A DNA stretch of 64,000 bases from Dacryopinax spathularia (lineage: Eukaryota > Basidiomycota > Dacrymycetes > Dacrymycetales > Dacrymycetaceae): contig JBBPFI010000005.1 of the NCBI GenBank assembly GCA_037974965.1, forward strand, positions 248,001 to 312,000. The letters run 5' to 3'. This document shows, piece by piece, positions 1-64,000 of this stretch (within the stretch, counting starts at the first letter, position 1; every line of letters begins with the position of its first letter). A program made the translations under genes and the position numbers. The notes under the pieces were generated by a model. It was given only the letters and a program-made list of their open reading frames with translations. It was not told the DNA's origin and ran no database searches.

Positions 1-1825
1 GCGCTAGGATGGCTTGTTGGTGGAGGAAGCTTGCCGCTGGAAGAATGTGCTAGGCTGGCCTGGTTGCTTGCTGTGCAGCAACAACGGAGAGCGCATGCTT
101 GCTGATGAGACAAGACCCATTTCACCGAGGATTACGAACGAGGGTTTTCACCGCAAGAAGTTGGAGAGAGACCCGGAAGCAAGGGGTCGAAAAGCTTCTT
201 GGGTCTGGGTCCGGCCGGGGCGGTTTTGCGCACCCGGTTCTCCCGGTAAGGAGCGAATCTCCGGGGCGGACACGGAGGCAAAGCCACTTACGGGCGGGAA
301 GAAGGGGCCCGCAATGCCCGCGGCCGAGTGCGGGGACGGAACGGTGAGTCGTCGTGCTGGGTGCTGCCCTCGCACTTCGTCTGTGCTGGGTGTAAAGGAG
401 AGACATGAGCCCACGCCAAAATCGTGCAAAAGTGCCTGCCCAGAGAAGTCGCCGGGGGGCTCAGGGGGATTAGGACAGAAACAGAACGTGAATATACACC
501 ACCCACCCAACCCAGCCTTTGCCCGCCCCGTTCGTCTCTATCGCCATCATCGGCTCCCCTCCCTCCCGACTGAAACCTCAAAAGTACTCGAGGCCCCCGT
601 CCACCGGCCGGCTGACAGAACTTGCCCTCCTCCCCCACAATAGCGGCTCATCAAGCCCTCTCTCTTTCGGCCTTTCTTCTCCCTCCTTCTCCTTTCAACG
701 ACCACGACGACCAGCGCGCAGCTCTATTTGTTTCCCTCGTTGCGACGGCGACAAGGCCTCCGCTCTCCACCCTCCACGCTTGCTGTCTATACTAGCTCGC
801 TCTCGCTCCTGATCTGATCAATCCGCATTCAGCCTCTCGGCACCGTAACGCACCCACGCACAATCGCCCGCGGCTCCAGACGCTCGAAATCGCACGTTCA
901 GCGGCCGCCATCAGCATCGCTTTTTCCTAAACTTATCGCAGGCCTCTCCGCACATCCCGAATTCTTGCGGGGCAATATTCGCAAGCCAACGGGCAGCAGT
1001 TGATTGACTCGCTCCCAGCTAACGCCAACTCGCCGAACAACACCCGGCCCTCCGCATTGCATAGCAGTGCATTGGATCTCGTCTCCATCCTCTGCGCCCC
1101 CTGTTCATCAAAGGAATCCGGTCCACGCGTCCGTATCCACCCAACAACCTCGAACAGTAGACCGACTTCGCTACCGCGGCAAGGATCGCCGGACTTTGCC
1201 CGCTCCCCCGCGATCTCGTCTCTTCCTGTTTCGTCATCCCTCGCTCCTCAACCCACTCCTCTCCCATCCCTTTCAAGGCAAGGCAACCTCTCGACCTCGC
1301 GCACACCCCGCGGTTTGCGTTAAAGATAAACGCCGCTTCGTTGCACGACTAACGCCACTCCACGCCTCCATCTGGTCGCAGAGTTACCGATTGATTGCAT
1401 ACGTTTTGTGTCGTGGATCTCTGACCCATACGGTGCACGGCTTTAGCGCACGCCTTCCCCGTTCTTCCAGGTTCGTCCCCGCTCTCCTCTTTCTTCACAT
1501 TCTCTCTTTCGTTTCTCTCGCGCTGTGCCGCGCCATTCCATTCCCCTCCCTTCCCCTTTTCGTCACTCCCCTCTCTCCGCCACACGTAACCCACCCTTGT
1601 TCTCCCCCCCCCTCCTCTCCCACCTTCCCCCCCCCCCCTCTTTTTTCCCCACCATCATCATCCCCCGCACCGCCCTTGTAAAAACACCTCATTTTACGTC
1701 CTCATTTTTACCCCCTTCCTTCCCTTCCCCTCCCACGTTTCATTTCCCCCCTCCTCAATTCACCACAACCCCACTTTATCCCCTCCTATCCCTCCCTTCC
1801 TCTTCCACCTGCCTCCTTAAAAACG
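1..1825 (+). promoter_or_regulatory. upstream region and pyrimidine-rich leader of creA
   Basis: No convincing gene lies here; the open frames are low-complexity and overlap on both strands. From about 1450 to 1825 the top strand is strongly C/T-rich, with long C and T runs near 1600-1660, as is common for fungal promoters and 5' leaders. Four SYGGRG sites, the consensus bound by CreA/Mig1, lie at 215-220, 261-266, 330-335 and 452-457. They may serve autoregulation, but the DNA is GC-rich so chance matches are expected. Confidence 0.5.
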
Positions 1826-3828
1826 ATGTCTTATCTCGCCTTCCCTCCGCAACAATGCTCACCCACAGACACACAGACTTCACTCAAAGCTCCCTCTTCC
1901 CGTCAACCTTTCGTCCCTCCCCCTCCACCAGCTCCAGTCATCCGCGTCTTTTCGATCAGACCCGACCCACGCATAAATATGGAACTGGGCAAAGAGACTC
2001 CCGCTGACTCAAACACCGCCGACACCGGCGTAACAGACAAGAGCAAGATCCCCAGGCCGTACAAGTGCACGCTGTGCGACAGGGCGTTCTATCGGCTTGA
2101 GCATCAGGTGCGCAGCTAATGACTTTGGCACATATATGCTAACTCGTTTCTTAGACTCGCCACATTCGCACGCATACCGGTGAGAAGCCACACGAGTGCC
2201 CTCACCCGGGATGTGAGAAGAAGTTTTCGCGCTCGGACGAGCTCACTCGCCATATCCGCATACACACAAACCCGGCCAGGCGAGGTGCTCGGAAAGCAAA
2301 GAGCAACCCTAACACGGACGATGAGGTGAGCTCGTACATCGCGAATACATGCGCATATATGCTAATAGGAGAACAGAATGACCACCATCTGCAATCCCGC
2401 CAGCACTCGCCGACGTGGCACGATAATTTCGACTCGCACGACGATATGTCCTACCCGAGCTCAGCTCAGATATCGCGCGACCCGTCCCCGCCACACGGCG
2501 CCTACCATATGCAGCACCCGTACGGTGGTCCCCCGTCATCCGTCATAACCTACCGCCACAACACGGCGCCAATGCACCACCCAGGCTACGATCACTACGG
2601 CCACACCCCTATCAACCGGGTCCCAAGTCACATGGACACGCTGGCACTGGCCGCGTCGGAGCAGCTGTATCACCTAGAGCGCGCAGAGGCAGCGCGCAGA
2701 GCAGCGTTCGAAATCAAGCGAAGTGAGCTCGCTACTCAGGCGCACACCCGCAGCGCCGGCGCGAGCCCGTTACAAACGCCCTATCTAGGTCCCCAACCCA
2801 CGGGCACGGTCGCGCCCATCTCCTCCGAGCGGTTCACAGCGCTGAACCGCCGCTCCGTCACAAGCAGGAGCCACGACGATCTTGCGAGGTACAACCGGGA
2901 CATCAGTGGCGGGTTTGGCTTGCCTCCCCCTGCTGGTTCGTCAACGGGGTACCATACGCCCGCATACGACTACCCCGCAAGCGGCCCGTCAAGCGGTCAT
3001 TACCCGTCGCATGCGCAGAAGGCTTCGTCCCACTCCCCGCCTGCATCGCTCTCGCCCGAATCGGCTTATCGCGAACCGGCCTACCCAGGATCAGCGCACT
3101 ACACGCCGTCTTCCTCGCCTACATCTGGTTCGGCATGGGGACCAGGCCACTACGCTCGCATGCTGCCGCCTCTGTCTGGATCGGTCTCCAGCGGTCCTTC
3201 GCCTGCCCCGAGCCGCCACACGAGCCGGGCTACGTCACCTGTCGGCTGGGGTTTCTCCAAGATGGCGCTGAACGACCGCGAGCCAGAAGGACACATCCCC
3301 TCTTCTGAGCGGGGTGCGCACGCCCATCACACGCTCCACCGCCCCAACATGCGCGCCGCACCGTACACCGTCCCTGTCGTCGAGCCCAGCCGGCTACGGA
3401 AGACGAAGTCTGGCGAACACCTGCAATACGAGTACAACCCCGCTGCTCATGCGAGCGGGATCCTCACGCCGTCAACAACGACAAGCAGTAGCGCTTCCAG
3501 CCCGTACGCAGCGAACTACCAGTCCTCCGCTCCCACGTCTGCCACAACTGCTCCCACGTCACCGGTCTCCTCTCGACCTGGAAGCCCCACGCGAGGGTAC
3601 CACCACTCTCACAAGTCCCACCCGCGAGACTTTGGCATGACCCCGATCCACACTACCACGAGCAGTACGCGCACCACCCCACCTGGTGGTGAACCCGAGG
3701 GACCGATCCAGCTCCCACCGCTGCATATTGGGGAACATCATGGCTCTCCTGTGGCGCTTCCTTCCTTCAAGGAGATGGAGAGTCTCGGGATGGACGTGGA
3801 CACGCCTCCCGCCGTGGCGGAGCATTGA
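1826..3828 (+). CDS. creA: CreA/Mig1-type C2H2 zinc-finger carbon catabolite repressor
   Basis: This is the DNA-binding repressor of glucose repression, which acts in the nucleus at SYGGRG promoter sites. Exons are 1826-2107, 2155-2325 and 2377-3828, both introns in phase 0, giving 634 residues. Two C2H2 fingers occupy about residues 80-132: finger 1 has CTLC and HQTRHIRTH, split by intron 1, and finger 2 has CPHPGC and the [10 protein letters not shown] recognition helix, followed by the CreA-type basic NPARRGARK stretch. The rest is Ser/Pro/His-rich and disordered, with a conserved acidic end near [15 protein letters not shown]. Ascomycete CreA is shorter (about 400 residues); longer forms are usual in basidiomycetes. 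The first in-frame ATG at 1826 is chosen; the one at 1980 is an alternative. Confidence 0.93.
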
Positions 3829-6800
3829 TTTGCTCTCTAATACCTCTTATTTTCTCGACTTGGTCTCCTCTGGCCGCCCTACCCGGACAACGCATTAATC
3901 GATAGACGCGACCTATGTCCGGGAGGGCGAAGGCTTACATATGCTATAAACAAATCGACCCGATCCGACCCATCCGTCACGCCCTTCAAAAAACCAACAA
4001 ACAAGAGCACGCCCGATAAAGCTCAGCTCTTTCTGTCTCCTCTACATGCCCGGCTCCGATCTCTCACTGTATCCTTGCCAAGATCCCTCTCTGACTCTTC
4101 CTTTCCTCTTCTTTTCCCTTTTCCCTTTCTGTTTTCTGTTTCTGACTCTGGCTCACACCCCGCTCCTCGAACAACATACACTTATAGAGAATTCGCATTC
4201 CCCCTTTTTACCTTTCTTTTCTCTTTTGTCTGCTTGCTTATGACGATGAACACAACTCGATAGACGACTGCTTCTACCTTTTCTACTTTCAGTGCCTCGC
4301 TCGCCGCATGCTTGTCCATGTCCGTCTGGCTATGCATACACGTGCATTCCCATCAACGATCGACGTGCATGCGTGAGTGAATGATGGCACCTCTGAATAT
4401 TTTAGGATCTCAGGATCTGTTTTTCGCCACAAGCTGCCGACTTATCCGATCCACGGACAGCTTCTAGTCTTCTAGATTCGCACTAGTCCAGACCCCAGCC
4501 GTGATATGTAGGCTATAATAAATTATTCACCCGCTACGTGGGACGCTCTAGACCCTCCTTGCCCCCTCTCATCATCCATTCGTCCTTCCTTCCACGCATG
4601 CCACGCCTACCCTAAGCACCCCCACCGCCAAGTTGCTAAACTTGGCCATTAATTGTCCGCGGCCCACCGGCCAAACATTCCGGAACACCCATCCATTCTG
4701 GGCTGAAAGGATACCCAATGCGGTACGGTACCGCCGGTCTTTTCCGCCGATCCTCGCAAGGACGGCTTAACCCCACCTTCACCCACACATGGGTGGCCAC
4801 GCGAGCGCGTGGCAAATCCCCCCGCCGATGACCATTGGCCAGAAGGAGAAAAGTACGCGACCCCGCGGGGTCGCACTACCTGGTGAGAGGGGCTCGGCGG
4901 AATTACGCCCCGAACTCGGCTGAGGCTCGGCATGCGTTCGATCGTTTGGTTAAGCTGTTCGAGACGTGGAGCGTCTGGGTTTCTTTGTTTATTTCGCCGG
5001 CTGTAGCACTTGTGGGTGCTGGGAGTGGTGGGAAAAGTGCTGACTGGAATGGGGAGCGGGACGGGTTTAAGCGGTTACTGTTTGATGCGGGGTAGCTATG
5101 GGCCTTGATGAGAGCTGGGTGTCGTGTCATGCATGGTGTTGGAACAAAGGGGAGGCACAAACGTCATACCCCCTATTAGGCAGTGCGGAGAGGGTTGACG
5201 TGTAACTACGTACACTCCTATGCGGGACACGTAAGTCTCAGAGGAGCGAAAGAGGGGTGAGACCTGTGGTTTGCGGAATGATTGCTTGATTGGGATATTT
5301 TGGGGTTGTGCTGTTCACCTCGGGGACAAAGGCGTTTGCAGGAGAGATGGTTACGCGGAGGACCGATATGTGTGCCGAGCTTTAGAAAGCGTGGTGCTCT
5401 CTTTTGAATGGTCTATCGATGATTAATTTGCCTGGTATAGGCCTTACGAAACAGGAGGTTAAAGACAAAAGGTACTGTACAGGACCGTGCCACCATCCCA
5501 GCCGCTCAGGCCGCTGCTCACGCGAAGGATGCTGCGTACAGCGCAAGAACGCTGATCAAAGCGTGCCCTTTTGTTCTTTACCCCGTGTCTCGGAGCGGAA
5601 CCTGTGCCAGAAGAGCGGGAAGGCGAAAAATTTGCTGGCTGCTGTTGTCAGGGCAACCTGCCCTGATTTGTCCACCGCAACTCTGTATCTCTGTCACTTC
5701 TTTGCCTAAGTAAGCAAGCTGTACGGTCGACCGACAGCTGCGACTGAAATAACAGCGGAAAGACGGACGAAGGTGCTCGCTTCTCAATTGACTGTTTCAA
5801 AGTCGGTTTGAAGGGCAAAACCCGAAGGGACAAAGACAGCCCAGCCATAATCGGACCGAATGTCTCTTTGGAAACTATGATGGGATGGAAGCTGGGTCGG
5901 GTTTGAGAGCGGAGAGTACGGTGCTGACTTTTCGAATGCCTTGTCTCCTCCTCTTGGGGTATGCGCCCAAGCCCGGTCTAGACAGCCAGTCTTCAAACAT
6001 GGCGTGGGGGGCCTCACCAATGCTCTTTCCGGATGAGTCCCAAACTGGTGCGTCGGAGCAATGACCGGTAGCTCCGCACATCATATTGGGTACTCAGCAC
6101 TCACTCGCACGAAAAGGTTCTCCGAACATGAAATCAAATGAGAGCAACGACTTACTATCTCGCAGGGGAAGACACCTAGCCCTAGGTCACCCTGGGGGTG
6201 ACACTCCGTAGAGGTTGTGCAGCAGGGAAGCGCATGTCGAACGCAACGATAGCGCTCGGTTGTGTGCGAACGCTATGGACGGCGCTCTCATCTAATAGTG
6301 CAAACTACGAAGAGCCGGCCGGTTATACAGCACTAAGGAGTCTCCCACGTTTGGACGGCACCGTCCAGCCACAGAATCCATCAATGTTGAGCCCTTCTTG
6401 GGTCTTGAAAAGAGCGAAAAAATGAACCTTTGACCAAAGTAACCAGCTTTGGTTCGAGAAGCTACTAGTACTCCATCAAACCCGCCCGTCAGCAAAGCAA
6501 AATCTGCCGATAACGACGCCTTCAACGCCTTCCAAATCGCACGCAAGTTTCCCACAACCATAACCACGTGGAAACCTCGCACTCCTAAACCATCTCTCCG
6601 AGTGTTTCAAGCTCAAAAGTGGAGGCCAACCCTCAAAGCGGCCGACAATTCGCCTTTCTCAGCCCAACGCCAAGATGTTTCAGGTCAGGCCAGATAGGAA
6701 ACTCTCGTACGATCACTCCATACGGCCACGCGCTGGCAAGCGTCGGATATAGCCATACTTGGAACGAAAGCCCTCGGCTCGGTACCGTCTCGCCCGAGTA

Positions 6801-8228
6801 CTGGCATCAAGACGGCCTTCGATCCTGCACCGAAAAGAGCTGAGAAGGCTCATGAGGCTCAGAAGGCAGAGAAGAACAGAAGAGCCCCAGCAGTATTTCG
6901 AAGCATCCCAAGCACTGATTTATGGCGTCCCTCGGGTCTGTGATCTTGCTCAAACGGGGCAGACAAACGCTGTTTTCACGCTGAAGCCTGCCGTGGACAC
7001 GAGGCGAGGCGAAATTCTGACGGTCAGGGATGGGGCCTGTGATATGCGCTGCGTGCTGTGTGATGTTTTAATAGAACAACCAGAAAGGTGTCCAAATAGC
7101 GTAGGGCTGTAGACGCCCAAGGGCGGAATGTTCCTTGCCTCCCTGCCTCACTTGGATGGATATGTTTGGTGGGTGTTTGTTTCAGACTGCGATAACGACC
7201 CAATATGGCGAATAGAGCTGGGTAGGACAGTCGCGCCTGCGGGACTTCAAGGACTTGTGGGCGGGGCGAGAACATATACACTATATATCAATTTCTCGCG
7301 TGATATATCAGTAAGAATTTGTTGTACACGATACAAACACTCGCGGTCGAACGGGGAAAGGAGGCAACTCAATCAGAAAAACAACTCAAACACTCAGAGA
7401 AGCAAAGAGAAGAGAAGACGAGGAAAGAGCAGAGAAAGGAGGAAAGACATCACAACAACAACACGCGTAACTATGTACCCCTGCATTGCGCTGTACCATG
7501 GCAGCTCGACATCGAGTGAGCTTTGGAGTAGCGCTTCATGCCCGCCCGCTTCGTTAAAAAACATCAAAGAAAAAAAGCAGGAAAAGGAGGAGGTGAAAGA
7601 GAGGCATATGTACTTTCATGTCGCGGCACGGCGACTACAGCAAAACAAGGGAGGGGGTTTAGGGTTGGCGGGGTAGGAAAACGTTAGTGGAAGGAAGGAG
7701 GAAGGGTAGGAAAGGTGGAAAAGGTATTGAAGCTCAGAGCCAGACAAAGTGTACATTTGTTGTTTGGCGAGCGCATTCGAAAGCCCAGAAAGAGGAAAGG
7801 AGGAGGGGGTCGACCGGCCGGTTATTCGATCCTGCGTACCACCCGCTTAATATCCACCATAAGCCCAGGCCATGGCGTATACCAGGCGATAATCCACCTC
7901 GTGCTAACGAGCTGAAGAAGGAACAGGGGATCTTCTCGACCGTCGGGAGCAGGGGTTAGGCTGGGCTGGGCAACGATAACAGTTTGGCGGAAAATAGGAA
8001 GGGAAGGGTAGAACGGGGGCAAGCGTCATTTCGTGTCGTTTCTTTCATGTTTCGTTTCGTTCTCATTGATACAACTGGAATTGGCCAGTTAGACCAGGCA
8101 GTTCCCAGTATGCTTTGAGGTGCATTAGCGGGAGGTAGGTTGGGAGCGGGCGAAGGGGGTCGGGTAACAGTGGCGGCTTTGGCGGTAGACGGCAGGATGT
8201 ATGCGGGCGAGGCGAGGATTACTGCGCT
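3829..8228. other. 4.4-kb gene-free stretch between creA and mcm1
   Basis: Both strands are closed by frequent stops and no frame has recognisable motifs or consistent splice junctions. It should contain the 3' ends of both flanking genes, which converge here. A short open frame at about 4835-5095 lacks an ATG. Nothing tRNA- or rRNA-like was recognised. Confidence 0.5.
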
Positions 8229-9453
8229 TCACCGACCTCGCTGCCCGCCGGTGGAGTTCCACCCACTTAGACTGGTTGACCCGACCCCGCCTACGCCAGC
8301 GCCCACGCTTCCGGCCGTATTCTGCCTTCCTTGTGCGCTTGCTGCGCGGGGCATCGTAGCCGCATTCTGGGGCGGGCCGGCTTGCGGGTTGCCGTACAGC
8401 CCTGGCGGGTAGGTGTTGTACAGCGTCGTAGGCGAGGTCTGGTACGGATAGGAGCCCATACCGCCCGGGATGCCCATTGGTGGCTGGGGGTTCGTCGCGC
8501 TCGTCGGTGGGCTTGACTGGTTGCCCGAGCCGCCGGATTGGCCTGGTGCGGGATAGCCGCCGCCGTACATCCCATACGGCGCCGGGTTAGGCGGACGCGG
8601 CGCCGTGGGAGAGCGAGGCGAAGTCGTCGGCGCGGTCGAGTCGCTCCCTGCTGTTCCGGGGGCATCGGACCCAGTCATCTTGCGCGCCTTGTTCGGACGT
8701 GTATCTGGAGGCGAGTCTAAGTCGCCGCCACCGGTCATTAAGTCAAGATCGGGCGCACCGGCGCCGCCGCCCATGACGACGGATGACCCTCCGCCTCCGC
8801 CTCCTCCAGCAGAGTTGGCGGACCCGTCCCCGAGACCGATCCCGACGGGCGGCTTGCGGTTGTGCATCGTTGGGCTACTGTCGGACTCGCCCCCGCTGCC
8901 GGCTGTGCCGCCGCTCTGCGGAGGAGCGCCGTTCGGGGCGTTCAGGCAGGCTTGGATAAGGTTCTTCCCTTCGGGCTGGGTGACGAGCGGCTGGAGCTTG
9001 GCGGTCGTGAATGTGTAGACGAGGCCAGTCTCAGAGACGACAAGGAGCAGGACTTGGGTGCCAGTGAGGGTGGAAAGTTCATAAGCCTGCATAAACGCGC
9101 ATATAGTCAGCTCGGGCCAAGCCTACACGCATAAACCCGCCAGAACGAACCTTCTTCATGATACCCGCCTTCCGCTTACTGAACGTAATATGCCTCCTGC
9201 TCTTATCCTGGATAAACTCAATCTTGATCTTCCTCCTTCCGGCCTTCTTAGCGCGTCCACCGCCCGTCTCTTCCTCATCGTCATCATCGTCGCCGCCGTC
9301 CTCGTCAGGCGCTTCATGTTGGAACATCGAGTTGTCGTTCCCGCCTGCACCGCCCGAGCCGGCGGTATCGGGACGCGGGCGTTTGGCGGAGCGTGGGGAG
9401 AGTTGGCCGCCGGAGGGGAAGGCGTTGGGTTGGGTTGGTGAGGTTTGGGACAT
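8229..9453 (-). CDS. mcm1: SRF-type MADS-box transcription factor (Mcm1 orthologue)
   Basis: This is a DNA-binding factor of the SRF/Mcm1 class, which binds CArG boxes as a dimer and recruits partners for cell-type, mating and cell-cycle genes. Exons are 9453-9151 and 9086-8229, with a 64-base phase-0 intron inside the MADS box, giving 386 residues. An acidic run (GDDDDDEEE, about residues 54-62) precedes the MADS domain at about residues 71-135, which carries KIKIEFIQDKSRRHITFSKR and, after the splice, the SAM-type motif TGTQVLLLVVSETGLVYTF. That matches SRF/Mcm1 rather than the MEF2/Rlm1 class. The tail is Gly/Pro/Ser-rich. The donor is a weak GTTCGT, but protein continuity fixes the junction. 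Confidence 0.94.
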
Positions 9454-12400
9454 GGCTGTAGGTAGATGTCGATATATAGGAGGAGGCGGGGTAACAGTCA
9501 GATATGGCGGAAGCTGTAGGCGTCTGTCTGTCTGTCTATTGTCCTGATTTGGTGGCTACGACAGGCGGGTACAACAATGTCGTTATTGTTGGTGTATGAA
9601 GTTGACGCTGTGGCTGATTACCGTTCGGTCAGAGTTGCAATGTCAGTCCACGAATGAGGCTGGGCGAGTTGACGGGCGGATGGGAGTGGTCGGCTGCTGA
9701 ATAGGGACCGGGGACGGGTTGAGTGAGGACTGAGGCTGAGAGAGACGCACGCAATCGGGATAGGATAGGAACGGGAGCAGATGCGGGGGTTACTGATGGA
9801 AACAGACGAGACCCGGATGCGGCGGAGATATTCAGATGCTTGCGCAGGCTCGGCGTTCGACCTTGTTTGGACTCTTGGATGTGGGGTCAAGTCAGAGTCA
9901 GAACTCGGGCGAGGGGGAACAAGGACAAAGGGCGGAGCGGAGGGGGAGTTATTGTTCGTTCGGTGGGGGCACGAGCACAACCCTGTTTGTCAACCGCGTA
10001 TGGGAGCAGGCGGGGACTTTAAAGGGCAATTTGGCGCGCGTGGATATGGCGAACAGGGCGATGGAGGGGGAAGGATGGAGAAGAAGAAGAAGAAGGAGGG
10101 ACGGGATTGTCCGAGTCGATACGAGGGGGTCGGTGACCGAAGAGGGTGTAGCACGGCACGGGGGCACTGCGCACGAGTCGCGATGCTGATGCCGGCGGAA
10201 GGGCGCTGAATTTGTTTTGCGTGACGATGGGAGATTGGGAGATTGGGAGATTGTGGGCGCGCGAGAGGGGGGCCGCAAAGCGAAGAAGCGACGGAGGACA
10301 GAGAACGGTCACAGCCGCGATCGTAATGCTGTGCAGTGCGTTGGGCTGGAGCGGGGTCTTGACAGGGGCTATGGTCGCTCTAATTATGGGTGAACGCCGA
10401 CGTCGCCGAGGAGGGCTGGAGTCCTGATAGGCGCGAGGAGCCTGAGACGGATCGGTCGGGGGACCGGGGAGGGGAGCGAACTGATACGGACGGGCAGATT
10501 GGGGATTGTTAGGGTGCGGTGCAGGCTGGGGCAGGCGAGGCGGGCGGGCAGGCGGGCGGGATGATGAGGGCGAGTTGTTGTTGTTTGAATGTTGAGGTCG
10601 CGGTGAGGCACGCGCGAGACAATAATGTCTACCAGCCACGTGTTATGGGTCGAGCTGTATATGGGAGGTGTGGGATGGGCTGGGATGAGATGGGATGGGA
10701 GGGGGACTACTGAGGCTGCTGAGGGAGGGCAGGGGCGCAGGGGGCGTGCGAGCGAGGGGTGACAGCGCGAGTGCCAGGAATGGGCTGAGGCCGGTTGGAC
10801 CAGCGAGGAGGGGCAGGTTGAAATAGGACAAAGTGCGAAACGGGCGAAGGGTCGTGTTGTGCGAGGAAGGTCGAGGGAGAACGGGGGGCTCAGGGGCAAA
10901 CCGAGCGGCGGGACGCGGACGGGTGCGCTTGCTGGCACGAGCGACGAAGTGCAGAAGCAGGAGGTTCGGACGTCGGCAGAGGGGGAAGAATGCGAGGGGG
11001 GTTCCTATATCGGGGAAGGGATCAGGTCAGCCCTCGTACTTGCGAAGATGAGCGAAGGAACGGATGCTGGAAATGCACCGAGCGAAGGAACCTCACGCAC
11101 AACGCTTGCTTAGGACAAACTCAATCCCGTCTGCAGGTCGTTGCACGCGCTGCGACCAGGCCAAGAACGAATACGGGTACGGGACGAGGGGGAGCACCGC
11201 AACCAAGGGCAACGATGCGGCGACGGGCCTGATGTACCTCAGGACCCAGGGTAGGTAGGCACAAGGGGGAACAGCAGCAGCGACGACGTAAGACGCAGCC
11301 CTCGTGAAACCGCGAAACCGTGTGAGACGTACATAACCGGGACTTATAAGGCAACCCGGCCCTCCACATATGGAGGTCCATCGCGGGCAAGGTGCGCCGG
11401 TTGGCACCGTTTTGCTCCTGCTGCTGCTCCTGGTGAACGAAACCGAGGTGTCAGTTGGACTCTGGACTCAGCGCGCTGAGTTGGAGAAAATGTATGCAAA
11501 CCTCCCAGATGGCGTCTGATCCGACAAGGGGCCCGATCGCGAGACCCCGACAACAACTATTATTGGTTCGTAGGGTTTGCCACAAATCCCGCGCGAGCGC
11601 GCTGATAGACTCTGAGTTCACGCATACGCATGCTTCGTGGTCCCACACTTGGACGGAGGCTGATGAGCGACGGAGGGGGACGGACATAAGCATGTGCCGG
11701 TCTGGCGCGCGCTCACAACAACCATCAGGCCTGGCCCGTCGAGTCCCGTGCGGCATCGAACAATAATCAGCGGCACAACTCCGTCATTTGCTTCCTTTCC
11801 AACCGCTGTCCCTGCTTCCACCCGTGGCTGGCACCCGCTCACTCACCGATCACCTCCCTCCTTCCTCTTGGCCAAAGCCCCCATCAGCAAAGGCCAACAA
11901 CTCCCAAATATACTCCTTCAATTACCCAATTTGTCCTCCCACCTCCTAGCTAACCACTCTTAGAGAACACATCTGCCCAGCAACCCAAGGTCTTCTTCAC
12001 ACATACAGCCACCCCCTCCCCGGCACCAGTCAGTAAGTACTACTCGGCATCCACCCCCCTGGAACCCAAGGACCCAGGTTCCGCCCGCCGGCGAACGGGC
12101 CAATGCGTAAACACCGACGATGCCGACCCAACCGGCCAACGTCCAACGAACGGCGCCGAACATCACACACACATCGATAAAATAAAAATTCCTGGCTGTT
12201 CTGTCTTCCCAGCCATACAGCAAAGGAGGTCACACGGCCCAAAGAGCACATGATAGTTGCTCCTCGAAGCAGGCGGAAGCAAATCGAAGCTGTTCCCCTC
12301 CCCCGCCCACCCATGAGAATGGCGCTGATTGTCAGCTTGCAGAGGTAAGGGAGGAAAAAGATGCCGGATTAGGCTGGCCGGTTGCCCGTTATGTCCATCC

Positions 12401-15400
12401 TTGACCTTACTTGCTCACCTTATCCATCCTGGACTGCATAATTCGAATACGTGTTGTGAGTGGTTAATCCTACACCGGCAGTATGGGCCTGCTCGTTCTC
12501 CCCCCTCAGCTGGGAGGCCTTTGCCCCAAAATTCAGCTATGTAGGCGCAGTAGGGGTCCCAGGCTGTCTCGGACAATCCCGTCCATCAACCCGACACACA
12601 AGCCGATCTATTTTCTGCACCCAATTTTGATTTTCTCAAACAACAGTCGGAATTCCTTTACAGTTTCCAACCTCTTCGAATCCTTCTGCTCTCGTTTTTC
12701 CCGCCGCAGAAGCATCCCACTCTTCGGGAGCAATAGTACCCGTGGGCGTTGGACTGGGGGTCCAATAACGTCGACAATCCGCCGATCTGTCCCTCTTGAT
12801 CTGCCCATCAGCGGCGATCCCGGATCCTTACGATGATGGATAGATCCCGATAGGTCTTGCTGACTGCGCTCCGACGAGTGTGCCGCCGTGTCCTCGTGTC
12901 ATGTCGCCATTCCCAGCGTACAGCGAGCAACAAATTAACGGGAAAAATGTTCTGCTGTGCATCTTCGGCCCGCACGCTCTTGTGCTGTTCTGATGCATTC
13001 GCAACTTCCATCTGTCGCAGTTCGAACACTCATCCCAGGACAACAGCCGAACGCAACCCCAATACTTATCCTGCAGAGCAGATCCCTCCCCTCCAATTCG
13101 GACAACATACCTTCCTTTTCCAGCCCCAACGACCCCTAAGCCCACGGCCGCATCCCTCAAAAGGCACTTATCATCCGTGCCAGCACAGCACCCAGCATGC
13201 TTCGACACTCTAGTGGGGCGCACGTTCCTCCCTCGTGGGCCAGCACCTCCCGCTCTCTCCCTCTTCTGCTCGTCACCTCAAGGGATGGGATGGGTCTCGC
13301 CCCTCCCTCGGCGCCCGATTTCCCCTTCTGAGCTGGACGCGTCCGAGTCTTCGTGGATTGCAGCGCTCGCTCGTTTGAGTCGGCACGATCAGCCCGACTA
13401 CTGGAGGGGGAAGGCGATAAGCCCCAACCTGAGGAATTCGCGTGCGGGTAGGCTCCCTTTGGAGGTAAGTACTGACTGGAAGAAGAGTGCTGCCTCCCTC
13501 CTCACTTGTCACGGTGAAGGACCAGATATAGTGCGAGAGTGATACGGTTCTCAGCTGGCGAACTCCGCGAGTCTCTTGCGTTAAGGACTCAAGCCTATCA
13601 TGTCCTATCTCTCACTCTCGAGCAAAACGGGGTTTGCAAAATTGGGGCTGGTGCTGTTCATGGTATGGGCCCTCCTCCACCAGCACGGGCACCCCAATTC
13701 CACCTCCTTCGGCCACTCATCTGATCCGCGAGGAACGCTCGAGTCAGTCAGTCGATCATCTCGGCACGCTCCCCCAAGAGCAAGCAAACAACAAAAGAAC
13801 GCATCACCTCATCACGCATCCAGCGCTCCGAATCCACTCCCCGGGCGGCCGTTTCACGCTAGGACAACCCCCGTCTGGGGCCGCTTTTCCGGAAACGCTT
13901 GCGGGCGGAACATTCAATCCCGGTCTTCTGGCTCTTGCTTGCCCGTCTCGTCCATCTCCCGCGCGCTCTGACGGGCTTGGGACGCTGCTGGCAAGCGCGC
14001 GTCAGCCTCCTTCGGCGGAGGAAGGCCCGCGCGTCCGCAGTGCAGTCAGGATGATGCGTCATCGCTCCTGCAGCAGAATCCAGCAGAGGGAATGCACCGC
14101 CCTCAACGGGACAGAAGGGAGAAGACGGGGCATGCCGAACATATATGTGATAACGCATGCCAGGAAAGGGAATGCATGTCTCGGAACCTCGGACTGTTCT
14201 TCTCCAGCCAGTCGCTGTTAGAATGCCGCCATTGATATTGTCAGGCAGTCACACAACGAGAGAACGGTACCGCGCGCCATCCTATCCTCCGAAGCAGCGC
14301 GGCAAAAGCACGCAATCGCGATCGCCAATCGGGCCGTTGGGTGATACTGCTGATGATGTGATCCTGATCCCTATCCGCCCTCGGGCTCGGCTCGGTTAGT
14401 ACTACTGTGTTGACAAATCGAGCTTTGACGGGCGGAGATAGGGAGTGATTGGGGCGATTAAGTGCTCTTCCGCCGGCTTGAGCTGGGGGGAGCGATGGGG
14501 GCGGAAATAAGGGTTACTTGCTTACTTGCGCACTGGATTTGGGTTATGGGGAGCTGTTTTTACGTTTGAGGTGCTAAAGTAGGCAGCAAGTTCGCCGAGG
14601 CACGAAGCCAAGTGCACCAAGTGCGTCACCTGACGGGCGGAGTAGCGGAGTGTGAATAGCTGCTTTTTTTGGGTCTTGGAAGTAAAAGCGATCATTCTGC
14701 TTCTGCTTCTGCTTCTGCTTCTCCGGCGGCTTGGGGGCGTTCCGGGAGCCTGTGAAGCCCTCTCGATCACTCGATCACTCACCAACTCGATCACTCGCTA
14801 TCACTGATCGGCCAGGGGGTTATGTAACCCATCCGCAAGTCTGACTGGACCACCGCACCAACTTGAGGTTCTTTGATCTCACTTTCTTCCAAAGGAAAAA
14901 GTCACACAATGGACGGAAGATCATGGGCGGAGGATATCGAGTCAGCATGATGATGGTCACCATCCGATATGTGATGAGGTTTCAAGCTCCGCTACTTGCG
15001 ATTGTTTTTGGTGTGCGGTTGGGGTTCGGTGAAAGGTGGCCGAAATCCAAGGGTTGTGCTGAGCCCGGTAGATCGCAGAGGTGGGGTGGGGCCACTGTGC
15101 CTTTATTTGTGCGGGTGGTGGCATGACATCTAATTTTCCGTATTTGGCGAGACTTCGTCGGGATGTGAAGTCGGTATAGCACAGGAAGACGCTTTGAGTG
15201 GGTTACGCTCAAAGTTGGGACTTGCAGATGGGACAGGTGTGGCAGACCGATGCGAATGCGGTTGTAGAGGTCGTAATCGCCGTCATATTCGCATACAGAA
15301 CCTATGTATACTAATGGACACATGATGCAGGAAGATGACAGATGACAGACCGTGCGCTACAGTGAGTCAGAAACTCGAAAATGACTGCTCAGACAATTGA

Positions 15401-15513
15401 CCGAAGAAAAGAAAAAGCAAAGAGGATGAGAAGAGATGAAAACAGGAGGTGAATGCGAATCCTCGATGTGAAGAGGTAGAGGGGAAAGAGAATATATAGG
15501 GTATAGTCGCCAA
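9454..15513. other. 6-kb gene-free stretch: mcm1 upstream region and intergenic DNA
   Basis: The first 1.5 kb (to about 10950) is purine-rich on the top strand, so C/T-rich on the mcm1 sense strand, and probably holds the mcm1 promoter and 5' leader. From 11 to 15.5 kb neither strand shows a motif-bearing frame or a consistent splice series. A CTTCTG trinucleotide-type repeat lies near 14697-14722. No RNA gene was recognised. Confidence 0.45.
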
Positions 15514-18500
15514 CTAGTTGGCAAAGTATCGGCCGCCGCGCCTTACTCGTCTGTCTTGATCGGATTGCAGTTCTGGCTCATGGGCGGGTTCTTGCTCGGG
15601 CTCGAGGTCGTCCAGGCTACTTACGCTATCTCGCCTGCTCGTATGAATGCCGTTTGGTCGTTGTGGCGACCCGCCAGCGCCAGCGCCAGCACCGCTGAAC
15701 AACCCTTGCAAGCTCTCACGCATGCTCCCCCTTCTTCTGCGCGGTAGGGAGGGGGAAGCGATATGCGGTGTCAGACTCGCAGCTGAGAACGCATACGGAG
15801 CAGTAGCGGACGCGGGAGTCGTGTCGATCGACGTTGTCGGCCTGCCATGGGACAGAGCAGGGAAGTTCGTCAGCCGGTCCTTGAGCGAGCGATTTGACCC
15901 AGACCCGCTGGGCGTCATTGGTGTTGTTGGGGCTTGAGCAGCGGTTGGCGAGCTGCCGGAGGGCGTGCCACGGAGAGTGGAGTTGGATGCGGTGGATGCC
16001 GTGCTGGCCTTCCGTTCCATCCTTATCGAGCCTCCGCGCGGGATAGCACCTTCGGACGGCACACTCGGGAGCTGAGGACGAGCTGGCTGTCGAGTACGAA
16101 GGGAAGTATGACGAGAGAGACTCTGGCTCTCGTATTCCAGTGACTGGCTGTGCGCGTGTCCAGGTGGTGTTGGGCCAGCCAAAGTCGCCCGTTTTCGTAA
16201 GTTCAGCCTCGAGCTCGGCGGAGGCGTATCATGCGCCTGTAGAGCCGGCAACGGAGCTCTCCTATCCCTCTCCGTTGCAGATCCCTCCAGATCAGCAGCA
16301 GCAGACCATCTCCTCACCCCCGAGCTGTCCGCACTCCGGCGGGAAGTCATACTTCCCTCCACTACCCCAGCGTCCCTCAGCACCCTCCCAACGCCCAGCA
16401 TCAGCCCCGTCAGAGCCCTGACCGCCTCGTCAACCTCTTTGCCGGCTTGGCGCCAGTGTCGCAGTTCTTCTTTCCACAGCTCGGAGTCTTCAGGGAGGGC
16501 GTCGTCGTCCAGTTCAGCCTGGACGACCCTCTGCATCCCCCGCGCCACTCCCAACCTAACACCTTCCCCAACGCGCGCGATCGCCTCTACCGCACTCCTC
16601 GCGCTTCCCACAACCGCTCCGACACCGCGCATGCTCGTTCGGCTCTCCCCGCTCCCCAGGCCGCTGGTACCGTCATCACTCCCCTCCACCCTTCCCAGGT
16701 TGGAGCCAAATGTATGCAGCGCCTCCCACAGAATGCGCACATGCTCCGGTTCTTCCAACCTCGACGGATCGGGCGTCGGCGCTCTCCAGTCCGCCACGCT
16801 TGCGGGACGGTCATAAGGCACAGCAGTCTGCGAACGCTCATGCTCCACCCTTCGGAGAGTAGCCCGTGAAGGCATCGGGTCCGTCCTCAAGATCTCCCGC
16901 TCTCTCTGTCGTTCCCGGTCTCTCCAGCTGCCCGACATGGACGTCTGCGCCCTCGGCACGCTAGCGGGGGCATTTCGCTCCCTTTCCCTTTCCCGCTCGC
17001 GATCAGGAAAACGGGAGGCAAGCGGCGTATAGGGTTCCCGCGTTGGGCCGGTTTCGTACCTACTTCGGGCGCTGTATGCAGGGGCGACGGAGGGGTCTGG
17101 CGGGTCGGACAGGTGGTGGCGGCTCGTTATGCCTGCTGCTCGTAATTCCTGACCGACTAAAGTGCGAGATCGCGTTCCGCCGGGCGTACGAGGACTTAGC
17201 GCGCTTGCTGTAAGTGGGGGTTCTTCGACTTTGCGTGTAGTTGAGGTGAGCGGCGTGACCGAAGGACGCGCTCGGCGTACGGAAGGGGCGGTGATAGATG
17301 TTGTTCGGGATGGCATGGGCCGGTCTTCATGTATCAGCACCGTACGTGAGCTGGGAGAGTCGTCCGCCGCGTTAGACGACCCCGCTTGGGAAGAAGTCAT
17401 AGACCTTCTTGCTGCTGCGCGTTCGCCTGCCCTCGAGGGAGAACGGAATGACGCGTCAGACGTAATGCTCGACTCCCGTTCTCGTCTACGCAAAGTCGAC
17501 GAAGTCGACGCGTACGAACTACTATTCCGTGACATAGTCGGTGGCGAGGTGGTCGTTTCCGGTGGCGCAGGGGCAGCGGGCGAGGACTGCTATATTTGGC
17601 AGGTCAGACAGTTGGCCGACAACAATGAGGAGAACACGTGCTTACCTCCTCACCCGATCGTCTGAACTCCACTGGAAGGCCTTTCCGGACTTTGGGGCTA
17701 AGTTTGGCTCGCGTCGTCCCTCCTCCACTGCCGCTGCCTCGACTACCGCCGCTCCCGGACATACCGATCACACTTGCGCTTCGTGGGCCAGCGTCGGCGG
17801 CGTGTCGACGCGGAGCTGTGAAGGCGCGAGAATGCCGAGCATGGATCGTTTGGTCGTCTTCTTCCGGTCCTGCTACGCTCCCGCTCGTGTGAGAGGCAGT
17901 AGAGCTCATACGACGATGCAGCGAGGCGGCTTCGCGTTCCGTTTCCGAGCCAGAGATGGACGAGGTCATGCTCATGCTCATGTCTAAGCGGGGACGCGTT
18001 GCCGTTGTTCGGCGAGAGAAGACGGGTGGAGGCTCGTCGTCTTCGTAGGAACCGAACGTGGCGGATCGCATTCGTAGTAGAGAATGAGCTGATGGAGGCG
18101 GTGATTCTTCTTCGTCGTCCGGTGCAGGCGTAGGAGCTGTAGAGCGCGATAATCGTAGTGACTTCATACGTTCCAACACCTGAGTCCGATCAGACACGCG
18201 CGACAGAGGTGATAACAACCAAGCGGAGACCTACATCCTCACTCCGACTCTTTAAACTCAACGTCCTCTCCAACACCGGCGCGGCCTTCTCGTCCAACCA
18301 CTCCCTCCCCTCCGCCCTAGGCGTATGTTCCTCCATCTCCCCCCCATCGTCAGGAGGCGGCGCGCTCTCCGCCCTCCGACTCATACTCTCCACTTCCTTC
18401 TGCCGCACACGCGTGCTCCCCGCGCTCGTGTCTGAGTTCGTCGCGGGTGGGGAGGGCAGGCCGAGGAGTTTGACCCGCGTGCCTGGGGCGGTCGGCGGGC

Positions 18501-18537
18501 TGCTCGTCGTCGTCGTCGTGATGAACGTCGATGTCAT
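15514..18537 (-). CDS. large Ser/Arg-rich disordered protein, function unknown
   Basis: I do not recognise this family. Exons are 18537-18235, 18179-17646 and 17589-15514, with introns of 55 and 56 bases, all phase 0, giving 970 residues. The chain is rich in Ser, Thr, Pro and Arg and looks disordered. The exception is an alpha-helical segment in the first half of exon 3, from about RILWEALHTFGSNL through VGEGVRLGVARGMQRVV to LTGLMLGVGRVLRD, which is the likely conserved core. No signal peptide, membrane segment or enzyme motif was seen. The frame continues cleanly across all three exons, so this is a real gene. Confidence 0.75.
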
Positions 18538-19013
18538 TGATCGCGTTCAGTCGTGGTCATTATCGTTCCAAATCGTTTTCTAAGACAGTCGTCTAGTTAG
18601 TATATCGTGTCGCGTATGCGTCGTATCCGTCTTGAAGAGTGTAATAAGTGACCAGGTAATAGGTTGCAGTAAGGTAGGGTTGGTTAAGGGGGGGAACTGT
18701 TGCAGTGAGCTTGCAGTTGGGCGCGTGCTTACGGTGACCCTTTGCCCAACTGCCAACTGCCAACCTTCGCCTTCCGTTCTTCCGTTAGATTCCGCACGTG
18801 CCGCGACACACGCGCCGTAATTTATGCCACTCCGAACGCGCTAAGGTGCGCAGATCGGATGAACCAATACATAATCCTGAGTTGTTTACTGGACTGCGCG
18901 GTCGGTCTAGTTTCAGAAGCGTTACAGCAACACCGGCGTTGCAAATCTTTCGGTCGTACTAATCCTACAGTATCTCGTTGCCACGCACTCGCGGCCGTCG
19001 CCGCAACCACCTT
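18538..19013. other. intergenic region
   Basis: About 475 bases between two minus-strand genes. It should hold the promoter of the downstream gene and the 3' end of the upstream one. No specific signal was recognised. Confidence 0.4.
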
Positions 19014-21300
19014 TTAGGATCTAGACGCGCCTTTTCCAACCGTCTTGAACCTCACTCCTCCATCCGGTTCATCGTCGTGCCATATAAGACCAGCCGAGTC
19101 AAGCGCAAGCGTATCAGGAAGCTTCTCGTATTCAGCGTCTCGCTGCTTCCGGAGCATCAGAGACTTCATTACCAGAGCTTGGACTTGCCTTGCTACCCAC
19201 AGATATGGCCTGCCGAACAGCGGGGTAGTTGTGCTTGATGAGGTCCATCGGGAACGGCGCTACGTTACTCGGCCTCCGGGTTACATCTTTCCGCTGCTCG
19301 GGTTCCTTGCTCGCCTCCGACCTTGCCGCAGACACATCATAGAGCGTCTCAGAGCTAGGTGCATCGGGACCCCCTGGTCCTTGGAGCGTGGAAGGGTCAG
19401 AATGTTCCCCTCGATGTGCACGCGACTCGTCACGTTCTCGATCGCGCGTCGAATTCTCAGACCTCGAAGCAGAGTAAGGGGACGAAGAGCTTCCAGCCTG
19501 CACATCCAGCGCGCTTGGCAGAGTAACCTTAGTCTTTCCTGCGCTGCCCATAGCAGGAGTAAAGAGCTCAACCTTCCAAGCAGTAGTCTTGGCCGGAGTT
19601 GAGGGCCGAGCGATCCTTTCTGGTTCCTTGCCCTTCTTGCGGCTCGGAGTGAAGCCAATACCGATCGTCTTATCCCCAGCTTGTTTCTTGATCTGCAGAG
19701 CGTCACCAGTAGGAAACACGCTAGGCATCCCAAACCGGGCAGAGACGACAGGCTCTTTCTTCGGCGGCTGCTTCGGCATTGGTTCCAGAGTACTCCAGTG
19801 ATTGTCCTCATCAGTCAAGCTAGGATGTGACGACGGAATCACGCGAGAAGGGCCAGCACGAGGGGAAGCAAGAACCGGTGAGAAGGCATCCCTCACTCGA
19901 GGGGGACGTTGGCGACGCGTCCCGAAGCCAGACATGGGTGTACGTCTCGGTCGAGCAGAAGGTACGATCGCAGGCGAAGAGCTGCGCCGTGAGAGGCTAT
20001 GTCGTCCCAACTCGACCGGGCTAGAGAATCTCGGCAGTGTATCGTGCGGCCCGCTGATAGCATCTGGAGGAGGAGTTGACGAACTCGACGGATCGTACGC
20101 AAAAGAGCTTGGGAAAGTCTGACCCAAGCGTGGTCAGTGGGAGTATCAAGGGAAAGTGGAACGTATTTGGCGTACGCGTGCGTCTCGGGGAGTTTCGGAC
20201 TCCCTAGCGGCTGCTCGTATCTCTATCTCCTCATCAGTGAAACCCTGTTGACGAGCGATAGCATCCTCCGATGCAGAGCGTAGAGCATCTTGAATGATGT
20301 TTCTGACCGAAACGACGCTGGATGGACCCGGAGCCGGCACAGCACTTGCATATGGAGAGGAAGAGGAGTGCACGGACAGAGGGCTAGAGATCCCGGGACG
20401 AGCATACGGATGCAGAGGAGGCATAGGGCTAGACCCGTATCCGCCAGGCGGATATGGTGATTGTACTCTGGGAGGAAAAGGAGGGAGAAACGGACCAACT
20501 CCTGGTAGACTTGGGTGATGGTAAGTCTGCGGTGCGAAAGGAGGAGGCGGGGGGCTAGGAAGCTGGGGGAAAGAAGCAACCATCGAGGGAGGTTGAAACT
20601 GAGCAGGAGGTAGCATATATGCGGGGTATTGATGTGGAATAGGTCCTGCAAAGCTTGGTCCAGGATTGGCATAAGGATTGAAAATAGGCGGCAGAGGATG
20701 CTCGTAGCCAGGGTGAGGCGACTGATGGCTGTAGGACGGTCCTGCTTGTAGGGGATACTGGGGTTTCGGAGGAATCGATCTTCCTCTTGAGTCAGAGCCA
20801 CGAGAAGGCTGTTCGCCAGATATATGCGTCGAATTTGGGCTCCTTTCGGGCAAGACAGGAGGAGGAGGGATGTTTTCTTTGGCAGACTCGCTTTCTCCTT
20901 TATCCACCGCAGATCGTTGACGTTTAGGCTGCAGATAGCTATCAATAGGTCCGGTGATAGCCCTCTTAGCCTGGTCGATTTTGGGCTGCTTGGCTGGACG
21001 CTCCTCTGAGCCTCCTTGCTCATCCCGCTCTGCCGCAAGCTTCCTCTTCTGGAGAGCAGCCTCTCTTGCTACACGAGCCAAATATGCCTTCGAAACCTCA
21101 GGGTCGGGAGCAGTACCAGATCCAGAAGAAGCACGAGCAGATGTAGCCGGAGCTTTGCCCTTTCCCTTGCTAGATGACGGCAATCGTGGCTTGGGTCGAG
21201 GAGGAGGTGGAGGCGCGTCGTCCTCCGAGCTCTCGTCCACATCTTCGTCGAGACGGAATGACCAGTCTGTACTTTTAGCTTTACCAGAGGGAGGAGGCAT
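19014..21300 (-). CDS. Pro/Ser-rich disordered protein with conserved C-terminal segment, function unknown
   Basis: Exons are 21300-20176, 20118-19201 and 19142-19014, with introns of 57 and 58 bases, all phase 0, giving 723 residues. The last exon is short and easily missed: without the second intron the frame stops early, and with it the chain ends in 42 residues of ordinary mixed composition, including DTLALDSAGLIWHDDEPDGG. The N-terminal half is acidic then proline-rich, with KR-rich patches that could be nuclear signals (PAKQPKIDQ, LQPKRQR). A helical patch IIQDALRSASEDAIARQ precedes intron 1. No known domain is recognised; a nuclear role is only a guess. Confidence 0.75.
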
Positions 21301-21643
21301 GTAAGTGAGACCGACTATGACCGCGAGAAGCAAGATGTATGCGCTTCAGTCCAGCGAATGGACAGACGTGCCTGACTTCGTGAGTCACGTGTCCGAGCCG
21401 TAAGATCACCGTCTAGGCTTCGAGTTCGCGGAGCGTGAATGTGCCACGCGAGAGGTCGCATGCGTCATCGCCTTCATCATCGGTCCGCGTTTGGGAGGCT
21501 GCCGTGAATAGCGTACGAGCGTAATGGTGAGCGCCCCTCTGTTGGGTGCATATACGTACATCTCAACCTGTTCGATATATACCCTCCAGCCTCGCCTGTC
21601 TCTGCATCTCTCCTCATCTTCCCCCAGCAAAAACTAGCCCAAC
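21301..21643. promoter_or_regulatory. divergent promoter region
   Basis: About 340 bases separate the starts of the minus-strand disordered-protein gene and the plus-strand dehydrogenase, so this region likely drives both. It holds the TATA-like box given separately. Confidence 0.55.
21576..21581 (+). promoter_or_regulatory. TATA-like box of the dehydrogenase gene
   Basis: The sequence TATATA lies 68 bases before the ATG at 21644, a spacing like that of the two hydrolase genes downstream. Confidence 0.45.
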
Positions 21644-23019
21644 ATGGCTATGGTACGTTCTTATTGCTCACAACATGCCAAGACTCTCTGGCTAACCGCG
21701 TTTCAGCTTCTGCAACTGTCCACTTTCTTGCACCAATACCTCTACGCCTCATCCCATGTCATCCCACCTGAGAAAAAGTCGCCTATGAAGATCCGTTTTG
21801 GCATCCTGGCCGCAAGCGCGATGATAAACCCAGCAGCTATTATACATCCTATCGAGACCCACAACGAATGCGTTATTGCCGGCTTCGCGAGCAGAGACAA
21901 GAAGGACGCAGAGGCAGCGGCCCAGAAGTACGGACAGGGGGTTGCGAAGGCTTATGATAGCTACGAATCAATGCTGGCGGATGAGACGATCGACGCTGTG
22001 TACATTCCTGTGCCTAATGGGCTGCATTACCGTGCGTCTTGCTTCAAACTGTGCGGATTTTGCTGTGTTAACGCCTTCGGATGCAGATTGGGCGTCAAAA
22101 GCCCTTGATGCGGGCAAGCATGTCCTCCTGGAGAAGCCGTTCACCTCGAACGCTGAGCAGGCGCGCAAACTGGTCGCCAAGGCCGAGGAGAAGAAGCTCG
22201 TCCTGCTCGAAGCGTTCCACTGGCAATTCCACCCAGCAGCCCATGCTCTCAAGGCGAAGATTGATTCTGGCAAATATGGGAAAATCTTACGAACAGAATC
22301 CTGGATGACGACGCCTGCTGGCACTATTCCGAAGTGTGAGTCTAGTCCTACGCTTTCATCGATGTGAGACTGATGAGGATTACAGCTGATATTCGGTGGA
22401 AGTTTGACCTTGCTGGTGGAGCACTAATGGATATGACCTATGTCATTTCGTCAACTCGCTACTACCTCTCGGCGGGTACTCCATCCTCTGTTATCTCCGC
22501 AAAAGCAAGACCGTATAAGGAGGATCCGCGGGTGGATAGCTGCATGGAGGCTGAACTATCTTGGGACCTGCCACAGGGCCCAGTGAAGAGCAAGATTGTG
22601 GCTGATATGGACCGACCGAATCTGGCACTCCTCATTCCGAGGTTGTGGGAGTTGCCGAGCATCCAGGTCGAGACCGAGTTCGCGACATTTTACTACTACA
22701 AGTACGTAAATCAATCTCGTGAGCAGTATCAGTGTTAATTCCCCTTCGCAGCTTCATGATGCCACATCTGTATCACTACATCTCGATTACCGACAAACGG
22801 ACAGGCGAGACGACCTACGAGAAGTACTACCAAGACGGGTCGGCATGGTCGCAGAAGGGTTCGCCGTGGTGGAGCACCTACCGATGGCAGCTCGAGGCCT
22901 TTGTCGATAAGCTTCGTGACAGGGAACCGCATCATTGGGTGACCGGCCAGAGTAGCATCGACCAGATGGAGACGATTGACATGATCTACACGAAGGCGGG
23001 CCTGCCGCTTCGGCCATGA
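21644..23019 (+). CDS. Gfo/Idh/MocA-family NAD(P)-dependent oxidoreductase (D-xylose/dihydrodiol dehydrogenase-like)
   Basis: This family uses an N-terminal Rossmann domain and a C-terminal substrate domain to oxidise sugars such as D-xylose or trans-dihydrodiols. Five exons (21644-21652, 21707-22031, 22087-22335, 22386-22701, 22752-23019) give 388 residues, normal for the family. The Rossmann start is IRFGILAAS, and the family motif GKHVLLEKPF with the catalytic-loop Lys is followed by LLEAFHWQFHP and GGALMDMTYV. The first exon codes only three residues and is joined by a 54-base intron; it adds a short hydrophobic N-terminus, and Met at 21784-21786 could be a second start. The substrate is inferred from fungal relatives. 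Confidence 0.88.
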
Positions 23020-23128
23020 AGCGTTGTAGGAGTGTTCTGACGGATGGTAGCTTGTGATGTCATATGCCATCAAAGACATTGTAACGTATCATATGCTTAT
23101 AGATTGTACATGAACTATCTTCCTTACT
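23020..23128. other. intergenic DNA before the MITE
   Basis: A short non-coding segment between the dehydrogenase stop codon and the MITE; likely 3' untranslated sequence. Confidence 0.4.
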
Positions 23129-23503
23129 GTACTCGCCAGTGTAGGTGCGCGGCGTCACCGTCACCACCCGATCTGCCTGCGCACTTTTCGGCCTGTCACC
23201 AGGGTTGGGTTGGGACCGCGCACTTGGGCCGAGAACGGGGGCAATCACGGTTTCGGGGATAATTCGCCCATTTTCGCGCTGGGCTCCTCCACTGCCGTAT
23301 ACTGACTATTCTTGCACCAAACTCTCTCAATCTCACCTATTCTGGCCTGCTCCTCTCCCGGACAAGCAGAAATTGTTTGGCTGAAGACCTGAATCTGCGC
23401 ACTGTCACCACTTTTTCCCGGACTTGCGCACTTGGGCTTATCACCGATTGCCTCCGCGGAAGTAATTACCAAATCGGGATTGCGCACCTACACTGGCGAG
23501 TAC
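23129..23503. mobile_element. MITE-like element with perfect terminal inverted repeats
   Basis: The two ends are perfect inverted repeats: 23129-23150 and 23482-23503. The outer 19 bases of the left arm read CTCGCCAGTGTAGGTGCGC from 23132, with TA on both outer sides (23130-23131 and 23501-23502), the target duplication of Tc1/mariner-type elements. The element proper is then about 369 bases and has no coding frame. Inside are four copies of TGCGCACT or GCGCACTTGGGC (near 23178, 23218, 23395 and 23425), matching the inner edge of the terminal repeats and resembling subterminal transposase sites. Because GTAC is a palindrome, a four-base duplication is also possible. Confidence 0.8.
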
Positions 23504-23972
23504 AATATTGTTCATGACGTCTCTTCACCCGAAAGGTTGAAAGGGAAGACTTGACGCGGTGTCATGTGATTGATAAGCCAGGAGAGGGACAGCCACGAAC
23601 TGATCGCGTTTCAACCCCATCGCCTTTCTACGTTTCCGCAGCGCTTCAGCTCACTCGGCAGCTGTTCTCCGCTTTGTCTGTATCAACGTGCCTCGGCAGT
23701 CTGAACCGAGATCAGAGCTGTGCCTGGACTGCTTATCCGCGGCGAATATCGCTACAAATCGGCAAAAACAGTACCGTATCAGCAACTCAACTGCCACGCG
23801 TTTCGCCTCCTGCTCCAACTGTGGCAAACTTCGTCTGATGTTTCGCGTGGCTATCCCTCTTTCGACTGTCCTGATGGCTGAGATATATGCGCCGTGTCGT
23901 CGAGGAAACAAGAGAGGCGCATCTTTGCTCTCGTTCGTCTGGGGCGCTGTTCTCGCACGCAACGACTGGTAG
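23504..23972. other. intergenic region after the MITE
   Basis: About 470 bases with no motif-bearing frame; expected to include the promoter and leader of the membrane-protein gene that follows. Confidence 0.4.
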
Positions 23973-25561
23973 ATGAAGCGACGACAACAGTCGCTACCTC
24001 TTTACCTGTTGGCAGTCTTTGCCCCACTCTGGGTAGCCTCTGCGTCACCCCTTCGAGACTTGGACGCTAGACAGGGACCAACGTCTGCGGCGCTGCCTGA
24101 CGTGTTCAGAGCACTTCAATCCACTAGCTCTGGCAGCTCGCCTTCATCCATGCCAAGTGCATCCGCTTCCAATGGTCCGTCCAAAGCACCAGCACTTCCA
24201 ATAACAAAGGCATCGGGATCGGCAACCATGACCACCTCGAGTCAAGGAGCGACTTCCCGTCCTACATCGACACAGAACAATGGCCTTCTCGTCCCCGGAA
24301 GTCGGCTCTTCCCACTGGGCGTTGTCATCATCTGCCTGAGTGGTATGTCGTTTGCTCGTCAGACTTCGCCTCCCTCCAGCTGACTATTGGACTAGTGATT
24401 ATTGTGTTAGCCATTGTTGTTGTCATCGTCATCCTGTGGCGCCGGCGGCGACTGCGCATGAGGCCGACAGCGCCTCTCATCTCCAAACCTGTCCCGCCGC
24501 AGACGCCCCCTCCGCCTCCACCTGCTGCAGAGAAGCCGAAGCGCCTAACGCGTGCAAGCGTAATCGTGATCGGCCCAGCGTTCAACTACTTCGCAAACAA
24601 GCGCAAATCCTCCGCGCTCCCCGCGCTGCCATACTCTGCCAAGGCACTCTCTTTCTCTTCGTTCGGCTCGACTACGACTGGGCCCACCTCCTCGGCCCTT
24701 ACAACACCCGAGCTCCTCGTTACAGAACGGCAAGAATCGACTTGTGATGTACCAGTGCGGCATATGAGTCATACCTCGAGCCTCTTCTCCGCCGGCCCGA
24801 AATCAGTATGGGATGTCCAGTCCCTGGCTTACGCACCAGATTCGACCATCTCCCGCGTTCCACCGACCCCGCTCCCCACGAGCTTCCCGGCTTTCACACC
24901 AATTGAGCCCAAGTCGCACTATATCGAGCAACTCGACACGCCAGTGAATGGGCCGTCCATCGCAGCAAGCCTGCCGACAGTAGCGCCTTCTCCAGCGCGG
25001 TCGAACCGTACTTCCTCGCTTCCATCAGCAGTGGGCAGACCGTCACTCTCCCGACTGACTATTCCAAACCCAGTTCTCCTACCACAACGGCAAACACCGG
25101 TTGTCGCCGTTGCCCCGAATCTCGAGAGGCTGGAAGAGGAAGACTCTGAGTCGTCGCCTACGCCAAAGCGAACTGCAGCTTCTCCGCCTCGCCTCCTTCC
25201 GGATCCTCCCGTATCACTCGCCCCACCTGTGCTTGAACCACCGCTTTGGCCGGGTTCAACAGCGGTCAAATTGCCGACAATCACTGCCTCCCCAGTCGTC
25301 TCAAACCGCGCTTCTTCCTCTTCTGTTGCAAGTAGGCCTCAATTAGCAAGACTGACCATCCCGAACCCAGTCCTGCTACCATCAAGGCAGACACCGGTTG
25401 TCGCCGTGGTACCCAACCTCGAGCGCCTGGAGGAAGAGGCGTCTGAGGCTTCATCGGCGCCTCGTCGAATTGCAGCTTCTCCGCCTAGGCCGCTGCCCAA
25501 GCTCCCGCCTCCCCCTCCTCCGCCAAAGGGACCGCTGCCGCCGCCTCCTGGCTGGACATGA
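23973..25561 (+). CDS. secreted-type single-pass membrane protein with duplicated cytoplasmic Pro-rich repeat
   Basis: Exons are 23973-24342 and 24396-25561, with a 53-base phase-1 intron, giving 511 residues. The order is a signal peptide (basic start then LPLYLLAVFAPLWVASAS), a Ser/Thr-rich, probably O-glycosylated outer segment to about residue 110, and a membrane helix at about 113-138 that is interrupted by the intron and followed by WRRRRLRMR as stop-transfer. The tail is cytoplasmic and Pro-rich. The tail carries two copies of a block of about 90 residues, each with the core RLTIPNPVLLP then RQTPVVAV and PNLERLEEE. The end is a polyproline run. No catalytic motif is seen; an adaptor or wall-sensor role is a guess. 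Confidence 0.82.
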
Positions 25562-25967
25562 GGCTGGCCAGCCGAACTCTCAGTTTCGTTAGCTTCTTTT
25601 TCGTTGTACATTGTCATTCCTGGTTTTGTGTGTTGTACAGTAGTGCACGAATAGCTCTTGGCAGTCGAGCTGGGCTCGACGTGGCCTTATGATACATACA
25701 TAGCTTGACGATAATGAAAAATTGTGCTTCATTCCAATGGTTACACTACACGTTACAACATGTCATGACCGGCATCACGCATCACGTATCACGCATAAGA
25801 ATACCACAACTCGGGTATCGCGTCCTCCACGCCAACGCCTCGCAAACCGCAAGTCTGCAATACATACACGTACACGCTCTGCTCCGCTCCGCAACGCTCG
25901 CTCGCTCGCCTGCACCGTATACATACTTCTACCAAGCAGCTCCCGACGCGCAATGGGCGACGGATGA
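25562..25967. other. convergent intergenic region
   Basis: About 400 bases between the ends of two converging genes; 3' untranslated sequence is expected and nothing else was recognised. Confidence 0.4.
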
Positions 25968-27202
25968 CTATCGGTAGCCGTATTGCATCCCGGGCACGCC
26001 GTTGTACCCGCCTTGCTGCATGCCCATGCCCATGCTATATGGATTGGGTGCGGGCTGCGAAGGAGGGGTCGATTCGGAAGGAGTGGACTGCGGCCCCAGC
26101 CCATATAACCGCCCGCGGTACTGTTCGTTCATCTGGTCGGGGAAGTAGAGCTCGCATATCTTGAAGAAGACGCTGGAGGTCAGGAGGCTGTCAGAGCCGG
26201 CTTGATGCTGAGGACCAATGCGCATGATCTACCATATTGATGTGAGTAGGATTCGAGTCATATAAGTACGGCCGGACGTACACCCAGCTCATCCGCAATG
26301 TCCTGCAAGCCTCCTTTGGCAGCCTTGACGTGTCGCCAGATGAACTTGATGTCGTAGAACGAGGGAAAGAGGATATTCAGGAGATGGAAGAAGTCGTCCT
26401 CGTACTTCGGTAATGGCGCCGAGGTGAGGGTCGAGATCAGGTATCCAAAATCGTATCCGCTGTTGGCGGGTCAGGAGGCGGGTAGGAACGACCGTGCAGA
26501 ATACGCACCTGTGGAATGACACCCAGCAGACTTCCTCGTTGCCCACGAGCCCGCTAGTCATGAACAGCTCTGCGAACTCGTCCGGATCGATCCCATCTGT
26601 TGAATGCCTTGCGAAATCGAGACCGCTGCTTGACAAGAGGTCTATTGATTCTGGCGCGTACATGTCCTCGCTAGTCACGGGACCGCATCAGCCCAGCCTC
26701 GACGCGACTCATCGTGGAATCAGCCTACTTCAGGTCAAACCGGAAGTTGAACTGCCATGTGAAGGCTTCTTGGGGATGTCTCCCGTGCTCGTCGGTTAAC
26801 GTGATGCCTAGCTGGATCAGCTTGAGGAGGTCCACGTTACACCGCATTGTCTGGTAGTGGTAGTCCGACGATGTCCGGAACGAGCCTATTGGACGCGCCA
26901 CGACGCCCGGGAACTCGGTATCCTGTCAAATCTCTCAGTACAGGTTCAATACGACGCGAAATCGTGCTCACCATGCCCACATATGGATAATCCACGATAA
27001 GCTCTCGGATATACGCCATCTCGGCCTCGAAGTTGTGTGCCCATACTTCGCGAATGACATGGAGGTCTCGTTGTTGATTCTGCGCGTTTGCTCCGCTTGC
27101 ACCTACTCCCAACTGCTGTTGCGCTTGTTGACTTTGCTGTACGGCCATACTATCTGGATGAGATAGCTGGGACCGTGTCGTATAAGGACTGAGTTGCTGC
27201 AT
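25968..27202 (-). CDS. caf1: CAF1/POP2-type mRNA deadenylase, CCR4-NOT subunit
   Basis: This is a DEDDh 3'-5' exonuclease that shortens poly(A) tails as part of the cytoplasmic CCR4-NOT complex. Five exons (27202-26972, 26922-26729, 26670-26509, 26459-26282, 26228-25968) give 341 residues. The catalytic set is visible: D78 and E80 in DTEFPG right after intron 1, D199 in SGYDFGYL, and H263 with D268 in RIGPQHQAGSDS. The family blocks VGNEEVCWVSFH and DIKFIWRHVK are intact. A Gln-rich N-terminus and a Gly/Met/Tyr tail lie outside the fold. The start at 27202 is the first in-frame ATG; a second Met in the Gln-rich leader is possible. Confidence 0.95.
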
Positions 27203-27734
27203 GAAGCTGCAAAAGGGGGACGCTGATGGCTCACTTCAATGGCCCATCGGACCCAGCGGACAGCCCGACAGCGGGTGCAATTCATTCTCCCGAACACCGC
27301 CACTCAGGTTCGGCGCTTATTGTCCAAACACAGCCTGCGAGGCGATGGTAACCTTTGTTTCAGTCCCTCAGCACCTTGCAATTCAGTACAAAAGCTTGGC
27401 CTGTGAAAAGGCAGGCTGCTATGATTCGCTTCAGTCTGGGTTCAGCGATGAGATTCCATCTGAAGTGCTAACCGGGTCTCGTCAACAATAATTGACTTGA
27501 ATATGCCACGGAGCAGGCGGTCGGAGAAAGAGCTCCCAGGGCCGAGGTGACGCATGCGGCAAGTGTTGTCGCCAGTTGAGTCCCTCAAGGTGCAGCACGA
27601 CTGCAAACTCTTGGTATGTTTCACAATAATCACGATTCCACATGTTGCGCTCCTTCTGCTGCCCTCTGCGTACTTATATATGCTCACAGTCACCGACCAC
27701 TGCTGCAGTTCCTTCGGCGTCGCATCACCACACC
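27203..27734. promoter_or_regulatory. divergent promoter of caf1 and hydrolase 1
   Basis: About 530 bases lie between two divergent start codons, so both promoters should be here. A TATA box for the plus-strand gene is listed separately. Confidence 0.5.
27674..27680 (+). promoter_or_regulatory. TATA box of hydrolase gene 1
   Basis: TATATAT lies 61 bases before the ATG at 27735. The paralogue downstream has TATAA 59 bases before its own ATG, so position is kept between copies. Confidence 0.55.
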
Positions 27735-28985
27735 ATGCAACCAATCACCCCCTTTCGCTACCGCTCTCTGCCATGGAAGATACTCTACATATCAGCGCTC
27801 GCTCCCTACGCCCTGTTTGTGAAGATACCCCTCACATGCGTACTGCATTTCTTACCCTCGGGCAACCCTCGGAAATGGCCTCTTTCGCGTCGCCTTCTGG
27901 TTCAAGTCATGAAAGTCTTCGAGTCGATCCTCTATAATACTGGCTACGAGATCATGACCACTGACGCGACTGCCAAACCGAAAGATGCGGACAAGCTGGG
28001 GTGGGTACCCCTCCCGCCTGTGGCCCATAAGGTGACTGGCGAGATGCTCGACCTGGCGAGGAGGAACAACGTCCAGCTGGATGCGACCATTGGAGGGTAC
28101 TGGTTCGGTCTTCGAGGGGAGGATGGACTAGTGGGCCAACCCGCGAAGGAAGGGGAGAAGGTGTTTATGCATACGCACGCGGGTGGATTCGTGGTGCGCC
28201 CTTTCTGCAATCTTCCTGGTTATTGCTACAAGTTCTGATCTCTTCGTCAGCTGGGAACGGTCAATGGCTTCACTGCACAGAACGTGATCAAGAATGCCCT
28301 CACGCTCGACAGTCCGTTCAAGCGCGTCTTCTCGATTGAGTATCGCCTTGCGAGCTCCGCCCCATATCCTACCGCGAACCCATGGCCGACCCAGGTGGTC
28401 GATGCGCTCGCCGGTTACTCGTACTTGCTATCTCTCGGCTTCGAACCGCAAAATATCGTCGTCATTGGTGACTCGGCAGGCGGTGTGATCGCCTTTGAGC
28501 TTACTCGGTACCTTGTGAACCACCCCGAAACCGGCATCGCACCGCCTGGCGCACAGCTGCTGCTTTCCCCATCGATGGACTTCAGCATCTCTTTTGACGG
28601 ACCGGACTCCTCATACATCAAGAACCAAGAGACAGACGCGGCAGTCCTTGTCTTCTGGAGCCGATATTCCGTCCGCTCCCTCCGTGGCGAGCTGTCAGAA
28701 GAGGAGTTCTCCGCTGACCCTCTCTGCAACCCTGGCTCGCTCACCGTCCAGAATGCCGAAGGGTGGTTCAAATACATGCCTCCGACATTAATACATGCGT
28801 GCGGCGGAGAGCTGAGCCTCGATTCGATCAGGCTGTTCAGAGACCGGATGTGGGCGGATAATGGGAAGGAGAAGGTGGTCTATGTTGAGACGGAGAACGT
28901 CACGCATGACTTGCTTGCCGTCCCGCAGGAGCCGGAGTTGACGGAGGTTAAGGGAGAGATCGCTGCTTGGCTGCGGAGCTTGTGA
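27735..28985 (+). CDS. HSL-type alpha/beta hydrolase (fold-3 esterase/lipase), copy 1
   Basis: This family splits carboxylic esters with a Ser-Asp-His triad. Exons are 27735-28193 and 28251-28985, with a 57-base phase-0 intron, giving 397 residues. The nucleophile elbow is GDSAGG (S228), the His is in VTHD (H372), and the acid is probably in GELSLDSIRLF. The oxyanion segment before the intron reads HAGG (148-151), while its tandem copy has the usual HGGA, so the second position has changed from Gly to Ala. The N-terminal 45 residues are hydrophobic and may anchor the protein in a membrane. The neighbour is a clear duplicate with the same exon 1 length. The natural substrate cannot be told. 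Confidence 0.9.
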
Positions 28986-29669
28986 GGTATCTGATTGTGA
29001 CCATCGTTCTTGCTAGTCATACGGGCCAATCTAATCAGACGAGCGTTCATATGTGCGGCACGCTGTGCGCGATGCCGACTTGTTCGAAGGCTCCCGCTCC
29101 TGGCATCTCCAATTCATATCGAATCCCGATATGTGGCAGAGATCCAGCGATAGTCGGTCTGCCCGAGGGCGTCCGGCAGCGGTGGTGGATGCCGCAGCTT
29201 TCAGTAAGCGCTGGGCGGCGAGTTTCACATGTCGGACAGCACTGCCACTAAACTCCAGCGCTTATTGAATGAGCACAGCATTCGGGAATGATCGTAAAAA
29301 CTTTGTGACGCGATTTAACTCGGACCAATCTTGCCTTGGAAACCTGGCTCCTAACTGTGGATGTGCTCAACTAGGCGGCCGAATTCTGAACAAGTACGTA
29401 AATAATAGCGCGACACACGAAGCCAACTGCATGAAACCATCTTATCGCCGATAAATAAGCATTCGGGCAGGCGTATCACCACCGTCGAGCGCATGGCAGG
29501 ACTCGGGAGGCATTCCCGCTGCATTAGCTCTGAAAACAATCTTGCAGACGCATGCGTTGGAGGTACTTGCTTTCCATCGTGTAGTCCCCTCTGGATCAAC
29601 CCTGCATAGATATAAGATGCACGGGGATCGTATTACTGCTCGGCAACGTGTCAAATTACAGAGGCCGAC
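28986..29669. other. intergenic region between tandem hydrolases
   Basis: About 680 bases holding the 3' end of copy 1 and the promoter of copy 2. Short matches to the copy 1 upstream region (GCGCTTATTG) may be remains of the duplication. No gene was recognised. Confidence 0.4.
29611..29615 (+). promoter_or_regulatory. TATA box of hydrolase gene 2
   Basis: TATAA lies 59 bases before the ATG at 29670, matching the arrangement in the first copy. Confidence 0.5.
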
Positions 29670-30926
29670 ATGCAGACATTCACACCCTTTCGCTATCGCC
29701 CTCTACCACTCAAAGTGCTTTACTTGTCTGCCATCATCCCGTATGCGGTTTTCTTCAAGATCCCTCTGGTATGCCTTGCGCATGTCTTTCCTTTCGGTCG
29801 TCCGCGCAATTGGCCTCTCTCCCGCACGCTTCTTGTCGAAGTCAGCAGGATATTCGTCTCGGTACTCTACAACACGGGCTATGAGTTCATGTGTACCGAC
29901 GCAACGACGAAGCCAAAAGACGCCGAGAAACTTGGATGGGTACCGCTCCCGCCAGTGGCCGACAAAGTGACAGCCGAGATACTTGCGCTAGCGCAAATGA
30001 ACAACGTTGACCTGCAAGTCACAATTGGAGCATACTGGTTCGGACCTCGAGGGAGCGATGGCCTAGCTGGTCAAACGGCTGGTCCAGGAGAGAAGGTCCT
30101 CATGTACCTGCATGGCGGGGCCTTCATTGTACGCTCCTTCCGATCGAGCCTACTTCCGCAGTCTTCTGATAGATTCTCGTAGATGGCAATGGCCAATGAT
30201 AGCCTTTCGAAGAACGTGATCAACACCCTTATCACCACGGACAGCCCATACAAGCGTGCTCTCTCGGTCGAGTACCGCGTTGCGAGCTCGGCGCCGTACC
30301 CCATGGCGAACGCATGGCCTACCCAAGTCGTCGACGCGCTCGCCGGTTACGTCTACCTGCTGTCTCTCGGTTTTGAGCCGAAGAACGTCGTCGTTATGGG
30401 TGATTCGGCTGGTGGCCCAATTATATTCGCTCTTACGCGATATCTTGTCAATCATCCAGAACTCGATATACAGCTTCCCGGCGGTTTACTCCTTCTATCC
30501 CCATCAATGGACTTCACCGTGTCCTCCAATGGACCAGATTCGTCTTTCGAGAAGAACCAAGCAACAGATGCGGCGGGATTGGTGTTCTCTAGCAAGTACA
30601 CGGTCAACTCGCTCCGAGGACAGATGTCGGTGGAAGAATTCTCCTCGGACCCGCTCTGCAGTCCGGGATCCCTCAATGTGCGGAACTCGCATGGCTGGTT
30701 CAAGGGAATGCCACCTACGTTCATTCACGCCTGCGACGGCGAGCTGGCGCTTGACTCTATCAGACTTTTTCGGGACCGGATGTGGGAGGATAACGGGAAA
30801 GACAGGGTGGTCTATGTTGAGACGAAGGATGTCACGCACGATCTGCTCGCTCAGCCCCAGGAGCCCGAGTTGACAGAAGTAAAGGGTCAAATTGCGGCAT
30901 GGCTTCGGAGTTTGGAGACAATTTGA
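29670..30926 (+). CDS. HSL-type alpha/beta hydrolase (fold-3 esterase/lipase), copy 2
   Basis: This is the tandem paralogue of the gene before it. Exons are 29670-30128 and 30183-30926, with a 54-base intron, giving 400 residues. Exon 1 is exactly as long as in copy 1 (459 bases) and the intron sits at the same codon and phase. The oxyanion motif is a standard HGGA (148-151), the elbow is GDSAGG (S228), and the His is in VTHD (H372). The N-terminal stretch from LKVLYLSAIIPYAVFFKI is hydrophobic. Protein similarity is high throughout (for example SSAPYP, ANPWPTQVV against ANAWPTQVV). It is likely the fully active member of the pair. Confidence 0.92.
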
Positions 30927-31117
30927 AAACCTTCAACCACACGGTCCGGGCAGGTTCGTATGCCGCTTGACTTTATTGGGCCATTCAGAAGTTTGAATTT
31001 CTACTTCCATTCTCCTGTCCCTTCGCATGGGACACTTACGTACATCCGGCGCGGTTCCTGCGTGCATGCTCGGGGCGGCTCTCCGGAGCAATACACTTTG
31101 GATGAAACCCCAATATC

Positions 31118-33496
31118 TTATATATACTCCAATAGAGCAGCCAGTTTCTGGAAGTCGGGCGTCCCTAAACCCGTCCTATTGAAACAGTCAGCAAACGCGT
31201 AAGCGCGATATGAGGTCTACTCGTACACGGGATCCCATCCGTGAGTCGCCGGGAAACCAGTTGTATTGCAGCCGAACGAGCTTCCGACGGTACTGCTCGA
31301 GCGTGAGTGATACAGCAGTGAATACGGCAAGTGTGGAAGGTGGCGTACATGTCGTTCAGCCCGAGATAGAGGCGGCTGTAGAGCAAGGGGTTCAGGAATC
31401 CGAGCGCTGGTTTGCCTTGAGAGCGACGGAAGTCATTGAGTAATGCTACGACGGAGGCGAAGGTTGGAGAGGATGCGCTCGTGCCTATACAACCGGTGTG
31501 AAAAGAGAAGGTCTGCATTCCCGGGTGTGTCACTTACCTCCGACAAGGCCGATCTTCGTACCATTGCTTGATTTCGAGGTCACTATGTACATTCAGGAGG
31601 GGAGACAGGGAGAAAGCGTGCCTGCTTACGGTATGCGGGCGCAACGATCTGGAACCGATCGCCCTGAGCTGCCACATCGGGGAAACCACGACCTGTACAC
31701 TTGAGCAGGGTACAACCGGAGCTAGTGCTTTCGCATACCGGACGCGTTGTACCATCCTTCTAAGTCAGAGCCGAGCCAGGACAGATACCTCTTAACAGCG
31801 GTTTCTTGGTAGGCAGGACGAGCGAAGAAGTTGGAGAAACCACCTCCGGAGCCGACTGGGATATAGCGTCAGCATTGCCGGATTGAGCGGAGGGGGGAAA
31901 CCTACACCGAGTGACCGCAACTTCGTTCGGGATGTTCTGGGTTCCGCCGACACTGTATGATACCACTGAATCAACGGAGATCGTGCATGCACAGCAGGCC
32001 CGACATACCTGGTGATGTACGGGCAAGAAGCCGGGAAGTTGGGCAAGAACATCTTCTGCGAAAGACTACCAAAACATCAGCTTTGTTGCGGCAAACGAGT
32101 CTTACGAGGAACGTACTCGTTCGGGTTGACGCAAAAGCTCGCATTCGCATACCCCACCCCGCTATCGCCCGAGCTATACATGAGCGACACGCCCCTCGCA
32201 GTAAGCGCCGCCAACCCCGCACACACCCTCTGCGCATAATCGATCGGCACCGTCACCTCTTCCGATCCATACGACGTCGAGAACGTCGACGGCAGCTGAT
32301 CATCCGGCAGAGCAGAAACGTAAGTCAACCACCCGAGGAAATTGGCGTTGCCCGTCGTGTTGGCCGCGTCAAACAGATGAGGCCGGGTCCCGCCCGTTTC
32401 GTAGAATGTGATGTGCGTGGGCCAGGTCAAGCCGGTCGTGAACTGGATATCGAGCGCGCTTTCGGTTGTGCCGGAGAGATTGGTTTGCGGGTTTGTCCCG
32501 TTGGCGATGAGGACCGTGGTGAAGTTTGCGTGGCCGACGGCTTCGGGTCGCTGGAGGGAGAGGAACTCGTTCAGGTCGTCCAGGTTGGCGTCGTCTCCCA
32601 GGTATGCAGCAACGCCGAGGTGATCTGTTCGCGCATCAGCCTCCCAGCGCCGCCCGTGTATGTAGGACTTTCACTTACTGACTTCGATCGCGCGTGGGAC
32701 GTAGCCCTCAGTCTTGTATAACTTCTGCAGACAATCAATCGTAACAGTTGTATTGCACGTTCCCCACTCCGAGGACGCAGCGGTCGCTTCCAGAGCAGAG
32801 ACGTCCTCGTCAGTCATAGGCACCGCACCGTGCTTGCGCATGATCGAGAAGTCCGTCGTCGGTTGGATCGTATCAATGCTGTTCAGATAGTCAGGAATGT
32901 TGCGCGACAGACGGGAGGTGGGAACCGCGTACTGCTCAAACAGCTCATGCGGGATCGAGTACTCCCCGCTCCTGAGGATGGTGTGACCGTCCTTATGCCA
33001 AATGGAGTACTCCGTATCCAACAGCCTGTTCGCAAGCTCCACAGTGACAGTCACGAACGCTGCCTCCAACCATCAGCATCACTACCTTCAATGAAGAGGC
33101 AAACCAAGCGATCTCACCCCAATCGCCAGCGCTACTCCACCTAATGACCTCCTCCCCAAGCCCATGCTCCCCCAACCACCGCATCACACTCCCCCTGGTC
33201 TCCTCCCCCGGCTGAAGGAATCCGTCCACTTCCTCCTTGGAAAGATGCAAGCCGTACAGCTGACTCTCAGGATCAGAGCGCAGCATCAGCTGCTCATGCA
33301 AGCCTAGGAAATCGGACTGCTTGAGAGCGATCTCGAGTGTTAGTGTGTGCTCTGGACGGGCGGGACCGAGGTTCTTCCATCCCTGCGCGTGCGGGGTGGT
33401 GCGGTCTTTGCAGCTATAGCCTGCTCTGGGCACGCGGGCTGCGAGCACGCCGAAGGCTGCGAGCGAGACAGCGAGCAACGAGAGCAGGAGGCGCAT
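31118..33496 (-). CDS. secreted S53 (sedolisin family) serine-carboxyl peptidase
   Basis: Sedolisins are acid-active endo- or tripeptidyl-peptidases made as secreted proenzymes. Eleven exons, with starts and ends 33496-33118, 33059-32679, 32624-32117, 32065-32009, 31952-31906, 31855-31739, 31692-31630, 31582-31538, 31484-31349, 31292-31227 and 31175-31118, join in frame to 618 residues. A signal peptide (LLLSLLAVSLAAFGVLA) leads into a pro-domain. Catalytic residues are E308 and D312 in TTESALDIQF, D407 in SSGDSGVG, and S535 in GTSASSP. FPASCPYIT and the calcium-site end DIT...GWDPVTGLGTPDF are present, so the enzyme looks complete. It converges on hydrolase 2 with 191 bases between stops. 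Confidence 0.95.
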
Positions 33497-34460
33497 CCTG
33501 GGCGATTGATGAGAGCGGGAAAACGCCTTGGTCAGGCAGCGAGAGTCCTAGAGCAGCACCTTTATCATCGTCACCATTGTGCGTAGGTATGATAGCGAGC
33601 CACGATCATCCACAGCGCAATTCATCCGGGTAATAGCTAGGATGATAATGATCGCCAGTAATGCAATTGTTCAAATCCGCCCACATCCCGAGCCAGCAAC
33701 GTCCACAGTATCAGCAATGAGCAATGAATAGCCAGCAAGCAGCTAATTTCCCAAGTGAGGCACGCGAGAGTCCTTATCAGGAAGCAAGCAGCATGGTCGC
33801 GCGAAAAGAAGCAGCCTCAGAAAGAGTGGACCGGGGGGGAAGGTTGCACGCGCGTCAGGACAATGATCGGGGATTGGAATGCTGGCGTCATTGTAGCGGA
33901 GCCCGCTGTTTGTCCGGAGCAGAGCAACGTATTCAACTCCAGGACGGTTACTGTAAGATCGTTGTCATTGTTAGCCCACCTAAACGGGGGTGGTGTCGAG
34001 ATTGTTTGTTTCTCATTAGATGCGCATCGTATGTCGCGAGAAAAAGGTCGTACGACCCCGTTAGTCCGTCGATCAGTGATGATAACGACCTTTTCGACGT
34101 GGGGCAGCCCCTAAATCATTCCCGCACTTAGCCGGAATGGTGCATATATGCGGCTTTCTTCCTACGAACTGAGCTGAACATTCTGGCATTAAGGCATCTA
34201 GATACATCCCCGCGTCGACAACACTAAACAGCGCGATCCGTCCCAGCCCACTCGCGGTTGAAGCGTTCGCGGTCGTCGAAAAGTTTTCGGTTCAGTTTGT
34301 CGTACGCTGATTTTGGAAAATAAGACAAGGAGTCGATAGTACATGCATTAGCTGCAGAGAGTCCATAGCCCACTCGTTCTCCTCTCCTCTCCCTTCCTCC
34401 CTTCTCACGCCTTTTCGCACACTCAGGTCATACAGGCGCATACACATAGCCCGTATGCGC
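33497..34460. other. intergenic region
   Basis: Nearly 1 kb containing the upstream region of the S53 gene and the 3' end of the next minus-strand gene. A GATAAA sequence on the minus strand about 65 bases before the S53 ATG may be its TATA-like element. No gene was recognised. Confidence 0.4.
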
Positions 34461-36110
34461 CTACTCCCTCCCCGGCGGACTCCTCTCACTCTCCGGGATC
34501 ATATCATAACTCGGCGGCACCTCTTCCTCTTCCACCCCGCCGTCGCCCATAGGATGCTCCACAAACCTGCCCGCATCCCGATGCTGCACCACACCTCCCG
34601 CGCCCTCCGTCCGGTCCGAGAGGACCGAGCGGCCATCATCGGAGGTGGACATATGCCTGCTCGTTCTTGCGGTGGCGGGTGGGGAGGTGGATGTCGCGCT
34701 TGTTGGAGGGGGTGAGGAAGAGGGCGCGAGCGAGGCGGAGGGGGCGTAGTACGCTTGTTGTTGCTGTTGTTGCTGACGCTGGGCGAGGGCGGCATGTCGC
34801 TCTTGGGCCGCTTCCCGCGCTTTGGAGTATTTCCCTCCGGCCGGGACGATAGGAGGCGGGACGTCAGGGTTAGCGACGGCGAACCTTGATCCTCCTGCGT
34901 GTGGCTGTTGGCCTCCGTAGCCAGCAGCAGCTGCCAATCCGCCATACGCCGCACTTGGGGGGATATTGTCCCCCGTGCTTTCGCTCTGCACGTCACCTGG
35001 GTGTGTTTCGGGATACCGAGAAGCAGAATCATCGCTCCCACCACCACTCCTACTCCCTGCATGCGAGCCCAGCGCAGCAGCAGTAAGGCCCGCAGCACCT
35101 CCAGCAGCCGCGGCAGCGCCGTACGCTCCATAAGGCTGTTCCGCCGCAGCTGGATACCCGTACCCTCCCTGCCCGTACCCGCCTCCAGCGCCCGCGCCGG
35201 CCATACCGGCCGTGGTGACACTTCCGCCGTATTGGCTCATCGCTGGCTGCCCGCCGGGGCCTTCGTACCTCCACGGCTGAGCCGCCAGGTTCGGGTCGAT
35301 CACGGTTCCTCCTTCGCCTGCTTGACCTGTCCCTGGTCCTGCTGCGTCAAGACCCAGGCCGGGAGCCTTTTGAGGTTTGTGGATGACGGTCCGGTCTGGG
35401 TCGAACATTGTATCCGGGTCGAGGGTGTCGTCTTGCCGCCTCGAGCGACGCATAAGGAACCAGAGCACCAGGGCTAAGAGTGCGAGGCCCGCAACTCCGC
35501 CTACTACGCCACCGACTATCGCACCGGTGTTGCTGTGCGAGCTGCCGCTGCCAGAGCCGCCAGTTTGAGTGGCATATGGGTAGGCGGAGAGAAGCGTGTG
35601 CGTCTGACCCTGAGCGTCCGTGTAGATCGTCACTATCCTCGTTGAGGCCAAAACTGTCTGACCGGCCGAGTTGGTCGTCGCGCCCGCAGCTGCACTAGCC
35701 GAAGACTGGGATTGCAGCGAGCTCTGGGACTGAACAGAGGACTGCGAAGCAGCTGAGATGCTCGACTGGAGGGATTGCGAGGCGGACGGTGAGAGGGAAG
35801 CGATGCTATTTGACAGAACCGACGCGGCGCTCGAGACGGATAGGACGGACTGGCTGGATTGGGCTACGACGGATGCGACCGAGGCGGTCGATTCTGCGCT
35901 TAGGGAGGCCTGGTTGCCGGCTGATGCGCTGGCTGACGCGCTGGATGCTGAGGCGACTGAGGCGAGCGAGGCGGTTGATTCGACCGACTGGGCCGAGACG
36001 GAGGAGAGGGATGCGCTGTCTGGTGGGGTTGAGGTGGGTGTTGGGGTTGAGGAGGTCGGGGATGGGGTGGAGGAGGGCGATGAGCCGGGTGAGGGTGATG
36101 AGGTCGACAT
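34461..36110 (-). CDS. Ser-rich single-pass membrane protein with C-terminal PPxY motif
   Basis: A single open frame of 549 residues. Residues 1-150 are almost all Ser, Ala, Thr, Val and Gln, like a mucin-type outer segment. A short ordered patch (TRIVTIYTDAQGQTHTLL) precedes a membrane helix at about 197-220, ended by RRSRR. The tail is Gly/Ala/Pro/Gln-rich and disordered, and closes with VVQHRDAGR and VPPSYDMI. PPSY fits the PPxY motif bound by WW domains of Rsp5/Nedd4 ubiquitin ligases. The same tail pattern is in the gene at 62.5 kb. No signal peptide is encoded from this ATG, yet the Ser-rich frame stays open for 49 codons upstream, so the N-terminus may be incomplete. Confidence 0.8.
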   Translation of the reverse strand: MSTSSPSPGSSPSSTPSPTSSTPTPTSTPPDSASLSSVSAQSVESTASLASVASASSASASASAGNQASLSAESTASVASVVAQSSQSVLSVSSAASVLSNSIASLSPSASQSLQSSISAASQSSVQSQSSLQSQSSASAAAGATTNSAGQTVLASTRIVTIYTDAQGQTHTLLSAYPYATQTGGSGSGSSHSNTGAIVGGVVGGVAGLALLALVLWFLMRRSRRQDDTLDPDTMFDPDRTVIHKPQKAPGLGLDAAGPGTGQAGEGGTVIDPNLAAQPWRYEGPGGQPAMSQYGGSVTTAGMAGAGAGGGYGQGGYGYPAAAEQPYGAYGAAAAAGGAAGLTAAALGSHAGSRSGGGSDDSASRYPETHPGDVQSESTGDNIPPSAAYGGLAAAAGYGGQQPHAGGSRFAVANPDVPPPIVPAGGKYSKAREAAQERHAALAQRQQQQQQQAYYAPSASLAPSSSPPPTSATSTSPPATARTSRHMSTSDDGRSVLSDRTEGAGGVVQHRDAGRFVEHPMGDGGVEEEEVPPSYDMIPESERSPPGRE

Positions 36111-38285
36111 TGCTGTATTTGATGTTTGGGATGGTGGGGCTGTTGATGAGGACGTGGTGGATGATCGTGACGACGTGGATGAAGTGGTCGAAGTTGAGGA
36201 TGCAGAGGACGAAGAGGGAGAAGAGGAAGAGCTGGATGAGGACGCGTTGGCTAGCTGAGAAGGGGGAGTGGACGTGCCTGAGGGAGACGGTGAGGACGAG
36301 CCCGGGCTTGGTGCTATAATTCAAGCAGTGGCAAGAGGAGGAGGAGCGTGTCAGCTGCTGTTTGCTGCTGTGCGGTGGGCCGACGCGTGCAAGGATGAAT
36401 GGAAGATGCGCGAAGCTCGGCTTGGCTCGCTTGCTGGCCGATGCTGGCGATACGTGCGCGTACGCGAACGAATATACGGGCGAAAGCAAAGTCGAAGTCG
36501 AAGTCGAAGCGAAGTAAGGTAGCAGAAAAGTGTAAAAGGGAGAGTGTAGAGTATTGTTGTTTTCGATTTTGCACAGGTTGACGAAGAGGAAAGAGAGAAA
36601 AGGGAAGAGGAAAAGGCCTCCGCAAACGCCCCAAGGGAAGGGAAGGGGACCGGTGGGACGGGAATTAGCGGGAGCGAGACAGCGCTAACGCCCCCGAGAA
36701 GAACGGACTGAACCCGCTGCGGATCGTGTGCGGTGCAAAACCAAAGGAAGGGGTTCAGGGGATTGAGTTGGCCTTGGCCCACTCAGTGCAGAGGAAAGGC
36801 CACAGCCACGCATTCACGTAAGCAGACCAGCCAGCAAGGGCACGTAATCACGCGTGCAATGCGGACATGAACGGAGGAACGCAAGACTCACCTGGTAGAG
36901 AGGTGGACATACCCCTTCCTACGACACTGGCCCACAAGTTACTTGCAAGGACTAGAACAGGGGGGTGATGGACGGGACTGGAATGCGAGTAGGAGTAGCT
37001 TTAGAGTAGATATGGAGGTACACTACATGGCGTACCTTCTAGAGCCGATTGCTTTGGAGGGATGGAAGGGTATGACGATGACGCTGCGGGCGTAATGGCT
37101 GCACAGCCGCTTACTTGCGTAAGGAGGACGAGACGATATGATGGACGATCGGACCACCAGCGCTCTCGTGCTCGGCAGACGACAGACGACTCGTGAAGGC
37201 AGCCCGAGGATGGACGAACAGAGGCCGAGGACGTCCGCAGCAAGCAGTTGAATGCCGCTCAGCCCGTGTATGCGTCACAGAGCGTGCTGAGCTCGAGCAG
37301 TGAGGGATGGAGCGATCCGTCCGGGAGCGTACGTGGGATAGAAGCTTCACAACGAAGCCTGGGTTGTCGTTGGAGCTCGTAATGGATACAGTAGCTGTTG
37401 CCAGCTGGTCGTTGGAGCAACAGAAGTCTCCTTGCTCTTCTCCTGCGAGGGGCAAGAAGGAGGCAGTCGGGGAGATGTATACCCCACCCTCAGCTCCAGC
37501 TAAGGTGCGGTTTAAGGGATTGCGTCACCCGACCCCTTCCTCTCCCAGCCAGACGGTAGTCTAATCCCCGTCCAAGAGGCAAGACAGATAGACGATCCGG
37601 TCGAGCTAGGTGAACTGTATGCGCCGCGAATAAGTTAGGCGTGTATGGGGAAGTTTGTGAGGGGAGAGGATCGTATGCTGTGGGGTTATCTATGGATGAA
37701 CTATGTACTGCGGTTGGCCCTGGTGCGCCGGTATGTACGTATACGTAGTCAGCAACTACAGTCAAGGCCACCTCCCCAGCCCGCAGCAGGGAGTGTACCT
37801 CCGTCTATTGTTCGGAGGCTCGGACCCCGCACCTCCAAATAGGACGTCGGAGTGTTCCAAAAGACGTGAATGCATTGATACGTTGATCGCTGACGTTGAT
37901 CAATGCGCCGATGCGCCGAAGAGCTGCCGACATGATGGGGCCGGTGTTCAACTCCCGCAGGGAGGCGGACGGGTACGGTGGGCCTGAACTGCATGGTCTG
38001 TGTTTGTGTCCGTCCACGCGGAACTAGGGTTGTCCGTGGGCGCCGAGGTGTTGCGTCCACGCCGTCCATGTGAATGTCGTTCATCAGGGTGCGCGCGCTC
38101 ATCGACCATCGACCATCGACCATCGACCACCATCCTGCTCGTTTACGATTGACTCGACGATCCCATTATTCACTGTCACCTCTTCATTCAGTTCTTCTGC
38201 TAGGTTGACTTTGTTTTGCTCCATCGAATCCCGACTGCAACTCGAGCTCAGCCCATCTTAAAACGTCAGTGTTGCAACGCACGCG
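36111..38285. other. 2.2-kb intergenic region with ATG-free leader and simple repeats
   Basis: On the minus strand no ATG occurs from 36111 to about 36820, which suits a long 5' leader of the Ser-rich gene. GTCGAA repeats lie near 36489-36512. Beyond 37 kb nothing coding was recognised on either strand. A CATCGAC tandem repeat ends the stretch (listed separately). Confidence 0.45.
38099..38132 (+). repeat. CATCGAC microsatellite
   Basis: Four to five tandem copies of a seven-base unit (CATCGAC, with some drift) lie about 150 bases before the next start codon. Confidence 0.8.
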
Positions 38286-41200
38286 ATGGCAACAAGACTG
38301 CCAACTCGCACTCCCCTTCCTCCTCAACCCTACGAATGGCCTGCAACTTCCCGTCCGGGCAGGCCTTGGAGCGAGCACGGGTTGGTGCCATCCTCCTCTC
38401 GCTTGCCAGAATACCATAGGACGTACCCGTCGGTGTCTAGCGCGGCCTCGCCGTCGTATGACCAGCGAGAGCTGCTTCAACGCGATGGCTCCTCTGCGAG
38501 ACAGCGTCCAGAACCGGCCCGCCACCTTCATGTTAGTAATCCGCCCAGAGAGGGCGGTATTTTCACACCCTACGAACCACGCAAGAAGTACACAGACAAA
38601 GGGAACTTGGTCGCTAGAGGCACGTTCTATCTCTTAATCTCTGTATGCGCATACACCTAACTGAGAGCGAACAGGCTCTAGTCCGGCTTCTTTCGATAAC
38701 AAGCTTCAGCGATCTACTCCGACCCCTGAGAACAGTAAGCATCCCTTGACCAAGGTCAGCACCCACTGATCGGCTCCCAGATCAGAAAACCCCTTCGTCG
38801 CATCAATATCGCGGATTGAGCACATATAGGCAGGATTGTGCGTGTTTTCTTCTCCTTACTTTACGGACGCAGTCTTATGGGCTGCAGATCATATTCCACC
38901 TCCTGTCATTGAGTCAGCACGCGACTCTCGTAGAGGTACGTCGAGAATTTTGTCACCGCTGAGGTGCTAAGAAAATCCTGCAGATGGTGGGACTGCCTTG
39001 CGTGGACAACCACCCATGGCCATATCCTCTGTTATCCATCCGCGCCACAGCGCCACCGAGTACGCTCCGGAACGTAGCGAGGCTTCTTACCATACTATAC
39101 CTTCGACTTCTCCCTCTGGCAATGGCTCGTCCGTGGCTCCCAAGCCCAACGCCCCGTGTACGACCACAGCGGGTCATGAACGCACGCTCGCCCCTCGTCC
39201 TCGTTCTCCTGCTTCTAGCCACGCAGGTTGGGATGTGGAAATTTGCACTTCCGACGTTGGAGTCAACAGCTCGTCACAGGCTTCCGCTGACGAAGACCTT
39301 GGCCAACACCTCTGTAGACTCCTGACTAATGCCTTCCATGCAATCGGCCCTCACCGCTGCGGTAGGAGGTTCTCAAGTATCTACCAGCCTGTTGTAGCTC
39401 ATCCCTCTCGCTCAGGTGAGACCCTTTTCGGCGCTCTGGATGCCGTCGTCGAATCATATCGTACCGCATTCCCTCCAGAGGGACCACTTGCTGTCCGCTG
39501 TCCAACGCATGCCGAAGACGTCGTCTATATCCTCAATCTCCTACATCAAGGGCCAGACTCTCAAGTACGAGCTGCATTCGACCACGCATTGCGGCGATGT
39601 CTCCCACCAATTCAAAGCATGCCAGAATTCCTGCAACATCTGGCATCCGGTTTTGCTGGGCTGTGCGAATCCAAATCTGATAAGTCTTTCCGGGGTATGA
39701 TCTCTCCTGATTCCCAGCGCAAGTCGGCGTTTCATGAAGAGGACTGGCCGACTGTCAGAGCAACTACTGACTGCGATGAACCGTCCATACCCGTTGAAAG
39801 ATCAAGCGCTCCTCCTGCATCGCCGTCCCCGCTCAACGTGAACGACAGGCCGCTAAGCGTGGCGCAAAGTGCCGCCGTCCTCAACGAGCCGCCCCTTCCG
39901 AAGGCCCATTCCGATCAGAGCGGATCCGCACCACACTCTGAATCAGTTACCAGCTCTCCCGACACGGCGAAGGACACTATCCCTGAGATTGCATCGCCGT
40001 TGATCGGCTCCGAATCCGAAGAGCCCAAATTCGACATGGAAGCTCGCTACGGCGAATTAATCATCTACCTCAAGGAAAAGGACACGAAAATGGTCGTCTG
40101 GGGCACTGGAACATATCCTGCGGAGCTGCATGAACAATATCCCTGTGATGCGATGGCTAACGGGCGCGCATTCTGGAATGATCGGCCATTGGTCTACATC
40201 CGCCGTGATTATCATAGCAAATTGATATTGAAAGATTTTAAGGTCTGGATGGGTACGCATCTGATGCACATTCTTGCTTTACGACAGTTGTATTCATCAG
40301 CCCTTATACAGGATCGTCATGCCTAGGTGGCGATGTTCTGTGGAAAGACTTCCTGCCCGCCCTGCGTCAAGAAAAATGCATGGTTGTTGGCTTTGACAAG
40401 CATGTGCCGCTGCCAGGAACCGACGCCTTTCCATACCACTTCCAGGCTGTACAGATGTGGATACTGGCTCGTGATATTTGGGAGGGACGCATCCGCATAC
40501 GGAAACTGACTCCGGGTAAGTCTGCATTTGGGCAAGCGTTCCAAACTCACTACATGCATGGTTAGATGAACAAACCGAGGACGACGCTCCCATTGTACAA
40601 TATGGCGAAAATGGTCCCATCCTGCGCGTATCACATTTTGAGGCCATCTTCTCTGAGCGGGAGAAACAGGGCACACTCTGGTATCCCGTGACCTTGAATC
40701 CGCCCAAAACGGTCCCCGAGTTCTTCGATTGGCGCGAGGCGTTGAAGACTCCGAAAGCAAAGGAGAAGGACAGCGTATCAGACACAGTCGCCAACGCCTC
40801 AGTCACTGCATCAGTTAACTCCGGTGCCTCCAGCAAGAGGGCCAAGAAAGCGAAAGGTGGGAAGGAAACATCGCGTCATGTTCCACACTCCGTCTCGAAC
40901 GGCGCACTCCGAGCCTCTGCTGATTCTCCTCCTCCGCCTGCGGCTCAGGGTTCTCAAACACCCGGCAGGGACGAGGATGCCGATCACCCTGCACTCTTGC
41001 GCCCCGACAGCCATAGGGGTTTCAAGCGAGCGCTCGAGTCCACCCACACCCTCATTGATACCTCGAAAGTGAAGAGGCAAAAGGTTGATGGCTCGACAGT
41101 CTTTACCTTTTCCTTCTCCGAAAGCTTCTCTGGGGAAGGTATAGTCTTTGAATACCACTTCGCTAAAACATGGAAACGCTACTACCAGTCATTTCCGCCA

Positions 41201-41374
41201 GCTGACGCTGCAGAGCGGCCGGATATGAAGACGGAGCGGTCTGATTTCGCGGTTTGGGTGCGCATGGCAGCCGGAGATGATCCGCCTCACCCACTTTGCA
41301 AGGCTGGCACGACACTGGACGAAGCTTTCCTGGCCTATCGCTGTACCAAGGAAGGGAGAGACTATAACGCGTAG
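38286..41374 (+). CDS. orphan 930-residue protein, function unknown
   Basis: I do not recognise this family. Seven exons join in frame: 38286-38623, 38682-38734, 38781-38837, 38873-38935, 38984-40252, 40312-40515 and 40566-41374. The first 400 residues are disordered and Ser/Pro-rich. The ordered middle contains YGELIIYLKEKDTKMVVWG, RPLVYIRRDYHSKLILKDFKV and, past an intron, VLWKDFLPALRQEKCMVVGF with an HVPLPGTDAFPYH stretch. The last 250 residues include a basic KRAKKAKGGK patch that could be a nuclear signal. Junction doubts: intron 1 could instead use a GC donor at 38620, intron 3 is only 35 bases, and intron 5 could end at 40326. Confidence 0.68.
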
Positions 41375-41929
41375 CGATATGTCTCGCAGGCCGCTTCTGT
41401 ATTTTACCCGTGCTATTCGCTTCCCTCTTCGCTTCCCATTGATCCGTTATGTGTCATCCTCACTGTTCCTAGTTATTCTTACGTGCTCGGTGCCATCGAT
41501 CGCTGTAGGTTCTGTGTACTCCTGGTGACTGTTCAAATATGTCGTATAGCCTGTATGTTGTAATGGCTTCGTGTTTCAATTTAAACGAGCGCATATACTG
41601 CGTACGACTGGCGCAGAATCTGAGCTCGTCCCACTGCGCAAGCGCTTCCAGGATCGCGGTAAGCTCGTGTCCGCTACTAAAGGATGAAGAGTGTCCCCTC
41701 TTCCGTACCAACGGATTGAACGTTCATGTAGAGTCGTGTATTGAAGTCTTGCTGCCTGTCGATCTCTGCAGAGGTCCAAGAGCAGCCAGCCGCCTCTTAA
41801 AAAAACCCACCAAGCCCTCGGATATCCGAGGGTCTGTGCGACTAATTGATATCAACCCACACCACGCGCGAACGCGCGCATCGCATCTCGCTCCTGATCA
41901 TCAACATCATTCCTCATTCCTCCACCAGT
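41375..41929. other. intergenic region with one TTGCTGCCTGTC repeat
   Basis: About 550 bases without a gene; the dispersed repeat copy at 41734-41776 is listed separately. Confidence 0.5.
41734..41776 (+). repeat. dispersed short repeat, copy 1
   Basis: It carries GTGTATTG, AGTCTTGCTGCCTGTC and the palindrome CTCTGCAGAG in order. The same order recurs elsewhere in the 41-60 kb block. Confidence 0.75.
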
Positions 41930-43486
41930 ATGCATCGTGTTTTCTGTATACCAGAGGTCCTAGACATGATCATCTCCAACGCAGCACAGAACAAGGCCAC
42001 TCTTGTCAATCTGGCAGGCACTTCTCGACTGTTTACAACTCCCGCTCTGTTTTATCTGTGGAAGGACTTCACTCCCGCACACATGGACGCGCTCGTTCGC
42101 ATGCTCCAAGAACCCCGTCTATCTCTCACGCATATATCCACCGTTCAACACCAGACTGTAAGTCAGCCGCATCAAGCATCAGTAACGCGTGATCAATCCA
42201 TGTGCCGATAGCCTTCGCACGTTGTTCAGTACTATACTGGGCTGGCACGGAGCCTCTTGATCGACATCGACCATCCCCAGGTAGCAGCGCGTTTTCAAGA
42301 GGCACTCCTCACCATTCAACAATCATGCTGCGGGATGCAGCTATTTACCATCTCCAGAGACATCCGCCTCGTCTGTAAATCACCGACGCATCTCGACATA
42401 GCTGTGTTCCTCTTGCGAAGGGCTACGCAGAGCCTTACCCTTTCAGTGACCTCGGGGGAGTATGATTGGGGTGACGCTGTTACACCGCTATTCGCTAGAG
42501 TGTCTTCGGTCTCGAACCAGCTGCTTTCGCTTTCGCTTCAAGGCCCCTTTGGCAAGGTTTTCGATACGCCGGACTGTCCATCTCTGTTCGGGCGTCTTGT
42601 ACCACAGCTTCAGTCGCTTCAGTACCTGGAAGTTATTGGGAGTCTAATCTCGCCCTCCACTCTGCAGGCTCTGTCAAAACTTTACCAACTGCGGCGACTG
42701 GCAATCACATATGTGCATACGATCGAAAACGACTTGCTCGTTTCGCATGAGCACGGTCCAGGGGACGACTGCTTTCCCTCTTTGGAAGAGCTCGCACTAG
42801 AAGGCTCTTGGGAAGGATTCGGGCAGATGATGTGTCTTTTTCGTGGCCTGGTAACAAAACTTGAGCTGAAGATTCGAGCGCACTCTCCTGAGAGCTTCAC
42901 TGTGACTGATGTAGCGGGCATGGTCGGACGACATTACCCGTGCTTATCCTATCTCTCCCTCAAGCTTTATGCCCCCTCAAGAGGATGCCATCAGATCACT
43001 TGGATGGACTTCGCAGCACTGTATCTTTGCTCGGGACTGCTCACATTGGACTTGATCCTCGATCTGAACGTCCTACTATATCTTCAAGATGCTGATATTC
43101 GTACCATGGTCGAGAAGTGGACGAATCTTCAATCCCTGTCTGTCACCTGGCGAAGATGGCCTCATGGACTCCATCGTGCGTGTCGACTCACCTACCAAGG
43201 GCTCATCGCCTGCTCAGCAAAACGGCCTTCTCTCAAGCGCGTAAGCCTTACTCAATTGGACTTCACGGACGATTGCACTCCTGTAGAAAGCGGGGCAGAA
43301 TTGCGGGAGCTGAATGTACAGCATTGCATCATACCAGGCTATCAGCAGCTGGCATGCCTCCTCTTTTTCGACACACCCTATCTCGTTGTTCAAGGGCTGC
43401 CTCCCGATGCCGCCCGTGCTGTTCGCAGTCGTCACTCCCTCCTGCGCCGAATTCGTCGCTTGTGGACTGGTCGCAAACCCGCATAA
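41930..43486 (+). CDS. F-box protein with leucine-rich-like C-terminal half
   Basis: F-box proteins bind Skp1 and select targets for SCF ubiquitin ligases. Exons are 41930-42157 and 42212-43486, with a 54-base phase-0 intron, giving 500 residues. The F-box is at about residues 6-46, with IPEVLDMIISNAA, LVNLAGTSRLFTTPALFYLW, the typical Agaricomycete form ending in a conserved Trp. The rest has irregular leucine-rich strands (QLLSLSLQG, LQSLQYLEVIG, YLSLKLYAPS, LQSLSVTWRRW) that suggest an LRR-like solenoid. The target is unknown. It is the first of three F-box-like genes in the accessory block; it is not closely similar to the other two. Confidence 0.8.
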
Positions 43487-43680
43487 CGAATCAACGGCAA
43501 CATCGATAGGCTAACACCCGATCGATAGAAGCCATGACATGATGGAAAAAGAACTTTGACGCTTCAGGACTCAGGTAATATACTGTACCGTACTGCACCA
43601 TTAGTCTGATATCAAGAAGTATAATAGTCGAATAAGAACACAGCTGACCACCAACATGTGCTACACAACGAGTCGGTCAC

Positions 43681-43718
43681 TTGTATTGCAGTCTTGCTGC
43701 CTGTCAGACTCTGTAGGG
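43681..43718 (+). repeat. dispersed short repeat, copy 2
   Basis: TTGTATTGCAGTCTTGCTGC is followed by CTGTCAGACTCTGTAG. It agrees with copy 1 over about 35 bases. Confidence 0.75.
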
Positions 43719-43770
43719 ATGGGGACGAAATAAAACCTTGCGCGTTCACTTGAGAACGAGCCGCGGGCCC

Positions 43771-43813
43771 TGGGCACTGCAGTCTTGCTGCCTGTATATC
43801 ACTCTGTGTGGGC
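43771..43813 (+). repeat. dispersed short repeat, copy 3
   Basis: CACTGCAGTCTTGCTGCCTG is followed by a diverged end. It lies 90 bases after copy 2 in the same direction. Confidence 0.65.
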
Positions 43814-44176
43814 AGGATACAGGCCCGGCAAACATGCACTCCTGGTTTCACCGCCATACTCGGGTGCGTAAGTATAAAGACTGACCGTAGGCGACGCGAA
43901 TCCGCTCAACTGCTTTGACTTGTTGTACAACAGGCACGTAGCTAAAGGCTCAAGGTCGATCGGCGAAAATTTGCGTGGGCTAATGTAGCCTCTTAAGCTT
44001 ACCTCAGTGAGCGAGTCGTCTCCCTCTCCCCTTTCTGTACCGGGGCCTTACTCCGCGGTAAGGGTCCTGGCGTCGCTTCTCGTTTCGATCGGCTTCGGGC
44101 GTCCTCCATCTTCCTTCTGGCGTCCTTATCCTTCCTCCTACCGTGAGACTAGTCCTGCAACAATTCAGAGCATACC

Positions 44177-45777
44177 ATGAGGCCTCGGCAAACCGGACGT
44201 GCAGCCAAGGCGTTAGTGGATTCGGCGCTAGCTGTGCTCGCGGCTTGGCTAGAAGAACGCAGTGATGAGGAAGTGCTGACCTCAATGGCAGTACAATGTA
44301 GCCACTGGCTTCATATCGTGGCTGCAGCTCGTTGGAGGACTCTCGATGATAGGAATATGAATAAGCTGGCGCGCTTGCTGCTCTCACGCTATGGAGGGGA
44401 AGTTGTTAATGGAGAATCGCGGGTGCGCGGGCCTCCCTGTCATACAGTGTACTCATTCTCTAACCACCTTCGTCTTATTCGGACTAGTCGAACCTTCGAG
44501 CTACCATGTACGCATCTATGGTCAAGCACATCGACATACGGGTAGCCAAAGCTTTCGACGGGTTCGAGGAGGATCCTATGATCACAACGCCCATGTACGG
44601 TCCCATCTTCCCGAACGTCACCTCCATCCGCCTACGCTTAGAAGACCCATGCGAGCTCACTCTAGCGACTGCCTGGATCACCGAATCTGTCACTCAGCTG
44701 GATGTATGCGTCTCTATGGAAGTGGGTACAGGCGATGAGTGGAAGGACAGTGTATCTGCGCTGCTCAGAGCCCTAAATGCACATGGTGGGCCGCTGGAGC
44801 GATTGCGCGTGCAAGGCATCCGGTTTATTCAAGATCTCTTCCCTGAAGATCTGGCGGCAACAGTCATCTTCCACTCGCGTCACCTGAAGGACCTCCGTAT
44901 CGATTCTGTCGCGATTAATGACGACATGCAGTTCGCGCTCAAGCACTGCGAACAGCTCAAAAACCTGGTGGTCTACCAGTTCGGACCATACATCGATTTT
45001 GCTCCAAGCCGCTTCGTAGGCGATCGTTCGCTGATGCCCGACTTGGCAATAACTCTTCATGGCAACGTGAAGAGATTGCTCTGCATGATGCACCATATGC
45101 CCGTACAACCCGGCGAACTGAAGCTGGACTGCTGGGTGCGCTCTTCGGCTATGTACTATATCGCCCAGCTGCCTTGGACAGCGATTTCATGCTTTCCTAC
45201 ACTCAAGTGTCTCACGATTGTGCTCGCTCTAAAGTCGGATTTCAACCAACTGACGTCACGTTTGAGGTGGAGGGACATCCATCACGCCTTGGCTTGTCAA
45301 GGAAGCCTCCAGAAACTCACGATAGATGCCCGCGGATTACATGCCTTGGAGATCGATGATGACAATCTGTCTTCATTCGTCCAAAGTATGAAGAACTTAC
45401 GGGAGCTACGCTGCCTTTGGCACAATGACAAACAACTGGACCCCGACCCCGAGCTGCAAAAGATACCAAGGTTGACACTGACTGGCATGGTTCATCTCGC
45501 ACAGATTGCCGACTGCCTCGAGTACGTTCATGTCGGGCATATGAATCTCTGCCACTTTCCGCGCGCTTCCCCTGTGTTAGCGCCTCACCGGCGACCTCTA
45601 CATGTTCGTACTATCACCGCGCAGACGGGAGGCACTTTCCGTACTGCCATGGTGCTTCTATCACGACCACCTTACCTCGAGCTAGAAGTGGACGAATCTG
45701 AGGCTTGCAAAATTGTGACGGAGGCGATGACATACCTCGAAGCGCAGCGATGGCCCCGGTGCTTGGGTTTCAACTGA
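44177..45777 (+). CDS. F-box-like protein, plus-strand member of an inverted paralogue pair
   Basis: Exons are 44177-44446 and 44488-45777, with a 41-base phase-0 intron, giving 519 residues. The N-terminal 85 residues (AWLEERSDEEVLTSMAVQC, WRTLDDRNMNKLARLLL) resemble a drifted F-box; no clean F-box motif can be claimed. The body has leucine-rich-like repeats and a shared C-terminal block, HVRTITAQTGGTFRTAMVLL. The gene at 50.4-52.0 kb on the other strand matches it along the whole length (MYASMVKHI against LYASMVKSI, IAQLPWT against IAQVPWT, LWHNDK against LWHHGL), with the intron at the same place. They are clearly duplicates that have drifted far. Confidence 0.75.
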
Positions 45778-46293
45778 GCGGACTCGTCAACCGTGGCTGG
45801 TACAAAGTGCTGTGGAGGGTGTATGAAGGTTCATCGGGAGCCTAAGTAGATAGATCGTATCGAGTCGTGCATGTCTGCGAACAAGCCATGAAGTTGATGC
45901 TTACGCAGAATACTCGGCAGAATGATAAGGCAGGGGTCATCACGTGAAAAGGCAGAGGGCGCAAAGGTGTTCATGTGGCTCAGGTCGCTCACCTGGATCA
46001 TGCTGTCCATGCGGTCCTTCTGTACATGGAGGCCACAGCGGCCTTTGGACATCGACCACCGACCATACGGTTTTCTCGTTCATCTCGACTACACCGTTCA
46101 TGGAGGCTTATATGCCATACTGACGCCGTCACCTCGGCGCCGCAATGGTGTTTATCTTCACAAACTAACATATGAGTGCCCCAATGGCGTGGCGCTCACT
46201 CAATCGCACAATTGTGATGATGTGCATGCATTCATAAAGGGACAGGGCATTGAACTAGAAAGGGGTATGACGCCGGCGTATAACACAATCACG
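45778..46293. other. convergent intergenic region
   Basis: About 515 bases between the F-box-like gene and the kinase gene, which point at each other. Nothing was recognised. Confidence 0.4.
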
Positions 46294-48044
46294 CTAAACA
46301 CCCGATAGGAAGGGGTTCTCAAGTGCCTGCGAAGGAGATGGTCTGAGTTTAGGATTGTACTGAAGCATGGGTCGAATGAAGCCTAGGAAGGCATCGCGGT
46401 CCGCCTTCGACATGTGAGGAAGATCGGTCTCCACCCGTTCTTCAAGCGGTCCGCCTGGTACGTCGATAGCCTTGCGCAGCCGTCCTGTAATTGCGGTCAG
46501 TTGGAAGGGAGCGACCCATTGAACAGATCCATCACCTTCACTAGTGAAAAAGGTGTCATAGAAGGCCGCATGATCAAAAATGCCGCGGGGCAGTGGTCCA
46601 ATCGTCTGCTGCATGGCTGCAAGGAGATAATCTTCAGGATAATAATCCTTTGTCTCCTGTGGCATGTGCAGAACAGAACCAGTCACAAGTTCGTAAGCCT
46701 GGCACGGCTTCGTCAGCGTCCATCCGAGTTAAGGGACCAATTTGGGGCTTATGAGGCACGCAAACGCCCACATATCAATCTCGCAGTCCCACGGAGCGTC
46801 TAACAGCACCTCCGGAGCTCGCATAGGGAGTGATTGAACCTTGCCTCTCTGAGGACCTTTTTTGCGCCACACCGCTAAGAGGGCACCTATCAGTAATGGG
46901 GCTGAAGTCATTACTCGCTCGCACGCACCTGTACTGAAATCCGTAAGGGCGACGGAGACAGTGGCAAAATCGACGGGAGCCATGAGGGGCTCGGATGGCA
47001 TAATAGCGTACTCGTGAGGCGCTTCTGGCAGAGTGATGATCTCGAGGGGCTCGGGAGGTCCTGAGCTGAGCAGCGTCCGTACGAGAGGCACTTTCTCCTC
47101 AGGTTTCGGGATAATAAGGATATTATCAGGCTTGAGATCTGTATCAACCGTCAGCTGCGACACCCAATCATCATTTGAAACTCACCGGTATGGATGATTC
47201 CGCATTCTAAAAGATAAGCCAGCGCGTGGAGAACGTCTTTCAGGATGCGCTTGATGGCACTCAAGGGGTATGTAGCCACTTCCTTCCGTTCTAGCTGCTG
47301 ACCCAGTAACTCGAACACCATACACAAATGATCTCCGAAGAGACTGTGATGTACGAAGCTCTTCTCGAAGGCTGCAATATGACGGTAACCAGGGTGCTCG
47401 GGATTTTGATCCCGAACACGGGTCAAGAACGCAACCTCGGTCTGCCGAGAACGGCGGATAACTCTGTCCGCAGTGGCCACTTTGATCGCCTTGAATGCAG
47501 TCATGTCATCCTTATCTCTGTATACTCTGTGAGAATGGTCTCGGAGCCTGAAGTCGACCACTCACTTTGTATCCCGAACAAGGTAGACTATCGACGTCGT
47601 CCCCCACCCGAGCTTCACCAAGACGAAGTACCGGCCTCCCGGTCCGAGGCGATCTCGCGTGGCCAGGGGGGCGTACCCGCCTTTCCTGTAAGCGTGCGTC
47701 GGTTCTTCTCTCATACGGCTGAGCAACCAATCGCCAATGTCGGATTCAGAGTCGGAGTCCGACTTCGCCTCAGCCATATCCACATCCTCGTCAGTGGATA
47801 TCCAATCGGCGTCCTCGTTGTCCTCCACGCGCTCACGTGAAAGAGGGCGGTCGCTCGAGGTAGCGTCCATTGACAAGTGATTCTCCCGCGCCACGTGACC
47901 AGCGCCCTCTGGGTCTTCCACAGTCCTCTCGGGGGAGACACGAGGGCTGATGGAGGAGACGGAAGAGCCAGACTCTTCACGTTGTTGCGGGGGGGAGGAG
48001 AAAGGCGACGGCTCATCCGAATGAACTGAAGACTCAGACATGCA
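46294..48044 (-). CDS. SRPK-like protein kinase
   Basis: SRPK-type kinases phosphorylate Ser/Arg splicing factors. Exons from the first in-frame ATG are 48044-47566, 47517-47186, 47138-46929, 46886-46738 and 46698-46294, giving 524 residues. The open frame goes on for 70 codons upstream without an ATG, so a first exon may be missing. An acidic Ser/Asp-rich leader ends in RKGGYAPL, the SRPK entry motif, followed by GRYFVLVKLGWGTTSIVYLV. K172 in KAIKV, D271 in HTDLKPDN and MRAPEVLL are in place. DFG is DFS (D337) where SRPKs usually read DLG. Two introns are doubtful: a 42-base one after DFSTG keeps frame if retained, and a 39-base one follows FACLI. Confidence 0.72.
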
Positions 48045-48918
48045 GGAAGAACCGGAGGCGTGTGGGGCATGAAACTGGCCTTCGCATTTAGGAATATCGA
48101 ATCTCTCGACAAGCGGGGTGTCGCCGGCATGACCATTGACGCGATCACCAGGCCAATCCTGGGGATCGCCGCAGGTGTCCTCGGACGCGCGTTCGGGTTG
48201 GATGTTTCCACACTCGACGACTGTGTCACACGCATCGGTAGTCCAGCGAGACACCTCACCTACGACATGTCAATATTGTGAATACAAGCAGTGGCGAGTG
48301 AAAAGACCCACTGGCGGCACCCTCAGAAATAATCATATCTGCTTTTATAAGAGTCTGTTGAGATGCGAAAGGATTGTGCACTAAGGTGCTACGTGGATGA
48401 GCGGGGACTTTGAGAGGGGTCTGGCGGGCGGTTGGGGCATGTGCTGATATATGCTCTGCGCTCCTATGACCTGTGCAAACGGGGCACCTCGGGTAAGCAG
48501 GTTCCGCTAGCACGTGGAGGGAAGGCTGGTGACGCGAGACGCCCCCTCCATTCCCCCGTTCCATTGTTGTTTCTCATCTTCCACCTTGACAGCAACGCTC
48601 CTCTGCCGTCTCGATCATATAGACGTTCCCCATCAGCCCTCCCACCTTCCAGTCGAATCTATGCCACGTCAACGACCCGGTCTCCATGGTTCTCGCCGCA
48701 ATCAACAAAGGGCGAGGGAACCCTCGGCCCACTAGGGCCTCGTTTTCGGCGCGGGCCCGTGCTTTCATTGCTTCGCGAAGCTGGACATCGCCTTCGCCAT
48801 GAGGCATGATGACTGGACAAACCAGTTTTTCGCACCTACTATCAAGGCATAAAGCACCCCCCCGCCTTTGCGTATCGAGCAAGCCAACGTCTCTCTTCCG
48901 CCTCTGTCACTCAACGCC
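48045..48918. other. divergent upstream region of kinase and acidic-tail genes
   Basis: This holds the promoter sides of two divergent genes. The first 210 bases extend the kinase reading frame without an ATG and may be translated. No other gene was recognised. Confidence 0.4.
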
Positions 48919-49911
48919 ATGGCTCCTCGTCGCCGTACCTCGAAAGCGCAGCGCGCGGCACTGAACGACAATTGGACGAAGGACAACGGCAAGGACGCCG
49001 TCCCACTCCAAGGTGCCCATGCTGTCCCCGGCGCCGCCACCTCTTCTCCGTCCGGCACTGCTCCTCCTTCGGTTCCGTCTTCGCCCACCATGCGGGCCGT
49101 GAACTTCCCCCTCCCCCAAGTCAGTGTTGATAAAGAAGATCCTGCCTGGTGGGCACAGAACCAGCGTGTCGCGCAGATGCCATTGTCGGCAAGGAAGGGC
49201 AAACCTGCGCCTATCAAGCCGGGTGAGAAGAAGACGTTCTCCAAGGGACCGCCCGTGTTCCACAGCCTGGAGTTTTACAGGCGCGCATGATTCCATTCGC
49301 GGCGTCTATCATATTCTGAAGGACACCCTAGCAAGGACGGGAAGACCCGTAACTATCTCCTGGGGGTGACAAACAACTGGTCGCTCGTTCGCCTTCGCCG
49401 TGACGAGAACGGAGTTTGGTGGTATGAATGGACCAGCAGGAAAACCGGTCGGGTGAGGAGGGTTAACGTCCATGAAATCATCATCTGGTCCGTAACCGGG
49501 GCCTTTGCTTTCGCTCACCTACTTACCTCTTCGTTTAGCTCGTCCGTCCATCGCTCGAAAGATCCAAGGAACCACATTACTGTGGAGTTGCGCACGGGGC
49601 GCAAGAACCCGCCTCGCGACCACATTCCCACTCCTTGGGTTCCAGGCCTGCCCAAGGAGCGCTTCAGAAGCCGTAAGTATAAGCCGCGCAAGCAGAAGGA
49701 GGACGCGGTCGTGGAGGAGAACGAGAACGAGGCGGAGAAGGAGGGCGAGGAGGAGGAGGGCGAGGAGGAGGAGGGCGAGGGCGAGGAGGAGGAGGGCGAG
49801 GGCGAGGAGGAGGAGGAGGAGGAGCAGGGCGAGGGCGAGGAGGAGGAAGAGGAAGAGGAAGAAGACGAGCCCGAGACCGAAGGTGAAGCCGCCGCGGAGG
49901 AGGATGAGTAA
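48919..49911 (+). CDS. basic protein with poly-Glu C-terminal tail, function unknown
   Basis: Three exons (48919-49280, 49332-49487, 49539-49911) give 296 residues. The start is basic (MAPRRRTSKAQRAAL). The middle is ordered, with DPAWWAQNQRVAQMPLSARKGKPAPIKP and, after intron 1, NYLLGVTNNWSLVRLRRDENGVWWYEWTSR. The last 75 residues are almost all Glu with some Gly, written by a GAG/GAGGGC minisatellite. Intron 1 needs a rare GC donor at 49281, or a weaker GT donor a few bases upstream; intron 2 keeps frame if retained. A basic head with an acidic tail suggests a chromatin or histone partner, but no domain supports that. Confidence 0.55.
49739..49868 (+). repeat. coding GAG/GAGGGC minisatellite
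   Basis: An imperfect purine repeat of GAG triplets broken by GGC encodes the poly-Glu/Gly tail of the gene above. The bottom strand reads open as poly-Ser and poly-Leu, which is an artefact of the repeat. Confidence 0.85.
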
Positions 49912-50123
49912 GGAGAGGACAAAGAGTCTGGATCGGGAGGGCCCGGTACGTCTAGTGCGACAGTTCAATCACCTCTGCGCTAGCTCTTGCCCTCACTGAA
50001 CGACATCCGCCATCACCTTACGACTATCTGTTTCTCTTATATCGAGTGTTAGCAGGAAAATGAATTGTGTCTTTTGCGTTTCTCAGAGATCACATTGATC
50101 GTCCCTACCAGCGCATTTGCAGC

Positions 50124-50192
50124 TCTGTAATGTAGTCCTGCTGCCTGTCAATCTCTGCAGAGGTGGAGCGTGAGCGAAGCTTCAATGTGCAG
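50124..50192 (+). repeat. dispersed short repeat, copy 4 (about 63 bases)
   Basis: It starts TGTAATGTAGTCCTGCTGCC, has the palindrome CTCTGCAGAG in the middle, then GTGAGCGAAGCTTCAATG. It aligns with copy 5 along its whole length. Confidence 0.75.
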
Positions 50193-50249
50193 AGACGCCA
50201 AATCAACCACCAACACTCCTCGATGGGCGTCTCCGCGCCTATGCAGCCG

Positions 50250-50312
50250 TGTATTGTAATATTGCTGCCTGTCAACCGCTTCAGAGGTGAAGCATGAGCG
50301 GAGCTGCAATAC
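50250..50312 (+). repeat. dispersed short repeat, copy 5, with inverted ends
   Basis: The unit opens GTATTGTA and closes GCAATAC, so its ends are inverted repeats of about six bases. Inside is a GCTTCA-GAGG-TGAAGC hairpin. It is a direct repeat of copy 4, about 126 bases away. Confidence 0.75.
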
Positions 50313-50405
50313 GCGTAGTAGTGTCCAGGACATGCACGGCTGGAACAGACAGCTTCAAGTCTATAAGCTTCTTCCTACAGGAACGATTCTACGCAGGCAC
50401 ACGCT

Positions 50406-52003
50406 TCATCTCGAAGCGTGGCTTTCGTTGTACTCCAGCGCCTTCGTGACTTCTGCGGCTGCCTGAACCTCATCTACCTCGATCGTGATATTCGACGGGG
50501 TCGCAAGAAGAACCATGGCTGTCCGAAACCAACCAGCCGTGGCAGCGGTCATCGCGCGAACATGCAACCTGCGCCCCCTAACGGCGACACCAGGAATAAC
50601 GTCTCGCAAATTGCGGAGGTCCAAGTGTCCGACATATAAACGTTCCAAGGTACTCGCGCACTGTGCCACATCGACCATGCCGAGCCATGACAATCCCCCT
50701 CCTCTCGGCCTCAAAGCGCTCAGTCCATGATGCCAGAGGCAGGTGAACTCCCGCAGATGACGAAACCTGCTAACGAAATCGCGCATTTCGTCATCGGTGA
50801 TGTGAAGAGCCGACAATGCTCGGCAATCCAGAGTAAGTGCTTCCAAGTACTCTTGACGGACGGTGTGCTGGAAGTCCTTCCATAGCAACGGATATTTGAT
50901 GACTCTGATACCATCGTAGGTCTTATAGATGAGTGATAAGGACCGAAGGGAACGAAAGAACCACATCGTGGTCCAAGGCACCTGTGCGATATAGGGCATA
51001 GAGCCGGCTTTGGCGAAGCATTCGAGATGTAGCCTGGCTGGTCGGCCTACGAGTCCCTCCATCATGGACAACAGTCCCTCCATCATAGCCAACAGTCCAT
51101 CGACTTCGCCACGTAGCCGCCAGGATAGGCAATGTGTACTGTCCGGGGCAGCGCTCTCGCTGGGCTCGATGTTGTCAAACGGTGCGCCTTGATTGACAGC
51201 CAACTCCTCTAGGTCGTCGCAGCGCCCCAGAGCGTTCATCACGGCTTCCGAGAGCATTGAAGATTCGCTGTGAAATTTCTTCAGGCAACGAGACTTGCAG
51301 ATGATTAAGCGAGCCAGAGCTTCGGTTTCCCGATACGTGAGGTTGCTAAGACCACGGATGCACAAAATCTCGAGATGGTAGCAGCCCAAGGCGAGCTCGC
51401 CGAGGAAGACGGTGTAAGCATGGCGCCAATCGGAGGGAACGCCCTTCATCTCTAGCACGTTGATGTGAACCTCGACGAGGCCTTGTGTGATCCAGCTGGC
51501 CACCAACCAGAAATCTGTCGGTTGGTCCAAGCTAACACGCATGCAGCGGAGAGCACCGAAGAGATTGCCATACAAGGCCTCCAGGACCGTCGTGCGACTT
51601 TCGAAACTCTGAAAGGCTCTGCTGAACGAGATATGGATGCTCTTGACCATAGACGCGTACAGGATGGCTCTTTCCTTCGAAGATTGGGGACAGTGAGTAA
51701 TTAATGAAGGCGGTTGGAACAGGATCAATAACGCACGGGACCGCCTCGACCGGTGCTCGCGTCCGCCTCAGTAGCTAGTACCAAGCGTGCCAATTGGTTC
51801 ATCTTGGTTTCATCCACCGTCTGCCACCGGACTGCGAGCACGCAGCTCCACCAGTCCCTGCATTGGATGGCAAGTCGGCTCAGCACTTCCTCATCACCCC
51901 GTTCGGCTAGCCAAGCCGCGACCACAGCTATAGCCGCTTCTCTCCTAGATCCACTGAGTTGACGCGCGTTCGAGTCGCAAGAGCATTCACTGTCCCGGCT
52001 CAT
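50406..52003 (-). CDS. F-box-like protein, minus-strand member of the inverted paralogue pair
   Basis: Exons are 52003-51737 and 51674-50406, with a 62-base phase-0 intron, giving 511 residues. It matches the 44.2-kb gene end to end, including the degenerate F-box-like N-terminus (AAWLAERGDEEVLSRLAIQC), YASMVKSI after the splice, and RRLHVRAMTA with GWFRTAMVLL near the end. A 24-base tandem duplication gives GLLAMMEGLLSMMEGL (near 51052-51100). The start at 52003 is chosen to match the paralogue; the frame is open to 52150. The function is probably target recognition, inferred only from the leucine-rich-like pattern. Confidence 0.75.
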
Positions 52004-53323
52004 GATACTAACTTGACAATCCGCCGGGGGATGCATAGAAGGGGTACGAGTATGGTAGTCGAAGGAAGCGCCGACAACTGAACAAAGGTGAGCTACGTGA
52101 ATATAGATGGGCAAGCCTGGTGGAGTGAAAGACCCTAGGGACGAGGGCACTCTATATATGTCACCTGCCGGCTGATCAGATTCTATCCAATTCCGCCACG
52201 GACGTTAGCTTGAGACTGGCAATACGTGGAGGAATTCTTGTGTTCTGCGTCTGACTGGCAAACGAGAGAGACCGTGACTGTCAACCGAGGACATTGCTGA
52301 AGAAGGGGCGGGAGGTTTGTCAACCTCTGGTTCCCGTTTCTGCTTCCCTTGCCGACGTTGCGATAGCGCTTGCCATGATCGTCTTCTCGTCTCCCGTCGA
52401 AGCACTCTGTCCTTCCGCTTGCACAGATTGACACACTAGTACTAGGCATCTGCGTATCGTCGATCGCCAACGATCCGGGTGCCGAGCTTCTAGTCGGCTC
52501 GATTAGTCAAGCATCCTTCCAGACCAACCGGCTGAGGGTTTATTTCCGACCATCTTAGACGTGAGAAATACGCAATTTGCTTCTCAGGCGACACACTGAT
52601 ATTCCGCAGCAGAGCTTCTTTGGCAGACCACAGTTGATTCATCACCATGTACGAAGCCGTCCTCGTGGACGGTACGGCCTGGCTGTCAAAGCGATCGACG
52701 GATATCCGTCCATGTCGTACTCCCCGACCATGGCAACCATCGAGCTCGGCACCTGGGCGCTTCTCCTGACTTCCGATTTCCGCCCCTCTGGGTTCTTTTA
52801 GAAGCCGCTAGTGTGCCCACCGGCCGGACGTGCTTCTTTTACCCCTGCTTCGGCGTCTGATGCACACGTGTGCCCGCCTGCACCCAGGGATTTAATGGGT
52901 GAAGGTTTCACGCGATCTTTGCCTATTTACCGAGACTCGGCGGGGAACGGAGGATGAGATGTTGCTAGAAGCTCTGAGCGATCTAGGCCAGCCTTACGTG
53001 CTAGAATATACACACTTATTCTCGCTGTTTCCTGATTATGATTAGGAGAATGGACTCGCCTTCGCATTCTGCCGAACCAATCGCTACGCGTCTCGGTGCC
53101 TTCCTTCCTCCGTACAGCGATATGGAAAGGAAAGAAGTGTGTCCAAGCCTGTGCGTCCCGCTAGATCCGTCGGAGGAAGATGCGAACACCGACTTGGGTA
53201 TCTGCCTGAGGTAGCGCACCGGTCTGCTGGTTTAGTCACACTCGAATCATTATACAAGCCCCGTCTTTGTCTTCCCTTAAGCATGCAGAAGAATATGATT
53301 GTCTACGTAAGGGTCACTCGAAG
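52004..53323. other. 1.3-kb intergenic region
   Basis: No motif-bearing frame was found. It should contain the promoter of the minus-strand F-box-like gene. A 75-codon plus-strand frame at 52577-52801 has no supporting feature. Confidence 0.4.
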
Positions 53324-54892
53324 TTATCGAACACGATTGAGCATGCGCAGATAGACCTCCCATGTACCGTGCAACGTCAGAGAAGGAGATCCCTCCGCTT
53401 CGTACAGGTCTGAACATAGTTTCTCCATGGCGTCTGACACGAATTGGAATAGGCCTGCCGGAGTATGCTCCCTCAATAGCTCGTCTACATGTTCAGCGGG
53501 AACAGGAATTCGACAGTCTTGCATACCCCAGCTCTCGGGGTGGAACCAGAACTCATCTGGGGAGTCGCCTGTCGGAAGATGGACACGTTCTTGACGGCGA
53601 ATCTTATGCGAGTTCGTTTCTCGCATGTACTTGTCCAGCTCGCTCTGCACAAGTCGAGCCCACAGCCACCTCGCTATCGAGCTGGTGCACTGTCAGTATC
53701 ACGAGGAGAAATGAAGCGAGAATCGCACAACTCGAGCTCAAGGGCTGCGTGATAAATTCCCGCTCGCACTCCCACATCCCAGACTTGAAGTATCGATTCG
53801 AGCAGGTCCTCGTATAGGTATCTCCATGAGCGTTCGATGGTGATATTCCAGACTGATCGTATCTGTTCGAAAGGGGGCAGCGCCCGTGCGTCAAGGCCAG
53901 GTGCAAATTGAAGGCTGTTGTCGATCGTCAGCTAAGCACTTTGATCGCGAGCCTTGGGTAAGAACGCACCGTAGCTCGGTCTGCAGCCGTCCTAACAGAC
54001 CGCCTTCAGAACCTTGATCCAGCGTGACGCGAATGGGTACTCCTATTGAGTATTTCATACCACTTCAGCGAAAAGACTGGCGCTCGACCATCATGCTCAC
54101 CGCCTTCTTTTTTGACCGCATGAAGAAATAGCGTTGCCGGGACGACCTGAAGGCGGGAATTGGGTACTACCCACAATCCAAGAAGGCGCCGGGTCGCTTT
54201 ATCCCGAAGACCCCATATTTGCAGCATCATACGGGCGAGTTTGTCGTGACCATCTCCGCTCCACTCCTCACTCGGGCCGAGGGACCATAAGCTACTCCGA
54301 TGTAGTCATCTACCTGCTTTGGGGGCTCGAGCACGCGCGTTGCCCTCGTCCAAAGCGGAAAGGAATCGGCGAACGAACTGGCTGCTGCAGTTTGAGAATG
54401 TAGTGAAGACTAGGCGGGAGAGAGACGCACCTGTTGGCGTCTTGCATGTTTTTATGCAGCTTCAACTTGTGCAATACGCGCCCGCGTCCCCATCTGTTAA
54501 GCACATCGTCTTCCAGGAGCTCCACAATAGCATTGCCGATCTGCTCAGAAGAGTGCAGGGGTCGTCGAGCTGTCGGAATGCTAAGACGCTTCATCCATTT
54601 ATACAATGTCCGTATTCTTTCTCACATGACATAGATTAGCACCAGCCTCACGATTCACGGAGAACTTACCCGATATGAACATTGTGCTGTTGAGCGAGAT
54701 CGCGGACCATCTGTTCTCGCGTCAGCCCAAGCTGTACCATGCTGTTCAGCAGGCTGCGAAATTGCCCCAATGCCTCATTGGGCACTGTGGAAGTCTCAGC
54801 GACAACAAACATTCGGATGTAGAGCACTTACCGCACTGTCCTCCGTACTGATTTCGTCCTGTAGGATTACGGGCATAGGAAAAGGAAGCCAT
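53324..54892 (-). mobile_element. intron-bearing DDE integrase-core gene, probably transposon-derived
   Basis: The order of parts on the minus strand is a helical, HTH-like start (ATG at 54892; REQMVRDLAQQHNVHIG, then TLYKWMKRLSIPTARR), an integrase core, and a conserved tail (HPESWGMQDCRIPVP). The three acid blocks are present in order: WSGDGHDKL near 54241-54263, IRVTLDQGSE near 54004-54030 and IERSW near 53825-53845. This resembles the integrase-core proteins found in many Agaricomycete genomes. Several 45-60 base introns separate the blocks. I see no terminal repeats, gag or reverse transcriptase, so the parent element is unknown. Whether it is whole was not settled. Confidence 0.65.
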
Positions 54893-55315
54893 GGTCGAGT
54901 ACACGACAACCTTGGAGCTTGCTGTCCAGCCAAACGAGCCGCGAGACTGACAAGTGCCGGAGTCGCCAAGCTTTAGCAGACGGCGACAACTCGAGTAAGC
55001 GGAACACTTCCACGAATTGGGGACATCGTGTCAAAGAACCGAATTTGGGGGCTAACCACTCCGTCGATCTCCATCCTTCACGATTACGTATCGGTTTCAG
55101 GCGTTCCAGGAGACTCCATCGATAGCGGTGACACGGAAAGAGACAGGCGCCGGTAATGCGGGACCAGCTCGAGACGCGCTGAAAGCACTGAAAGAAGATG
55201 AGTACCGAAATGAAGGTATCGCTCCCGAAAGGTGCGATATTGCTGCCTTGATCCGCAGCTTATCTGTTACGTGAAGACACGCTCCCTCGCTCCTCCCTGA
55301 GATAAGCCATCTGGG

Positions 55316-55358
55316 AGTCGTGTGTTGAAGTCTTGCTGTCTGTCAGTTTCTGCTGAGG
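55316..55358 (+). repeat. dispersed short repeat, copy 6
   Basis: AGTCGTGTGTTGAAGTCTTG is followed by CTGTCTGTCAGTTTCTGCTG, one or two changes from copy 1. Confidence 0.7.
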
Positions 55359-55390
55359 CAAGCTGGATAATAGTGTGATGCTTCCCTGAC

Positions 55391-55433
55391 AGTCTTGCTG
55401 CGGTACGATGTCTTGCTGCCTGTCAATTCTCTG
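55391..55433 (+). repeat. dispersed short repeat, copy 7 (rearranged)
   Basis: AGTCTTGCTGC is followed within 20 bases by GTCTTGCTGCCTGTCAATTC, so the core is present twice, as after an internal duplication. Confidence 0.65.
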
Positions 55434-56084
55434 GGACGTAAGAACGCCTCGCCGAGGGGAAAGCGGAAGCATGAGGATACAGTACACTGGAAGGGGAAGA
55501 AGCCGATCATCAGACCCTGGCCGGCCGCTCCCCGATACAACCCACAGATCAGGGTCACCGATGACGCGGGTCCGGAAGCAATGTACCCATGGACGCTGTG
55601 GACCATCTGCGGTGAACGATGCTCGCTTGTTCGATATGTACCGTGGCCGGAGAACGGGATATGCTGTGGACGGCAACAGTGGTTCCATACACTGCAGGAT
55701 TGCTCTTCGGCTGTTGCCTTCCCATACGTTCAAGATCACCGTCATACCACAAGCCGATCTTGAGGAGCGATCATCAGGCCGCTTGATGATGAGCAGTCTG
55801 TTGCGCTTGCTACTCCAAAGGCTGGCGGCGTTCTCCTTACCACTCTTTGATCGCCTCTCGACCTCTCCTTTCAAGATGGCTTACCAGCAAATTCTCACTG
55901 TCTCTTGCGCCTGTCGCTGGCGAAGGCCCGGATGCATCAGTCAGCTCTCTCTGGTTTCGCACCGCGTTATTAATGTTGGCTTGCTGGGAACCAGTGTAGC
56001 AACCTCCCTTTCAGAGCCCCGCCAACCCCATTCCCCCTCACCATCTCTCGCTGGACGACCACGACTTTCAGCTTGCCATCCGCT

Positions 56085-58455
56085 ATGGATCCTTTTGAGG
56101 GTATCTGTAAAGGATGCGCGGTGGAATACCGATTCTTGCAAGGATCCTACTGTTTCGGTTGCAAGCCGCACGTGGCACAGGAGACGCACCCGCCATCCGT
56201 ACCCTGCTCGGGATGCAGTCGTACCTTTCACTATTTACAACAGGGTAAATGGTGCGGAACTTGTGAACGGAGAGCGAATGCGCCTAGTATGTCTTCGTAT
56301 TACTGCTGAGGCTTTTCGTTGACGTTGGTATAGATACAGATGCGCGCTCTAGCAAAGACATCGGTGCTGGAGTTAATACCGGCGAGCGACATACGGGCAC
56401 GGTAACCCTGCAACTTACTCTCTTGAATATCCCTTTGACCCTGCTCACAGACGGTGTCCGTGAACGGGCAAAGAGATATCTCCAAAACAACTCAGGAAAC
56501 GCTTGCCAGGATGGTTGCCACCTCTTCGCAGGCGACCGCTCGTTTCTTAAAAGAAGGTGGTGCTGCACCGGCCAAAATACGCACTACGATGGCGGGTCCA
56601 CTTCAGACGATGAAGATGCGATATGTGACCATCAAGGTATATTGATGCTCCCTGAATAATGTCACAAGTGCTGATCACTGACGCAGGTAACCCATGTCCA
56701 TAGCATGCCGAAGAAGGCTCTTATCGCCGGTATTGTACTGTCCGACAAAGTTGCCGGTGACAGCTCCTGGTCGGTGGTCCGCGACGGGCTATTGGAAGCC
56801 CTCGATTCAAAATGCCGATCGAGGCATGTCGTAAAGACTCCCATTGTTCGGTAGGTCCGCCACAAGTTTTGACGAGCGGCACTTAAGCACTGGTCTAGGG
56901 AAGCTACACAGTTTCTTCTCGCAGAAAGCAATTGTGATTTTCTCGACAACTCCGAAGACGGGACCGTCGATCACTTATGGAATATGCATACGGACCCCAA
57001 ATATCAGTACGACCATGTCGCTCAGAGGCATGTCGTTACACGGACTTTAACCCTCAAGGCTCTCGTATGGTTTCCTGGGCCATTTGCAGAGGCGGCAAAA
57101 AATCAGTGCATCTATGTAAGCTGGACTCTTTGACTCTTGTGAATCTCCAATAATTCCTTCACAGCGAGGAGAATCTGCGGATGAAGATATAGTAGGACTT
57201 GATGACGCACAGCGCTTCGAGTCTATATCGACTCTGCCCTCTATGCGCAGCGCAATGTCCTCGTCTCTCCGTAACCCGAGCCGTCGACTCCGAGCCACTC
57301 CGAAGGCAATATCCCCACGGCGTGCCACTGCGCGCTCTTCCAAAGAGGGAATGAAGTCATCAACAGTGCTACCTCCGATGAAGTCAACAAATAAGCTTGC
57401 GACAATGTCCATTAGCGACCACCTGCCGATGGGACCCAGATTCTACAGCTCCGCCGTGCAGCAGGCACACAGCTACGTCGTGGAGGAGTGGGGAGTGGAG
57501 CTAGATAGTGAGGATTTTCAGCCGGTGCTCTTCAAAAAGAGCTTGCAGCCCTTCACGATCTACATGCAAGAGCGCGCTTTCGCTCGCGGCGCTATGAAAG
57601 CTGCGTACAAGGTGCGTGTATATGCCATTGATGCGGAACAACACCTTTGATTTCCATGGAGATGCGGCACAAGGACGAAAACAGGGTCGATTACCCCTAT
57701 GCAGCGAAAGCATTGTACCGAGACGACACGGACGAAGCGCCTAGCGCATACAGCAATAGGTCTCACCTGATCCAGGAGCTGGTACGGACAGAACAGATGC
57801 GAGATATCTTGACGGCCTTCTTCATGAGGTGTGCCTCGCACGGTGTGGAACCTTACCGTGAGGGCTCATTTTCGGTGGACGGGACCCGCTGGCTGATTGT
57901 TGCCTTCAGCCTTCTCCGTCGCCCCGTCTTCTGTTTATGAAGTGGTTCTACCTCCTCATCAGGGTCAAGCTTGGCTCGTAGAGGCTTTTTTGGGTACCGA
58001 TGCTCCTCGCAAGTTTTCCGGCACGGACCGGGCAGGCAATCACACAGACACAGATCTGCCTGGCGCGACAGCCGATTGCTTGGCCCACTTCTCCCTTGTA
58101 CATACTGGGGGTACTCTGGTGCTTGTCGATATCCAAGGTATAACGTTCGCATTTCCTCTTTCTAGTGATGGAGTGAACTGATAGTGTGTACGTCTAGGAA
58201 TTCGATCCAACCCTTCTTCTCGCGCGGGACAAGGGGGGAAAATTGTCTTGTTTGATGTGCAAACCCATACGTGCGTGTCGGGAGCGCATCTGGTCAAGCC
58301 ATCATCATTAACTGCACAATAGACGCCAAGCAGAGAGCGGTCTAGGCGATCTTGGCCCAGAAGGAATCGACACCTTCGTATCCCAACATCGTTGCGGCAG
58401 GATGTGTGAGGCAATTCTCTTGGATCAAGCGAAAATAAGGTTGGGAGGACATTGA
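56085..58455 (+). CDS. alpha-type (MHCK/eEF2K) protein kinase with N-terminal double zinc ribbon
   Basis: Alpha-kinases are atypical Ser/Thr kinases. Ten exons (56085-56286, 56334-56401, 56451-56636, 56687-56850, 56899-57115, 57165-57611, 57662-57857, 57910-58137, 58198-58270, 58323-58455) join in phase to 637 residues. Two CxxC-x11/12-CxxC modules (C8, C11, C23, C26; C41, C44, C57, C60) lead the chain. A Ser/Arg linker follows, then the kinase: ARGAMKAAYK with K428, PRKFSGTDRAG, HFSLVHTGGTLVLVDIQG with D567, the glycine loop GLGDLG (600-605), and the zinc site HRCGRMC (616-622). All key residues are present, so it should be active. Alpha-kinases are expanded in several mushrooms. Confidence 0.9.
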
Positions 58456-58523
58456 CGTGCAGGGCTCTTGGCTGATGAATATATACTAGTCCCGAACCCG
58501 GCGCCGTTCACGCTCTCGGAGAT

Positions 58524-59594
58524 ATGAGTACAACTCCTCACAGAGTGCGGAGTTCCAAAGGCAATATTACGGACTTGAACTCAGGCCATTCGCCCTCCCC
58601 GTGCCACATCCCACAGGGCCAAGCATCTCCTGAGGAGATCTGTGCACCGTGAGTTCCACTCGACCTGTGGTGTATTGACTCATTGCCTGGTATAGACCCA
58701 CGCTGTGCGACATAGGCTTGTTCAAGTTGTCAAACAAGACTCATTTCGCTCCGGCGGAGGTTACTTCGATCGATCTTATCAACCATACAGTTACGTGGGA
58801 GTGGTGCTCGTGCGTCAAATGGCCTGCCTCCAGCCCCAGACACGAACGGTTTGTGAAATCGTTCACCGAGAGTGCGAACGCCATGAAGCGTGACATTCAT
58901 AACAAGAATACAGTGCGTTGGTTTCCCTGTCATGTTCCCTCTCTTACGCCTTTCCCAGCTGGTGAAGCTACTGTGGCCGGCGCAGCTCACGTCCAAGAAT
59001 AAGTCTTGCCCGATGGACGTCCCTCTCGCCGAACAACTACACGCTCATACTGCGGAGGTGGCTGGTATCCTCTGTGAATCGAAGTCCCATCCGGTCATGG
59101 ATGAATGGAAGACTTTCTTGCGGACGACGACAGAGCCAGGAATCAAGCAAGTCTTAAATGAGTCTGAATGGGTAGTGCAGCAAGAGGTAAATCTGTACGT
59201 TCACGAACGGGACTTGGTTGTGGAATGGTTGGCGGGCTCGGTGTCGCTGGCCTGCAGTCAAATCCACCCCGCCTGGACCTCTGAAGAGCTCCGCCAGGTT
59301 TCCATCGGTCCAGGATTGGTCCTCGGGAGCTATGCCATGGCGCTATGCCTTCTGGACGTACAGCAAGAGAAGCAAGACTTGTGGTCGATCCACGAGCATC
59401 GGCATGCACTCCGAAGGCACCCTGCGCCTCAAGTCTTTCGCGCTTGGGACGTAATGAAGAATGCGTATGCTCCGGTATGTATGCAAGAGGATGCTTTCAA
59501 AAAAACGCATCGTTGCACCCAAGCGGACCTGAACGTTGTCGTTTACGGCTTCTGGTTGGGGGAGCCACAGCCAGATACAGAGATAGCAGTTTGA
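58524..59594 (+). CDS. orphan 325-residue protein, function unknown
   Basis: Exons are 58524-58648, 58696-58912 and 58959-59594, with introns of 47 and 46 bases; the phases agree. It starts only 68 bases after the alpha-kinase stop, in the same direction. The chain has mixed, soluble composition, with TVTWEWCSCVKWPASSPRHE in exon 2 and a helical C-terminal half (QQEVNLYVHERDLVVEWLAG, VVVYGFWLGE). No domain is recognised. It could be a separate gene or a tail exon set of the kinase, but the in-frame kinase stop argues for separate genes. Confidence 0.6.
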
Positions 59595-60390
59595 ACCAAC
59601 TGTCGTATCGTAGTTCTTCCGTATGATTCAGCGAGCGGCTCTATTATGCGCCGTGCGAGCAATATAGCGTTTTCGTTTTCGTGCCATCGTGCCATCTTGC
59701 TGTGCACCGTGCAGAGCAAGAATCGACTGCTGTGCACTGCCGCTTCCAGCCCTGCAGAGGTTGACAGGCAGCAAGACTACAATACACAGTCGACACGGCA
59801 AACTTCTCTGGCCGCCGAATGCCATGACGTAAGGCGTAGGCCTGGCAGGACCCTTGACTACCGTGGATTTAGGCTTGACTCTTGCGACCATTGTCTTTGG
59901 GCATAGGCTGATATAAAGGTCGGAGTAATAAGACTACTAGATGAGCCGAACTTGACAACCTCTTGAATGCTGCGAAAGGGCGGGAGACGAGAGCAAGTGC
60001 GAGCTTGCGAGGGCATATTCTGGGATTTCATCCTTGTATGTGAGTGTCGTCCGATCCCCACTAACAGTGTGGTTGCTCAAACGCGATTAGAATGGGAGGA
60101 TCTAAAACAGAATTTCATCGCAGAGCGCTTCCCTTCAAAGAGCCCCGCGTACGAAATCACATATGCGTGTATATGAATCAATAGAGGCACCTGCAATGTC
60201 ACGGAAGGGGTGGATTGCATCGTGCAGTCCGCGCTAAGCCGCGGCGTAACATGGGTGACACTCGAGCGGTGACTTCGTCTTCAAGGCTCCTGCACGCTCG
60301 ATCACTGAGTCCACCGCTACACGACGCCGGCACAAGTACTGGACGATAACAGCTCAACTATTACTGTGTTACTTTCGGACACGTTACGCT
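59595..60390. other. intergenic region with one inverted repeat copy
   Basis: About 800 bases without a supported gene; it contains repeat copy 8 in the opposite direction. Confidence 0.45.
59750..59793 (-). repeat. dispersed short repeat, copy 8 (minus strand)
   Basis: Read on the minus strand it gives GTGTATTGTAGTCTTGCTGC then CTGTCAACCTCTGCAGG, the closest to a consensus of all copies seen. Confidence 0.8.
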
Positions 60391-61216
60391 ATGGAGAAGG
60401 CGAATTCCAGTCGATGTGAAGCTCGCGAACCGGTACGTTTTTCCTTCTTTGATGGCCTCTTACGCGCCTGATATGCATATAGGTAAACAAAACGGTTGAT
60501 TCGCAGCCTGGGAGGTCTTCCGGTAGCAAGACTGGCATAACCGGCATTCAGATGGCCGATACGGACAGGATGGGCGGGATAGACGGAGTGAACGGGGTGG
60601 ACCGCATGGATCGCATGGACCGCATGAGCGGCATGAACGGGGTGTATGCCATGTCCGGCATGGCTGAGGTGTCCGGAAGGACGGGGTCGTTCCCGGGCTG
60701 GGAAATAGGGGTAAGCCCAAAGCTTCCTATTGGGCGTTCGGCGAGGTTTACTTATCTCAATTAGACTAAATCAGATATGGCAGATGCCTCTGAAGGGAGT
60801 AACGTTGTAGCTCTACGTTTGCCTGCCCTGACTTCACAGGCTAATAGCGCATATAGGCTGGGCCGAGCATTGCCGACGACGTGAACAGACATCGCCACAT
60901 CGCGCAGGTCTCGACACTCTTTTCTTGCGACCGCCCGGCGCTAACTGTTTAGTAGGCCGCTGTCCCTGTGGCTACTCCATATAGCACCGGGCAAGGTGAA
61001 CGCTTCGGCGCGATGAGCTTGCTTGCTGCCAATGGCACTCCCCCTGAAGACCATACTGCGCGCGTCCCACCTGACGAGTCCGTCCCAGATCAACGTAAGA
61101 CCAAATGGGGAAGAGCTTTGAAATTGCTGGTCGACGCTGCTGAGTTCGTGTTCTATGTCGTGAAGACGCTGTTTGTTATTCTGGAGGGTGTAGGAGTGAT
61201 TCCCACGGGGCAGTAG
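60391..61216 (+). CDS. small five-exon protein with Met-rich repeat and hydrophobic C-terminus, function unknown
   Basis: Exons are 60391-60432, 60483-60710, 60765-60803, 60857-60907 and 60956-61216, all joined in phase 0, giving 206 residues. Residues about 45-75 hold an imperfect DRM/GM repeat (NGVDRMDRMDRMSGMNG). The C-terminal half has a helix with few charges (LKLLVDAAEFVFYVVKTLFVILEGVGVIP) that could be a membrane or amphipathic segment. All four introns are 48-54 bases with clean ends, which is the main evidence for the gene. No family is recognised. Confidence 0.55.
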
Positions 61217-62520
61217 GAGTGATTGAGATGGGGAATTAGTTGTGACCAGTACAAGTGTTCCATGAATAAGTACCGAGCTGAGGAATGGATATATATCGTG
61301 GGACTCCGGCTGAAAACATCGCGAACATTATGCCGTCTGGAGCAGATTACAATACAACAGGTTGGAAAGTACAAAGTAGGAAGACACTCGAGCTACAGGA
61401 TACCTGGGGAATGGAGTTGCGCGCCCATGATCGGCGGTTACTGACGCGGGCGTTCGAAGTGTCACGGATACAAAATCAAAGCGTGCAGTTCAGGCCCACC
61501 GTAGGACGGGCTGCCTACTGTATTTCGTTTGCATGCCTTGCGAGCATCCCTTTTTTAGCGCCTCGCATGCGGATTGGGTGATTAAAAGGGGGCGGTGCGG
61601 CTACCCTAGGTCAGATCAGAAGGGCTTCTGTTTCCATTTGTCTTTCGCCGCTTTTGTCTCTTGCAGCCTTCGTCAGTGGCTTTTGGTCAACCACATCACA
61701 TATCTCTTCAATGCCGTTCACCTCTGACAGCTGATTCAGGAATTGTTTTGCTTGCTGCAAGTCCACTGAGATTCTTCTGCAGGATGTGTGCAAGTTCGAT
61801 GTCTTAGGCTCTTGGGCAGAGATGTGCCTACTTTTTACAGTAGGCGCACCTTTGCCCAATGCACTTTTTGGGTTCCAGTTGTAAGGAAAAGGATGTTTGA
61901 TTCAATGAGAGTGCTGTATAGCTTTGAGAGATGGGTATAAAGTGTACAATGAACTCCTATCACATATGTAGGTGGACATGGGCTTGTCTCTTGGAGATTT
62001 TCCAACTGTGAACAATATATGAAGTTGTAGTGAGATGGTGCTGTGGACTAGTTGACTTTGCTTCATAGTCTCCTCATCATGAATGTATGCGAAATACAAT
62101 TGCTATGCAGCAACACTCATCCGGACACGAGTCGGCGATCGGCCTGCTCGTTTCGGCAGGTTCACCTTCCTTGGTAGCCAGAGGTGCAAATATGCGATCA
62201 ATACCATAAACTCCCATCCCCGCAACACATCACAGTATCATCACGATATAAATGAACGTGCAACCTAACGTAGTTATCGTAACAAGAAGCTAGTCCATAG
62301 GTCCGTTCCGAACCCAAAGCCAAATCCAAATCAAACGAGTCCTTGCATAAGCATTAAACCAGGCCACCTCCAGACTTCCTCCGCACTCCTTCCAGGTCAG
62401 TCATAGATAAAATCAAGCACTTTCCTCCTTCTGAGAACTCGAGAGGATTAGGTTAAGGCCGAAAAGTCCGGCTCGTGCGTGGGTCGAGCGCATGGGGTCG
62501 GGATCGGGAGTGGATGGGAG
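61217..62520. other. 1.3-kb intergenic region, partly AT-richer, with hairpin
   Basis: From about 61600 to 62350 the sequence is visibly richer in A and T than its surroundings. A minus-strand frame of about 82 codons (61611-61859, no ATG) encodes a helical stretch DLQQAKQFLNQLSEVNGIEE that might be a decayed gene or transposon piece. A hairpin sits at its 5' edge (listed separately). Confidence 0.4.
61811..61862. repeat. imperfect hairpin with about 22-base arms
   Basis: The left arm (TTGGGCAGAGATGTGCCTAC) and the complement of the right arm (TTGGGCAAAGGTGCGCCTAC) differ at only three or four positions around a loop of about five bases. Confidence 0.7.
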
Positions 62521-63984
62521 TTACCGCCCTTTCTCCCTCAACATCCTCACCCTACTCCGACTCCCCTCTCCCTCCCGATCCCGGATCTGGTCATACCTCG
62601 GCGGCAACTCCTCCACTCCTCCATCTCCATCTCCCATCCCTCTCCCGCCAGACCCAGACCCAGACCCAGCCGGATCCGGTAAGCGGCCCCCATCCGTATG
62701 CTGCACGACCGTCGGGCTCCTTCCCCCATCCTCAGCCTCAGCTCCTTCCGCGTGCTGCGGTAAATGAGAGCTTAGGACGGTAGGTGGGTATGCCGATGTC
62801 GGGGAAGTGAGAGTCGTGCTTGTTGGTGAGAGGAGGGCGGTGGAACCGGCGGAAAGACGGCGTTGACGACGTTCTTCGGCTTGAGAGGCTAGGATGCTTG
62901 CTCGTTCGCGCTGTTTTGGTGTCATCTGTGGCCCGGGTGCAGCGGCGGGGATGCTAGCTCCAGCGGGGCCAGAGCCAACGGCGGCCCCGGCGCCAACAGC
63001 GGACAAAGCGGCATTCGCACCATGTCCCCAGCTCCCCGCCGACTGCCTCCACCCCTGCGCAGCACCAGTAGCAGCAGCAGGATCGTCCGAATACGCCTCT
63101 CCAACCCCCGCCCCCGCTCCAGCCCCAAAGCCAGAAAGACCCTCAGACCCAGCACCAATCAGACTCTCCCCCTCCCCTCCCCCAAACTCCGCATCACCTC
63201 TACTGCCCAGACTCCCCGATGTGCCCCTTACGTGTCCTCCTTGTCTCGTCCCTGCTCCCATTCCGGCTACGGCAGCGGGAGGGAGAGCTGCTAGCGCTGT
63301 ATATGCTTGTGTGGGCGTACTGGGTCCACTACTATGAGTGGCGGGGAATGAGGAAGGGGGTGGCCAGACTCCCTCTTCGCGGAAGATACTGCCGCTGCTG
63401 GATGCTTCGCGGCGCATGGCGACTTGGCCTGGGTGGGCAGGGTAGGGGTATGCGCCTGTCGCGTATGCCGCCGCGCCTGCTCCAGGGGGGAGCGCACCCG
63501 CTGGAGGTGGAGGGGCTGGCGGATGCTGGCCATACGGCGACGCAGGTGCTAACGGCGTTGCAGCTGCCAAGTAACTCGTCGCACTTGTGCTCCCCGACGG
63601 CGAATGGCTCGCAATACTGCTCAGCGTCGCTTCATGACTCGGCGGAGCCAACCCCCCCACCACACCATATTCATACGGCCCCGGCGTGGTGCGCCCCACT
63701 CCCGGACCCAGAGGATGGCGTTGAGTCATCTCCTCCTCATCGTCATCATCATACATCTCGTTATCGAGCTGCATGTCCCTCCTCCGCCTCGTGTACGGCA
63801 GCGCGGCGAGCGCGGAAGAACGACGCCGTATACGGAAGAATATGAAGAGGAGGATTGCGATCCCTGCTACGGCGCCTATGACTGCGCCTGCGATGGCGCC
63901 GGGCGAGGACATGGGGTTGTGCGAGGGCTCGGCGGGGCCGATGTTGAGTGTTGTTGGGATGGGGATCTGCACGGGTGGACGCAT
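62521..63984 (-). CDS. single-pass membrane protein with C-terminal PPxY motif (5' part may lie outside window)
   Basis: The frame gives 487 residues from an ATG at 63984, but it stays open to the window edge, so the true start and a signal peptide may lie beyond. A membrane helix at about residues 28-50 (GAIAGAVIGAVAGIAILLFIFF) is followed by RIRRRSS. The cytoplasmic tail is Gly/Ala/Pro/Ser-rich and ends with VVQHTDGGR and ELPPRYDQI. The tail order (VVQH, D, GR, then PPxYDxI) is the same as in the 34.5-kb gene. PPRY fits a WW-domain ligand of Rsp5/Nedd4-type ligases. It may be a wall or nutrient sensor, by analogy only. Confidence 0.75.
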   Translation of the reverse strand: MRPPVQIPIPTTLNIGPAEPSHNPMSSPGAIAGAVIGAVAGIAILLFIFFRIRRRSSALAALPYTRRRRDMQLDNEMYDDDDEEEMTQRHPLGPGVGRTTPGPYEYGVVGGLAPPSHEATLSSIASHSPSGSTSATSYLAAATPLAPASPYGQHPPAPPPPAGALPPGAGAAAYATGAYPYPAHPGQVAMRREASSSGSIFREEGVWPPPSSFPATHSSGPSTPTQAYTALAALPPAAVAGMGAGTRQGGHVRGTSGSLGSRGDAEFGGGEGESLIGAGSEGLSGFGAGAGAGVGEAYSDDPAAATGAAQGWRQSAGSWGHGANAALSAVGAGAAVGSGPAGASIPAAAPGPQMTPKQRERASILASQAEERRQRRLSAGSTALLSPTSTTLTSPTSAYPPTVLSSHLPQHAEGAEAEDGGRSPTVVQHTDGGRLPDPAGSGSGSGGRGMGDGDGGVEELPPRYDQIRDREGEGSRSRVRMLREKGR

Positions 63985-64000
63985 ATAAGTACCTTCTTTC

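Follow-up and report, generated by a model that had tools for sequence, protein, structure and literature searches.

A short intergenic repeat shared by two giant IS3EU-like elements of Dacryopinax spathularia is a candidate element-specific cis motif

A short repeat is seeded between neighboring genes in the 64-kb stretch of Dacryopinax spathularia DNA analyzed here (the window), raising the question of what kind of sequence it is and why it sits where it does. The first-pass annotation had reported at least eight copies between 41.7 and 59.8 kb, all intergenic, and none in the first 41 kb. A search for TTGCTGCCTGTC with up to 1 mismatch returned 8 copies in the window, 5 of them exact (41749+, 43694+, 43785+, 50138+, 50262+, 55333+, 55413+ and 59763-), compared to a mean of 0.36 and a maximum of 2 in 100 shuffles of the window. 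All 8 map between genes, as reported. A profile of 51 positions (R1), derived from 12 copies that include 7 of the window's 8, gave these copies scores of 18.2-46.8 bits and the next best match in the window (position 33530) 7.2 bits; absence from the first 41 kb therefore holds for full copies.

The repeat consensus is ~50 bp long and asymmetric, consisting of GTGTA-TG, the core TCTTGCTGCCTGTC, 1-3 bp, and CTCTGCAGA. The shared order of boxes described in the first-pass annotation stands for the consensus but not for exact boxes in each copy, since GTGTATTG, CTCTGCAGAG and CTCTGCAG are present in only 3, 2 and 3 of the 8 copies, respectively. Inverted GTATTG/CAATAC ends ~62 bp apart were found, as described, in one copy (1/8, at 50262). 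Left-half fragments of the repeat also occur at 55391 (+), 60522 (-) and 38288 (-), and copies 4 and 5 align with each other over ~87 columns, indicative of local doubling. Counts of 12-mers alone are insufficient to pick out this motif: the left-half 12-mer has 9 copies in the window element described below, barely above the best 12-mers of control DNA (7-8), and on contig C17 the repeat's 12-mer variants share their rank with GTGATGTGA-type repeats from a local array. The motif emerges instead from the profile, from the boxes on its flanks and from where its copies lie.

All 8 copies reside inside a giant transposon bounded by terminal inverted repeats (TIRs), which occupies positions 37974-61503 of the window (23,530 bp; Table 1) and corresponds to what had been termed an accessory block. 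The suggested tie between the repeat and mobile DNA was thus confirmed, while the idea that the repeat is itself a transposon tip was not, as the element terminates in different sequences, at 37974 and 61503. Alignment of the ~40-bp TIRs scored 25, compared to a maximum of 17 in 40 shuffles. The element contains a divergent gene pair, one integrase-type and one alpha-kinase, together with seven other genes, three of which are F-box/LRR-like. Gene bounds were drawn from open reading frames (ORFs) and cross-element homology rather than transcripts, and the spacer counts given below hinge on these bounds.

Table 1. Features of the giant element in the window.
Feature	Position	Strand	Remarks
Target-site duplication GGACGGG, left	37967..37973	.	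Identical 7 bp adjoins both element ends
Left TIR	37974..38013	+	34/40 identical to right end
Gene 0, at least 2 exons, model incomplete	38971..41374	+	Homologues in C17 element and third element
Repeat copy 1, spacer gene 0-A	41730..41780	+	R1 45.8 bits
Gene A, F-box/LRR-like (FboxA)	41912..43486	+	LRR_14 match E 0.0017, under cut-off; C17 relative 45% identical
Repeat copy 2, spacer A-B	43675..43725	+	R1 40.0 bits
Repeat copy 3, partial, spacer A-B	43766..43831	+	R1 18.2 bits
Gene B, F-box/LRR-like by appearance	44153..45777	+	C17 relative 46% identical
Protein kinase, SRPK-like	46294..48269	-	Pkinase E 3e-22 (joined exons)
Gene H, basic start, acidic tail; model approximate, incomplete	48853..49911	+	ORFs and homology
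Repeat copy 4, convergent spacer H-C	50119..50184	+	R1 46.8 bits
Repeat copy 5, convergent spacer H-C	50243..50308	+	R1 41.9 bits
Gene C, B-related	50406..52204	-	36% identical to B; C17 counterpart
Gene D, integrase/transposase-like, rva_4 (PF24764)	53339..54900	-	5' end approximate
Repeat copy 6, divergent spacer D-E	55314..55379	+	R1 39.7 bits
Repeat copy 7, divergent spacer D-E	55394..55459	+	R1 29.7 bits
Gene E, alpha-kinase (PF02816), ends approximate	56060..58178	+	E 2.2e-11 (joined exons)
Gene G	58697..59594	+	7 genome loci, D gene about 4-5 kb from each
Repeat copy 8, spacer after G	59728..59793	-	R1 44.6 bits
Right TIR	61464..61503	-	Pairs with left end
Target-site duplication GGACGGG, right	61504..61510	.	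Perfect 7-bp match to left one

Gene D matched the PF24764 integrase core with an E-value of 1.3e-10 (41.7 bits, cut-off 26, joined exons) and has 7 main loci across the genome. The 35 matches listed from a genome search with PF24764 all fell at other loci and at 0/7 of the D loci, where the domain is split by introns. The protein kinase is one that we take to be of the SRPK type. Gene 0 had no Pfam match over the cut-off and gene B no match in the Pfam search; gene A gave no match to an F-box profile, its F-box label reflecting appearance. Pfam and PDB searches returned nothing useful for gene G, while gene H lacked a Pfam match and had a best PDB E-value of 0.037. Single-sequence folds of H (pLDDT 48.8) and G (pLDDT 34.9) were too poor to use, and a DNA-binding domain was recognized in none of the element proteins scanned. 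When a 130-aa part of gene H was searched genome-wide, it matched only the window element and its relative on contig C17.

The C17 relative is 30,151 bp long and collinear with the window element over 9 genes, with exon matches that are about 35-84% identical. It has its own exact 7-bp target-site duplication (CTCGTCC twice). At a distance of 1.5 kb lies a paralogue of the insertion site that is empty and uninterrupted (84% over 1,554 columns) and bears a single CTCTTCC. In keeping with the suggestion that the repeat may mark DNA prone to duplication, the accessory block that it marks has a second version in the genome. The repeat is found in the same 5/10 spacers and in the same orientation in both elements, although the C17 copy between A and B is degenerate; counting clear C17 copies only, the 4 spacers that contain them are all among the window's 5 (4/4), and 4/4 agree in orientation. 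A weak match at C17:356540 (+; 10.0 bits) is in the opposite orientation, and the corresponding window spacer is empty. Spacer DNA outside the repeat is hardly alignable between the two elements. The repeat was the best cross-element DNA alignment in 2/5 occupied spacers (gene 0-A and H-C), but not in the other 3/5, and 4 spacer comparisons topped by non-repeat DNA also slightly beat their shuffles (20.5-25 compared to maxima of 17.5-21.5). Similarity between copies was higher within elements than between them (0.69 versus 0.58; p 0.0026 by 5,000 shuffles of the labels). Copies at corresponding positions (0.57, n=6) were no closer than the remaining cross pairs (0.58, n=24). Since copies resemble those of their own element more closely than they do their positional counterparts, they change in concert.

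We likewise measured the distribution of the repeat across the genome. Two right-half patterns had 8/9 and 2/2 of their matches, and a left-half pattern 8/8, inside the two elements; reversed-pattern controls for the three gave 1, 0 and 0 matches. The sole outside match (C2:602635) is degenerate, with 3 mismatches, 12.5 bits and an E-value of 0.019. The longer patterns are thus confined to the two elements bar one match, rather than spread evenly through the genome. The proposed tie to F-box and kinase genes generally did not hold: the repeat was absent from 10 flanked loci of more distant FboxA relatives (L030-L035, L038-L041), from 4 loci of gene G relatives (L044-L046, L048), and from a complete third giant element, which has counterparts of genes 0, D and E by homology. 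A dispersed motif of the third element's own was considered and rejected, its best 12-mer having 5 copies compared to 7-8 in control DNA. A cluster on C9 (9.5 kb examined) contained a tandem triplet in one place and no dispersed repeat of this kind. Three small elements with the same end type (669, 670 and 1,178 bp; 6-7 bp target-site duplications) also lacked the motif (best score 6.7 bits). The repeat sample consists of two elements in one genome. CpG was not depleted in the elements (0.91-0.98, compared to 0.88-1.00 in flanks), nor did motif spacers differ, so that nothing here suggests methylation-driven decay.

Both the termini and the order of the genes suggest the IS3EU superfamily, despite target-site duplications that are mostly 7 bp. 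According to published descriptions, IS3EU elements have TA..TA termini and usually a 6-bp target duplication, and fungal TET-bearing families have TIRs >30 bp of the form TAYGG..CCRTA with an alpha-kinase gene opposite to the transposase gene (PMC10045372, PMC12730594). Similarly, 20/20 ends of the 10 paired TIRs identified here start with TAC, using a search pattern derived from the first-found ends with one mismatch allowed. The TIRs of the window element are of the TACGG..CCGTA form, while those of the C17 element differ by one base (TACCG). Genes D (minus) and E (plus) are adjacent, as are their homologues in the C17 and third elements. In contrast to IS3EU, the giant elements span 23.5-36 kb and carry about nine genes, F-box/LRR-like, protein-kinase and others included, and duplications at 8 loci were exact 7 bp (5), 7 bp with one mismatch (1) or exact 6 bp (2). 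Gene D matches the PF24764 integrase core, and is set beside IS3EU by description rather than by transposase alignment. As large, cargo-bearing fungal elements, these resemble the Starships of Ascomycota. Starship giant transposons use a tyrosine-recombinase captain, whereas the window element has an integrase-core gene with TIRs and a target-site duplication. No published giant IS3EU with such cargo, and no such fungal motif, was among the matches listed in a literature search whose scope excluded many journals and bioRxiv preprints; the sections seen of a giant-transposon review (PMC6431247) mention neither KDZ, Zisupton nor kinases.

Taken together, the findings discussed above lead us to favor, as the probable explanation, that the repeat is an element-specific cis motif whose copies are putative binding sites of a sequence-specific protein dedicated to the element. 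Such a protein would be encoded in the element or be a host factor captured by it, and would bind in several spacers, among them one convergent (3'/3') and one divergent (5'/5'). Through such binding, expression or chromatin state would be set element-wide and not promoter by promoter, in the manner of VANC on VANDAL. Since gene H parallels the repeat in its distribution over the two elements, it is the first candidate for this factor. Weighing against this reading are the lack of a recognized DNA-binding domain in the proteins scanned and of CpG depletion, the absence of the motif from the third element, the 3/5 occupied spacers in which other DNA aligned best, the thin margin of the left-half 12-mer over control DNA, the weak match at C17:356540, and the sample of two elements in one genome. 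VANC anti-silencing proteins are reported to bind noncoding motifs on Arabidopsis VANDAL transposons (PMC5735166, PMC10398659). Our repeat is like VANDAL motifs in being short, confined to the noncoding parts of one family and locally repeated, and in showing concerted change and differences between related families. It differs in transposon type and kingdom, in its few copies, and in its unit of ~50 bp compared to 8-9 bp. The likeness to VANC lies in this motif pattern, read here from sequence.

An ordinary shared promoter or enhancer element, by which a transcription factor of the host or of the element would control the cargo genes jointly from upstream sites, overlaps with the explanation that we favor but appears unlikely as an account of its own. 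A 5' end is present in 3/5 motif spacers, and possibly in the spacer after G (an uncertain further gene), with copies roughly 170-900 bp from those starts as estimated from the gene map. Nevertheless, the H-C spacer has two copies between two 3' ends, promoters also fall in motif-free spacers (SRPK-H, 5'/5'; C-D and E-G, one 5' end each), the SRPK-like kinase has no copy on either side, and genome pattern searches found no extended copies at host genes. A scan of one spacer for bacterial-type promoters and terminators gave nothing useful, and is not meaningful in a fungus.

We consider it improbable that the copies are internal integrase/transposase sites helping synapse a very long element. 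The sites are asymmetric, an integrase-like gene (D) resides in the same element, and left-half matches at 11/12 positions are found 0.3 kb and 1 kb in from the termini (38288 and 60522). Against this, the nearest full copy is at least 1.7 kb from either end, and neither the 3 small elements with the same ends nor the third giant element has the motif. The left-half matches at 38288 and 60522 are both on the minus strand and lack the other boxes. Equally improbable are small noncoding RNA genes or RNA hairpins in each spacer. Although folding was slightly more stable than in shuffles for 2/6 copies (z -2.1 and -2.0), the consensus fold of 11 copies reached -1.85 kcal/mol with a double change in 0/5 pairs, and Rfam (window 40000-61000, E up to 1) gave a single match, far under the gathering score and off the copies; an RNA element was rejected for lack of covariation. 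Finally, a tiny mobile unit or MITE spreading inside the block, as first proposed, is very improbable: within-element likeness of copies, local doubling, inverted ends on 1 copy and the weak copy-like match at C2:602635 agree with it, but the inverted ends do not recur (1/8), there are no further outside copies, and spacers and orientation are the same in two anciently diverged elements.

In fungi, accounts of expanded gene families (F-box genes, kinases, unknown genes) often name no carrier. In this case the carrier is a TIR transposon with defined bounds and target duplications, whose sister also has an empty site, which gives the clustering of these genes a mechanical cause. Should an element-dedicated factor dock at the repeat, giant transposons outside plants would control their own chromatin or expression via private motifs, and the repeat would be a ready probe for that factor. 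Going further, and tentatively enough that we regard it as doubtful at present, giant fungal IS3EU elements might possess a private, element-wide anti-silencing or master-regulation system, VANC-like but of independent origin, in which H or another cargo protein binds the spacer motifs and co-evolves with the motif separately in each element lineage.

We compared window 39.4-59.6 kb with C17:374.6-348.8 kb, a collinear block on contig C17 of the same genome, and found nine genes in common (0, A or FboxA, B, an SRPK-like kinase, H, C, D, E and G), with order and relative orientation kept. Exon matches between the blocks lay on the sense strand at about 35-84% identity; domain matches are listed in the table, and gene A weakly matched an LRR profile. 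Comparison of outer flanks revealed inverted termini around each block, bordered by exact 7-bp duplications. The nine-gene block is a giant TIR transposon carrying dispersed copies of a private motif, a finding that supersedes the first-pass annotation's suggestion that the repeat could be a very small mobile unit or the tip of a larger family. When joined at one duplication copy, the flanks of the C17 element aligned unbroken to C17:342875-344400 (84% over 1,554 columns; left 175/189, right 1,123/1,357 identical), with CTCTTCC present once at the junction; this segment is an empty-site paralogue of the C17 insertion. The same segment and the flanks of C17:345934-376084 form a direct duplication of ~1.5 kb, one copy of which is split by the 30-kb element.

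A degenerate terminal pattern, derived from the ends found first, matched 27 places genome-wide, 20 of which formed 10 inward-facing pairs. Each of the 7 unpaired places carried a single mismatch, and the reversed control likewise totalled 7. Four pairs were giant (23.5, 30.2, 33.0 and 35.9 kb), while the remaining six spanned 0.59-4.3 kb (both ends read in 4/6) and are probably non-autonomous derivatives. Among the 8 loci with both ends read, which excludes C5:177869 (neither end read) and C14:733366 (one end read), duplications were exact 7 bp at 5, exact 6 bp at 2, and 7 bp with one mismatch at 1. The third giant element, of 35.9 kb, lies 3.8 kb past the right end of the window element, beginning 1,319 bp beyond the window; it contains genes 0, D, E and G together with F-box-like genes, and zero repeat copies. 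Gene D was found at 7 main loci, the same 7 clusters as gene G, excluding two short D fragments, on C15 and C8. At loci apart from these elements PF24764 (rva_4) gave 35 genome matches, the best with long open frames; this integrase-type family is therefore common in the genome. FboxA relatives at C9:1226243, C1:1522814 and C11:1065699 had near-equal score and length, and perhaps represent a recent dispersed duplication.

Elements, domains and degenerate repeat copies
Feature	Location	Evidence
Window element termini	window 37974 and 61503	34/40 identical; duplication GGACGGG
C17 element termini	C17:345934 and 376084	duplication CTCGTCC
Third giant element	C5:313319-349184	duplication CACCCAT/GACCCAT, one mismatch
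C1 giant relative, 33.0 kb (read in part)	C1:92086-125134	ends diverged; 7-bp duplication GTTGACT
Small/mid-sized element	C2:1024026-1025203	terminal-pattern pair
Small/mid-sized element	C6:142244-142912	terminal-pattern pair
Small/mid-sized element	C14:297371-298040	terminal-pattern pair
Small/mid-sized element	C14:733366-733961	terminal-pattern pair
Small/mid-sized element	C5:177869-178460	terminal-pattern pair
Small/mid-sized element	C1:2692986-2697326	terminal-pattern pair
Pkinase domain	joined exons, window block	E 3e-22
Integrase core rva_4	joined exons, window block	E 1.3e-10
Alpha-kinase domain	joined exons, window block	E 2.2e-11
Degenerate C17 repeat, A-B spacer	L011 (part of C17):6766-6791	88% over 26 nt to left half of other C17 copy; R1 7.8 bits
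Second degenerate C17 repeat, gene 0-A spacer	L011:8699-8722	R1 7.8 bits

We consider the giant elements IS3EU-like by published descriptions. Complete IS3EU families are reported always to show TA..TA termini, with duplications usually of 6 bp (PMC10045372), and fungal TET-bearing members have TIRs >30 bp, ends TAYGG..CCRTA, 6-bp duplications and an alpha-kinase oriented opposite to the transposase (PMC12730594). The elements agree in terminus, TIR and alpha-kinase orientation. However, their duplications are mostly 7 bp, the C17 element ends in TACCG, and their size and cargo go beyond the IS3EU descriptions consulted.

The first-pass annotation had reported at least eight copies of the repeat at 41.7-59.8 kb and none in the first 41 kb, and both observations held, the second for full copies. 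The core TTGCTGCCTGTC was present in 8 copies with <=1 mismatch (window 41749-59774; 0.36 expected from shuffles). A profile, R1, built from sequence alone on 12 copies (7 window, 5 C17; partial copy 43785 excluded) retrieved all 8 at 18.2-46.8 bits, everything else in the window scoring <=7.2 bits. The proposed order, GTGTATTG - core - CTCTGCAGAG, stood as a consensus, the outer boxes being exact in 3/8 and 2/8 copies, respectively.

The window corresponds to C5:248001-312000 in a genome of 29.2 Mb and 24 contigs. Across this genome the exact 12-mer occurred 17 times: 5 in the window, 4 at C17:348-372 kb and 8 elsewhere (reversed control 1), the latter lacking the flanking boxes. The longer patterns are specific to the window and C17 regions, which held 8/9 right-half matches (reversed control 1), 2/2 of the short-spacer form (control 0) and 8/8 left-half matches (control 0). 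The sole right-half match elsewhere, C2:602635, had 3 mismatches and scored 12.5 bits with R1 (E 0.019), between true copies and background. No R1 match >=7 bits was detected in the whole third giant element, 3 small elements or 9.5 kb of C9, and the genome-wide patterns found none in the C1 giant element, itself read in part. No general tie to F-box genes emerged: of 21 flanked loci holding FboxA or G relatives, 7 belong to the two repeat-bearing elements and the third element, and the remaining 14, from more distant relatives, gave no R1 match >=7 bits (5/14 scanned at default filters only). Another F-box-like cluster, at C9:766941-767219 (L059:2941-3219), carries three tandem copies of a different sequence, 77-101 bp apart.

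The repeat occupies five of the ten spacers between the window element's termini (gene 0-A, A-B, H-C, D-E and G-end). Clear copies are present in 4 of these in C17, with a degenerate one in A-B, and all orientations correspond; a contrary match at C17:356540 (+) (10.0 bits, E 0.032), in the C-D spacer within a ~200-aa ORF, was excluded from the count. This spacer is ~1.2 kb in the window element vs ~6.7 kb in C17, where L010:2347-5161 (C17:355.8-358.7 kb) holds about a dozen GTGATGTGA..GGTGTCGGAC-type repeats in both orientations. The H-C spacer is flanked by two 3' ends and D-E by two 5' ends. Cross-element spacer alignment is poor outside the repeat, which was the best alignment in gene 0-A (23.0 vs a shuffle maximum of 18.5) and H-C (25.5 vs 17.5). 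In the other three occupied spacers it was not the best alignment; A-B scored 13.5 vs 19, D-E 22.5 vs 20 and G-end 25 vs 21. Two motif-free spacers also rose slightly above the shuffle maximum, B-kinase at 20.5 vs 17.5 and kinase-H at 25 vs 21.5. Copies are locally doubled at 50138/50262 in the window and as a D-E pair in C17.

Among 11 aligned copies (excluding window copies 43785 and 55413, degenerate copies and same-spacer pairs of one element), similarity over 52 columns was 0.69 within elements vs 0.58 between (p 0.0026), while positional counterparts (0.57, n=6) were no closer than other cross pairs (0.58, n=24). The places of the repeat are therefore old, and its wording changes in concert. 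CpG content gave no sign of methylation decay, and fold analysis did not support RNA structure of the repeat.

The places are conserved with or without promoters, the motif is element-specific and its change is concerted; this fits copies that may be docking sites at which a putative trans-acting factor, dedicated to the element, would bind. The same set of properties is reported in VANDAL transposons, a likeness of pattern rather than homology: VANC21 and VANC6 targets are short motifs in intronic, intergenic and terminal noncoding regions that form tandem repeats and differ among related VANDAL families (PMC5735166, PMC10398659). Gene H, confined to the two motif-bearing elements and adjoining the two-copy H-C spacer, co-occurs with the repeat, which, with two elements compared, hints weakly at where such a factor might be encoded.
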